Assembly: GCA_035610835.1 (NCBI GenBank) | Contig: CM069454.1 | Coordinates: forward strand, 1,737,117-1,801,116 | Direction of reading: 5' to 3' | Length of the DNA stretch: 64,000 bases | DNA from: Ophiura sarsii | Taxonomy: Eukaryota > Echinodermata > Ophiuroidea > Amphilepidida > Ophiuridae | Shown: positions 1 to 64,000 of the stretch, piece after piece | Layout: each line of letters starts with the position of its first letter | Numbering within the stretch: position 1 is the stretch's first letter | Notes under the pieces: generated by a model | Told to the model about the DNA's origin: nothing | The model's database searches: none | What the model saw: only the letters and a program-made list of their open reading frames with translations | Program-made: the position numbers and the translations under genes

Positions 1-29
1 ATACTGTTCATCGGCAAGCTGTAGTACAC
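1..29 (-). CDS. Calx-beta-like exon alpha, partial copy at window edge
   Basis: Acceptor-side end of a copy of the 96-nt exon described at 2782-2877; the rest lies outside the window. The visible bases match the other copies and the adjoining minus-strand acceptor tract, which ends in TTTTCAG, is intact. Whether this copy keeps its donor cannot be seen. Confidence 0.4.
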
Positions 30-392
30 CTGAAAATGAAAAGAAAAGTAACAGTTGTCCGTTAAATTCACCATTGTTTAGTTGTTTTAATTTGTACTAC
101 ATTTAGATTCCTCTCTTACCATTGTTACGTTTAGATTGTTTAACTTGTTCTTCCCTATATTCAAACCCAATAAAATAGGAGGAAACAAAATATTCGACAA
201 GGGGGGACACACAACTACAAAATGTCCAAATTGATTCACCGACGACGAGGACACACTATAATAAAAAGAACGAGGAATCATACTATAGTGAAATTATGCA
301 ATATATATTTGTTAGTTGTCAAAGGATCCCATTTTAGTCCACCCTTTTTGTTTCGATGCATGGTATTCTCATCACACACATGTACAGCAGCT

Positions 393-488
393 CTGCATTT
401 CCTGTTGCACCACCATCCGCCACAACTGTTAGACTCAGTTTGCTTCCTTCTAAAACAAAATACTGTTCATCGGCAAGCTGTAGTACAC
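393..488 (-). pseudogene. Calx-beta-like exon alpha without a donor site
   Basis: The 96-nt exon body is intact and keeps its acceptor, but the sequence after the minus-strand exon end GCAG is AGCTGC instead of GTAAAA. The splice donor has been removed by the 459-bp duplication junction, so this copy cannot splice to the beta exon at 1897-2207 in the normal way. It is a broken duplicate rather than a working exon. Confidence 0.6.
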
Positions 489-925
489 CTGAAAATGAAA
501 AGAAAAGTAACAGTTGTCCGTTAAATTCACCATTGTTTAGTTGTTTTAATTTGTACTACATTTAGATTCCTCTCTTACCATTGATACGTATAGATTGTTT
601 AACTTGTTCTTCCCTATATTCAAACCCAATAAAATAGGAGGAAACAAAATATTCGACAAGGGGGGACACACAACTACAAAATGTCCAAATTGATTCACCG
701 ACGACGAGGACACACTATAATATAAAGAACGAGGAATCATACTATAGTGAAATTATGCAATATATATTTGTTAGTTGTCAAAGGATCCCATTTTAGTCCA
801 CCCTTTTTGTTTCGATGCATGGTATTCTCATCACACACATGTACAGCAGCTATGTTTATTGTCCCATTTAAAGATAGACACATTTTTGACCATCGTCACC
901 TGTGATTGCGGTATATGAATAGAAT

Positions 926-1877
926 CACAAAGCTGAAAGTGATGGACTTTGAACATTTACCATAACTATAGAGCATGTTTCTACTTGGGAAATTAACGGT
1001 AATTACCGCTTATTTGCCCAGTAGAAACAGCCAGATAACGCTTATTAACGCTAAGTTTTGTAACCATAAAAACCTTTTCAAACCATGGTTTGTTAATTGT
1101 GATTAGCGCTAACTCGCACAGTAAAAACAACCACCCATTAAATCCTTACGCTAAGTTCTTGTGACTCAGTAGTATACACGTACATCCGGGATCATACGCA
1201 CTGTGACTATGTGTTTACAACGAATGTCATTTTCTTATTTGGTATTTGTGTTGTTAACATGCAATGTTAAAAAATAAATCGTTATCAATCTTTATAAATA
1301 ATGTGCAGTCTTTGATAGCAAATTATCACAAGGTAACTAACCAAATATATTTCAATAACAAAATCAAATTTAGAATAACCCTAACCCCCGGTTTACTGCT
1401 ACACAAAGCTGAAAGTGATGGACTTTGAACATTTACCATAACTAAAGAGCATGTTTCTACTTGGGAAATTAACGGTAATTACCGCTTATTTGCCCAGTAG
1501 AAACAGCCAGATAACGCTTATTAACGCTAAGTTTTGTAACCATAAAACCTTTTAAAACCATGGTTTGTTAATTGTGATTAGCGCTAACTCGCACAGTAAA
1601 AACAACCACCCATTAAATCCTTACGCTAAGTTCTTGTGACTCAGTAGTATACACGTACATCCGGGATCATACGCACTGTGACTATGTGTTTACAACGAAT
1701 GTCATTTTCTTATTTGGTATTTGTGTTGTTAACATGCAATGTTAAAAAATAAATCGTGATCAATCTTTATAAATAATGTGCAGTCTTTGATAGCAAATTA
1801 TCACAAGGTAACTAACCAAATATATTTCAATAACAAAATCAAAATTAGAATAACCCTAACCCCCGGTTTAGTGTTTT
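926..1877. repeat. 476-bp tandem duplication
   Basis: 926-1401 and 1402-1877 are near-identical direct copies beginning CACAAAGCTG. The other units of this block contain this segment once. It lies beyond the beta exon stop on the minus strand, so it lengthens the 3' flank of the gene segment and does not change coding sequence. Confidence 0.85.
977..1028. repeat. 52-nt imperfect palindrome, once per unit
   Basis: Left arm starts GTTTCTACTTGGG, centre is GGTAATTACC, right arm ends CCCAGTAGAAAC. The arms pair over almost the whole length with a few mismatches. The same palindrome is at 1453-1504, 3400-3451, 5348-5399 and 26508-26559. It may be a solo MITE remnant that was amplified with the block; no element ends are clear. 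Confidence 0.65.
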
Positions 1878-1896
1878 TAAATAATCTGAGATATAT

Positions 1897-2207
1897 CTAT
1901 GCAAGTATTTTAGAAATAGAATACCAAAGTTGAGTACAGTCTTTTTGCGACTCTTTTTGACTCATCACCTTGTAGAACATTTTACCTGTTGCGTCAAGCA
2001 CACACACTTCAGCTGTACTAATATCTCCCAATGCGTCACCAGCGGTTAAACCACCCAATGTAATTGTAGTACATTCAACATCTTCAATATCATCGTCAAC
2101 CTTAGCCTCAATGAAATCGACTAATCGTTTTTCGGTGTCGCCTGCCGCTAATGCTACCGTTCCGTCAACAGTAAAACCGATATCGGTGTCATCGGCAATC
2201 GTTATTG
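1897..2207 (-). CDS. Calx-beta-like terminal exon beta, copy 1
   Basis: Minus-strand exon with a good acceptor (TTTTGTGTTAAG) and a TAG stop at 1897-1899. It opens with two bases that complete a codon left by exon alpha (2782-2877), so the two join in phase across a 574-bp intron. The product carries the second part of a Calx-beta-type fold: VALAAGDTEKRL, then KVDDDIEDVE, then AEVCVLDATG, followed by a tail with KMFYKVMSQKE ending in ILA. In known Calx-beta domains the aGdt..k, DDd.E..E and final V.i.D positions are the family hallmarks. Calx-beta domains occur in matrix and adhesion proteins and in sodium-calcium exchangers. The family call rests on pattern alone. The intron contains a 95-bp-spaced internal repeat around 2346-2540. 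Confidence 0.6.
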
Positions 2208-2781
2208 CTTAACACAAAATAAATATAATACATAAGATGGTGGACACCAAGTAAATAGGTGTGCAATTTTGAAAAGGATCACATAATATTGCTTTTAAGG
2301 ACAATTTATTATGTATGCATTAAATTATCGGGTTATTTTGTAACATGTAATTCATGCAACATTGGAGATACCTATATTAGACCCTTCATATTTTATTTCA
2401 TCATTATAACGAAATGACATTGGACCATATTTTTGTACCATGTAATATGTGCAACATTGGAGATACTTAAATTAGACACTGCGCATTCCATTTTATTATT
2501 ATTACGAAATGACATTGAAGCACTAATTACGCCATAATGGTCTCCATATTAAAATGTTGGAACAAACCTTTCAATGGGACTTGAATTGTTCCATTTATGA
2601 TGTTACAACGAGGCTTTATGTAGCATATTTATCCCAATTTGAAAAACATGCTCGAACCATTACGTAGATCACACCTTAAGCGGGGAGGTCACTATCGGTA
2701 TTGCATAACGCCGGGCAGGCGTTAGAAGTGCTTGTACCAAAATATTAGGATTTTCCAACATACTACGAATAGGAGTTTTAC

Positions 2782-2877
2782 CTGCATTTCCTGTTGCACC
2801 ACCATCCGCCACAACTGTTAGACTCAGTTTGCTTCCTTCTAAAACAAAATACTGTTCATCGGCAAGCTGTAGTACAC
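2782..2877 (-). CDS. Calx-beta-like exon alpha, copy 2
   Basis: 96-nt internal exon. On the minus strand the acceptor is a pyrimidine tract ending ATTTTCAG and the donor is GCAG followed by GTAAAACTCC. The exon is phase 1 at both ends (2 nt + 31 codons + 1 nt), the symmetric class typical of shuffled extracellular domains. It encodes the start of the domain, including YFVLEGSKLSLTVVADGG, where the V.EG...L.V pattern matches the first strands of Calx-beta. It can join directly to beta copy 1 (1897-2207). No local promoter or start codon exists, so this is a downstream duplicate or an alternative 3' end of a gene that starts elsewhere. Confidence 0.6.
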
Positions 2878-3844
2878 CTGAAAATGAAAAGAAAAGTAAC
2901 AGTTGTCCGTTAAATTCACCATTGTTTAGTTGTTTTAATTTGTACTACATTTAGATTCCTCTCTTACCATTGTTACGTATAGATTGTTTAACTTGTTCTT
3001 CCCTATATTCAAACCCAATAAAATAGGAGGAAACAAAATATTCGACAAGGGGGGACACACAACTACAAAATGTCCAAATTGATTCACCGACGACGAGGAC
3101 ACACTATAATAAAACGAACGAGGAATCATACTATAGTGAAATTATGCAATATATATTTGTTAGTTGTCAAAGGATCCCATTTTAGTCCACCCTTTTTGTT
3201 TCGATGCATGGTATTCTCATCACACACATGTACAGCAGCTATGCTTATTGTCCCATTCAAAGATAGACACATTTTTGACCATTTGCGCATTATTTAAAAT
3301 CAAAAGGCTTTGCCATCGTCACCTGTGATTGCGGTATATGAATAGAATCACAAAGCTGAAAGTGATGGACTTTGAACATTTACCATAACTATAGAGCATG
3401 TTTCTACTTGGGAAATTAACGGTAATTACCGCTTATTTGCCCAGTAGAAACAGCCAGATAACGCTTATTAACGCTAAGTTTTGTAACCATGAAAACCTTT
3501 TAAAACCATGGTTTGTTAATTGTGATTAGCGCTAACTCGCACAGTAAAAACAACCACCCATTAAATCCTTACGCTAAGTTCGTGTGACTCAGTAGTATAC
3601 ACGTACATCCGGGATCATACGCACTGTGACTATGTGTTTACAACGAATGTCATTTTCTTATTTGGTATTTGTGTTGTTAACATGCAATGTTAAAAAATAA
3701 ATCGTGATCAATCTTTATAAATAATGTGCAGTCTTTGATAGCAAATTATCACAAGGTAACTAACCAAATATATTTCAATAACAAAATCAAAATTAGAATA
3801 ACCCTAACCCCCGGTTTAGTGTTTTTAAATAATCTGAGATATAT

Positions 3845-4155
3845 CTATGCAAGTATTTTAGAAATAGAATACCAAAGTTGAGTACAGTCTTTTTGCGACT
3901 CTTTTTGACTCATCACCTTGTAGAACATTTTACCTGTTGCGTCAAGCACACACACTTCAGCTGTACTAATATCTCCCAATGCGTCACCAGCGGTTAAACC
4001 ACCCAATGTAATTGTAGTACATTCAACATCTTCAATATCATCGTCAACCTTAGCCTCAATGAAATCGACTAATCGTTTTTCGGTGTCGCCTGCCGCTAAT
4101 GCTACCGTTCCGTCAACAGTAAAACCGATATCGGTGTCATCGGCAATCGTTATTG
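3845..4155 (-). CDS. Calx-beta-like terminal exon beta, copy 2
   Basis: 311 nt including the TAG stop at 3845-3847, with the same acceptor, phase and length as copy 1. It pairs with alpha copy 3 (4730-4825) over a 574-bp intron. I saw no frameshift or premature stop. With the signal exon at 40611-40680 and an alpha exon, such a copy would give a 158-residue protein, but it lies on the far side of the 20-kb satellite from that exon, so expression is doubtful. Confidence 0.6.
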
Positions 4156-4729
4156 CTTAACACAAAATAAATATAATACATAAGATGGTGGACACCAAGT
4201 AAATAGGTGTGCAATTTTGAAAAGGATCACATAATATTGCTTTTAAGGACAATTTATTATGTATGCATTAAATTATCGGGTTATTTTGTAACATGTAATT
4301 TATGCAACATTGGAGATACCTATATTAGACCCTTCATATTTCATTTTATTATTATAACGAAATGACATTGGACCATATTTTTGTACCATGTAATATGTGC
4401 AACATTGGAGATACTTAAATTAGACACTGCGCATTCCATTTTATTATTATTACGAAATGACATTGAAGCACTAATTACGCCATAATGGTCTCCATATTAA
4501 AATGTTGGAACAAACCTTTCAATGGGACTTGAATTGTTCCATTTATGACGTTACAACGAGGCTTCATGTAGCATATTTATCCCAATTTGAAAAACATGCT
4601 CGAACAATTACGCAGATCACACCTTAAGCGGGGAGGTCACTATCGGTATTGTATAACGCCGGGCAGGCGTTAGAAGTGCTTGTACCAAAATATTAGGATT
4701 TTCCAACATACTACGAATAGGAGTTTTAC

Positions 4730-4825
4730 CTGCATTTCCTGTTGCACCACCATCCGCCACAACTGTTAGACTCAGTTTGCTTCCTTCTAAAACAAAATAC
4801 TGTTCATCGGCAAGCTGTAGTACAC
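4730..4825 (-). CDS. Calx-beta-like exon alpha, copy 3
   Basis: Intact 96-nt exon with acceptor TTTTCAG and donor GCAG|GTAAAA on the minus strand, in phase with beta copy 2 at 3845-4155. It is the last alpha exon before the satellite; the next one to the right is missing because the array replaced it. Confidence 0.6.
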
Positions 4826-5696
4826 CTGAAAATGAAAAGAAAAGTAACAGTTGTCCGTTAAATTCACCATTGTTTAGTTGTTTTAATTTGTACTACATTT
4901 AGATTCCTCTCTTACCATTGATACGTATAGATTGTTTAACTTGTTCTTCCCTATATTCAAACCCAATAAAATAGGAGGAAACAAAATATTCGACAAGGGG
5001 GGACACACAACTACAAAATGTCCAAATTGATTCACCGACGACGAGGACACACTATAATATAAAGAACGAGGAATCATACTATAGTGAAATTATCCAATAT
5101 ATATTTGTTAGTTGTCAAAGGATCCCATTTTAGTCCACCCTTTTTGTTTCGATGCATGGTATTCTCATCACACACATGTACAGCAGCTATGTTTATTGTA
5201 TCATTCAAAGATAGACACATTTTTGACCATTTGCGCATTATTTAAAATCAAAAGGCTTTGCCATCGTCACCTGTGATTGCGGTATATGAATAGAATCACA
5301 AAGCTGAAAGTGATGGACTTTGAACATTTACCATAACTATAGAGCATGTTTCTACTTGGGAAATTAACGGTAATTACCGCTTATTTGCCCAGTAGAAACT
5401 GCCAGATAACGCCTATTAACGCTAAGTTTTGTAACCATAAAAACCTTTTCAAACCATGGTTTTTTAATTGTGATTAGCGCTAACTCGCACAGTAAAAACA
5501 CCACCCATTAAATCCTTACGCTAAGTTCTTGTGATTCAGTAGTATACACGTACATCCGGGATTATACGCACTGTGACTATGTGTTTACAACGAATGTCAT
5601 TTTCTTATTTGGTATTTGTGTTGTTAACATGCAATGTTAAACAAATAAATCGTTATCAATCTTTATAAATAATGTGCAGTCTTTGATAGCAAATTA

Positions 5697-6079
5697 TCAC
5701 AAGGTAACTAACCAAATATATTTCAATAACAAAATCAAAATTAGAATAACCCTAACCCCCGGTTTAGTGTTTTTAAATAATCTGAGATATATCTTTGCAA
5801 GTATTTTAGAAATAGAATCCCAAAGTTGAGTACAGTCTTTTTGCGACTCTTTTTGACTCATCACCTTGTAGAACATTTTACCTGTTGCGTCAAGCACACA
5901 CACTTCAGCTGTACTAATATCTCCCAATGCGTCACCAGCGGTTAAACCACCCAATGTAATTGTAGTACATTCAACATCTTCAATATCATCGTCAACCTTA
6001 GCCTCAATGAAATCGACTAATCGTTTTTCGGTGTCGCCAGCCGCTAATGCTACCGTTCCGTCAACAGTAAAACCGATAT
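5697..6079 (-). pseudogene. Calx-beta-like terminal exon beta, copy 3, cut by the satellite
   Basis: The exon lacks its first 24 nt and its acceptor, because the sequence switches to satellite after ACCGATAT at 6079. The frame is otherwise open. The TAG stop of copies 1 and 2 is changed to AAG, so the frame reads on through LRLFKNTKPG to a stop at 5697-5699. Without an acceptor it cannot be spliced as a beta exon. Confidence 0.6.
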
Positions 6080-6267
6080 GTTGATTATGCTAATTGAATT
6101 CATATCATAACAACTTCAACTCGAAGTCTACGCAAATACATCATAATATCTTGTTCTGTACAACATCAATACGAACAATTGCTTGTTTTACGTCAGTATT
6201 TAACTTGATTTACCAACGTCTTTACCCACCCATGATTACTTGATCTATCGTCATTCAGATTTTTATA

Positions 6268-6294
6268 CCTACCAAAGCCGCCATGTTTGGTAGG
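6268..6294. repeat. perfect 9-bp inverted repeat in each monomer
   Basis: CCTACCAAA at 6268-6276 pairs with TTTGGTAGG at 6286-6294 around a 9-nt loop. It recurs every 1,470 bp; in the second monomer the first base is G (7738), which breaks the terminal pair. It lies about 160 bp upstream of the TATA box. Confidence 0.85.
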
Positions 6295-6428
6295 CCTAGT
6301 CTGAAGACGGATATGACAAACAATCATTTAGACCGGTTTTACTTGACCACTCAAACAATTCAATAGAATAACGATTTGTTTATGCGTCGTCATACCAGTT
6401 GTAACTGGAATTCTCTGTTGCCACGGCC

Positions 6429-6438
6429 TATATAAAAG
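6429..6438 (+). promoter_or_regulatory. TATA box, first of 14 in the satellite
   Basis: TATATAAAAG in a locally GC-rich setting (CACGGCC before, CCACGCACGCACC after), followed by the E-box CACGTG. It is the best core-promoter match in the monomer and recurs every 1,470 bp. If it works, RNA would start near 6460 and reach the hammerhead about 215 nt later. Function is inferred from sequence only. Confidence 0.45.
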
Positions 6439-6550
6439 CCACGCACGCACCACGTGACAACATGCTGGCTATCTGTTAGATAGTCTATAGATATCACTCA
6501 CAACGATACGAGCATTCATTTAGATAACATCATAGTTTGAAAGCTAAGCA

Positions 6551-6605
6551 GCATGCAACATTATGCCTACATAAATAGGCCAATATCCAATCATAATGTT
6601 GATGC
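6551..6605. repeat. inverted repeat upstream of the hammerhead
   Basis: GCATGCAACATTATG at 6551-6565 pairs with CATAATGTTGATGC at 6592-6605, with one bulged base and ten perfect contiguous pairs. It is present in all monomers. On a satellite RNA it would form a stable hairpin about 65 nt before the ribozyme. Confidence 0.75.
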
Positions 6606-6669
6606 TTTGCTTGCTTCTAAACGACAAATTAGTCATGTCATTGCTCTATCTGTTAAATATCTATTTCCT

Positions 6670-6744
6670 CTACCGCCTCTGATGAGGATCTCACTCTAAC
6701 TATCAGAAGATCCGAAACTAGTCAGGCTATTTTATCCGACGTAG
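6670..6744 (+). ncRNA. type I hammerhead ribozyme, satellite copy 1
   Basis: All core positions are present in order. CTGATGA is at 6679-6685. Stem II is GGATCT 6686-6691 with AGATCC 6708-6713, six perfect pairs with a 16-nt loop. GAAA is at 6714-6717. Stem III is the palindrome ACTAGT 6717-6722, which allows only two or three pairs within one molecule. The cleavage triplet GUC is at 6721-6723, with the cut predicted after 6723. Stem I pairs GCCT 6675-6678 with AGGC 6724-6727; a further CTAC/GTAG pairing (6670-6673, 6741-6744) is possible beyond an internal loop. Natural satellite hammerheads share this open stem I and tiny stem III and are known to act as dimers. The upstream ACTAGT-like site at 6628-6633 has the T allele here. 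Confidence 0.88.
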
Positions 6745-6883
6745 CTTAATCTATACTTATGTACCATCATGCGCACGTGTAATTCTACAGGTTTAATCAA
6801 GGCCTACCACTATCTATTTTGATGATGCATGCATTATGATCAACATATCAACACTTTATTGCATATCCACATAATTTTACTCT

Positions 6884-6899
6884 GATAATGTGCATTATC
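6884..6899. repeat. 16-bp cruciform-type palindrome in each monomer
   Basis: GATAATG TG CATTATC: seven perfect pairs around two bases, 45 bp before the 64-codon frame. It is present in every copy. Confidence 0.7.
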
Positions 6900-6943
6900 C
6901 ACAGCGTATCGGTTTTTCATGCTGTTTGGGCGGACCACACTAG

Positions 6944-7138
6944 ATGCTAGCGAGTCACCATTACTCAATAGTCCTAGTGATACTATACTTTGTTTTATCA
7001 CCCAGCTCATCGTTTTGTCTAAAAATGTTCGAGTTTGGGAGTCTGCTACGCAATAGATACTATGTACCCGTGCCTAACCGATTATCTAGTATTCAAAATA
7101 CTATTACCCGATACTACATTATCAGCCATATTTACTAA
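6944..7138 (+). CDS. 64-codon open frame in each satellite monomer, doubtful gene
   Basis: ATG-initiated frame repeated unchanged in all 14 copies (8414, 9884, 11354, 12824, 14294, 15764, 17234, 18707, 20177, 21647, 23117, 24587 and 26057 are the other starts). Residues 8-18 (SIVLVILYFVL) are hydrophobic, like a signal or membrane segment; the rest resembles nothing I know. It begins 221 nt after the predicted ribozyme cut. Conservation says nothing about selection, because the whole monomer is equally conserved. It may be chance. Confidence 0.15.
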   Translation: MLASHHYSIVLVILYFVLSPSSSFCLKMFEFGSLLRNRYYVPVPNRLSSIQNTITRYYIISHIY

Positions 7139-7222
7139 TTACAATACCCATGCAATGTACCGATATGTTACTTTCATTTAATGATCTAGTATTCAAATAT
7201 ACTATTAACCCGATAATGCATC
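7082..7222. repeat. diverged direct subrepeat inside the monomer
   Basis: ATCTAGTATTCAAAATACTA near 7084 recurs as ATCTAGTATTCAAATATACT near 7185, each followed by a form of TTACCCGATA. The monomer was therefore partly built by internal duplication before it was amplified. Confidence 0.7.
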
Positions 7223-8139
7223 ATCATCATCATAGATATTATACTATCATAAACTGGGGCCTACCAGTGTAGAATTACTGATATCGGCAATTTACTACAT
7301 ACAACTGATTGCTTCGAGTCCCTCCTCGTTTTAAACTTAACAGCTGAATATCATCAACATATTCAATATTTTAAGACTATTTAACTACGGCATTCTACCA
7401 AGGCCTATCCATATCTATATCATAAATAATATTTATTATTATATTACATTAATGTAAAGGATGGCCTATACCATTTGCCTGGTTATAGTTACGTACTGTT
7501 GGTTTTGACATACTATCTGCAGATAACCTGCATAAAGTCACGGCATTTTATCAATTATGCTAATTGAATTCATATCATAACAACTTCAACTCGAAGTCTA
7601 CGCAAATACATCATAATATCTTGTTCTGTACAACATCAATACGAACAATTGCTTGTTTTACGTCAGTATTTAACTTGATTTACCAACGTCTTTACCCACC
7701 CATGATTACTTGATCTATCGTCATTCAGATTTTTATAGCTACCAAAGCCGCCATGTTTGGTAGGCCTAGTCTGAAGACGGATATGACAAACAATCATTTA
7801 GACCGGTTTTACTTGACCACTCAAACAATACAATAGAATAACGATTTGTTTATGCGTCGTCATACCAGTTGTAACTGGAATTCTCTGTTGCCACGGCCTA
7901 TATAAAAGCCACGCACGCACCACGTGACAACATGCTGGCTATCTGTTAGATAGTCTATAGATATCACTCACAACGATACGAGCATTCATTTAGATAACAT
8001 CATAGTTTGAAAGCTAAGCAGCATGCAACATTATGCCTACATAAATAGGCCAATATCCAATCATAATGTTGATGCTTTGCTTGCTTCTAAACGACAAACT
8101 AGTCATGTCATTGCTCTATCTGTTAAATATCTATTTCCT

Positions 8140-8214
8140 CTACCGCCTCTGATGAGGATCTCACTCTAACTATCAGAAGATCCGAAACTAGTCAGGCTAT
8201 TTTATCCGACGTAG
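8140..8214 (+). ncRNA. hammerhead ribozyme, satellite copy 2
   Basis: Core and stems identical to copy 1; cut predicted after 8193. The upstream partner site at 8098-8103 carries the C allele, making a full ACTAGT. Confidence 0.88.
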
Positions 8215-9609
8215 CTTAATCTATACTTATGTACCATCATGCGCACGTGTAATTCTACAGGTTTAATCAAGGCCTACCACTATCTATTTTGATGATGCAT
8301 GCATTATGATCAACATATCAACACTTTATTGCATATCCACATAATTTTACTCTGATAATGTGCATTATCCACAGCGTATCGGTTTTTCATGCTGTTTGGG
8401 CGGACCACACTAGATGCTAGCGAGTCACCATTACTCAATAGTCCTAGTGATACTATACTTTGTTTTATCACCCAGCTCATCGTTTTGTCTAAAAATGTTC
8501 GAGTTTGGGAGTCTGCTACGCAATAGATACTATGTACCCGTGCCTAACCGATTATCTAGTATTCAAAATACTATTACCCGATACTACATTATCAGCCATA
8601 TTTACTAATTACAATACCCATGCAATGTACCGATATGTTACTTTCATTTAATGATCTAGTATTCAAATATACTATTAACCCGATAATGCATCATCATCAT
8701 CATAGATATTATACTATCATAAACTGGGGCCTACCAGTGTAGAATTACTGATATCGGCAATTTACTACATACAACTGATTGCTTCGAGTCCCTCCTCGTT
8801 TTAAACTTAACAGCTGAATATCATCAACATATTCAATATTTTAAGACTATTTAACTACGGCATTCTACCAAGGCCTATCCATATCTATATCATAAATAAT
8901 ATTTATTATTATATTACATTAATGTAAAGGATGGCCTATACCATTTGCCTGGTTATAGTTACGTACTGTTGGTTTTGACATACTATCTGCAGATAACCTG
9001 CATAAAGTCACGGCATTTTATCAATTATGCTAATTGAATTCATATCATAACAACTTCAACTCGAAGTCTACGCAAATACATCATAATATCTTGTTCTGTA
9101 CAACATCAATACGAACAATTGCTTGTTTTACGTCAGTATTTAACTTGATTTACCAACGTCTTTACCCACCCATGATTACTTGATCTATCGTCATTCAGAT
9201 TTTTATACCTACCAAAGCCGCCATGTTTGGTAGGCCTAGTCTGAAGACGGATATGACAAACAATCATTTAGACCGGTTTTACTTGACCACTCAAACAATA
9301 CAATAGAATAACGATTTGTTTATGCGTCGTCATACCAGTTGTAACTGGAATTCTCTGTTGCCACGGCCTATATAAAAGCCACGCACGCACCACGTGACAA
9401 CATGCTGGCTATCTGTTAGATAGTCTATAGATATCACTCACAACGATACGAGCATTCATTTAGATAACATCATAGTTTGAAAGCTAAGCAGCATGCAACA
9501 TTATGCCTACATAAATAGGCCAATATCCAATCATAATGTTGATGCTTTGCTTGCTTCTAAACGACAAACTAGTCATGTCATTGCTCTATCTGTTAAATAT
9601 CTATTTCCT

Positions 9610-9684
9610 CTACCGCCTCTGATGAGGATCTCACTCTAACTATCAGAAGATCCGAAACTAGTCAGGCTATTTTATCCGACGTAG
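9610..9684 (+). ncRNA. hammerhead ribozyme, satellite copy 3
   Basis: Same core; cut predicted after 9663; C allele at the upstream ACTAGT site. Confidence 0.88.
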
Positions 9685-11079
9685 CTTAATCTATACTTAT
9701 GTACCATCATGCGCACGTGTAATTCTACAGGTTTAATCAAGGCCTACCACTATCTATTTTGATGATGCATGCATTATGATCAACATATCAACACTTTATT
9801 GCATATCCACATAATTTTACTCTGATAATGTGCATTATCCACAGCGTATCGGTTTTTCATGCTGTTTGGGCGGACCACACTAGATGCTAGCGAGTCACCA
9901 TTACTCAATAGTCCTAGTGATACTATACTTTGTTTTATCACCCAGCTCATCGTTTTGTCTAAAAATGTTCGAGTTTGGGAGTCTGCTACGCAATAGATAC
10001 TATGTACCCGTGCCTAACCGATTATCTAGTATTCAAAATACTATTACCCGATACTACATTATCAGCCATATTTACTAATTACAATACCCATGCAATGTAC
10101 CGATATGTTACTTTCATTTAATGATCTAGTATTCAAATATACTATTAACCCGATAATGCATCATCATCATCATAGATATTATACTATCATAAACTGGGGC
10201 CTACCAGTGTAGAATTACTGATATCGGCAATTTACTACATACAACTGATTGCTTCGAGTCCCTCCTCGTTTTAAACTTAACAGCTGAATATCATCAACAT
10301 ATTCAATATTTTAAGACTATTTAACTACGGCATTCTACCAAGGCCTATCCATATCTATATCATAAATAATATTTATTATTATATTACATTAATGTAAAGG
10401 ATGGCCTATACCATTTGCCTGGTTATAGTTACGTACTGTTGGTTTTGACATACTATCTGCAGATAACCTGCATAAAGTCACGGCATTTTATCAATTATGC
10501 TAATTGAATTCATATCATAACAACTTCAACTCGAAGTCTACGCAAATACATCATAATATCTTGTTCTGTACAACATCAATACGAACAATTGCTTGTTTTA
10601 CGTCAGTATTTAACTTGATTTACCAACGTCTTTACCCACCCATGATTACTTGATCTATCGTCATTCAGATTTTTATACCTACCAAAGCCGCCATGTTTGG
10701 TAGGCCTAGTCTGAAGACGGATATGACAAACAATCATTTAGACCGGTTTTACTTGACCACTCAAACAATACAATAGAATAACGATTTGTTTATGCGTCGT
10801 CATACCAGTTGTAACTGGAATTCTCTGTTGCCACGGCCTATATAAAAGCCACGCACGCACCACGTGACAACATGCTGGCTATCTGTTAGATAGTCTATAG
10901 ATATCACTCACAACGATACGAGCATTCATTTAGATAACATCATAGTTTGAAAGCTAAGCAGCATGCAACATTATGCCTACATAAATAGGCCAATATCCAA
11001 TCATAATGTTGATGCTTTGCTTGCTTCTAAACGACAAACTAGTCATGTCATTGCTCTATCTGTTAAATATCTATTTCCT

Positions 11080-11154
11080 CTACCGCCTCTGATGAGGATC
11101 TCACTCTAACTATCAGAAGATCCGAAACTAGTCAGGCTATTTTATCCGACGTAG
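11080..11154 (+). ncRNA. hammerhead ribozyme, satellite copy 4
   Basis: Same core; cut predicted after 11133; C allele upstream. Confidence 0.88.
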
Positions 11155-12549
11155 CTTAATCTATACTTATGTACCATCATGCGCACGTGTAATTCTACAG
11201 GTTTAATCAAGGCCTACCACTATCTATTTTGATGATGCATGCATTATGATCAACATATCAACACTTTATTGCATATCCACATAATTTTACTCTGATAATG
11301 TGCATTATCCACAGCGTATCGGTTTTTCATGCTGTTTGGGCGGACCACACTAGATGCTAGCGAGTCACCATTACTCAATAGTCCTAGTGATACTATACTT
11401 TGTTTTATCACCCAGCTCATCGTTTTGTCTAAAAATGTTCGAGTTTGGGAGTCTGCTACGCAATAGATACTATGTACCCGTGCCTAACCGATTATCTAGT
11501 ATTCAAAATACTATTACCCGATACTACATTATCAGCCATATTTACTAATTACAATACCCATGCAATGTACCGATATGTTACTTTCATTTAATGATCTAGT
11601 ATTCAAATATACTATTAACCCGATAATGCATCATCATCATCATAGATATTATACTATCATAAACTGGGGCCTACCAGTGTAGAATTACTGATATCGGCAA
11701 TTTACTACATACAACTGATTGCTTCGAGTCCCTCCTCGTTTTAAACTTAACAGCTGAATATCATCAACATATTCAATATTTTAAGACTATTTAACTACGG
11801 CATTCTACCAAGGCCTATCCATATCTATATCATAAATAATATTTATTATTATATTACATTAATGTAAAGGATGGCCTATACCATTTGCCTGGTTATAGTT
11901 ACGTACTGTTGGTTTTGACATACTATCTGCAGATAACCTGCATAAAGTCACGGCATTTTATCAATTATGCTAATTGAATTCATATCATAACAACTTCAAC
12001 TCGAAGTCTACGCAAATACATCATAATATCTTGTTCTGTACAACATCAATACGAACAATTGCTTGTTTTACGTCAGTATTTAACTTGATTTACCAACGTC
12101 TTTACCCACCCATGATTACTTGATCTATCGTCATTCAGATTTTTATACCTACCAAAGCCGCCATGTTTGGTAGGCCTAGTCTGAAGACGGATATGACAAA
12201 CAATCATTTAGACCGGTTTTACTTGACCACTCAAACAATACAATAGAATAACGATTTGTTTATGCGTCGTCATACCAGTTGTAACTGGAATTCTCTGTTG
12301 CCACGGCCTATATAAAAGCCACGCACGCACCACGTGACAACATGCTGGCTATCTGTTAGATAGTCTATAGATATCACTCACAACGATACGAGCATTCATT
12401 TAGATAACATCATAGTTTGAAAGCTAAGCAGCATGCAACATTATGCCTACATAAATAGGCCAATATCCAATCATAATGTTGATGCTTTGCTTGCTTCTAA
12501 ACGACAAACTAGTCATGTCATTGCTCTATCTGTTAAATATCTATTTCCT

Positions 12550-12624
12550 CTACCGCCTCTGATGAGGATCTCACTCTAACTATCAGAAGATCCGAAACTA
12601 GTCAGGCTATTTTATCCGACGTAG
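12550..12624 (+). ncRNA. hammerhead ribozyme, satellite copy 5
   Basis: Same core; cut predicted after 12603; C allele upstream. Confidence 0.88.
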
Positions 12625-14019
12625 CTTAATCTATACTTATGTACCATCATGCGCACGTGTAATTCTACAGGTTTAATCAAGGCCTACCACTATCTATTTT
12701 GATGATGCATGCATTATGATCAACATATCAACACTTTATTGCATATCCACATAATTTTACTCTGATAATGTGCATTATCCACAGCGTATCGGTTTTTCAT
12801 GCTGTTTGGGCGGACCACACTAGATGCTAGCGAGTCACCATTACTCAATAGTCCTAGTGATACTATACTTTGTTTTATCACCCAGCTCATCGTTTTGTCT
12901 AAAAATGTTCGAGTTTGGGAGTCTGCTACGCAATAGATACTATGTACCCGTGCCTAACCGATTATCTAGTATTCAAAATACTATTACCCGATACTACATT
13001 ATCAGCCATATTTACTAATTACAATACCCATGCAATGTACCGATATGTTACTTTCATTTAATGATCTAGTATTCAAATATACTATTAACCCGATAATGCA
13101 TCATCATCATCATAGATATTATACTATCATAAACTGGGGCCTACCAGTGTAGAATTACTGATATCGGCAATTTACTACATACAACTGATTGCTTCGAGTC
13201 CCTCCTCGTTTTAAACTTAACAGCTGAATATCATCAACATATTCAATATTTTAAGACTATTTAACTACGGCATTCTACCAAGGCCTATCCATATCTATAT
13301 CATAAATAATATTTATTATTATATTACATTAATGTAAAGGATGGCCTATACCATTTGCCTGGTTATAGTTACGTACTGTTGGTTTTGACATACTATCTGC
13401 AGATAACCTGCATAAAGTCACGGCATTTTATCAATTATGCTAATTGAATTCATATCATAACAACTTCAACTCGAAGTCTACGCAAATACATCATAATATC
13501 TTGTTCTGTACAACATCAATACGAACAATTGCTTGTTTTACGTCAGTATTTAACTTGATTTACCAACGTCTTTACCCACCCATGATTACTTGATCTATCG
13601 TCATTCAGATTTTTATACCTACCAAAGCCGCCATGTTTGGTAGGCCTAGTCTGAAGACGGATATGACAAACAATCATTTAGACCGGTTTTACTTGACCAC
13701 TCAAACAATACAATAGAATAACGATTTGTTTATGCGTCGTCATACCAGTTGTAACTGGAATTCTCTGTTGCCACGGCCTATATAAAAGCCACGCACGCAC
13801 CACGTGACAACATGCTGGCTATCTGTTAGATAGTCTATAGATATCACTCACAACGATACGAGCATTCATTTAGATAACATCATAGTTTGAAAGCTAAGCA
13901 GCATGCAACATTATGCCTACATAAATAGGCCAATATCCAATCATAATGTTGATGCTTTGCTTGCTTCTAAACGACAAACTAGTCATGTCATTGCTCTATC
14001 TGTTAAATATCTATTTCCT

Positions 14020-14094
14020 CTACCGCCTCTGATGAGGATCTCACTCTAACTATCAGAAGATCCGAAACTAGTCAGGCTATTTTATCCGACGTAG
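14020..14094 (+). ncRNA. hammerhead ribozyme, satellite copy 6
   Basis: Same core; cut predicted after 14073; C allele upstream. Confidence 0.88.
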
Positions 14095-15489
14095 CTTAAT
14101 CTATACTTATGTACCATCATGCGCACGTGTAATTCTACAGGTTTAATCAAGGCCTACCACTATCTATTTTGATGATGCATGCATTATGATCAACATATCA
14201 ACACTTTATTGCATATCCACATAATTTTACTCTGATAATGTGCATTATCCACAGCGTATCGGTTTTTCATGCTGTTTGGGCGGACCACACTAGATGCTAG
14301 CGAGTCACCATTACTCAATAGTCCTAGTGATACTATACTTTGTTTTATCACCCAGCTCATCGTTTTGTCTAAAAATGTTCGAGTTTGGGAGTCTGCTACG
14401 CAATAGATACTATGTACCCGTGCCTAACCGATTATCTAGTATTCAAAATACTATTACCCGATACTACATTATCAGCCATATTTACTAATTACAATACCCA
14501 TGCAATGTACCGATATGTTACTTTCATTTAATGATCTAGTATTCAAATATACTATTAACCCGATAATGCATCATCATCATCATAGATATTATACTATCAT
14601 AAACTGGGGCCTACCAGTGTAGAATTACTGATATCGGCAATTTACTACATACAACTGATTGCTTCGAGTCCCTCCTCGTTTTAAACTTAACAGCTGAATA
14701 TCATCAACATATTCAATATTTTAAGACTATTTAACTACGGCATTCTACCAAGGCCTATCCATATCTATATCATAAATAATATTTATTATTATATTACATT
14801 AATGTAAAGGATGGCCTATACCATTTGCCTGGTTATAGTTACGTACTGTTGGTTTTGACATACTATCTGCAGATAACCTGCATAAAGTCACGGCATTTGA
14901 TCAATTATGCTAATTGAATTCATATCATAACAACTTCAACTCGAAGTCTACGCAAATACATCATAATATCTTGTTCTGTACAACATCAATACGAACAATT
15001 GCTTGTTTTACGTCAGTATTTAACTTGATTTACCAACGTCTTTACCCACCCATGATTACTTGATCTATCGTCATTCAGATTTTTATACCTACCAAAGCCG
15101 CCATGTTTGGTAGGCCTAGTCTGAAGACGGATATGACAAACAATCATTTAGACCGGTTTTACTTGACCACTCAAACAATACAATATAATAACGATTTGTT
15201 TATGCGTCGTCATACCAGTTGTAACTGGAATTCTCTGTTGCCACGGCCTATATAAAAGCCACGCACGCACCACGTGACAACATGCTGGCTATCTGTTAGA
15301 TAGTCTATAGATATCACTCACAACGATACGAGCATTCATTTAGATAACATCATAGTTTGAAAGCTAAGCAGCATGCAACATTATGCCTACATAAATAGGC
15401 CAATATCCAATCATAATGTTGATGCTTTGCTTGCTTCTAAACGACAAACTAGTCATGTCATTGCTCTATCTGTTAAATATCTATTTCCT

Positions 15490-15564
15490 CTACCGCCTCT
15501 GATGAGGATCTCACTCTAACTATCAGAAGATCCGAAACTAGTCAGGCTATTTTATCCGACGTAG
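15490..15564 (+). ncRNA. hammerhead ribozyme, satellite copy 7
   Basis: Same core; cut predicted after 15543; C allele upstream. This monomer has two private changes outside the ribozyme (14899 and 15186). Confidence 0.88.
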
Positions 15565-16959
15565 CTTAATCTATACTTATGTACCATCATGCGCACGTGT
15601 AATTCTACAGGTTTAATCAAGGCCTACCACTATCTATTTTGATGATGCATGCATTATGATCAACATATCAACACTTTATTGCATATCCACATAATTTTAC
15701 TCTGATAATGTGCATTATCCACAGCGTATCGGTTTTTCATGCTGTTTGGGCGGACCACACTAGATGCTAGCGAGTCACCATTACTCAATAGTCCTAGTGA
15801 TACTATACTTTGTTTTATCACCCAGCTCATCGTTTTGTCTAAAAATGTTCGAGTTTGGGAGTCTGCTACGCAATAGATACTATGTACCCGTGCCTAACCG
15901 ATTATCTAGTATTCAAAATACTATTACCCGATACTACATTATCAGCCATATTTACTAATTACAATACCCATGCAATGTACCGATATGTTACTTTCATTTA
16001 ATGATCTAGTATTCAAATATACTATTAACCCGATAATGCATCATCATCATCATAGATATTATACTATCATAAACTGGGGCCTACCAGTGTAGAATTACTG
16101 ATATCGGCAATTTACTACATACAACTGATTGCTTCGAGTCCCTCCTCGTTTTAAACTTAACAGCTGAATATCATCAACATATTCAATATTTTAAGACTAT
16201 TTAACTACGGCATTCTACCAAGGCCTATCCATATCTATATCATAAATAATATTTATTATTATATTACATTAATGTAAAGGATGGCCTATACCATTTGCCT
16301 GGTTATAGTTACGTACTGTTGGTTTTGACATACTATCTGCAGATAACCTGCATAAAGTCACGGCATTTTATCAATTATGCTAATTGAATTCATATCATAA
16401 CAACTTCAACTCGAAGTCTACGCAAATACATCATAATATCTTGTTCTGTACAACATCAATACGAACAATTGCTTGTTTTACGTCAGTATTTAACTTGATT
16501 TACCAACGTCTTTACCCACCCATGATTACTTGATCTATCGTCATTCAGATTTTTATACCTACCAAAGCCGCCATGTTTGGTAGGCCTAGTCTGAAGACGG
16601 ATATGACAAACAATCATTTAGACCGGTTTTACTTGACCACTCAAACAATACAATAGAATAACGATTTGTTTATGCGTCGTCATACCAGTTGTAACTGGAA
16701 TTCTCTGTTGCCACGGCCTATATAAAAGCCACGCACGCACCACGTGACAACATGCTGGCTATCTGTTAGATAGTCTATAGATATCACTCACAACGATACG
16801 AGCATTCATTTAGATAACATCATAGTTTGAAAGCTAAGCAGCATGCAACATTATGCCTACATAAATAGGCCAATATCCAATCATAATGTTGATGCTTTGC
16901 TTGCTTCTAAACGACAAATTAGTCATGTCATTGCTCTATCTGTTAAATATCTATTTCCT

Positions 16960-17034
16960 CTACCGCCTCTGATGAGGATCTCACTCTAACTATCAGAAGA
17001 TCCGAAACTAGTCAGGCTATTTTATCCGACGTAG
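16960..17034 (+). ncRNA. hammerhead ribozyme, satellite copy 8
   Basis: Same core; cut predicted after 17013; T allele upstream. This monomer carries the CCC insertion further downstream at 17548-17550. Confidence 0.88.
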
Positions 17035-18432
17035 CTTAATCTATACTTATGTACCATCATGCGCACGTGTAATTCTACAGGTTTAATCAAGGCCTACCAC
17101 TATCTATTTTGATGATGCATGCATTATGATCAACATATCAACACTTTATTGCATATCCACATAATTTTACTCTGATAATGTGCATTATCCACAGCGTATC
17201 GGTTTTTCATGCTGTTTGGGCGGACCACACTAGATGCTAGCGAGTCACCATTACTCAATAGTCCTAGTGATACTATACTTTGTTTTATCACCCAGCTCAT
17301 CGTTTTGTCTAAAAATGTTCGAGTTTGGGAGTCTGCTACGCAATAGATACTATGTACCCGTGCCTAACCGATTATCTAGTATTCAAAATACTATTACCCG
17401 ATACTACATTATCAGCCATATTTACTAATTACAATACCCATGCAATGTACCGATATGTTACTTTCATTTAATGATCTAGTATTCAAATATACTATTAACC
17501 CGATAATGCATCATCATCATCATAGATATTATACTATCATAAACTGGCCCGGCCTACCAGTGTAGAATTACTGATATCGGCAATTTACTACATACAACTG
17601 ATTGCTTCGAGTCCCTCCTCGTTTTAAACTTAACAGCTGAATATCATCAACATATTCAATATTTTAAGACTATTTAACTACGGCATTCTACCAAGGCCTA
17701 TCCATATCTATATCATAAATAATATTTATTATTATATTACATTAATGTAAAGGATGGCCTATACCATTTGCCTGGTTATAGTTACGTACTGTTGGTTTTG
17801 ACATACTATCTGCAGATAACCTGCATAAAGTCACGGCATTTTATCAATTATGCTAATTGAATTCATATCATAACAACTTCAACTCGAAGTCTACGCAAAT
17901 ACATCATAATATCTTGTTCTGTACAACATCAATACGAACAATTGCTTGTTTTACGTCAGTATTTAACTTGATTTACCAACGTCTTTACCCACCCATGATT
18001 ACTTGATCTATCGTCATTCAGATTTTTATACCTACCAAAGCCGCCATGTTTGGTAGGCCTAGTCTGAAGACGGATATGACAAACAATCATTTAGACCGGT
18101 TTTACTTGACCACTCAAACAATACAATAGAATAACGATTTGTTTATGCGTCGTCATACCAGTTGTAACTGGAATTCTCTGTTGCCACGGCCTATATAAAA
18201 GCCACGCACGCACCACGTGACAACATGCTGGCTATCTGTTAGATAGTCTATAGATATCACTCACAACGATACGAGCATTCATTTAGATAACATCATAGTT
18301 TGAAAGCTAAGCAGCATGCAACATTATGCCTACATAAATAGGCCAATATCCAATCATAATGTTGATGCTTTGCTTGCTTCTAAACGACAAATTAGTCATG
18401 TCATTGCTCTATCTGTTAAATATCTATTTCCT

Positions 18433-18507
18433 CTACCGCCTCTGATGAGGATCTCACTCTAACTATCAGAAGATCCGAAACTAGTCAGGCTATTTTATCC
18501 GACGTAG
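18433..18507 (+). ncRNA. hammerhead ribozyme, satellite copy 9
   Basis: Same core; cut predicted after 18486; T allele upstream. Confidence 0.88.
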
Positions 18508-19902
18508 CTTAATCTATACTTATGTACCATCATGCGCACGTGTAATTCTACAGGTTTAATCAAGGCCTACCACTATCTATTTTGATGATGCATGCATTAT
18601 GATCAACATATCAACACTTTATTGCATATCCACATAATTTTACTCTGATAATGTGCATTATCCACAGCGTATCGGTTTTTCATGCTGTTTGGGCGGACCA
18701 CACTAGATGCTAGCGAGTCACCATTACTCAATAGTCCTAGTGATACTATACTTTGTTTTATCACCCAGCTCATCGTTTTGTCTAAAAATGTTCGAGTTTG
18801 GGAGTCTGCTACGCAATAGATACTATGTACCCGTGCCTAACCGATTATCTAGTATTCAAAATACTATTACCCGATACTACATTATCAGCCATATTTACTA
18901 ATTACAATACCCATGCAATGTACCGATATGTTACTTTCATTTAATGATCTAGTATTCAAATATACTATTAACCCGATAATGCATCATCATCATCATAGAT
19001 ATTATACTATCATAAACTGGGGCCTACCAGTGTAGAATTACTGATATCGGCAATTTACTACATACAACTGATTGCTTCGAGTCCCTCCTCGTTTTAAACT
19101 TAACAGCTGAATATCATCAACATATTCAATATTTTAAGACTATTTAACTACGGCATTCTACCAAGGCCTATCCATATCTATATCATAAATAATATTTATT
19201 ATTATATTACATTAATGTAAAGGATGGCCTATACCATTTGCCTGGTTATAGTTACGTACTGTTGGTTTTGACATACTATCTGCAGATAACCTGCATAAAG
19301 TCACGGCATTTTATCAATTATGCTAATTGAATTCATATCATAACAACTTCAACTCGAAGTCTACGCAAATACATCATAATATCTTGTTCTGTACAACATC
19401 AATACGAACAATTGCTTGTTTTACGTCAGTATTTAACTTGATTTACCAACGTCTTTACCCACCCATGATTACTTGATCTATCGTCATTCAGATTTTTATA
19501 CCTACCAAAGCCGCCATGTTTGGTAGGCCTAGTCTGAAGACGGATATGACAAACAATCATTTAGACCGGTTTTACTTGACCACTCAAACAATACAATAGA
19601 ATAACGATTTGTTTATGCGTCGTCATACCAGTTGTAACTGGAATTCTCTGTTGCCACGGCCTATATAAAAGCCACGCACGCACCACGTGACAACATGCTG
19701 GCTATCTGTTAGATAGTCTATAGATATCACTCACAACGATACGAGCATTCATTTAGATAACATCATAGTTTGAAAGCTAAGCAGCATGCAACATTATGCC
19801 TACATAAATAGGCCAATATCCAATCATAATGTTGATGCTTTGCTTGCTTCTAAACGACAAACTAGTCATGTCATTGCTCTATCTGTTAAATATCTATTTC
19901 CT

Positions 19903-19977
19903 CTACCGCCTCTGATGAGGATCTCACTCTAACTATCAGAAGATCCGAAACTAGTCAGGCTATTTTATCCGACGTAG
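19903..19977 (+). ncRNA. hammerhead ribozyme, satellite copy 10
   Basis: Same core; cut predicted after 19956; C allele upstream. Private T-to-C change at 20406. Confidence 0.88.
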
Positions 19978-21372
19978 CTTAATCTATACTTATGTACCAT
20001 CATGCGCACGTGTAATTCTACAGGTTTAATCAAGGCCTACCACTATCTATTTTGATGATGCATGCATTATGATCAACATATCAACACTTTATTGCATATC
20101 CACATAATTTTACTCTGATAATGTGCATTATCCACAGCGTATCGGTTTTTCATGCTGTTTGGGCGGACCACACTAGATGCTAGCGAGTCACCATTACTCA
20201 ATAGTCCTAGTGATACTATACTTTGTTTTATCACCCAGCTCATCGTTTTGTCTAAAAATGTTCGAGTTTGGGAGTCTGCTACGCAATAGATACTATGTAC
20301 CCGTGCCTAACCGATTATCTAGTATTCAAAATACTATTACCCGATACTACATTATCAGCCATATTTACTAATTACAATACCCATGCAATGTACCGATATG
20401 TTACTCTCATTTAATGATCTAGTATTCAAATATACTATTAACCCGATAATGCATCATCATCATCATAGATATTATACTATCATAAACTGGGGCCTACCAG
20501 TGTAGAATTACTGATATCGGCAATTTACTACATACAACTGATTGCTTCGAGTCCCTCCTCGTTTTAAACTTAACAGCTGAATATCATCAACATATTCAAT
20601 ATTTTAAGACTATTTAACTACGGCATTCTACCAAGGCCTATCCATATCTATATCATAAATAATATTTATTATTATATTACATTAATGTAAAGGATGGCCT
20701 ATACCATTTGCCTGGTTATAGTTACGTACTGTTGGTTTTGACATACTATCTGCAGATAACCTGCATAAAGTCACGGCATTTTATCAATTATGCTAATTGA
20801 ATTCATATCATAACAACTTCAACTCGAAGTCTACGCAAATACATCATAATATCTTGTTCTGTACAACATCAATACGAACAATTGCTTGTTTTACGTCAGT
20901 ATTTAACTTGATTTACCAACGTCTTTACCCACCCATGATTACTTGATCTATCGTCATTCAGATTTTTATACCTACCAAAGCCGCCATGTTTGGTAGGCCT
21001 AGTCTGAAGACGGATATGACAAACAATCATTTAGACCGGTTTTACTTGACCACTCAAACAATACAATAGAATAACGATTTGTTTATGCGTCGTCATACCA
21101 GTTGTAACTGGAATTCTCTGTTGCCACGGCCTATATAAAAGCCACGCACGCACCACGTGACAACATGCTGGCTATCTGTTAGATAGTCTATAGATATCAC
21201 TCACAACGATACGAGCATTCATTTAGATAACATCATAGTTTGAAAGCTAAGCAGCATGCAACATTATGCCTACATAAATAGGCCAATATCCAATCATAAT
21301 GTTGATGCTTTGCTTGCTTCTAAACGACAAATTAGTCATGTCATTGCTCTATCTGTTAAATATCTATTTCCT

Positions 21373-21447
21373 CTACCGCCTCTGATGAGGATCTCACTCT
21401 AACTATCAGAAGATCCGAAACTAGTCAGGCTATTTTATCCGACGTAG
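21373..21447 (+). ncRNA. hammerhead ribozyme, satellite copy 11
   Basis: Same core; cut predicted after 21426; T allele upstream. Confidence 0.88.
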
Positions 21448-22842
21448 CTTAATCTATACTTATGTACCATCATGCGCACGTGTAATTCTACAGGTTTAAT
21501 CAAGGCCTACCACTATCTATTTTGATGATGCATGCATTATGATCAACATATCAACACTTTATTGCATATCCACATAATTTTACTCTGATAATGTGCATTA
21601 TCCACAGCGTATCGGTTTTTCATGCTGTTTGGGCGGACCACACTAGATGCTAGCGAGTCACCATTACTCAATAGTCCTAGTGATACTATACTTTGTTTTA
21701 TCACCCAGCTCATCGTTTTGTCTAAAAATGTTCGAGTTTGGGAGTCTGCTACGCAATAGATACTATGTACCCGTGCCTAACCGATTATCTAGTATTCAAA
21801 ATACTATTACCCGATACTACATTATCAGCCATATTTACTAATTACAATACCCATGCAATGTACCGATATGTTACTTTCATTTAATGATCTAGTATTCAAA
21901 TATACTATTAACCCGATAATGCATCATCATCATCATAGATATTATACTATCATAAACTGGGGCCTACCAGTGTAGAATTACTGATATCGGCAATTTACTA
22001 CATACAACTGATTGCTTCGAGTCCCTCCTCGTTTTAAACTTAACAGCTGAATATCATCAACATATTCAATATTTTAAGACTATTTAACTACGGCATTCTA
22101 CCAAGGCCTATCCATATCTATATCATAAATAATATTTATTATTATATTACATTAATGTAAAGGATGGCCTATACCATTTGCCTGGTTATAGTTACGTACT
22201 GTTGGTTTTGACATACTATCTGCAGATAACCTGCATAAAGTCACGGCATTTTATCAATTATGCTAATTGAATTCATATCATAACAACTTCAACTCGAAGT
22301 CTACGCAAATACATCATAATATCTTGTTCTGTACAACATCAATACGAACAATTGCTTGTTTTACGTCAGTATTTAACTTGATTTACCAACGTCTTTACCC
22401 ACCCATGATTACTTGATCTATCGTCATTCAGATTTTTATACCTACCAAAGCCGCCATGTTTGGTAGGCCTAGTCTGAAGACGGATATGACAAACAATCAT
22501 TTAGACCGGTTTTACTTGACCACTCAAACAATACAATAGAATAACGATTTGTTTATGCGTCGTCATACCAGTTGTAACTGGAATTCTCTGTTGCCACGGC
22601 CTATATAAAAGCCACGCACGCACCACGTGACAACATGCTGGCTATCTGTTAGATAGTCTATAGATATCACTCACAACGATACGAGCATTCATTTAGATAA
22701 CATCATAGTTTGAAAGCTAAGCAGCATGCAACATTATGCCTACATAAATAGGCCAATATCCAATCATAATGTTGATGCTTTGCTTGCTTCTAAACGACAA
22801 ATTAGTCATGTCATTGCTCTATCTGTTAAATATCTATTTCCT

Positions 22843-22917
22843 CTACCGCCTCTGATGAGGATCTCACTCTAACTATCAGAAGATCCGAAACTAGTCAGGC
22901 TATTTTATCCGACGTAG
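22843..22917 (+). ncRNA. hammerhead ribozyme, satellite copy 12
   Basis: Same core; cut predicted after 22896; T allele upstream. Confidence 0.88.
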
Positions 22918-24312
22918 CTTAATCTATACTTATGTACCATCATGCGCACGTGTAATTCTACAGGTTTAATCAAGGCCTACCACTATCTATTTTGATGATG
23001 CATGCATTATGATCAACATATCAACACTTTATTGCATATCCACATAATTTTACTCTGATAATGTGCATTATCCACAGCGTATCGGTTTTTCATGCTGTTT
23101 GGGCGGACCACACTAGATGCTAGCGAGTCACCATTACTCAATAGTCCTAGTGATACTATACTTTGTTTTATCACCCAGCTCATCGTTTTGTCTAAAAATG
23201 TTCGAGTTTGGGAGTCTGCTACGCAATAGATACTATGTACCCGTGCCTAACCGATTATCTAGTATTCAAAATACTATTACCCGATACTACATTATCAGCC
23301 ATATTTACTAATTACAATACCCATGCAATGTACCGATATGTTACTTTCATTTAATGATCTAGTATTCAAATATACTATTAACCCGATAATGCATCATCAT
23401 CATCATAGATATTATACTATCATAAACTGGGGCCTACCAGTGTAGAATTACTGATATCGGCAATTTACTACATACAACTGATTGCTTCGAGTCCCTCCTC
23501 GTTTTAAACTTAACAGCTGAATATCATCAACATATTCAATATTTTAAGACTATTTAACTACGGCATTCTACCAAGGCCTATCCATATCTATATCATAAAT
23601 AATATTTATTATTATATTACATTAATGTAAAGGATGGCCTATACCATTTGCCTGGTTATAGTTACGTACTGTTGGTTTTGACATACTATCTGCAGATAAC
23701 CTGCATAAAGTCACGGCATTTTATCAATTATGCTAATTGAATTCATATCATAACAACTTCAACTCGAAGTCTACGCAAATACATCATAATATCTTGTTCT
23801 GTACAACATCAATACGAACAATTGCTTGTTTTACGTCAGTATTTAACTTGATTTACCAACGTCTTTACCCACCCATGATTACTTGATCTATCGTCATTCA
23901 GATTTTTATACCTACCAAAGCCGCCATGTTTGGTAGGCCTAGTCTGAAGACGGATATGACAAACAATCATTTAGACCGGTTTTACTTGACCACTCAAACA
24001 ATACAATAGAATAACGATTTGTTTATGCGTCGTCATACCAGTTGTAACTGGAATTCTCTGTTGCCACGGCCTATATAAAAGCCACGCACGCACCACGTGA
24101 CAACATGCTGGCTATCTGTTAGATAGTCTATAGATATCACTCACAACGATACGAGCATTCATTTAGATAACATCATAGTTTGAAAGCTAAGCAGCATGCA
24201 ACATTATGCCTACATAAATAGGCCAATATCCAATCATAATGTTGATGCTTTGCTTGCTTCTAAACGACAAACTAGTCATGTCATTGCTCTATCTGTTAAA
24301 TATCTATTTCCT

Positions 24313-24387
24313 CTACCGCCTCTGATGAGGATCTCACTCTAACTATCAGAAGATCCGAAACTAGTCAGGCTATTTTATCCGACGTAG
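24313..24387 (+). ncRNA. hammerhead ribozyme, satellite copy 13
   Basis: Same core; cut predicted after 24366; C allele upstream. Private C-to-T change at 24845. Confidence 0.88.
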
Positions 24388-25782
24388 CTTAATCTATACT
24401 TATGTACCATCATGCGCACGTGTAATTCTACAGGTTTAATCAAGGCCTACCACTATCTATTTTGATGATGCATGCATTATGATCAACATATCAACACTTT
24501 ATTGCATATCCACATAATTTTACTCTGATAATGTGCATTATCCACAGCGTATCGGTTTTTCATGCTGTTTGGGCGGACCACACTAGATGCTAGCGAGTCA
24601 CCATTACTCAATAGTCCTAGTGATACTATACTTTGTTTTATCACCCAGCTCATCGTTTTGTCTAAAAATGTTCGAGTTTGGGAGTCTGCTACGCAATAGA
24701 TACTATGTACCCGTGCCTAACCGATTATCTAGTATTCAAAATACTATTACCCGATACTACATTATCAGCCATATTTACTAATTACAATACCCATGCAATG
24801 TACCGATATGTTACTTTCATTTAATGATCTAGTATTCAAATATATTATTAACCCGATAATGCATCATCATCATCATAGATATTATACTATCATAAACTGG
24901 GGCCTACCAGTGTAGAATTACTGATATCGGCAATTTACTACATACAACTGATTGCTTCGAGTCCCTCCTCGTTTTAAACTTAACAGCTGAATATCATCAA
25001 CATATTCAATATTTTAAGACTATTTAACTACGGCATTCTACCAAGGCCTATCCATATCTATATCATAAATAATATTTATTATTATATTACATTAATGTAA
25101 AGGATGGCCTATACCATTTGCCTGGTTATAGTTACGTACTGTTGGTTTTGACATACTATCTGCAGATAACCTGCATAAAGTCACGGCATTTTATCAATTA
25201 TGCTAATTGAATTCATATCATAACAACTTCAACTCGAAGTCTACGCAAATACATCATAATATCTTGTTCTGTACAACATCAATACGAACAATTGCTTGTT
25301 TTACGTCAGTATTTAACTTGATTTACCAACGTCTTTACCCACCCATGATTACTTGATCTATCGTCATTCAGATTTTTATACCTACCAAAGCCGCCATGTT
25401 TGGTAGGCCTAGTCTGAAGACGGATATGACAAACAATCATTTAGACCGGTTTTACTTGACCACTCAAACAATACAATAGAATAACGATTTGTTTATGCGT
25501 CGTCATACCAGTTGTAACTGGAATTCTCTGTTGCCACGGCCTATATAAAAGCCACGCACGCACCACGTGACAACATGCTGGCTATCTGTTAGATAGTCTA
25601 TAGATATCACTCACAACGATACGAGCATTCATTTAGATAACATCATAGTTTGAAAGCTAAGCAGCATGCAACATTATGCCTACATAAATAGGCCAATATC
25701 CAATCATAATGTTGATGCTTTGCTTGCTTCTAAACGACAAATTAGTCATGTCATTGCTCTATCTGTTAAATATCTATTTCCT

Positions 25783-25857
25783 CTACCGCCTCTGATGAGG
25801 ATCTCACTCTAACTATCAGAAGATCCGAAACTAGTCAGGCTATTTTATCCGACGTAG
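25783..25857 (+). ncRNA. hammerhead ribozyme, satellite copy 14
   Basis: Same core; cut predicted after 25836; T allele upstream. The monomer itself is cut short at 26259, about 400 bp after the ribozyme. Confidence 0.88.
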
Positions 25858-26900
25858 CTTAATCTATACTTATGTACCATCATGCGCACGTGTAATTCTA
25901 CAGGTTTAATCAAGGCCTACCACTATCTATTTTGATGATGCATGCATTATGATCAACATATCAACACTTTATTGCATATCCACATAATTTTACTCTGATA
26001 ATGTGCATTATCCACAGCGTATCGGTTTTTCATGCTGTTTGGGCGGACCACACTAGATGCTAGCGAGTCACCATTACTCAATAGTCCTAGTGATACTATA
26101 CTTTGTTTTATCACCCAGCTCATCGTTTTGTCTAAAAATGTTCGAGTTTGGGAGTCTGCTACGCAATAGATACTATGTACCCGTGCCTAACCGATTATCT
26201 AGTATTCAAAATACTATTACCCGATACTACATTATCAGCCATATTTACTAATTACAATATATATTTATTAGTTGTCAAAGGATCCCATTTTAGTCCACCC
26301 TTTTTGTTTCGATGCATGGTATTCTCATCACACACATGTACAGCAGCTATTATTATTGTACCATTCAAAGATAGACACATTTTTGACCATTTGCGCATTA
26401 TTTAAAATCAAAAGGCTTTACCATCGTCACCTGTGATTGCGGTATATGAATAGAATCACAAAGCTGAAAGTGATGGACTTTGAACATTTACCATAACTAT
26501 AGAGCATGTTTCTACTTGGGAAATTAACGGTAATTACCGTTTAATTGCCCAGTAGAAACAGCCAGATAACGCTTATTAACGCTAAGTTTTGTAACCATAA
26601 AAACCTTTTCAAACCATGGTTTGTTAATTGTGATTAGCGCTAACTCGCACAGTAAAAACAACCACCCATTAAATCCTTACGCTAAGTTCTTGTGATTCAG
26701 TAGTATACACGTACATCCGGGATTATGCGCACTGTGGGTGTGTGTTTACAACGAATGTCATTTTCTTATTTGGTATTTGTGTTGTTAACATGCAATGTTA
26801 AAAAATAAATCGTTATCAATCTTTATAAATAATGTGCAGTCTTTGGTAGCAAATTATCACAAGGTAACTAACCAAATATATTTCAATAACAAAATCAAAA

Positions 26901-27262
26901 TTAGAATAACCCTAACCCCGGTTTAGTGTTTTTAAATAATCTGAGATATATCTTTGCAAGTATTTTAGAAATAGAATCCCAAAGTTGAGTACAGTCTTTT
27001 TGCGACTCTTTTTGACTCATCACCTTGTAGAACATTTTACCTGTTGCGTCAAGCACACACACTTCAGCTGTACTAATATCTCCCAATGCGTCACCAGCGG
27101 TTAAACCACCCAATGTAATTGTAGTACATTCAACATCTTCAATATCATCGTCAACCTTAGCCTCAATGAAATCGACTAATCGTTTTTCGGTGTCGCCAGC
27201 CGCTAATGCTACCGTTCCGTCAACAGTAAAACCGATATCGGTGTCATCGGCAATCGTTATTG
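26901..27262 (-). CDS. Calx-beta-like terminal exon beta, copy 4
   Basis: Best candidate for the working 3' exon. The acceptor GTGTTAAG is intact at the 27263 side and the exon starts with the two bases that complete the alpha codon. It encodes the DDTDIGFTVDG, AAGDTEKRL, DDDIEDVE and VCVLDATG segments of the Calx-beta-type domain and a charged tail. The TAG of copies 1 and 2 is AAG here, so the protein is longer and ends LRLFKNTKPGLGLF before the TAA at 26901-26903. With alpha copy 4 and the signal exon at 40611-40680 the coding total is 528 nt, a multiple of three, giving 175 residues. The family assignment is by pattern; a different beta-sandwich domain is possible. Confidence 0.65.
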
Positions 27263-27753
27263 CTTAACACAAAATAAATATAATACATAAGATGGTAGAC
27301 ACTAAGTAAATAGGTGTGCAATTTTGAAAAGGATCACATAATATTGCTTTTAAGGACAATTTATTATGTATGCATTAAATTATCGGGTTATTTTGTAACA
27401 TGAAATGTATGCAACATTGGAGATACTAGACAATTAGAGATATTAGACCCTTCATATTCCATTTTATTATTATTACGAAATGACATTGAAGCACTAATTA
27501 CGCCATAATGATCTCCATATTAAAATGTTGGAACGAACCTTTCAATGGGACTTGAATTGTTCCATTCATGATGTTTACAACGAGGCTTCATGTAGCATAT
27601 TTATCCGAATTTGAAAAACATGCTCGAACAATTACGCAGATCACACCTTAAGCGGGGAGGTCACTATCGGTATTGCATAGCGCCTGGCAGGCGTTAGAAT
27701 TGCTCGTACCAAAATATTGGGATCTTCCAACATACTACGAATAGGAGTTTTAC

Positions 27754-27849
27754 CTGCATTTCCTGTTGCACCACCATCCGCCACAACTGTTAGACTCAGT
27801 TTGCTTCCTTCTAAAACTAAATACTGTTCATCGACAAGCTGTAGTACAC
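27754..27849 (-). CDS. Calx-beta-like exon alpha, copy 4
   Basis: 96-nt phase 1-1 exon, acceptor CATTTGCAG, donor GCAG|GTAAAACTCC on the minus strand. It codes the first strands of the domain (EGSKLSLTVVADGG) with two replacements relative to other copies, A-to-V and F-to-L, and no stop. The intron to beta copy 4 is 491 bp, shorter than the 574 bp elsewhere. It is the first alpha exon met by a transcript coming from the right, and the signal exon at 40611-40680 ends in the compatible phase. Confidence 0.65.
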
Positions 27850-28058
27850 CTGCAAATGAAAAGAAAAGTAACAGTTGTCCGTTAAATTCACCATTGTTTA
27901 GTTGTTTTATTTTGTACTACGTTTAGATTCCTCTCTTACCATTGTTACGTATAGATTGTTTAACTTGTTCTACCCTATACCCTACCTCTCCCAGTCAATG
28001 GAACGGCTGGGTGACGTTATTGGAAGATCGGTCTTCGATGGATCTACTATACACTATC

Positions 28059-28330
28059 AGAACAAAGGTTAAAATATTTAATCATGTTGGTTAACATTTT
28101 AACCAACGGGAGGTTACCAGATAACCACACAATTGGTTGATTAAAACCGTAACCAACAGCTGTTGATTAAACCTTTACCTGTGGTTGGTTACAATTGTTA
28201 ATCATTTGTTGGTTAATATGTTTTAACCAACAGTGGTTGGTAACTTTAACCCGCGGTTGGTTAAAAATGTTAATCATTTGTTGGTTAATATGTTTTAAGC
28301 AACAGTGTTTGGTTAAAAAATGTTGGTTAT
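28059..28330. repeat. cluster of TTGGTTAA / TTAACCAA words
   Basis: About a dozen forms of GGTTAA and TTAACC in both orientations, giving many short inverted repeats. Two longer direct copies begin GTTAATCATTTGTTGGTTAA (near 28197 and 28269). TTAACCAA words return at 28862-28995 in one orientation only. No coding potential seen. Confidence 0.7.
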
Positions 28331-28371
28331 TTTTTTAATTTTGTTTTGCTAAACTTTAACCCAGACAACAT

Positions 28372-28770
28372 TACAATATTGGCCCCATATTGATGTTTCA
28401 TTGGCTCAATATTGGCTTCCAATATTGGCGCCAACCCGTGGTCAGGACCACCTTTGGCAAAGGGCAAGCACAGGACAAGGCACAGGACAAGGCACAGGAC
28501 AATGGACAAGATCCTAGCCAAAATGCCGGGAAGCGATAACTTATAAAAGCGGCCGCAAGTTTTAGACCACGTCAGAATTTGTATATGAAATCAATGGTGT
28601 CATTTTCCGCCCTTGGTATATTGTACCCAATATTGGACCAATATTGGTTGCCAACATGATGCCAATTGAAGAGCGCCAATGTTAAACTAATATTGGTCAA
28701 ATATTGGTTGGCAACATGATGCAAATTAGGGAGCGCCAATGTAAAACCAACATTGGTTCAATATTGGTGT
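28372..28770. repeat. cluster of AATATTGG words including three perfect CArG-type palindromes
   Basis: CCAATATTGG, which fits the SRF consensus CC(A/T)6GG, is at 28419-28428, 28627-28636 and 28638-28647, the last two one base apart. Many partial copies surround them, and a direct repeat carrying GCCAACATGATG-like and GAGCGCCAATGT words occurs near 28650-28680 and 28710-28742. It could be a regulatory cluster or simply a repeat family. A 12-bp tandem repeat (CACAGGACAAGG) lies at 28468-28503. Confidence 0.6.
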
Positions 28771-29035
28771 GATAATATGCACAAAATATGTTCCCGCCAT
28801 TGAAATTCTTTCGCGGGAATCTTGTTATGACCTATAATTGCTGGTTAAAATTATGATGCCTTAACCAACGTTGAATAAACTAAAAAATGAATTATATGTT
28901 TACTCTTTAACCAACTCAGTATTAAAAGAAATTTTGAACCAACGCTTCATTTTTAACCAATGTAGTATACTTTTTAACCAACATTCGTTTAACCCATGTT
29001 ATTTTAATACCTGTTCTGAGAGTGTAGGATTGAAA

Positions 29036-29175
29036 AACTTTACATTGAAAAAAAATTGTAACGATGTAAGGATTTTTAAAACCTAACATCGAAAATAAAT
29101 ATAAGGATGCAAGAAGTTCAAAAACCTAACATCGAAAAGAAATGTAAGGCTGTAAGGACTTCAAAAACCTAACAC
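29036..29175. repeat. 43-bp tandem repeat, about three copies
   Basis: AACCTAACATCGAAAA recurs at intervals of 43 bp (29081, 29124 and a diverged copy at 29167). Minisatellite-like, non-coding. Confidence 0.75.
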
Positions 29176-29207
29176 CTTAAAAAAGTAAGGTTTTAAAGTG
29201 CAAGCAA

Positions 29208-29666
29208 ATATCGTCAGCCTGCTTCGATAATTGCCTTACTCATTTTTTCTAGTTTATTAAAAATTATATAGGCCTATATATGAAAAGTGAGTTAGGTAAT
29301 TATCGAAGCAGGGTGACGATATTTTGAATAGCACCATGACTAGTGCAGGTGAATTCCAAACAGCAACAGTGAATGTTGGATATAATTAGGTTGGAGATAT
29401 ACCTTTAAGTGAAATATGGCTTGGTATAGGCCTAATACGAGTTAATATGACCCATTTTAAACATTTTACATAATAAGAACAATCTGCCTAACTCACAGTG
29501 CTGACTTAGGCAGAATTGAAATTGTGCATTTATCAACACTTTTGATTGGTCAATGACTTAGGTATTATTACAGCATGTGCATAATGCAATGAGGTCATGA
29601 TTTATGCAAAAAGCTCAATTTCGATGAAAAATGAGTTAGGCAATTATCGAAGCAGGCTGACGATAT
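29208..29666. mobile_element. MITE-like element with 40-bp terminal inverted repeats
   Basis: ATATCGTCAGCCTGCTTCG at 29208 is matched in inverted form up to 29666 with one mismatch in 40. A third copy of the arm lies inside at 29283-29322, inverted to the left end, so the left 115 bp is itself a hairpin. No transposase is present and no target duplication is obvious, so the superfamily is unknown. Confidence 0.7.
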
Positions 29667-29749
29667 GTAATTTAAAATCAATACAAGAAGGAAATAATAA
29701 CGAATATAACACTTTTTCGTACTATCATTGGTTGAATGATCGGTTGAGA

Positions 29750-29850
29750 CCATGAAGTTAACAAGAATACATTTTGAATGTCACATGCATCACGTATATT
29801 TATAAAAGGAGAGCGGCGGACCAGAACGAGATTTACGGGCAATTGGTGGG
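29750..29850 (+). promoter_or_regulatory. TATA-containing segment shared with 40960-41060
   Basis: TTTATAAAAG at 29799-29808 is followed 20 bp from TATAAA by CCAGAACGA (29821-29829). The segment at 40960-41060 is homologous over about 90 bp with the same TATA (41016-41025) and the same spacing to CCAGAACGA. Conservation centred on TATA and the start region suggests a duplicated promoter. No recognisable reading frame follows either copy; 29870-30390 holds nothing I can identify. Confidence 0.4.
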
Positions 29851-30394
29851 GCAATTAATCTGCCATCCTGGAAAAACGCTTATTCGTTAACAACTCCATC
29901 AGTTGTTCAAGGTGTCCCAACATTGATCGATGGGGAGTGGGGAAGGGAAAATTGTTGTCTAAGGTGTCCTATTCAGCTCTTAACAAAATAAACATCATTA
30001 AAGATCAGAAAACAAATATCTGCACATAATCTTCAAAACGTGGAAAATGTTCCAAGGACTTTTTTTCCAGGATTGTCTCGACAAAGTGAAAAACAAATCT
30101 TCTGAATTTGGTTCTCTCATAACTCAAAAACGGATTGTCGATTTTAGATTGAACCATAGGCGTTAGAACTATAGTATTGTTATAGAAAACCACAATGATT
30201 TATTTAGGATAAAGGTCACTGTAAACAATCCCCTATGGCAATTTACCTGTAGACCTATACAACTGTGTTAGTGTGTTCTGAAACGCATGCCATGGAGCTG
30301 CATACATGTTGTTGAGATTACATTGCTTTAAAACTTATTTTGCATTGATATACAAATGTGTTTCGATTGTAACATTAAAACAAAAACATAAACA

Positions 30395-30477
30395 CGTCGC
30401 CAGTTGGATTCGAACCAACATATTTAAAAAAACAATCATTGGAATTCCAACGACTTATCCATTCGGCCACGTCGCCA
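30395..30477 (-). tRNA. tRNA-like sequence, probable pseudogene
   Basis: The minus strand has a good A box (TGGCCGAATGG), a perfect B box (GGTTCGAATCC) and a perfect T stem GTTGG/CCAAC, with class II length as in Ser or Leu tRNAs. The acceptor strands do not pair: both ends read CTGGCGACGTG as a direct repeat. The anticodon arm (CGTTGGAATTCCAATG) is a palindrome without a proper 7-nt loop, and seven Ts lie in the variable arm. Probably a decayed tRNA or tRNA-derived repeat. 30480-30835 shows nothing else. Confidence 0.4.
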
Positions 30478-30837
30478 GCTCAAAAGATCAATCGACTTGT
30501 TTTGTATTTCATAGTTAACAGCACCGGAGAATAAAATGGTAAACTGTGACAGTTTAACAACAGTTTACCTTGTTTTAGGGATCGAACTGTTTAAATACCG
30601 AAATAATGAAGCATTAGCCGCAATTACACATTTTGGTAACATTTTTTTACCATTCCGAGTTGAAATAAAAAAATATATACTTTTTTTCTAACTAGGTCCT
30701 ATTTTGGGAACGTAAAAAGGTAATCCGGTAAATAAAAAAAAAACCTCCAGACCATTTTTCTCGATCTTCCAACTTTGACCGGCTTTTGATGTGACGTGTC
30801 ACTTAGTGTTTGTCCTTTTACTCCTTAGTCAAGTGAT

Positions 30838-31190
30838 TTAATAGGTGAATAGATACATTCAACGGCCTAAATATGTTAACACCTTAAAACCTAAAGTTAA
30901 CGTAACAAAAAAAAAAAACTATCGGAGCACACCTCAAAAGTAAATATTTCGTCATGAGTTGAAATAATATGGATTCCATCTACCCGATCGTGGGACCATT
31001 CAATCCAATAACAGATTTAATAGGTGAATAGATACATTCAACGGCCTAGACATTTTAACACCTTGAAACATACAGGTGTCTGTCGATATGTAACCATGTT
31101 AACATAACAACAACAACTACCCGGGCATACCTGCAAAGTAAATGATTTCGTCGTGAGTTGAAATAATATGGATTCCATTGCAATCCCATA
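30838..31190. repeat. 179-bp tandem duplication
   Basis: ATAGGTGAATAGATACATTC at 30841 recurs at 31020, and GTTGAAATAATATGGATTCC near 30958 recurs near 31159. A perfect plus-strand donor, CAAG|GTAAGT, follows the second copy at 31198, but the frame before it is too short to call an exon. Confidence 0.75.
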
Positions 31191-31197
31191 ATTCAAG

Positions 31198-31630
31198 GTA
31201 AGTTGTTCCTGGATTACTTTATTTTACATCTTTTAAGCTTATTTCCTTTCCTCCATATACATTGTCACATAGATAATCATGTTAACGTAATAGAGTTTAG
31301 TTTCATATAATTTAAAAATATATATTATTATAGAATATATTTTTCTTTGAAGTTATTACTAAAGATAAATATTCAAAGAAAGTATTCTTTGACATATTAA
31401 ATATTCATCCTCAGATAGTAGAGGAGGATTGGTAACTGGTTCAGTTATAAGCTTATTTCGTGATATAAAAGTTGTAAGCGCACCGAATTGCTATGAAAAT
31501 ATCAACCAGGAAACTGTATAAACATAACATATAAATAATGCTGAACAATATTTAAATAAAATGTCAAATACCACTAACTGAAAACTTGTCATTTACATAG
31601 AATTGGAATCGGTCATTCAAGGCCTCATCA
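31198..31630. other. AT-rich stretch, no gene seen
   Basis: No long frames, RNA signatures or element ends recognised. Confidence 0.5.
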
Positions 31631-31631
31631 A

Positions 31632-31712
31632 GGCCCATTGCCACTTCGTCCAATGCCATTTCGTCTATTAACCAGTTTGTCCAATGCCATTTCGTCCATT
31701 AGTCACTTTGGT
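31632..31712. repeat. minisatellite of CGTCCAATGCCATTT type
   Basis: Variants of CCATTTCGTCCAATG occur in tandem. The reverse complement of the same word family makes up 39003-39175, so this is a dispersed short-period repeat. Confidence 0.65.
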
Positions 31713-31774
31713 AGAGTTCTTAGTTTATGAATTTGCAAATAAATAAAGTACACCATTTCTTATTTTATCTAAAG

Positions 31775-32008
31775 ACACTCGTCTACTTAGGACCCAAACG
31801 CCGTCATATTTGCGAACGTGCTACAGAAATCTGTGCAATGGCTAAAAACAAAAATGCAGTTTTACCTTTTTCTCTGAAATGTATTGGAGTTATGGATTAT
31901 TATGACAAATGGTGGTATGGTATAAAACATTTTGGCGTACAATTTATTAAATCCCAGGCGTGTTTGAATAATGTTTCATCTCGACAAAGTGCTAAGTCAT
32001 GTGTTTGA
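31775..32008 (+). CDS. possible 3'-terminal exon, function unknown
   Basis: An open frame of 77 codons begins right after the acceptor-like tract TTCTTATTTTATCTAAAG and ends in TGA. An AATAAA follows at 32102. The frame has ordinary protein composition, including ICERATEICAMAKNKN and DYYDKWWYGIKHFG, unlike the low-complexity frames nearby, and would start in phase 0. The same frame is open upstream to an ATG at 31727. I do not recognise the family and could not find the preceding exon with confidence; the perfect donor at 31198 is the nearest but its frame closes quickly. It may be a chance frame. Confidence 0.3.
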   Translation, partial: TLVYLGPKRRHICERATEICAMAKNKNAVLPFSLKCIGVMDYYDKWWYGIKHFGVQFIKSQACLNNVSSRQSAKSCV

Positions 32009-32020
32009 ACAAGTGGTCCG

Positions 32021-32572
32021 AAGGAGTATGGGGCAACTGGTACGCCTGCAAAAACTTAATCACAATTGTAAAATTAATTTTGAAAATTAGTTGTTAGTGT
32101 CAATAAAACTTGACTCGGTATTGAAATGTGAATATAATATGAAATAATTCACATTCTTTCTAGTTCTCAGACAAAATTACATATTAGGCCTAAATGTGCT
32201 GTCGAAAATTTCGCTTGCATTGTACACCATTAGTATACTGCTATGTACACGTTAACCACGAAAACTGTATAAAACAGGGGTTTCATGAGACATGTATCCT
32301 TTTTACATGTTAAATAATATGGAAATGTGTTTGTTAAGGAAATACTGCCTAGTTTCCGTGTTTTCATTCACTGATTTCTGTGTATTCTAACCGTTGGAAC
32401 ACATAGGACCAGTTGCCCCAATATATAGATATTTTTTAACATTGATTATATGTTATATGTAAACAGTTACATGGGTGATATTTTCATAGCAATTCCATAA
32501 ATATTTACACGAGCTTTAATCTTTTATATCATGAAATATGCTTAATCGGACCAGTTACCCCATCCTTCCCTC
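32021..32572. mobile_element. diverged TIR element, GGAAGGATGGGGTAACTGG family
   Basis: The left end reads GAGTATGGGGCAACTGGT; the right end, inverted, reads GGAAGGATGGGGTAACTGGT. A third inverted word GGACCAGTTGCCCC lies inside near 32407. It starts a few bases after the stop of the possible exon above. The ends resemble those of the element at 48714-49500 (GGGGAAGGTGGGGTAAT). Confidence 0.5.
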
Positions 32573-32749
32573 ATAGTACAGAGTGCCCCACAAGTTTCAA
32601 AAACCGAACAATCGAACAATTTTATGGTATTGCGAGTTATGTGGTCAAAACTCTCAGAGTGTGTTTTATATTGAGACTGAGGCCTCAAAAGGAGTAATGT
32701 TTGGTACCGAAATGATTCTACAAGTTTTCTCTTTCCAAATATATTTTAA

Positions 32750-33180
32750 GTGTAACAATACCACCTATGTGTGAGTCCATCTCGAAACCATTAACCCTAG
32801 ATACAAATAAATGTGTTTTATACAAATCAAGTCATCTTGAAAAAGGGACTTTACCTACAAAAGATCCCATTTTAAAAATGAAAGTGCAGTGTATTTTTAC
32901 AATCAATACCCATACCTCCTTTTTGTGAACCCATCTCGAAACAATTAACCCTATACCGAAAAAAAAGTATTATACAAAACAAGTCAACTTGAAAAGGGGG
33001 ACTTTACCTAAAAATCCCATTTTCAAAATGATAGTGCAATGTACTTTTACAATCAATACCAATACCACCTATTTGTGAGCTCATCTCGAAACAATTAACC
33101 CTATACAAAAACAAGTGTATTAAAAAAAAGGGAGTTTACCTAAAAAAAGAAAATCCCATTTTCAAAATGAAAGTGTGTCA
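32750..33180. repeat. three tandem copies of a ~150-bp repeat
   Basis: ATCTCGAAAC occurs at 32779, 32933 and 33083, each copy followed by AATTAACCCTA-like, ACTTTACCTA and TCCCATTTT words in the same order. The third copy is partly deleted. Non-coding. Confidence 0.8.
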
Positions 33181-33745
33181 ATTGGAACAATTTGGTTCGG
33201 TAATTAGGCCTGTCTACTGTATAGGCTAATAAAAAGTGCATTATTATTGTAGTTTTCGTGACTGATCTCTATGTTGTTATTTGTACTTATTATAGAGTAA
33301 ATAAACTCAAACAACAACTGTTAGAAATTGAACCGAAGACAGCCCAACTCAAAAAAGAATAAGAAAAAAGAAGAAAAAAAAAGAAAAGAAAAAAAATATA
33401 ACTGTTTAGTCATAATTAATAGATATTATTGTGGTGATTTTCTGTAATTCAAAATTGGGCTAATTACCTCATTAAATATGCAAATTTGTTTATTTGGAAA
33501 AGTACACGATAACTTGTTTTTCCCTCAGACAAATTAAAATAACGAATCGATATCCATTTTAGTTTGTAGTCAACTTCATAGACCCTCAAATCAAAATAAC
33601 GAGTTTAAAATGAGCTGAGAACGACAACAAAATCTTTCATTATATTATACAAAATGTTTCACCCATATTGAAATAGGTCTAGGTTTAATTTGTATGCTAC
33701 AGTTCTCTTAGCCTTATGAAAAAAAAAACGGGTTGCTGTAGAGGA
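33181..33745. other. AT-rich stretch with A-rich tract, no gene seen
   Basis: An AAAGAA-type purine tract lies near 33355-33400; otherwise nothing recognised before the gap. Confidence 0.5.
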
Positions 33746-33845
33746 NNNNNNNNNNNNNNNNNNNNNNNNNNNNNNNNNNNNNNNNNNNNNNNNNNNNNNN
33801 NNNNNNNNNNNNNNNNNNNNNNNNNNNNNNNNNNNNNNNNNNNNN
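33746..33845. other. assembly gap, 100 N
   Basis: Exactly 100 N, the usual size for a gap of unknown length, so true spacing across it is uncertain. Confidence 0.99.
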
Positions 33846-34004
33846 ACTATCATTCTCAGTTTTCCCATGAAATATTATGACACATTTTCTCTATCTCTCG
33901 TTCTCTTTGTAATCCGTACAACAATGGTACAATTACAATAATCAAATCTCATAATAAAAAGAATCCTTTTAGCCGGCAATATTGAATACTTTAATCTCTA
34001 ATTA

Positions 34005-34880
34005 GGGACCGTTCATTATTTATGGTGGAGGGGGGGGGGGGGGGGGGCGGTTGGGATAAATTCGAGACTCGTATGTTAAAATTACCTAACCCCCCTACAA
34101 CCGAAACTGAAAATTACATGACCCCCCCTGCTAACCGGTAGCTTTTTACACCCCCCCCCCCCCCCCCCCCCCCCTCCCCGAAAAAAATCCAACTCGTCAC
34201 ATACTTAAGGGCTGTCTTTACCTATTGGAATTTTGTTAATGGATACGTTGGCAAATTTTGTTTGTGCCCTATCTGAAAGGCCAATAATTGTTATGATGCC
34301 CCTTCTTTTTATTGTGTGAAATTAGTAATGGCGAGCGTAGCGAGTTGGAATTTTTTTCTTCATATTTATACATTTTGGGTTGTGAGTCTTTATAACCCGA
34401 ACAAGTTAGAACATTCTGAGCAGAAATGTATAATCCAGTGAAACGTTCTACGTTTGTGAGCATTGGTGCAAAGCAGAGATGAGGTGAAAAGTATGCAATA
34501 AATCACATTTTTTTTGAAATTGGATTTTGTAACATTATACACCCTGTGGCTCTGTCTCGACCGTTGATGATTATATAGATGTTTTTTTCACCATATCGTC
34601 GATTTGCTGTCCAGAAATCGTCTCATAGTAAAAGTTTTGAAGTCGATAGGTTTTAAGAAAATATGCACGAAGCGCAGAAAAAAAATGGCATTTACACTCC
34701 AAAATAGCCTCTAAAAATCACTCCAATCACCATCATCTTGGTAGTTCAAACAAATTTACACAACCCCCCCCTGTTCAAGAATAAAAAGTTACATAACCCC
34801 CCCTATTTCAACATATGAAAGTTACATGACCCCCCTATAGTTTACCCAACCGCCCTCCACCATAAATAATGAACGGTCCC
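34005..34880. mobile_element. PIF/Harbinger-like MITE, copy 1
   Basis: Terminal inverted repeats start GGGACCGTTCATTATTTATG and are matched at the right end. TTA flanks both ends (34002-34004, 34881-34883), the 3-bp duplication expected for PIF/Harbinger. The interior has long G runs near the left end, C runs in the middle and no transposase. A second family member is at 50756-51611. Confidence 0.8.
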
Positions 34881-34883
34881 TTA

Positions 34884-35789
34884 GCTTACTGCATTTTGAT
34901 ATAATTCGGGAATTATGACTTAACTCTGCCAAATATAAATTTCTTGGGATTTGTTGTAGATTAAATAGTTTCTAGTAACTTTGCGCTGAGAAGCTATACA
35001 AAACCTCGTATATAATTTAGATGTTAAATAATGTTTGCCAGAGAATCGGCATCAGCCACGTGTGCATACTATATCCATAATAGTAATATATTGTTCTTTT
35101 TATTCTATGGATGGAGTTTTATTTCTACGAGTTTTAGTCTGGAGAATTTGGTTGATCTCCAGATACAGTTTTTCTTTCACCCGATAATTGTTAGAGCCCG
35201 TTGGTTATCAACCCAGCTGGCCAATTTACGGTTTTTAAAGGTTAAAAACACGTTTCAGGTTGGTGAAAAAAACGTTTTAATATCACGTATTAAGCACGTA
35301 TATGTGTGGAGTTTTTTATGGGTTTTAATAACGTTTCCATGTAACATTTTGTAAACGTTAATATAACGTGAAAATAACCATGTTTAATTTATTTAGTCTT
35401 GCAAGATGTTTCAAATACGTTTTAAGGGGGGTGTGGACTCTCAGGTACAGCCTCCGTAAAGCTGCCGTAACTTCTTCAATATCCATTTAATCTTATAAAC
35501 GTATACAGTTTTTTGCTGTAAAGGGTTAAATGAATCCAACCATGATAATGAAATTGACCATTTTGAAAAAATTATAAAAAACACGTTTTTTTACCCATTT
35601 TAGGTTTGGAAAAGATAACTCAAAATATATTTTGTTAAAATTTGCGCCAAAGCATTATAAAGGGCAATACGGCATAGCGGACAGTGTTGTGGTCATATGC
35701 TGTTCCCTTAAGCGTGTATCGACAGTCCAGTCCCTTCGCCCGTTACGTTTGTTGATAAACATTGGATGTAAACAACGGTCACCTCATCT
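34884..35789. other. no supported gene
   Basis: An ATG frame at 35031-35354 (107 codons) is hydrophobic and biased by AT content, with no recognisable motif. I do not call it a gene. Confidence 0.4.
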
Positions 35790-37533
35790 AAAGGGTTCAA
35801 CAAAAGAAAGTATACCACTTTGTTTATGTCATTTTGAGTAACTTTCAATTTGTTTTTTGATACCAAATTTGCCCCCTAACAACAAAGATAAACCATGATT
35901 AGCACCATTTAAAGGAAAATGTCCCATTTTCAAAAGTCGCATTTCCAATACACAGCACGAGAAGAATAGGCCAATTGTTAACACAAACATATGCCGTATT
36001 TATCCCGTACTGATCACCGCGCATATCCCTCAATGCGCGGGCTAATTCAAATGTAAACTGATGCATGGGTGAAGGATTTGAATGTAAAGGAATGTTATGG
36101 ATGGGGAGAACATGGACAGATTAACCAAATCTTCTCGTGCTGTGTATTAGAAATGGTCAGAAGTCACAAACTGGTCCAAAAAAAATTTCACTTCTAATAA
36201 TGTTGAGAAATGCACCAATTCTGATTAAACGGGACAAAACTTAAGTTTTACATACTTAATGACCCACAAACTATATATTGTTGGAAAGCTTAAGATTCAA
36301 GGTTTTTTATTTTTGCAAAAAAGAATCAAATTATACAGGGTGTGTACAATTTTTACAGGGTGGAACATAACAAATTTGATCATTTTTGCTCCTCACAAAA
36401 TAGTTTGATAGTTTGTACAATTAGGGTTTAGCTGAAAATAGTCGCCAAAATCAGAACAACCGCAGAAGGTGCTACCAAATTTGCTAAGAATCATTTGCCC
36501 AAAATGTACACAGAAAAAGTACAGGGTGTCTAAAATTATGATGAAATAATGCATAAAATGAATGTTTGTATATATTATTCTATGAAATTTAGTTAGCATG
36601 GACCATTTAATTGAGAAGAAAATGGTTATCAAAATGAACTACATGAATATCGTTAAAGTTCCTTTTATTTTGAATACAGGGTGGTCCAAAAAAGGTCTAA
36701 ATAGCAAATTTTTCATGAATCTATGAACAATTCTGTGAAGAAACACTTCTGGCTTTTTTAGTTAAATGTTTTACTACCCAGGGTAGAAAAGGACCGAAGA
36801 GTCACACAAATGAAATAGAGAGACTGCGATTTGGCCATTGTTTAATCAATAAAATGAATAAAACTGTGTATTTTGTACATTAAAACACTCCCTGAATTGA
36901 ACATCATATTCTAGTAGAGAATGTCTAGATAACAATTTAATATTAGTATTCATAGTAGCAGGCACATGTTATTAACACATATGAGAAGTTTGAAAACTTT
37001 CCTATGTATACTTTTAAAATGGCATCAATTTCAAAAGTTCTAGTTTTCCGCTATTTTGTGTACAAACCTATGGGCTCCTCGTCCACCGGCTCCTCGTCCA
37101 CCGATCCCACCCTTGACTCACTCGACGTTTAGATTGATAACTTCACTGTTGCTAAACATGTGGCTTTAATTCTTTTTTTATTCGGTAGCTGGATAAATTG
37201 TCTTTAATATGATACCAAAAATATTATGTTTTTTTGACAACTTCTATTTAAAATAGAGACATGTATCACGATTTTAAGGATTTTTTGAAACGATCCCACC
37301 TTATTTGATATACCTATTAGTGACCTGTGACCAAATGCGACTTTTGAAAATGGGATATTTTCCTTTAAATGGTGCTAATCATGGTTTATCTTTGTTGTTG
37401 GGGGCAAATTTGGTATCAAATTATGCCTAAAAGATTGATCTAAATGCCTATCTAGCCTGTTTGGTCAAAAACAAATTGAAAGTTACTAAAAATGACATAA
37501 ACAAAGTGGTATACTTTCTTTTGTTGAACCCTT
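35790..37533. mobile_element. element with long terminal inverted repeats
   Basis: 35790-35944 (starting AAAGGGTTCAACAAAAGAAA) is the inverted complement of 37333-37533; the left arm lacks about 46 bp present in the right. Inside the left arm a second inverted pair, AATACACAGCACGAGAAG (near 35948) and its complement (near 36133), encloses 165 bp. A related, more diverged copy is at 39830-40290. No transposase seen; probably non-autonomous. Confidence 0.7.
36336..36690. repeat. cluster of ACAGGGTG words
   Basis: TACAGGGTG-type words at about 36338, 36354, 36521 and 36677. A similar cluster with related spacing is at 43077-43480, and single words occur at 37988 and 44665. The last is a true Tc1/mariner end, so these clusters may be scars of nested or repeated insertions with that terminus. 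Confidence 0.45.
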
Positions 37534-38075
37534 TATAATAAAGGGAATTTCTCTTGTGACATAAATGCGCCAATTCTGAATAACGGCTATAGGGTGCGAA
37601 TATATGCATGCCGAAGAGTCGTCGCGAAAAACATGGTTGCTGTACAACCCGATATTTATAAGCTATTCTAATGAAGGTGCTCCACTTCGAAATATTGTTC
37701 ATTTTGTCCAGTGATTTTTGAATCGCCAGATAATTAAGAATGAGAGGTTTTTGTTTGTTTTTGATATCGGATTGTTTATTTTACAAAGCCAACCAGAAAA
37801 TAATATAGTTATCTTAAATTTAGGTCTTACCCCGTCTGATGAAACATAACGACATTTTAATTTGGTAGCGAAATGATTCGTTGTCACACATACACACACG
37901 TCACACGTCACACACGATACACGATACTTGCCCAGCGCTATTACGCAGTAGCTGATGGTTGGGCAATTCTATTAAGAAGCGATATGTACAGGGTGTCTCG
38001 AACATAATAACATTCATAGTTGTTTAAAAGAGGTGTTATGTTCCGCTATTTTAGGATATTTGGTATGTACATTTA

Positions 38076-38234
38076 AAGGTAGATGTTCAGATTTTCAACT
38101 TGAAGTTTTCTATTCTACATGAAAGGTCATCCTTAAAAACGTCGTGTCCCAAAATTTGAGATGCATAGCTATTATGGTTCTTATTTTAGACGCACAAGAT
38201 GCTGTGAACTGTACCCATTGAGTAGTACACAAAC
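38076..38234. repeat. dispersed repeat shared with 54803-54971
   Basis: Starts TTAAAGGTAGATGTTC, includes ACATGAAAGGTCATC and ends CATTGAGTAGTACACAAACT in both places, with moderate divergence between. Confidence 0.75.
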
Positions 38235-39000
38235 TATATCGGTGGTAACCACCATTCGCGGTAATTCAACGCTATTTCGTAGATTTCTCTGTCATTATAC
38301 TGAATTAGGCCGTCAAATTTCAGTATGATGATGAGAAAAATACGAGCTTTCATATGATATGAAAATCTCCGTATGTTTGAAATAATTCTGTGTTACGAAA
38401 ATGTGATCGGGTCATCTACCTTTAATAAGCCCAACATTATTCATACCCTTTCAAAATATGAGATGTTTGCATTTTTCTCATATCTATACCAGGAATGGTG
38501 GAACTTTCGCCTTACACAAAATACATTTAGTTTTCAAGTACAAATCAATATATCTGGGCTCAACATATTGAGCAAAACAATTCTGTACACCCGCAACACG
38601 CATACTTATATAAATATAATAGTACTCTTGTTTCTTGTCCCTTCATTCGATTGTCCCTGATTGGATGAAACTATAATTATCTAATATAGCATTCTATGCA
38701 TGAATGATTCGTACAAACTTGTATTCTTAATAAATAATCTGCATGACTCCTGCGTCTCACAATATTAGGCCTTATACAAAATCTTTTGTATTTATTTACT
38801 TGTTTTCATTATAAGCCCCGGCTTTACCGGGTATTTATATAGGCCAATCTTAATCAAGCCTATAGGTATCATCTTGCCTTATGTAGGCAAGATAACCATG
38901 CTTAAGTTGTAATAGCACGTTTACGCTTGATTTGCAAGTCTACCGTATTGGATATCATATAAAAACGTAGACAATCCAATATGTATGATCACTAACAACT
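38235..39000. other. no supported gene
   Basis: Only short AT-rich frames and a palindromic TTGCCTTATGTAGGCAA near 38874-38890. Confidence 0.4.
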
Positions 39001-39002
39001 AG

Positions 39003-39175
39003 TTATATGACGAAATGGGACATGATAAAGTGGCAAATGACAAAATGACATTAGGACGAAGTAGGAAAGGACGATATGGGAATAGGGCAAAATGACGCAA
39101 GGATGAAATGGCATTAGGACGAAATAGCGTAATGATGAATTGGGAGAGGACGAAGTGGGAAAGGACCAATTGGGC
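39003..39175. repeat. minisatellite of GACGAAATGGCATTAG type
   Basis: Imperfect tandem words such as GACGAAATGG, GGCATTAGGACGAA and GACGAAGTGG; reverse complement of the 31632-31712 repeat. Confidence 0.7.
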
Positions 39176-39829
39176 TCGGGAAATCGTACTTCAAATCACC
39201 CAATCTAAGCCTCGGATCTAAGCTAACCGTCTTCCTTTTTAAGTCTCATGTGATATGTGAAAAAGGGTTAGTCTACCTAAATGGAAAACAATCCATTATA
39301 GGCCGTACCATGTTTAGTGAAAACCAGCTATGTCAATGTCATGTCATTCAGCATCAGTGTTCAGTGAATCTTCCAGTAGAACACGCGTACTGTATTCATA
39401 GAGCTTGCATACCACGGCTACACACACTGGCCGAAGCGTCCGGGGACGAATTAGCCGATGCGTCAGTTGTGGTTTGATTGTAAATTGCCAACGATTGTGC
39501 TATTCAGTAAATGCGGCAGCGGTACATAATAACAAGCAGTTAAGTTCCTCGATTCTTGTTTTATTTATTTAATTAATTATTTTTTTATTTATATATTTAG
39601 ATATAGACTTTATGCGTTCTTTTAAGGACACATTACACAATGATATAACACATTACAAATATATAGGTACATGATAGCAAAGTAGAATCATGACCCTAAC
39701 ACGAGTCTCATTAATTCTCAGGTCAGGTTCAGTGATTTTGAGTAAGATTTCGAATTTTGAGAATACGGGGGCAAAAAACATTTAAAACAGGCAAGATTGA
39801 CATTTGGATGAATCATGTTAGCACAATTT

Positions 39830-40290
39830 GGAACCACATTTGCCACAAAACAACAAAGATGGGCCACGATTAACACGGGTATTAACACCAGTTAATGAGA
39901 TCCGTGACGTTTCCAAATTCGCATTCAATGCGGGAGAAAAGACCAAAGGTTATTAACACACATATCCAGAAATCGTACCGTATTGATCACAGCACATTCC
40001 CCAACGCGGGCTAATTCAAATTGAAACTGTCATGCATAGGTAGTGTTGCACGGTTGCACTGTATGATCGATATCCCCAACGGTCATACAAATTTGGAAAA
40101 GTCACGGATTTTCTTGAAATGGTGCTAAGCATCGCTCATCTTTGATGTTTTGTGGCAAATTCGGTACCAAATTGCGCCAAAATGACTCATCTAAATATCT
40201 ATTTGGCCTGTTTGGTCAATAATTATTTGAACGTCACTCTATTATGGACATAAACAAAGTGTATGACTTTCTTTTGTTCAGCTCTTTGTT
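39830..40290. mobile_element. diverged relative of the long-TIR element
   Basis: Left part (CAACAAAGATGGGCCACGAT) and right part (CGCTCATCTTTGATGTTTTG, then GACATAAACAAAGTG and CTTTCTTTTGTTCA) match the arms of 35790-37533 in inverted arrangement. The interior shares words such as GCGGGCTAATTCAAA but is much shorter. Confidence 0.65.
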
Positions 40291-40610
40291 ATAGCCGTAC
40301 ACAAAGCCCCGGTATCTGATAGTGACAATTTCTTTGTATTTTGTTTTATTTCATATTTATCCCATCACATCATATAAACACATAAATAATCAATAATGTC
40401 ATACATATTTCACATAAATAAAATCTTACAGAAGTTTTCTTTATCTAATTTCTAAATGTTTTGATTTTCTTACAGCTTTAAAGAAATACCCATGTATTCG
40501 ATTTTGTCACAACTATTATGTCCCTCTTCCCTCTGTTAGTGACAATATTGATAACATAAATAAACCATCATGGGTTGATACTTGAGACATTAGGCTCTGT
40601 TGATACATAC

Positions 40611-40680
40611 CTGCATGGACACAATGCACACTCCAAACCAGCATTCCGAAGAACAGATACATTACATCTGGCGTCTTCAT
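40611..40680 (-). CDS. signal-peptide exon, likely exon 1 of the Calx-beta-like gene
   Basis: ATG at 40680-40678 in good context (AAAATGA) opens 23 codons: MKTPDVMYLFFGMLV followed by WSVHCVHA, a basic start, a hydrophobic core and a small-residue end typical of a cleaved signal peptide. It ends in phase 1 at a strong donor, GCAG|GTATGT. Joined to exon alpha copy 4, the split codon becomes GGT and the mature protein starts just before the Calx-beta-like domain. The implied intron is 12.8 kb and could hide more exons. The gene link is inference from phase, strand, order and fit; the exon could belong to another secreted-protein gene. Confidence 0.5.
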
Positions 40681-41010
40681 TTTGCCATTAATATTCCAAT
40701 CTTCATATAAAAATGATTTGTGAACTCGCTCATGGAAGACATGGGTATACTGGCCCAAGAGTCCACTTAGGAATCTAGACCGTCAACCGCCTGGCACAGG
40801 GTAAGTTGAATATGTGGTAATACTTGTAATAGACCAGAACCCGAATCTAACCAATATCCTACAAGCAAATGGGAAATTATCAGAGCACACCAAACCAAAG
40901 TATTATCGTAACTTATTATCTCCTACATAAATAGTATAGATAGTGACCCTGGCAGTGGTCTACCGTATTGTATTAGACAAGAATGGAATTTGGATGGCCA
41001 CATCCATCAG

Positions 41011-41045
41011 GTATATTTATAAAGGAGGGTGACAGACCAGAACGA
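41011..41045 (+). promoter_or_regulatory. second copy of TATA segment
   Basis: TTTATAAAGG at 41016-41025 and CCAGAACGA at 41037-41045, homologous to 29799-29829. It points away from the signal-peptide exon, which is on the other strand 330 bp to the left, so the two could form a divergent pair. No reading frame downstream is convincing. Confidence 0.35.
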
Positions 41046-41079
41046 AGGTTAAAGACAATAACTGGGTCAGTGAACAGAG

Positions 41080-42680
41080 GTAGCACTGGCTCAAAAATAA
41101 GAGGAGTCCCATTACATTTTTCAGGACCCTTTAAGGACCGCAAAAACTAAATTTAAGGGGTCCCCCAGAAATATAAGGGGTCAAAAACCGATTTAGAGAA
41201 ATTAGAGGTACAGTTCAGCGCAGAGAGCTGGAAATTACTGCAGCCTTTTTGTTTAAGGAACGCATTTTCCCCGTTTGATTTGATTTTGATTTTGAATTAA
41301 GATGATAATAATAATGCACAGTTAAAGAGCTTTCACCAAACATGCAGTTGGACCGTCTTTGGTTCAATTTTAACGGTTGTGTATGTGTGTGCATTTGTGC
41401 AACAACTACAATGTAATACGCTTTTTTTAATATAAGTAGCATAAGTAATTACAGAACCTTTTTTTAAAGTTGACTTTTTAACAATGCACTGCAATTTCAT
41501 TTTGGAAAATGGGATTTTTAGGTCATTTTTAAGTTAGAAGGTAAGACGTAACTTTACGATGAATTTGCCTGCGGCAGTAGGAGGAAAATGTCCATCATGT
41601 CTGAACACAGCTACTGACAGTCGGCAGTTTAGTGCCAAGTTTTGCACTTGATAAAGCTACCATTTGATTTACTTTAGCAAATTCTATGACGTACTGTTCT
41701 TTGACTGAAATTCCTCTTGTTATAATAATTAGTCTTTCTTCAACCAAGAATTTTCTTTTCTAAAAGGATTATACAAAACAAAAAAACAAAAGATTAACCC
41801 CACAATCGCAATTTTAAAACGAGTAGTTTTGTGTGATCGCAAAAGGTCGCTGTATTGTATGGGGTGCCGTGTGGGTGGGAATGTGTGTGGACAACACTAT
41901 AAAGCACCGAGTAAGTACGCGAGGGCGGGCTACGGGGCTAGTGAGGTTCTAAAACATCACTCTTTTTTTCTCTCCCCAAATCGTGCCATAGTTGGTGAGT
42001 CTTTTACTAACCTTTTTTTCGTACAATTTATAAAATGTACGGAGCGGATACATGTATTTCTCACAGGTGATTTGTGGGCGACTCTCATTAGAAGTTACAA
42101 TTAGACCTCTCTGTTTGAAATGTACAAAACAAACAATCTTATTGGAGATTGCAGTTATACAACTGCACCGTGTACCTTTTTCCAAGTTGACAGAGGGCGA
42201 CCAGTGCCTACAATTTAATACCATTAAGAACGGAACTGAAACATATTTTCTCAGGTTTTGAATCATGTGGTGTACATAATTATCTCGATCGGTTTCTTTA
42301 ACTGGGTGCAGACTTACATTTAAGTTTGCTTCTTGCTAGCCATATCTTTCCCGTTTTTCTTTTGTTCTTCTTTCTGACTTAAAACCCATCACCAGGACGA
42401 TATAAATAGAACGTTATTGATATCAACACAGGACAAAGGACGCTTCTTTGCACAATATTGGAGATTAATTTATTGCGCTTTTACTCATGGCATGTCATTG
42501 TTGGAGATTTTCCATATACGACAAAAGTGATATATTGCTCTGTTGTACAAACCAGTAAATGACATGGTTTACACAAAGTTTTCTTATTTTTCATCGGATT
42601 GATCTCATATTTTCAGGATATAATAATAATTAATTGGGCTTTACATGGTAGCTGCAATGCTTACACGTACTTTTAAGTAC
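41080..42680. other. no supported gene
   Basis: An ATG frame on the minus strand at 41949-42266 (105 codons) has no recognisable motif and overlaps an equally open plus-strand frame. A polyadenylation or promoter context was not seen. Confidence 0.35.
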
Positions 42681-42740
42681 GTAATTATGGGTAATTGATT
42701 ATAATACTTAAAAGTATTATAATCAATTACCCATAATTAC
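42681..42740. repeat. 60-bp near-perfect palindrome
   Basis: GTAATTATGGGTAATTGATT begins the left arm; 29 bp pair perfectly with the right arm around two central bases. Such a sequence extrudes as a cruciform and is unlikely by chance. It has no recognisable element ends. Confidence 0.9.
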
Positions 42741-43076
42741 TTTACTAGTCTAGATAAATCTCTTATTTCGATGACAAAAGGTGTTTACTCCGTCAAATTC
42801 AATAGCAGAATACCATCAACGGTTGATTACACGGCTCATTAGATAAAGCAGCCATTAACGACTCCTTTTTAAATACACCGACATTCGACAATTTGGTGCC
42901 AAGTCTTACGTTATTAAATTCCATTATAATTGTTCTTTCCGTGACCAAAATATTTATTTGGTAAATTGTTTAGTATGAATAAGTGATTTCCTATACCTGG
43001 TCATATGTCATAAGTTGGTGTAAAAAAGTTACACTTTTGTAAATATTTTAAAGCTATCACTACAAGTGATATTATA

Positions 43077-43490
43077 CAGAGTGTGCATACATTATACACA
43101 GTGTAACATAAAAAAAAACATTTTTTACTAGTTTTGAAATACCCATGTTATTTTTTTCTCTAAAGTATGATAGCAAGAAGGCATGTTAGCGCTTTCAGTT
43201 AAAAAAAAAGTAACTCGACCAATCAATCCCGTAAAATACACAGGGTGGCCGAGATCATGTATATTAAATAATGGAAAACAATGAACCATTGGTTTAGAGA
43301 CCTAGGTTTAAGGACAATTATAGCACAATTTAGTTGACAACAAATTAATATACAGGGTGATAAAAATGTAGCATAGGACGATTCCAAGTTGTTGAAGAGA
43401 AGAAACCTCTAAAGGCTATAACTCATTTTGGAGTTGATAACCGCATGATTGCTGTGCTGGAGTAGACTATTCAGGGTGTGTCAAAAAAGA
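43077..43490. repeat. second cluster of CAGGGTG-like words
   Basis: ATACAGAGTGTGC (43077), ACACAGGGTGGCC (about 43239), TACAGGGTGATAA (about 43351) and TTCAGGGTGTGTC (about 43470), in the same order and similar spacing as 36336-36690. The left pair is followed by GTAACATAA versus GGAACATAAC in the other cluster, showing common origin. Confidence 0.45.
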
Positions 43491-44437
43491 GTTCCCATGT
43501 TAAACGTGATTATTTTGGCCGTGACAAATATACATATTGTTCGCAAAATACTAATTATCATGTTTAGCCATCGTTAATGTACTATAGGAATTTATTTTAT
43601 GTTTATGTCGGAGATGACGTTATTAAATTAAGGCAAATCTATGCAGGCGTGTTCAAATTCAGCTTTGGCCACTTTTGATGTGAAGAGAGCTTCTTTATTA
43701 TAATCTACATTCAGTTTGTCATTGAACATAATCAACCAAATCAATAATATTTATACCTACTAAATGTTGATAGCAATGCGTTGATAGTTAGTTGAATTGA
43801 ATCATAATACTGGAACCTTGATGTAACACGAGGGATTATACAAAATAATGGTACACGATATATATAATATTCAAATATCAATTTTTAATCTATAAATATA
43901 TATTCTCATAATTCATACAGTTGTATATATCGACATAGATCATTGCATCAATCAGTACATTCTGTTGTCATGTTGTTATTTTTGTATATTATATACATAT
44001 GCAAAATCAATCAATATAGACAATCAGAGTTTATCAATATCGAAATACCTCGAAGACAAACGATGACGTGATAACCTTGGTGATGTTGCTTCTCCATACG
44101 CTTTCCCGCGATTATAGTTTCTGTGATTTTCGATATCAGAGTTATGAATGTCTTTTGGCGTTAAACACCTAATAGACAGAAGTATGCGTAGTGGGATGCT
44201 CTCGTATTGGAATCCAAACCTTGTGATGCCCAGTCCGGACCCAGATTGAAGGTCTACAAAATAAAACACAACCCAAAATATATAATAATAATAACGTATA
44301 CAATTATATACCCTGCATACATTTATTTAATTTGTATAACATAATTTATCATAAGACATCACAATAATCGGTGGCTCAAATGATCATTTAGTTCAATCAA
44401 TGTTATCCATTTCATTCTCACGCAACATGTTTATAGT
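43491..44437. other. AT-rich stretch, no gene seen
   Basis: TA-rich words between 43850 and 44000. A minus-strand frame at 44024-44269 has no recognisable features. Confidence 0.4.
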
Positions 44438-44590
44438 AGGAGCCCCAGACCTCAAATTGAGGGGTTGAACCCTGACCTCCTAACATACTCCTAATTTTAT
44501 TATTTTCTGGCAGGGATATATCTAGTTAAAAATAATTGATTGTCCTGTTCATGTTTAACTCTTGCGAAATCCGAATATTACAACATCATT
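44438..44590 (+). repeat. dispersed repeat (GTAGGAGC...CTCTTGCGAAAT), copy 1
   Basis: Shares GTAGGAGC, TGACCTCC, AACATACTCCTAA and CTCTTGCGAAAT, in order, with 47716-47860 and with 49512-49660 (inverted). Confidence 0.65.
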
Positions 44591-44906
44591 ACACCACCCT
44601 TTTGGAAGACGAATTTTAGCATTTTAATACCCATCATAGGGTAATACTACGAGTATACGTCATACAGGGTGTCCCAAAAGTCTATGCACGTTTTTGAAGA
44701 GTCATATCTCATAAAATATAAATCATATGGTATAAATTTAACCATATTTTGATAGACGAGATTTGGGAAATAATTTTGATACCAAACACAACCCTATTGG
44801 TGAATCCACAACATTATAAAACTGGTTGAAAGTGTTTGGCTGTGTGAGACCCACCCATACCAAGTACAACACATTGTTGCTAAAACAGGTGCGCATAAAT
44901 TAACAG

Positions 44907-44915
44907 TATAAAAAG
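44907..44915 (+). promoter_or_regulatory. TATA box of the transposon
   Basis: TATAAAAAG 120 bp before the transposase ATG and about 240 bp inside the left end; probably the element's own promoter. Confidence 0.45.
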
Positions 44916-45026
44916 CAACGTTGCGCATTAGTCACAGTTCACTGCTAACCTTGCAACATTAATGCTATTACCAAAACTCGGTCACTCACAACATAAATAG
45001 GCGTAGTAGACAGCATTGCACAGTAA

Positions 45027-45470
45027 ATGTCTTCATTCCAGATGGTTTACAGCATAGATAAGCGAATACAAATTGTATGGTTCTACGCTGAAACAAATTC
45101 AGTTCAACTTACTCAACAAAAGTTCAGAAAACATTTTAAAGTGAAACGCGCACCAGGAAGAATATCCATTCTTAAGTTGGTGGATACATTTTTGAACACA
45201 GGAACTGTGCATGATTTGTCTCGATGTGGTAGAAAAAGGACTGGTAGATCAACAAGTCACATTGATGTCATAAGACATACAGTAGCCAAAAGTCCAAAGA
45301 GATGTGTGTGTTCACCTTTCTGTAACGTTATTCAATTTTTAGGTCTGTGTTTTTGCATTAGCACACGTCTCTGTATAAATGGAAAACATTTTTTAAAACT
45401 AGATTTCACTATAGAAACGAAAACTATGTGTGATATAGTTTGTTATTATGATGGGATCACTGTAATGTAA
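45027..45470 (+). pseudogene. transposase N-terminal fragment with helix-turn-helix domain
   Basis: ATG-initiated frame of 147 codons. Residues 8-75 (RIQIVWFYAETNS, TQQKFRKHFKVKRAP, ILKLVDTFLNTGTVHD, RCGRKRTGRS) match the helix-turn-helix, DUF4817-type DNA-binding start found in many invertebrate mariner-like transposases. From about residue 94 the sequence switches to unrelated residues, consistent with a deletion that removed the DDE/D catalytic domain. The frame then runs to a stop at 45470 by chance. It is not expected to be active; it could at most bind the element's ends. Confidence 0.7.
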
Positions 45471-45771
45471 AATTTTAAATATTACAATTGACGGATCACT
45501 TTCCGTGTAACCAACTCTACCCGTCTTTTTGTTAAACTCAATAGGTATGGATTTATGAACTTTATTCCTCCGAAGTATAAAATTACATTTTTGCAGTAAT
45601 ACATATTTTACTTCTAGGGTGGCATAACAAAGAGATGTTATTCCAATGTTTGGTATCAAAATTACTTCCCACATCTCCTCTTTCTAAATATGAATTCATA
45701 TTTTCAATACGACTTATATTTTGTGAAATACAAAGCTTCAAAGTCGTGCATAGACTTTTGGGACACCCTGT

Positions 45772-46382
45772 ATCTACTCTTTCTCTTCTCCTCTCTCTCT
45801 TTTCTCTTCTTTTTCTTCTCTTTCTTTTTTTCTCCTCTTTCCCCCTTTTCCCCCTTTTTTTCTCCTATTCCCCCCCCTCTTTTCCCCCTTTTCACCTTCT
45901 TTCCCTCGCTAGTCCGAATTGAGAATTATATCCGCTAGTCCGAAATTAAAATAAGGTCCGCTAGTCCGAATTGAGAATTATATCCGCTAGTCCGAAATTG
46001 AAATAAGGTCCGCTAGTCCGAATTTTTTTTCTCTTTCCCTCTTTCTCTTCTCCTCTCTCTCTTTTCTCTTCTTTTTCTTCTCTTTCTTTTTTTCTCCTCT
46101 TTCCCCCTTTTCCCCCTTTTTTTCTCCTATTCCCCCCCCTCTTTTCCCCCTTTTCACCTTCTTTCCCTCTTTTTCTCCTCTTTTCCTCATTTCTCCCCCT
46201 TTCCACCTTCTTTCCCTCTTTTTTCTCCTCTTTTTCATCTTCCTCCCTCTTCACCTTCTTCCACCCCTTCTTCACCTTCTTCACCTTCTTTCCCCCTCCC
46301 CCTACTTTTTTTTCTTCTTTTCTTCTATATATTTCTCTTAATTTTACCCGCCCCCCCCCCTTTTTTTCCCCCTTTTTTCCTC
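45772..46382. repeat. polypyrimidine tract with an internal duplication
   Basis: The plus strand is almost pure C+T for two long runs. About 130 bp starting at 45777 is repeated from 46029. Between them CGCTAGTCCGAATTGAG recurs with a 52-bp period (45907, 45959, part at 46011). Lysine/glutamate-rich open frames on the minus strand here are by-products of composition. Confidence 0.85.
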
Positions 46383-47320
46383 TACTATCAAGAATTGCAT
46401 TAAAAATTATTAACAATCATTCATGTAGGCTACATCATTCACACAATTTCATACGTTACATATTACTTTGTATCGTACAAACACATATTGTAGCATTGTT
46501 ATAACGATATTGACCCATCATCAAACAACGCTGGTCACTCAAGGCTGATTTGATTACAATAGAATAGTAGGCCTATACCAGAAAAAACTTTTAAAAAACA
46601 TATTACATAACACTTTTCATTATTAAATAATTATAATTGTTACTGATGTTAAAGACAATTTTAAAAGCTTGAATCCAAATATATACAATCTAATGTTTGT
46701 TATTACGTCAACCGAAACAGACGATTCCAGTTAGCCGATTTGTATCATATTGTTGAAGTGCTTGTTGCTTATTGCTGCTTAATTTTCGGCATTAACATCA
46801 AAATAATTATTATTTAAAAGGTTGAATCCAATCTGATATTTTTCATTACGTCAACCGAAATAGACGATTCCAGTTGTTATTATATTTTAATTTGCAATGG
46901 GTGGTATAGCATTATACGTTGCCAATCCTTTATTGTGAATGAGACTCATCGCTTTGCTATTTCATTTGACTGTTTGAAATGTAAAAAAATATAATATTCA
47001 ATAATATTTGAACGTATATAATATTTGTTAAAAAATTGTGAATGAAAGAAATTAACCATTACTTTTCAACAAATCATGTATGAACATTATGCCTTTAACA
47101 TACCAATGATTATATCGTTCAGATTGATAACCAACCATTATTTGCCATGGAATTATAATCCATATTTGCGCGATTTGAATTAGTTCAATTTTCATCAATT
47201 TAATATCGCATAAGTTCAATTTGTCACTTTTGGGAACGTATTAAAAAAATACAATTTAAGTTCAAAAAGTCACAATATTCACAAGTTTCGCGTGCATTTT
47301 TTTCTTCAAGTTTCTACATC
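46383..47320. other. no gene seen; short diverged duplication
   Basis: ATTACGTCAACCGAAA(C/T)AG followed by ACGATTCCAGTT occurs near 46702 and 46845. Otherwise AT-rich sequence without supported features. Confidence 0.4.
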
Positions 47321-47337
47321 AAAAAAAATTGATACCA

Positions 47338-47690
47338 CCCCCCCCCCCCCCCCCCCCCCCCCACCACCCTCATATTTCTTTGCTTCAGCCGCCACTGGTT
47401 CAAACGTTTAACCGCCCTCAAAGGCGCTTGGGTTATCATGCTATCTCGGATAAAGGTATTCAGTGCAGACGATGCCGGACATAGGCCCGGCCACGATTGC
47501 GTGTCTCGGGTGGTGGTTTGAGGGTGTAGGGAGTGTTCGACAGAACGACAGATGGGTGTCCCCCTCCAATTCGACGCGTTTTTCTTCAAATTCATGCATT
47601 AAAAGAATGCATTTCCCTGCCTATTTTGTAACACTTACATTGCTGGTCAATATTCGCGCGGAGCGCGCACAATTGTTGAGTTCTAACTAA
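47338..47690. repeat. repeat with C tract, related to 57872-58430
   Basis: Begins in a run of about 24 C, then TTTGCTTCAGCCGCCACTGG, GATTGCGTGTC and AAAAGAATGCATTTC words, all also found at 57872-58430. Open frames on both strands reflect this repeat rather than genes. Confidence 0.6.
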
Positions 47691-47715
47691 AATGGTCATG
47701 GAAAATTCTCCTGAT

Positions 47716-47860
47716 AGTAGGAGCTCCAGGCGTCAAATTTAGTAGTTGACCCGTGACCTCCGAACATACTCCTAAATTTAAATTTTTACTACCGATACAT
47801 ATCTTATCTACAAGAATAAAGAGTCCTGCTTTAAAGATTCTCTTGCGAAATTATGCTATG
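47716..47860 (+). repeat. dispersed repeat, copy 2 (left arm of a nested structure)
   Basis: Same family as 44438-44590 and inverted relative to 49512-49660. The two arms enclose 1.65 kb that contains two complete MITEs. Confidence 0.65.
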
Positions 47861-48172
47861 GCGATAATCATATTCCCCATGTATTCACATAGCAGAAATG
47901 AAGTAATAGAATCGCTCTTAAGCGTTTGAGTAGTATATTGACCATAACACTGAAAGGAAATCTAAAAACTACATAAAATCATGTTGATGAATTTAAAGAA
48001 AGAACTACTTGACACATTATATTAGCTTTTTCCATTTTGATGTCATTAATATCGATCCAAAATGTGATGGAACAATTGAAAAAGTTAGAAAAGCATTTTT
48101 GACCATTTTCTGACTTTTTCCAATGTTCTATTTAGCTATGTTTACCTGTAACATTGACCGTATAACTATAAA

Positions 48173-48538
48173 CAGTGGCGTGCGCAGGATATTGTGAGTG
48201 GGGGGGCCACCTGGCCATAAATGAAATTCCCCCGACTATTTGAGAAAAGAACTGCGCGCGTAGCGTGCGAACATTTTCGAATTTACACCTTTTTGTGCAC
48301 GATTGAGCTACATTTTGGCTCTAAACAAGCTTGTACCAAAGAATATTACATTTTGGGAAGACATATGCGCGCGTAGCGCGCGAAGATTTTTCATCTGTGT
48401 TTTTGACTATCATAATTCCATGATGCCACTGATCTAGCCTCCTTCTCAATTCCCCCGACTGGCCTAAGTTCCCCCCGACTGACTCAATAGTGCCCCCGGC
48501 CCCCCTCCCCCCCCCCCCCCCCTTTGCGCACGCCACTG
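48173..48538. mobile_element. hAT-like MITE
   Basis: Inverted ends CAGTGGCGTGCGCA and TGCGCACGCCACTG, flanked by a perfect 8-bp target duplication ACTATAAA (48165-48172 and 48539-48546). An 8-bp duplication and CAGTGG ends are diagnostic of the hAT superfamily. 366 bp, no transposase, C-rich right half. A fragment of the same end lies at 57819-57851. Confidence 0.9.
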
Positions 48539-48713
48539 ACTATAAACAACTATCTCAGCTTGTGAAGCAGTTCTTCCCCATAGGTATGATGTATAGGCCT
48601 ATACATACTTTAACATTTATTTCAACTTTTTATGGCGATAATACTACCCCTACCCCTAACACGAGTTGTTTTATGTCATTTTGTCCATGTGAATATATAG
48701 GGGAATACAGGTA

Positions 48714-49500
48714 GGGGAAGGTGGGGTAATGGCGGACGCGGGGTAATGGCGGACAGGGCTGTATCTAAAGGCAGGTGAGAGAAGGTGGTATTTTGACACC
48801 CTATGATGTTAGGTGCCTCTCCATTGAAATCACACAAAACCTAAATGGGATGGTTGTCTCGCAAATTCTCGCGGGAATTACAAAAATCACTTTTTGGGCA
48901 AGTTGATATTTTGGTGCATTACTTTCTCTTTGAAACTGGTATTTCTACATCAAGGAAAACAAAGTCTTATTATTTTTTTATTTAATGTATGATACCTTCT
49001 GATAAAAAAGAAATGAATTCGGAGTCGCAATGATGAGCATAATAATAAGAGAGGATGTGCCCATACATTGTACATGGATTGGGGTAATCCCGGACATGTA
49101 CCGTTTCCATGGTTACCAATATGGGCGTGGTCAATTTAACATCATAAATCGGTAATAGTTGTTGACCATATAAATATGTGACATTGTTCTTTGATTTCTG
49201 CTACACTTTTAAAAAGGGTATTTTTTAACTCCCATTGAAATACTGTATTCCAATAAAAAGAGGGCTGCCATTGAAAATACGGTCCGTGATTACCCCCAGA
49301 GTGTGGGGTAATGCCGGACGACGCCATTTTTTTTATTGCGTCGTAGCTTCGAATTTCAAAATGATGAGTTGATAAAAACTTGATAAAAGGTAGAACCATC
49401 ACAGTGCTTTGTGTTTACATGATTTTTATTGTTATATGACGTATTATATGTGTGTTATACCTCTCTGACAAAATGTGTCCGCCATTACCCCACCTTCCCC
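48714..49500. mobile_element. TIR element with TA target duplication
   Basis: Ends GGGGAAGGTGGGGTAATGG inverted at the right, with TA on both sides (48712-48713, 49501-49502). Internal words GGGTAATGGCGGAC and GGGGTAATGCCGGAC recur. No coding sequence. The duplication suggests a Tc1/mariner-type mechanism. Confidence 0.75.
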
Positions 49501-49511
49501 TATATTGACAA

Positions 49512-49660
49512 TAGCATGAATTCGCAAGAGAATCATAAGAGCAGGACAATTAAATTCTTGTAGACAAGATATGAATCTATCATAAAAGAATTCCTTTTGG
49601 AGTATGTTCGGAGGTCAGGGGTCAAACCATTTTAAAGCCGAATTTAGAGCTCTGGGGTCA
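49512..49660 (-). repeat. dispersed repeat, copy 3 (inverted)
   Basis: Inverted counterpart of 47716-47860, starting AGCATGAATTCGCAAGAG and ending GAGCTCTGGGGTC. Confidence 0.65.
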
Positions 49661-49702
49661 ACTTATAAAGCTTAATGATATATTAAAACTAGAGCGGTTC
49701 TC

Positions 49703-49765
49703 GGGTTTCGCGGTTTGTGGGTTTCGCGGTTTGTGGGTTTCGCGGTTTGTGGGTTTCGCGGTGTT
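49703..49765. repeat. 16-bp minisatellite, four copies
   Basis: GGGTTTCGCGGTTTGT in tandem, the last copy imperfect. Confidence 0.85.
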
Positions 49766-49769
49766 TGGA

Positions 49770-50750
49770 TTTGGTGGTTGTCATTCGGACGGTTTATTGA
49801 TTGAGTGAACAATATTCGGGAGATCAGTTTGTTGCAGTTTCTTAACATTATTATGTTAGGGTCTTACCAGAACCATGGAGGACGGGCGTTGATTGACAAC
49901 ATGGAATGAACACAAATATGAGGTACTCACCCATAATTCAATTCGTCAAAATGTTACTTAAGTACATATTCTACCGTTTTCATTTGTTTCATGGATGATT
50001 CATCAATGGCGGAGGAGAATTTTGACATTAACATTTTAGGTTACAAATGTGTAAATATTTCGGTTGAATAAAAAAAAGGCTATTGAATTAAATTTGAAGA
50101 ATTTGGAAACCGGGAAATCCGTAATCTTCCTATGGAAATTGAAGGTTCGCTTTGTAAATGTGGACATCAAAATGAATTTAAGGATTGCAAAGGACATGGG
50201 ACTTGATCATGTATACTTTGATGATTGGGCATTTTGGCAATAATCCATGAAATCATACTTGCGTGAAGGCATGAAGTTGAAAGGTAGGTATAAACACGAT
50301 TTCCTGATATATTCTATTTCGAAACGGCAGACCTCTTATTACAGTTTAAAATAGGGGTATTTATTACATGTTTTGTTCAAATTAATATAGTGTGAATTTT
50401 AACAGAGACCTCACCATAGTAAAAAAAATCAGGCAATGATGATTTGTTTAAATATTTTAACCAAGATATTTGTGTCCACACTATTTTCGGTAGCTTATAC
50501 TGTGATCTAATTTTTTTTTTAAAAATGCGTGTGACCAGGTACAACCACTCGGACGCAACATAACTATACATTATTAAGTAAGGGGCAAAGGTTCAGAAAA
50601 TGAGACAATAATAAAATGGTTGGTGTTGTAGTAGGCTTAGATTGACTTCTAAAGTTCTATTCTGAAGTAAAGTATAGATTATATTTAGGATTCAGAATGA
50701 TGCTACAAGATATACACTACTTAACAATTACTCAAAAAATGGTATCTATT
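49770..50750. other. no supported gene
   Basis: No motif-bearing frame or element end recognised. Confidence 0.4.
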
Positions 50751-50755
50751 CGTTA

Positions 50756-51611
50756 TGGACCGTTCATTATTTATGGTGGAGGGGGGGGGGGGGGGTGGGA
50801 CAAATTCAAGACTCGTATGTCAAAATTACCTAACCCCCCCCCCTACAGCTGAAACTGAAAATTACATTACCCCCCCCCCCCCCCCCCCTACTAACCAATA
50901 GATTTTTACACAACCCCCCTTCAAAATCAACTTGTCACATACTTAGGGGATGTATTTTTCTTTTGCCCATGGATTCGTTGGTTGTGACCTCTGAACGGCC
51001 AATAATTTAATGACTAACTACATAGCGAGCGTGGCGAGGCGGAACATTTGTCATATATTTATACATTTTTGGTGTTTTGTGAGTCTTTATAAGCCGAAAA
51101 AAGTTAGAACATCCAGACAAAAACGTATGAAATATTCTTGTGAGCTTTGGTGCAGAACTGTGAGTAAGACGAGGTGAAAAGCATGCAAGAAATTACCGTT
51201 TTTAATCAAATTGGAATTTGGAACATAGGCCTAGGCTATTAACATGTTTTTATACACCTCATGGCTCTAATGTTTTCAACCATTGATGATTATATATATA
51301 GGTGTTTTTCCAACAGATCGTCCGAGCAGGGCGTGCACAAAAAATTGCTGTACGAAAGTAGTCTCATCATAAGTAGCCTACATGTTTTGAAGTTGAAAGG
51401 TCATAAGAAAAATTGCATTTACACTCCAAAATAGCCTCTAAAATCACCCCAATCACCACCATCTTTATAGTTAAATAAAGTTACACAACCCCCCCTGTTA
51501 AAGAATAAAAAGTTACATAACCCCCCCCCCCCCCCATTTCAACATATGAAAGTTACATGACCCCCCTATATTTACCCCCCCCCCCCTCCACCATAAATAA
51601 TGAACGGTCCC
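50756..51611. mobile_element. PIF/Harbinger-like MITE, copy 2
   Basis: Same ends as 34005-34880 (GGACCGTTCATTATTTATGG inverted at right), flanked by TTA at 50753-50755 and 51612-51614. G runs near the left end and C runs further in are again present, though different in length. Confidence 0.8.
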
Positions 51612-51832
51612 TTATTGATATTTTTGATATTTGTAATTATTTTATAAAGTTTATAACGTAATATATATACTTTTATAGTATAGTTGTTTGTGATATTTAT
51701 TTATGCTTGAAAATAAGTAATGACAATTTATCTTTATTCCGAAGAGAAATGTTTATTATTTTGCATGATAAGACACAATTACAATCCAATTCGTTGGATT
51801 ACATACAATCATAATTTTATATAGATATTTTA

Positions 51833-52030
51833 TTAAGTATTATTTCTATCAGGCTTTTTAACGGTACGATAAACTGTGTATTGAATATTGATGCCTTGGT
51901 TCAACCAAAGTACCCGGATGCGTCCAATATTCTTCAATGCGCGCATCGTGCGCTTTGTTTTGATTTGTTGTTCAGGCACAGCGGGTTCGCCGATTTTTAC
52001 TGCGGGTAGTGGTAGCAAACTTGTTAACAT
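51833..52030 (-). CDS. short open frame, function unknown
   Basis: An ATG frame of 65 codons with balanced composition (SLLPLPAVKIGEPAVPEQQ near the start, then a basic stretch KTKRTMRALKNIGRIR). No family recognised, no clear splice sites or promoter. It could be an exon, a mobile-element remnant or chance. Confidence 0.15.
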   Translation of the reverse strand: MLTSLLPLPAVKIGEPAVPEQQIKTKRTMRALKNIGRIRVLWLNQGINIQYTVYRTVKKPDRNNT

Positions 52031-52160
52031 GTTTGATGATGTTTTTATTCGTTATAAGGGAGATCAATATTATGCTCAAATTGTGAATTTTGATTTGTAT
52101 TATTGTCGTGTATGAATCTGGTCAATACATGCGTATGTTTTGTTTCTCGAAAAAATAGAA

Positions 52161-52258
52161 AATCAATGCACTTGCGCAAATGTTGATATACTCACAATAG
52201 CACCCCCTGCAGGGTCGTACCATTATTCACACATCAACATCAGCGCGCGTGCATTGAT
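52161..52258. repeat. imperfect 26-bp inverted repeat
   Basis: AATCAATGCACTTGCGCAAA with TGTTGAT pairs with ATCAACATCAGCGCGCGTGC with ATTGATT, about five mismatches, 46-bp interior containing CCCCCTGCAGGG. Confidence 0.7.
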
Positions 52259-53700
52259 TTGTCTAATTTCTCTCAAAACAACACTTACGCATTTATATTG
52301 ACCTATACCTATTAAATTATTTTCAATTAATAGCCTTCATTGAATAAACTTCATTGAATTTGGATAAATGGAAATGTATTGTAATAAAAATACAGCACGA
52401 TATTATACATAGCACACATATTCCATCATTTGTATGAATGTATTTATCTATCTATAAATGAATAGAAAATACAATTAAATCAACTTAATTATTTAGATGA
52501 ATCACTATACCAATCTATAATTAATTAATTTATTCTCGAATTAATTAATTAACTTATTAATAAGAATGTTAATTAATTATTAACTTATTGATGTTGTCTA
52601 TTACTTATTCCAACAGTTCATTCATTAATATTATTTAATACTAAAAGCAAAAATAAATATATAAATGTTAGTCATTATTCAAGTAATCTATCAATCGCAT
52701 TTCAATAAAATAAAACAAATTTAATCATTGATTGATTATTATATTTCTTGTTCATTGTTTTTTATTACATTTACAAATTTATTTGATAGATAAATCGATG
52801 GGTTGTTTTCATTATTTATGAATTTCTGATTATTTATTCTTTAACTAATTCTATTCATTGAATGCATTTATCGATACATTAAATAACTATAATTCAATTG
52901 AAGATTTATTGTCATGAAGCTTTGGACAGTTTCAAAATAGTAAGCGTGTGCTGCTTGAACCTAGTGGTGATTGAACAAGAACATACGAGGGTTTGTCAAA
53001 ATGTAATGAAAGTGATCTTGTTGCGAGTTGCAAGGGGCATTGCCATTGATTGAAATTATTTTCAATTAGCCCACTATTGGCCACTAAAACATGATTTTTA
53101 GCTGAATTTGTAGCTATTTTTTGCGACATTACCATGTGACATGTGAACGGTAGACCCCTTTACTTGCGTAAATATCTGTACTCTCTTCATTCCCTTTTAT
53201 TCCCCTTTTTCTCTTTCTCCTTTCTCTATTTTCTCCTTTCTCTCTCCTTTTTAAATATTTGGTTACAAAAATTACCAGAGGCACTGGCCCCTGCAATTTG
53301 TCAAAATTTGACTGTGGAAAAAAATGTGCGCGCTTCCAGGCCAGCGCATCTTCTTTCTTCATGCGACTAACAAAACTTGCCCCAACCAAACCCCACTCCG
53401 ACCCCACCCCATAGACTGTTATGATACTGGTGCCGCCATAGCCTACAACTCACCGCCTAGACCGTAAATGAATGTGAAACATCTATTGACACCATTCACC
53501 GTAAAGAAATTAGATTAAATTTCCCATAGATATGGCCAGATTTCATTGTTTTTAAGATTTTTATTTATTTTACGGTCATTTCCAGTTCAAACATGTCAAA
53601 GGAAAATAAGAAAAAAGCCCCCGACCGACCGTACAATAGGGTTTCTTTTTTGCATAGACATGGTTTTTTTTGCCGCCTGCTGAATGAATAAAAAGCTAAC
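52259..53700. other. AT-rich intergenic sequence
   Basis: TTAATTAATT words from 52490 to 52590 and a short pyrimidine tract near 53170-53250. No supported gene. Confidence 0.4.
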
Positions 53701-54136
53701 TTAAATTAATAGTGATATTTGAACAGAATATACCCGTATTCGAAACTAAAATTATTAGGAACCGTTTATTATTTCCACCGGGTCGGGACGGGAGTAATTG
53801 ATGAGTGGGATCACGCAGTTTTTAAATTGACAACAAATAAGGGGGTCATACGTTTTTCTAATCAAGAGGGGTGCGCGTCAGTGTTTTTATCCGGATTCGA
53901 CGGTAAAATTCCAACAGCTTCCGCCCCCGTCCCAATAAAAAAAATGATATTCATACAACAGTTTATTCAAATTGCTTATGATTCATTTAGCAATGGGAAT
54001 CATATGCCATATAAGTACCGCGAGTGTGCCTAATAAATTAAGTTTATGATATTTAAGAAATTAGTCTTAGAGTCAATCATGGCAAATTTAAGTGTGAATT
54101 GCAAATTTTCAGTATTGAGTTACTATACTATAGTCA

Positions 54137-54258
54137 TGTCGGTTATTTCTCGACAACAACTAGATAAAATTGGCTTGAAGTTGGTCTAAAGTATAATTAT
54201 GTCGGTTATTTCTCGACAACTAGCTAAAATTGGCTTGAAGTTGGTCTAAAGTATAATT
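54137..54258. repeat. 63-bp tandem duplication
   Basis: TGTCGGTTATTTCTCGACA starts both copies (54137 and 54200); this word is itself an inverted repeat. The first copy has three extra bases. Confidence 0.85.
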
Positions 54259-54360
54259 GGTTAAAAGCCAATCAGGCAATCATTGTGTTTCTTGCACCCG
54301 CCCTGTTTATAGGCCTATACTGGTCATGCCACGCCACTGCGTAGACCCTACTCATTCTAA

Positions 54361-54518
54361 AGGGAGCACATCAAAACTCGACCGCCCGGCAACCACCGGT
54401 TGTTCCGTGCAGAAGTTCTGTGAGGTTGCAGCCGGTTTCTATTGTTCTAAACAATGATATGCGGTCAAACCGGGCGGAACCGCCGGTTGTCGCGCGGTCG
54501 AGTTTTGATTTGCTCCCT
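54361..54518. mobile_element. 158-bp MITE
   Basis: AGGGAGCACATCAAAACTCG at the left matches the inverted right end with few mismatches over about 28 bp. TAA at both edges hints at a 3-bp duplication. The interior has further inverted words (ACCGGTT, CCGGGCGG). Confidence 0.7.
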
Positions 54519-54802
54519 AATCAAATATTAAAAACAACCCGGTTATTTAACACTTTCCTCGCGGCAGGCGTTTGCAGACGACAGTTCCGAAATTTCCCAA
54601 AATGTTTTGAAAAATGTTAAAATTATTGAATGTCATTACAATATTAAAATAAGTGCAAACTTGTCTAGTTTGGGTTCAATAGTTCATGAGATAAGGTGGG
54701 AAAGGTTTCTGAAAATCTGTTTTGTATAATGGTAAAACTAAAAGTAATAGCCGCGTATGAAAAGTGTTTTAAAAGATCTATTTTTCGAGAAAATCAGTCT
54801 TA

Positions 54803-54971
54803 AAGGTAGATGTTCCGATTGCTGGCCCGATTTTCAACTTGATGTTTTCTATTTTACATGAAAGGTCATCTTTAAAATGGTCGCATTAAAGTTTGAGTTG
54901 CATAACTCCAACGGTTCTATTTTTTGAAGCACATGGTCACAAAATATTTGCCCATTGAGTAGTACACAAAC
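54803..54971. repeat. dispersed repeat, second copy of 38076-38234
   Basis: Ends CATTGAGTAGTACACAAACT as in the other copy. The 768-bp direct repeat begins three bases later. Confidence 0.75.
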
Positions 54972-54973
54972 TG

Positions 54974-55741
54974 TTACAAAGGGTGGGAGGGTAACAAGGG
55001 TACCTGCTTTCGGACGACCAAACTAACTCTTTTAAAACCACCGATTTTAAAATGCTATAATAGAAGTTCAAACTAGAAAATCTAAAATATGTAGCATTCC
55101 AAAACAGAAAACTTTGATGAAGATGATTTAAAAGAAAATCAACTGAAGGCAACGTGTCCGACAAAATCTTTGTCGTGGCAAAACTTATTAGATGATGTGT
55201 TGTTAAAACAAACAACATTGAATTTCTAAACTTGAAATTCCTATTTTGTCTTATCTCACAAAATATATTTGATTCTATGTCACACGGTAAAGGCTTCCGA
55301 ATGAAACAGACGATAAACGCTGGCTCTTTTTCCGACATTTAAAATGATAAATTTCCAAACTAGGAAAGTATATCTTATTAAAATCTGACAATTAAATGTC
55401 TTGCTGAATGTTGTGTAGGCCTAATGTGCTTTATTCCGTATTGGACTAAAAGACACGCGGCATGTATTGCTCATATTAAACTTATATGAGAAGGCAGTAG
55501 GTCTATTTATCTTACGATAAATCAAAAAGCGAACTGGCTTAATGATAGTTATTTAAAACGATGACAGAAGGCATGTCTTGCCGTTCTTTAAACGATGATC
55601 GATGGAGGCGACTTGTTGTAATTCACCCGGTAATTCATGACTATGAAACTTCAGGTTTATGAAACTGTTTGCTAAAAGAAAGCTAGCTTGCTTTCGTAAC
55701 TAAGATGACTCTGGGAAAGAACAAAATTAATCCAATGGACT
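54974..55741. repeat. 768-bp direct repeat, copy A
   Basis: Starts TTACAAAGGGTGGG and ends CCAATGGACT. It matches copy B (57051-57818) at a constant offset of 2,077 bp, with no substitution or indel that I could find. A minus-strand open frame of more than 120 codons lies in both copies but begins and ends arbitrarily relative to the repeat. No TG...CA ends and no target duplication, so it is not a standard LTR. Confidence 0.9.
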
Positions 55742-57050
55742 AATACGGAAAACCAAATGCCATTCTAGACTTAGAGTGACTTATATACAATGAGCTTTGT
55801 ATATGTCTTCTTAACATTCCTAACTTAAAATGTCTTCTCCCTTGAGTTTAAACTACTAGGGAGGAGACAAATAAGTTGAGAATGTCCTATAGAGTAAAGG
55901 CCCACCATGTTTAAGATAAAACAATGGTGACGGCATGCAGAGTAGCTAGACGCGTTTCGACTCTCCGTGAGTCTCATCAGTAGCACGGGCTGCTAGTAGG
56001 TCAACTGACCTGTGCCTACATACACAAGTTTTAAACTATAAGCAAGTACAGGGCAAAACTTGCCTATATTACTAACAGATATAAAAAATGTTATGCAACG
56101 AGCGAGATAACTTTCGCTGATCGGAACCATACTTGGGCCCTAAAATTTCGCGGACAAACTGCCGCTATTAAGCCTATCATACAGTTTGGCAAAAGCCTTA
56201 AACTGTAATGAATGTTTTCCATGTTCAAATCCCAATAGTTAAACCACTTCTTGGTTAACAAAATGGCGACCATGCTCTCCGTCCTACGCTGGACAGTGAG
56301 AGCAAGCGACCGTCGACAAAGCTGTGGGCGATCCAAGCAAACAAAGGATGCCACTTAGCGGAGTCATAAAAGATGAAAGGCCTGGTATCCTTACCAGTCA
56401 CGTTGATCACATGTACAACTCGTGCACATTTGCGCCTCCATTTGTAATAATATAAAATAATAGAAAACTATCTATTACTTTTTCTCAAATTAAATAGAAA
56501 ACTATCTATTTATGTTGACAAATCCTGGCTAGGATGTATATTCAAGACCTTGAATTTGACTAACTAGTCAATCGTGAAAAGATGCCAAACAAAAATGAAC
56601 CTTTCTTGGTTCAAACAACCATCAGTAAAGTTATTACTAATGTCGGGAAATGCGTGTTCTACTTCCATGACTTCAATAAGTAGAGAAAGAAGAGCTCGAA
56701 GAATCAAATGTCGAATAAGTTAATAGTTGCCTGTTCTGTGATGAAAACTCTTTCTTGAGTTTTTTTTTATTACAACTATCTGCTGAAAATCGGTGGTGGA
56801 AATTAGTCTCTATTTCCAAAAACCTACTGAACTTAGTAAGTTTAAAAGTTAAAAAGAGTTGAATTCAACAGTTGAATTCTGATGGAAAGACCTACAACGA
56901 GGGATTGCCTGTCCACATACCATCAGATATGTGCGTCAATACTATCCCTAACCCCTCTCCAAAACCGCAAGTATGGCAGTCATGACCTCGGAAATGTAAA
57001 CACATCCAAAAGAATCACCTGTGGAACACACCGGGTTACTATATCAAACA
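55742..57050. other. 1.3-kb spacer between the direct repeats
   Basis: Contains the hammerhead at 55937-55993. I saw no reverse-transcriptase, integrase or endonuclease motif; minus-strand frame 56091-56354 is featureless. It could be the internal part of a non-autonomous retroelement. Confidence 0.5.
55937..55993 (-). ncRNA. type I hammerhead ribozyme, second family
   Basis: Minus strand, 5' to 3'. Stem I outer strand GCAG is at 55993-55990 and inner strand GCTA at 55984-55981. The core CTGATGA is at 55980-55974. Stem II GACTC and GAGTC form five perfect pairs with loop ACGGA. GAAA is at 55958-55955. Stem III is the palindrome ACGCGT, and the GUC triplet ends at 55949. Then come TAGC (55948-55945), pairing with GCTA, and CTGC (55940-55937), pairing with GCAG. 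Every conserved core base is present and both parts of stem I pair around an internal loop. It has the same architecture as the satellite ribozyme but unrelated stems. Hammerheads of this type are known in Penelope-like elements, retrozymes and satellites. Confidence 0.88.
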
Positions 57051-57818
57051 TTACAAAGGGTGGGAGGGTAACAAGGGTACCTGCTTTCGGACGACCAAAC
57101 TAACTCTTTTAAAACCACCGATTTTAAAATGCTATAATAGAAGTTCAAACTAGAAAATCTAAAATATGTAGCATTCCAAAACAGAAAACTTTGATGAAGA
57201 TGATTTAAAAGAAAATCAACTGAAGGCAACGTGTCCGACAAAATCTTTGTCGTGGCAAAACTTATTAGATGATGTGTTGTTAAAACAAACAACATTGAAT
57301 TTCTAAACTTGAAATTCCTATTTTGTCTTATCTCACAAAATATATTTGATTCTATGTCACACGGTAAAGGCTTCCGAATGAAACAGACGATAAACGCTGG
57401 CTCTTTTTCCGACATTTAAAATGATAAATTTCCAAACTAGGAAAGTATATCTTATTAAAATCTGACAATTAAATGTCTTGCTGAATGTTGTGTAGGCCTA
57501 ATGTGCTTTATTCCGTATTGGACTAAAAGACACGCGGCATGTATTGCTCATATTAAACTTATATGAGAAGGCAGTAGGTCTATTTATCTTACGATAAATC
57601 AAAAAGCGAACTGGCTTAATGATAGTTATTTAAAACGATGACAGAAGGCATGTCTTGCCGTTCTTTAAACGATGATCGATGGAGGCGACTTGTTGTAATT
57701 CACCCGGTAATTCATGACTATGAAACTTCAGGTTTATGAAACTGTTTGCTAAAAGAAAGCTAGCTTGCTTTCGTAACTAAGATGACTCTGGGAAAGAACA
57801 AAATTAATCCAATGGACT
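57051..57818. repeat. 768-bp direct repeat, copy B
   Basis: Second copy of 54974-55741. It is followed immediately by a fragment of the hAT-like MITE end. Confidence 0.9.
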
Positions 57819-57851
57819 CCCCCCAGTCACAATATCCTGCGCACGCCACTG
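57819..57851 (-). mobile_element. hAT-like MITE end fragment
   Basis: CCTGCGCACGCCACTG and the bases before it equal the inverted left end of the 48173-48538 element; the rest is missing. Confidence 0.75.
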
Positions 57852-57871
57852 CCCCCCCCCCCCCCCCACCC

Positions 57872-58430
57872 CCTCGACACTGATTTTTGATGTTTAAATT
57901 TACGTTTTAAAAGAACTATTGTTTTCCCTGCATATTTCCGAACAATTAAATAAATTGCTGGTTTATTCTTAGTTCAACGTTGTCATTTCCCACCAGTAAC
58001 TCTTGTGTTGGTGGTGTTTTAGTTATGTGACTATATAAAGTGACTATCCATGCCTGCGCGAAGCGTTGGCCCGAATACGCTTGCGTGTCCCAGGGGAGGG
58101 GGGAGGGGCTGTCCCCAACCCCTCGACACTGATTTCTTTTTAAATTCACGTTATAAAAGAATGCATTTCTTTGCATATTTGTGAACACTTTTATTGCTGG
58201 TTAATTCTTAGTTCAACGTAGTTATTTCTCACAAGTACGTTTTGTGTTGGGGTTGTTTTAGTTGTGTGACTATCCACCAGACATCCACAATAAGTCTCAA
58301 TATTGGCGAGCTTCGCGCGCGTGCATAATGCAAGTTTCAACATCAAACACAATTTTTTACCGACCGCCCACAACCCATACCCCCCTTTAATTATTTGCTT
58401 CAGTCGCCACCAGACGACGGTGGCCACGCG
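57872..58430. repeat. ~250-bp tandem repeats
   Basis: CCTCGACACTGATTT at about 57873 recurs at about 58121, each followed by TTTAAATT(T/C)ACGTT, AATTGCTGG or ATTGCTGG, and TTCTTAGTTCAACGT. Related to 47338-47690. Confidence 0.75.
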
Positions 58431-59215
58431 AAACCTTTATTTTGAATTCGTATTGGAATAACACGTTATCGCGAATGTTAATGTTTATGTTAATCATTTT
58501 GAAAAATTCATCATAATTAGAAGATTTTTTTTTCTAATCCAAAACCGTTGTTAAATGCTATTTTTAAAATTAATGCTATTTTTAAAAGTTTGTTTTGTTG
58601 ATGCTTAGCCTATCTATAGATGGACAAACTGAATCAAAGTTGTGTAAGATATTTGAAACAAATCATCCATGTACAAAATGGAAGCATACTTCCTAAAACA
58701 GCACAAATTTGACTGCTATGTCGTGCCAAAGACTGGTCGTGCCTATATTCGGATAAGATAAACGGCATTTAGTGAAAGTCAAATAAGTTACTATACACAA
58801 GCCTTAGAGCAGGGACATTATCAAGAGCGCCATCGCTTGATGGCTAGTTTATCTAGTCTCAATTTATTTTTGATTGACAGGTAACATCTTTTGTTCCTCT
58901 CAAGTGATTGTCCTAGACAAAAGTCACACGAGTCGATGTACATACCCGAGTCATCAGGTACCCATCGTTTAAACCCCCATGATGCAACGATAGACTGTGG
59001 CTGTTAATCGACACATTGAAGTGTGTACGAACGAAATAGATGTCCTTAATTGTTAAGTGTCGTTTAAATCAAAATTAGATTCTTTAAGTGCAACAGCTTT
59101 TTAAATGCTTTTAGGCGAAAACTCTGTGTTAAAAACGCTTAAAATAGGAAATATAAAGCATTTTAAGCTTATGTTGAACTGTATAATGTTTTTTTCTTAC
59201 TTAGTTTACATCGAA
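58431..59215. other. no supported gene
   Basis: Nothing recognised; a CTGATGA word on the minus strand near 58948 lacks the rest of a hammerhead. Confidence 0.4.
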
Positions 59216-59286
59216 TAGATTTAGCTCAGCGGTAAGGTGTCGGATTTGAAATCAGCGGGTTACGGGTTCGAATCCTATCACAGCAT
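59212..59286 (+). tRNA. tRNA-like sequence, probable pseudogene
   Basis: A box TTAGCTCAGCGG (59221-59232) and B box GGGTTCGAATCC (59264-59275) at normal spacing; the loop TTTGAAA would give anticodon TGA. Acceptor strands do not pair and the anticodon and T stems have mismatches. Confidence 0.35.
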
Positions 59287-59899
59287 GTAGTTTTGTCAAT
59301 GTTATTTTATTTCGTATTTATCGAGATTTTTTATCCTGAGACAAGTATACCTAAAGGGATAAGCGCCCATTCATACCATTCATGCGCAGTGATCCAGGTC
59401 TGATACTGCATAATTGCTTTTCACTATCGAAGTGATTATGTAACTCCCTGGTAAATGGGTCACGCACCTTTATTAATGCTAGCACATCCCATTGGTTTTA
59501 TGTAGCGATCTTTTCAATCAGTGTTCAGGACTTGTAAGCGTGATCCAATTGATATGGTAATACTTGGTTTATATTACACGTAACACTTCAATAGTAAATA
59601 GTGGCCAATCGATTATCATCATTCAATTTAATTTGTAGTACGACCTCGTTATTAGCGTCAGCGCGATATATTAATCCAGTCATTCAGTTTAGCGTCAGCG
59701 ATATTGTAATCCAATGTCATTTCAAATAACCTGAACACGCTTTTAGTATGGGCTGGTTACGACAGATTTTGAAATTATAATTAAAACAATGTATTATAAA
59801 ATTGAAGTTAATAGTTTGTGTTTGCTTTAATACGAATTGAAACACCATGTGATCTTTTTATTTATGAAAAGATAAGTTTATGAGCTCGACCACATCGAA

Positions 59900-60240
59900 A
59901 TATGTATTAATAATTAATTAATTAATGGGTAAATAAATAGATAAATAAATGAATATATTAATTCATTAATTAGGTAAGTTATTAAATCCTTAGACAAACA
60001 AATTAATAAATAAATATAATGTATAACATTAATGTTCAATTAATTGAAAATCAAATTAACACATAATTAATAAATAAACCCATCAAGATAGAAGAAAGTT
60101 TAAAAAAGAAGAAAATCAATATGAATAAATGTCAATTTTTTAAAAATTAAATGTAAATAGATAATAATATTAAATAAATAAATAAATAAATAAATAACGT
60201 AAAATACTATAAATAAATAACATTAAGAACTTCAATCAAG
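59900..60240. repeat. TAAA/ATTA-rich low-complexity region
   Basis: Includes a clean run of about six TAAA units near 60173-60198. Non-coding. Confidence 0.8.
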
Positions 60241-60306
60241 ATTGGAACCTACGGCTTGTTGATTGAGAGTCTAAAGCTCTACCGACTGAGCTATTTCGAA
60301 CCTCGT
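60236..60306 (-). tRNA. tRNA-like sequence, probable pseudogene
   Basis: The minus strand has TAGCTCAGTCGGTAGAGC, a full D arm with A box, and a weakened B box GGTTCCAATC. Anticodon-stem and T-stem pairs are broken, and the acceptor does not close. Confidence 0.35.
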
Positions 60307-60693
60307 GATATCAATGTATTTTTACAATTTAATGTTTCGAATAACACATTACATCAATTTATAGAAATTGCGTGTGGTACAAATTATGTATGCAGCTTCA
60401 ATTTTCTTCAGTGGGCATTCTGTTAAGAAAACAAACGCCCTTGTAGTAGAAAATAAGTTGAAAATGGATGCCCCTCCCCGAGAACCAACATGCAAAATGA
60501 ACATATTTAGATAATATTTGTGTACATATTTTATCAAAGTCACATCATAGTTTATGTACCAAACACTTTTTTTAAACAGTAGATTTCATGCCGAATTACA
60601 TTTCTGATAATAAATCATGAATAGTTTCTGAGTTACAGGGCGATACGATTCATAATTACTTCAAAATCATAAGTAAAATAAAGACAAAAAAGG

Positions 60694-60773
60694 TGATTCC
60701 AGTGAGATTCGAACTCACGCGCAAAAGTTTCCAGTAGACCACCGCCTTAGACCACTCGGCCACAGTGACAGTT
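60694..60773 (-). tRNA. tRNA-like sequence, probable pseudogene of Ser/Leu class
   Basis: The minus strand has A box TGGCCGAGTGG, a perfect T arm GTGAGTTCGAATCTCAC and class II length. The loop CTGGAAA would give anticodon GGA (Ser), but the stem beside it and the acceptor do not pair. Confidence 0.4.
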
Positions 60774-60774
60774 C

Positions 60775-62080
60775 CCGATTACAGTGGCAGAGAATTAACA
60801 AATACCAAATACTTATTTGAATGTCGTTATTTCCCAATGACCATAAAAGCTGTCCGAGCCGGGGATAGAATATTTTGAAACAACGTGTTATTGCACAAAG
60901 GCAACTGATTTTTCTTAATCCTTACAGTTGTAAGTTTGGGCTGATTTCCATTAAAATCCATAAAGGTCCCTTCCCGGTCAATCAATTGCACGATAACATT
61001 ATTAAATATATTATCCCAAAGCTCGCGGTAAACCAGACATTATGCAATTCAAATGTTAATCAGTAAATCAAACAGAAAAGTTAATGTCTACTTCACGGAA
61101 TTATAATCCCTAAATCGATAGCACTGTCAGACATCAATGACTTATCTCAATACTACATGCAGTATTCGTAACATTATCTCAATCAATAACATTGAATAGA
61201 GACTGGCCTTGCGTTACATTGCATCACGGTGTATTTTGATGAGCACCGACAACTCGGGTAGAAAGTGAATCAAAAGAAATCAATCATGGGTCATTCATCG
61301 ATGTTACAGACCATTCAGTTTATTCTTGGGATTGACGCGGAATATTTGAAAGGAGAGTAAACTCGCATGACTATGAAATGGGCTTTTTACTTCTGGTAGT
61401 TTTGGTGAACAAAGTTTAGTAATTCTAATATCACTACATTAGACGTTGTATTACCTGGATTGTTTTCAAATGAGAATAAAATATAACTTGAGTATATAAG
61501 GAAGTACGGAATTCTAAAAATAAATATGATATGAACGTAATTCATTGAGAAAATAAGCTTTGAATCTTACCCGTACTTGTTTCATAGACTTTAAAACATC
61601 TTACCATCATGGAATAATAATTCCGTAATTGCTATTCCAATATTTTATCTAACACTCCTATAGATAGTGATATCTGATGGGCTATTTCTCTAATATTTCA
61701 ACATTTTGGAACATAATGATCATTTAAATATAGCGACGATAGACTAAATCCCCTGTTATTATACTTAAATATTAAAATGAAGCAGACGAAGCAACGCCCT
61801 ATAGCGTCACTAGGCGGCGTTGATATTGCAGTTTATATCCAGGAGGCGTGACCACAGTACCTTTCCGGTTCATGATTATTCACAAACACACTGTTTGAAC
61901 GTCGAAGAGGGCGCTCGTAATAATGTCCAATTTTTACCTTGTGTAAGGCTTGTGTATACGAGCTGATATAAACTTTAATCCTATAGTAATATGGAATATA
62001 TCAATTTTGATTACTAGTAATTAGGACATTATTCGTAGACAGTTGCCAATTTAATACGGTGCGGCGTTTTGTAAGAATAA
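60775..62080. other. no supported gene
   Basis: No recognisable domain, RNA or element end. Confidence 0.4.
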
Positions 62081-62082
62081 GA

Positions 62083-62412
62083 TTACTCCAAAATGTTGAT
62101 CTTTCCATCTGTTAGGCCTAAATTATCAACCCACGTATGGATCTTTATTTTCAATTTTTGAAGAGCTGGGCGAGAGTTCGGATCGGTTAAAAATGACGTT
62201 TTATATTCAGAGCGGGTATAATCTGAAACGAACGTCAATATCAAGGCAACCCCCGACCGTTTTTCAAATGTCGCATTATTTACGAGTTTGTGATTAAATA
62301 AACTGCCCAAGACTGAGTGGATTTTTCTGGCATTCGTTAATTTTTTAACGTATTGAACATACTCGGAGCCTCCGGATCCGGGAACTAGCTTTAAGAACAC
62401 ATGTTTGTTCAA
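62083..62412 (-). CDS. open frame without ATG, possible exon or relic
   Basis: About 110 open codons between stops, with ordinary protein composition (KKLTNARKIHSVLGSLFNHK, ALILTFVSDYTRSEYKTSF, HTWVDNLGLTDG) but no in-frame ATG and no convincing splice sites. I recognise no family. Listed because it is the longest compositionally normal frame in the right-hand part. Confidence 0.2.
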   Translation of the reverse strand: MNKHVFLKLVPGSGGSEYVQYVKKLTNARKIHSVLGSLFNHKLVNNATFEKRSGVALILTFVSDYTRSEYKTSFLTDPNSRPALQKLKIKIHTWVDNLGLTDGKINILE

Positions 62413-62474
62413 AATCGTATAAATCTTTTATAGGCATTTTTTCAGTGTTAACTTTCATAAATGCCAAATCTTTT

Positions 62475-62620
62475 TGTAGATATGGTCATTTTAAGAAGCG
62501 TATCGTCATGCACGTTAATCTGCAAACTCTGGCACGCGTGACATGACAACATGCACATTCATGCTATCTTCAGTATAGCTTGTATATGGATGCTATCTTC
62601 AGTAGATAGCATCTCTTGGA
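62475..62620. repeat. diverged duplication, left copy
   Basis: Shares GTCATTTTAA, GCGTATCGTCATGCACGT, ATCTGCAAAC and CTGGCACGCGTGACA with 63372-63490. GCTATCTTCAGTA is also repeated locally (62571, 62591). Confidence 0.7.
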
Positions 62621-63371
62621 TGTCATTGAAACTTTTCAAAGATTGAACAATATAAGAATATATCAGCTCATTTTGTTGCTCAAAGGATAATCATTTAAAG
62701 CGTCAATGACATTCTGTGGACTGTCATAAAATTCATCAAATCTAGAAAATATCCGTCATGTCCTCCACCCATTTTGAACTTCAAACGGGTGGCGGACATG
62801 TCGACTTTTTCTAGAATTTCATGATGATAAGACACTGTTTGAAAAGATAAAGAAACTTTTTGACCTAAGCTATAACCCGTTCTCCTACATGTAGTCGGAA
62901 GGAAAACCAAGCCTATACCCACAGCCCCGGTTACGGTCTTCTTCAAACAACAACTCATTATCACATTTCCTATAGGCCTAAGTCGGAGTACACGGATGAT
63001 TAAAAAAAGAGTTAGTAGATAGAGTACCACTATTGTTATTAATGGGTAATGTCATGAGGAATTCAAATATGTAAAGTAAATAATGATAGGGGTAGGTATA
63101 AAACATATATGGATCTCAAATTAAAAATGTAAAAACTCTGATATTTTTCCGAACATTTCCGATCATACCATTTTAGTTCTTGGTCGTACTATAATTTTAA
63201 TGGCATATTTGGTTTCCTCATGCAATTTCCTTTCAGAAAATGTATACTTCTACTACCTCAGGGGGGTATACAAGCAAATATAAACTTGTGTAAAGTTAAA
63301 ATCATGTCGCGAAAGCCAAAATCCGTGTGTAACGCGAAAGGAGGCGAGCTTAAAACACATGACCCTTGTTG

Positions 63372-63490
63372 TAGATGTGGTCATTTTAACATGTTTAAGC
63401 AGCGTATCGTCATGCACGTAGATCTGCAAACGCTGGCACGCGTGACAACATCCACATTCATCATACTATCTTCATTATATTTTATATACG
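63372..63490. repeat. diverged duplication, right copy
   Basis: Counterpart of 62475-62620, 897 bp away. The rest to the window end shows no supported gene. Confidence 0.7.
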
Positions 63491-64000
63491 TCATTCATAT
63501 ATGGGCCATTCCACAAAAATGGGACCACTTGGGTTTTTATCATTCTTTGATCCGGGAAATCTTACTGCAAGTATATATCACAAATGTTTATTAATATTAT
63601 GGTAAAACTCGATGAGTTCTACTCAGAACACCATGGTTTGCCATACTTTAAATGACATTATCAGGTTCATATTTGTACTGAAAGGCCCTCAAAACCACCA
63701 AAACACTGTTTCCACAGCTCGATGTCTCAATTTTATGCTGCTGAATTTAATTCTCAATTCAAGTTTTTGTAATATTTTGGTACGAGTAAATGTAGAAAAC
63801 GTATCAAACCAAAATATAAAGACATTTAGTTCTGCCTACATTAATCTTAACGTGCACTTTTAATATAAAATGAACTTTCCACGAAATGTGTGTAATTTCC
63901 GATATCCGCACAGCTAGCGTTCCAACATAAACTGAATGTACTAAATTTGCAATCGTTTATGAACAATCCCCTAGCAAACCCACCACGCTATTAAAAAAAA

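Follow-up and report, generated by a model that had tools for sequence, protein, structure and literature searches.

The tandem array in the window (the whole stretch of 64,000 nucleotides of Ophiura sarsii DNA analysed here) is, judged from its relatives, a single locus in a retroelement-like family that is dispersed in the genome and designated family A. In the preferred reading (estimated probability about 0.74), this family is non-autonomous and non-coding, carries a minimal type I hammerhead ribozyme, and probably relies for movement in trans on a two-ORF Penelope-like element (PLE) that lacks a recognised endonuclease, with the cut RNA as template. The reading was built on features taken directly from the genome sequence: dispersed copies, a common 3' end, near-identity of one end segment with the PLE, chimeras of the two elements, and copies with their start at the predicted cleavage site. 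The hammerhead satellite and the PLE have a common end segment that is 95–97% identical, and the start of some copies coincides exactly with the predicted cut. Confirmation of these findings would supply a named partner for a hammerhead satellite, reveal ribozyme cutting through its footprint in the genome and outline a route from retrotransposon to satellite DNA. Any long-read genome that contains hammerhead repeats can be screened for the cleavage-site footprint, and the findings bear on the origin and movement of animal ribozyme satellites. The initial annotation had described a 20-kb satellite with a hammerhead in all 14 copies. That observation was confirmed, BLAST and a structural descriptor being in agreement, whereas its interpretation was partly supported: the array is more than a satellite, and the dispersed family with its fixed, PLE-shared 3' end had been missed.

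Positions within the repeat are given as unit coordinates (u), with u1 at 7554 and, in the first unit, at 6084. The array units were 99.7–99.9% identical to the first unit (BLAST), and the 13 full units differed in 10 alignment columns, three of which represent one 3-base insertion. Unequal crossing-over is another possible source of such homogeneous units. Stop-to-stop ORFs of 100 amino acids were not found inside the array, and a tRNA scan was likewise negative. The array encodes no reverse transcriptase and could be at most a non-autonomous derivative of a PLE. The embedded TATA box noted earlier was recovered as a TATA-like box upstream of the hammerhead motif and on the same strand; two copies elsewhere in the genome start at u384–386 (equivalent to 6467–6469), 36–38 nt past this box.

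Features of the array and of its flanks (window coordinates)
Feature	Position	Strand	Basis or remark
Tandem array	6084..26259	+	13 head-to-tail full units of 1,470 bp (one 1,473) and a last partial unit of 1,063 bp; BLAST, first unit against window
TATA-like box, first unit; present in each unit	6430..6437 (about)	+	Sequence
Type I hammerhead motif, first of 14 identical ones, GCCU-CUGAUGA-GGAUCU..AGAUCC-GAA-A(CUAG)UC^AGGC	6675..6727	+	Descriptor, alignment; predicted cleavage after 6723
Hammerhead cores	6679 (first), 8149, 9619, 11089, 12559, 14029, 15499, 16969, 18442, 19912, 21382, 22852, 24322, 25792	+	Descriptor
u746–904, common to the end of the autonomous PLE	6829..6987	+	Sequence comparison; 95–97% identity; most copies elsewhere end at its 3' boundary, the presumed start of reverse transcription
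Host segment belonging to a host tandem duplication (about 1,948 bp)	5088..6079		Sequence comparison; 98% identical to 26250–27238 across the array
Four bases separating the first array unit from host DNA, which runs to 6079	6080..6083		Sequence comparison
Array 3' junction at u1063 (usual site u904–909)	26259..26260		Sequence comparison
Right flank, further copy of the host duplication	26250..27979		Sequence comparison; resumes at the equivalent of 5088

Hammerheads were searched for with a strict descriptor (stem I ≥4 bp, CUGANGA, stem II ≥4 bp, GAAA, A15.1...U16.1-H17). In the window it matched the 14 array motifs, including the first one with the cut previously predicted, and one extra motif at 55980 on the minus strand. 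For the background, 300 first-order Markov sequences, each of 45,294 bp and modelled on the window with the array cut to its first unit, were searched on both strands; they yielded 2 matches between them, or 0.007 per sequence. The 14 array motifs were identical across the 120 bases compared. As judged by the descriptor, the array motif has the elements of a type I hammerhead (core CUGANGA...GAA, A15.1-U16.1 and H17). The earlier description of a complete type I hammerhead stands for the core and for stems I and II, which all 14 motifs possess, and not for helix III, where a single pair, A15.1-U16.1, is capped by the palindromic tetraloop CUAG; the ribozyme is minimal and newt-like. The newt/axolotl satellite HHR_Amex1 has the same one-pair helix III under a palindromic tetraloop, and for this type a dimer is reported to be necessary for efficient cutting; it differs in having a 330-bp repeat, another sequence and, in the accessible text of the two papers, no identified partner element (PMC7229834, PMC6155905).

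A covariance-model score at background level had been named beforehand as an outcome that would speak against the ribozyme, and this outcome was obtained: the Rfam hammerhead models did not match the array motif at gathering level (window) or at E≤10 (6600–8300 and 6655–6750). The Rfam models, however, are built for a longer helix III. The extra motif at 55980 scored 17.7 bits (E 0.043), below the gathering score of 34. The stem I and stem II pairs were all standard in six hammerheads of the genome (the array and five others) with differing stem I sequences; stem I is kept by compensatory changes, and this comparison carries more weight than the Rfam result. Because the loci had been selected for their identity to the hammerhead region, its conservation in them does not count as evidence. 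The single-strand minimum-energy fold had part of the hammerhead core paired, and when two array hammerheads were folded together (RNAcofold), the ACUAGU duplex was missing from the minimum-energy structure. Self-cleavage of the array motif is predicted, with indirect support from genomic copies that start at the predicted cut.

Family A was represented in the genome by 374 first-look candidates, of which 40 were scored; exact genome-wide matches numbered 225 for the 3' half of the hammerhead and 175 for the tail. Outer ends were read in the fetched loci. Sixteen of the 20 readable 3' ends lay at u904–909 next to unrelated flanks (that of L025 sat on a PLE-type piece), the exceptions being the window array, L013, the second copy of L018, and L021; the 18 readable 5' ends fell at 17 places. 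Ends that were outside the stretch, rearranged or at an internal junction were excluded from these counts (5' ends of L009, L020, L021 and L028; 3' ends of L009, L020 and L027), as was the 5' end of the second copy of L011, a duplicate. Scattered 5' ends together with mostly one 3' end are expected of internally primed reverse transcription. Short target-site duplications were found at 0 of the 13 insertions tested (L032, with too short a left flank, was left out). Unit lengths elsewhere were 1,322–1,481 bp in the other long-unit loci and 265/269 bp in L026, each multi-copy locus having a unit length of its own. A sister family, family B, is 65% identical to family A.

The PLE of this genome has two ORFs and a reverse transcriptase domain (PF00078 above cut-off in ORFs of L009, L032 and L033). 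Its reverse transcriptase appears to be of PLE type, as indicated by PF00078 and by its homologues. A GIY-YIG endonuclease was not matched in either ORF at E≤5; the combination of reverse transcriptase and GIY-YIG, the PLE hallmark, occurred in 5 among the 120 homologues listed, and these five occupied a separate branch of the tree. Homologues of ORF1 were not found at E≤0.001. The nearest named reverse transcriptase relatives came from the brittle star Amphiura filiformis (62 and 69% identity), and none of the four reverse transcriptase loci compared from this genome exceeded 70% against those proteins. The PLE copy L033 (PLE-B) is organised in tandem units of 4,277 bp and has a hammerhead motif at 3417; an Rfam scan of the PLE hammerhead motif gave no match. 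Segment u746–916 was 95% identical to the PLE copy L032 over 172 positions, the shared end segment in L025 was 97% identical over 159 positions, and family B pieces were 97% identical to PLE-B over 442 positions. Two chimeras were read: L009, in the order family A units, family B, PLE ORF and tail, and L025, in which family A is joined to a PLE hammerhead segment. Two-ORF PLEs without GIY-YIG are already known; the present PLE resembles the endonuclease-lacking PLEs and Terminons, as far as these are described in the accessible text of PMC6431247, in its two ORFs, length class (4–6 kb), absence of an endonuclease domain and hammerheads near the end, and differs from them in that telomeric repeats were not found after the copies examined.

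The array may alternatively be a canonical animal non-LTR retrozyme whose unit is exceptionally long, a reading that is possible, if against the odds, and partly a question of naming. The likeness to the retrozymes of Cervera and de la Pena (2020, PMC7229834) is considerable: a non-coding tandem array without long ORFs, type I hammerheads and low G+C (about 0.35–0.37 here, under the retrozyme limit of 45–50%), to which a weak helix III with a palindromic tetraloop can be added, as in amphibian retrozymes including axolotl HHR_Amex1. Against it, as far as the accessible parts of PMC7229834 and PMC7761336 state, animal retrozymes have units of 150–450 bp, are said to lack promoters and are said to consist of repeats without any motif indicating a partner, whereas the present unit is about 1.47 kb (1,470 bp), and has a TATA-like box, the family has a fixed 3' end in sequence shared with a PLE, and short target-site duplications were absent at 13 of 13 insertions. 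Literature reports of a shared PLE end or of cleavage-site copies were not found in a search largely confined to openly accessible papers.

Copies starting exactly at the predicted cleavage site were found at three loci in two families (L026 and L023 in family A, L049 in family B), which indirectly bears out the earlier claim that cleaved RNA has 5' AGGC ends. L026 contains five junctions of tail and AGGC in at least three different unit sequences; its last two units may have arisen later, by duplication of the preceding two. A genome-wide search with the tail-plus-gap pattern gave only 4 exact matches, all in L026 and with AGGC immediately past the tail (the fifth unit carries a mismatch to the pattern), and a control of the same search shape placed 14 nt downstream gave 0 matches. 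In L023 the copy starting at AGGC adjoins an inverted piece; the copy in L049 starts at the family's own cleavage site and is preceded by unrelated DNA. Such starts are rare: a base other than C preceded AGGC in 6 matches genome-wide (5 true starts at two loci and 1 two-base insertion), as compared with 225 intact sites, and in family B one of four was a true start, the other three being intact mutated motifs. For uniform 5' ends, the probability of two loci at one given base is 7e-5 (18 ends) to 0.007 (175 ends), so that coincidence is unlikely but not astronomically so.

It is unlikely that the element is mobilised by the PLE without ribozyme cutting in vivo, the cleavage-site starts arising from reverse transcriptase stalling at the folded motif. 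Such a reading would be in keeping with the absence of cleavage-site starts for the PLE's own hammerheads (none found for PLE-A and PLE-B) and with the anole PLE, PAc, whose ribozyme mutants insert equally well in vitro and for which RNA-seq ends at the cut site were unseen by the authors, according to the accessible text of PMC11167929. Stalling would, however, be expected before AGGC, the first paired strand met, and not after copying through to the scissile bond, and the starts match the cut to the base in two families and three loci. PAc resembles the present family in being tandem, with a hammerhead near the repeat junction and a fixed internal reverse transcription start that explains the genomic 3' ends (PMC11167929); it has a GIY-YIG endonuclease, whereas the family here is non-coding, its PLE has no recognised endonuclease, and some copies begin at the cut site.

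Under the preferred reading of a PLE-mobilised family with cut RNA as template, transcription would start near u384–386, downstream of the TATA-like box, and proceed through the array. The hammerheads of neighbouring units would pair by the palindrome ACUAGU, giving unit-length RNA pieces with 5' AGGC, some of which would be circularised, probably by a host ligase. The PLE reverse transcriptase would bind the shared end segment and start internally at u904/905. A circle or multimer as template would yield arrays of constant unit length, and cut linear RNA copied to its 5' end would yield the 265/269-bp copies; at this start site the enzyme could also switch templates, from one RNA to another. 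The cDNA would then be inserted without a short target-site duplication. We tentatively propose, at somewhat less than even odds, that satellite arrays are built in one step by the PLE enzyme on ribozyme-cut, circularised RNA, each array being a rolling-circle copy of one circle and the 265/269-bp copies being run-off from the cut RNA in linear form. In this way the hammerhead would turn a PLE passenger into satellite DNA. One circle per array would explain the constant unit length particular to each locus.

An ordinary DNA satellite, generated by unequal crossing-over and spread as DNA (e.g., as extrachromosomal circles), with the hammerhead reduced to a neutral relic and with a breakpoint hot spot behind the common 3' end, is improbable: very homogeneous units, locus-specific unit lengths, and the atypical 3' end of the window array and its place in a host tandem duplication are in its favour, but it is opposed by the concentration of 3' ends at one site as compared with the scatter of 5' ends, by the chimeras with a reverse-transcriptase-coding element having the same end, by cleavage-site starts in two families with a mutual identity of 65%, and by the compensatory changes that keep the stems.

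The 992-bp host repeat on either side of the window array was considered as a target-site duplication and rejected, because its copies are only 98% identical (as against 99.7–99.9% for array units to the first unit) and it continues the host tandem series. An insertion that removed about 957 bp of the host DNA would fit better. Since the array ends off the usual 3' site, its final step may have been DNA recombination.

The array of the window has 13 full units, 1,470 bp long except for one of 1,473 bp, and a partial unit of 1,063 bp; unit coordinates (u) start at the first base of the array (u1). Units are 99.7–99.9% identical to the first, with 10 variable alignment columns among the 13 full ones. 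The same hammerhead motif was found in 14 of 14 units, confirming the tandem array with a hammerhead in every unit that had been proposed in the initial annotation; its helix III is an A-U pair capped by CUAG. The covariance-model test named there failed as stated, because the Rfam models did not recognise the motif. A strict hammerhead descriptor gave 2 matches in 300 comparable random sequences (0.007 per sequence) and, in the window, two distinct motifs: that of the array and one on the minus strand at 55980. The latter, a lone minimal hammerhead with the palindrome ACGCGT, reached 17.7 bits against RF00163, short of the gathering score (E 0.043 when 101 bases were searched). The two 775-bp direct repeats on either side of it share 99.7% identity and may be an incomplete tandem of another element of the Penelope-like (PLE) type.

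Coordinates of features in the window and in loci (L) fetched from the same genome
Feature	Location	Size
Tandem array	window 6084–26259	
Predicted cleavage, first array unit	after window 6723	
Lone hammerhead	window 55942–55986, minus strand	
Direct repeats	window 54967–55741 and 57045–57818	775 bp
Host tandem duplication	window 1–6079 and 26250–27979	~1,948 bp
Short repeat families	window 28208–28306; L044	
Stuttered tail motif	L023 ~3470–3492	
PLE ORF1	L033:4225–4998; L032:390–1142	257 and 250 aa

The array family (family A) was searched for in the 1.57-Gb assembly (748 contigs, the window lying on C14). A 116-bp probe gave 374 first-look candidates, of which 40 were scored, all at 100% identity. 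Exact patterns occurred 225 times for the hammerhead 3' half and 175 times for the tail, the common 3' end of the family; the first 100 tails listed fell into 45 loci. Multi-copy loci tended to have their own unit length (1448, 1449, 1322/1355, 1473 or 265/269), and some, such as one on contig C9, were mixed. Because loci were selected by identity to the hammerhead region, its conservation among them was not counted as evidence.

Among the fetched loci, outer 3' ends lay at u904–909 in 16 of 20 readable cases (...CTAGTGATACTATA(C), then unrelated DNA); the exceptions were L013 (u693), the second copy in L018 (u1417), L021 (u513) and the window array (u1063). The 18 readable outer 5' ends lay at u641 (once, L023), at u384–386 (twice, L015:3884 and L032:1–405) and, for the other 15, at 15 places. 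The pair at u384–386 is 36–38 nt downstream of a TATA-like box and may mark the transcription start. Internal junctions from the tail to a next piece numbered 11 in six loci (one each in L009, L017, L020 and L024, two in L025, five in L026). Target-site duplications of 5–30 bp were absent at all 13 insertions tested. According to excerpts of a study on an anole PLE, reverse transcription in vitro proceeds from a fixed internal start (PMC11167929), and the common 3' end matches the expectation from it. At an inverted junction in L023 the tail motif is stuttered (CTATA repeats), as if a reverse transcriptase (RT) had slipped at its start site.

Copies starting at the predicted cut were found at few loci. 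Five successive 265/269-bp units in L026 are joined as ...ACTATA|AGGCTATTTT, their AGGC starts matching the product of the predicted cut to the base. Three or more distinct sequences occur among these units, and the final pair may have arisen by duplication of the pair before it. The tail with any start within a 30-nt gap gave 4 exact matches genome-wide. Every one of them is in L026 and has the tail immediately followed by AGGC; the fifth unit was missed owing to a mismatch. AGGC preceded by a non-C in family A gave 6 matches genome-wide (four in L026, one each in L023 and L011). That in L023 is a true start and adjoins an inverted piece; that in L011 was rejected, two bases being inserted in an intact motif. 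The same query at the cut of the sister family B gave 4 matches: one, on C19, is a true start preceded by unrelated DNA; the three on C10 were rejected as intact but mutated motifs. In family A, a control pattern of the same shape, placed 14 nt further downstream, had 0 matches, as had each of the cuts of two PLE copies (PLE-A in L032, PLE-B in L033), among an uncounted number of intact PLE sites. Under uniform starts, the probability of two loci at one given base is 7e-5 (18 ends) to 0.007 (175 ends).

An RT ORF lies upstream of the same tail in L009 and L025, and a genome search with it gave at least 70 matches (68 of 2,624 candidates scored), some in tandem (4,277–4,282 bp). PLE-A carries ORF1, ORF2 (706 aa, with RT domain) and a hammerhead motif at 3719, followed by a stretch 95% identical to u746–916 of the window unit; in PLE-B, ORF1 and an ORF2 of 720 aa lie in tandem units of 4,277 bp, and 442 positions align to family B at 97% identity. 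GIY-YIG was matched in neither ORF of these copies; it is present in 5 of 120 listed RT homologues (219 found), and these five form a separate branch of a 65-row RT tree. Two-ORF PLEs of 4–6 kb lacking the endonuclease are known, as excerpts of PMC6431247 describe. ORF1 matched no Pfam family above cut-off, and that of L033 had no homologue at E≤0.001. PLE-A starts with the sequence 30 nt downstream of TATAAA in L033 and adjoins an inverted family A piece. On the minus strand of L009, family A units, family B, the PLE ORF and the tail follow in this order, and in L025 family A units are joined to a PLE hammerhead segment; we infer that these chimeras are compatible with a single enzyme jumping between templates during one insertion.

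Six hammerheads of this genome were compared: those of the array, family B (L030), a diverged B copy (L046), PLE-A, PLE-B and the 55980 motif. Family B is 65% identical to family A over 1,383 aligned positions. In all six, stem I retains four standard pairs (GCCU/AGGC, GCAU/AUGC, GUAG/CUAC and GCUA/UAGC being its strands) and stem II five or more. A palindromic tetraloop (CUAG three times, CCGG, CGCG) replaces helix III in five; in our own reading, PLE-A forms a helix III of two pairs closed by a UGCG loop. One of the core bases is lost in the diverged B copy (CTGATGG), where any cut would fall after GTT. By analogy with newt and axolotl hammerheads, for which a helix III shared between two motifs is reported in parts of PMC7229834 and PMC6155905, the palindromic tetraloops would allow such a common helix. 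The palindrome duplex was absent from the RNAcofold optimum of two array motifs, and part of the core is base-paired in the single-strand optimum.

Judged from sequence, the family probably operates as follows: the TATA-like box would drive transcription, each hammerhead would cut the transcript, acting as dimers, the PLE reverse transcriptase would copy the cut linear, multimeric or circular RNA from u904/905, and the copy would be inserted into the genome. In this way of working the family resembles animal retrozymes; its sequence links it to a PLE that lacks the endonuclease. As its array unit falls outside the size criterion for animal retrozymes and it encodes no reverse transcriptase, it was filed as a putative long-unit, PLE-partnered variant, a hammerhead-bearing non-autonomous element. 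Excerpts of PMC7761336 describe animal retrozymes as having an undetermined partner, name PLEs as likely candidates for it and treat the function of minimal PLE hammerheads as a mystery.

RNA circles are the simplest route to 13.7 near-identical units from an RNA predicted to be cut in each of them; crossing-over after insertion would equally yield them. The array sits inside the host tandem duplication, which carries an exon-like ORF (AITIADDTDIGFTVDG...); either the duplication interrupts the array or the array interrupts the duplication. This site and the 3' end at u1063 imply DNA-level reshaping as well, or another start site. Short TTGGTTAA-type repeat families were seen near insertion sites.
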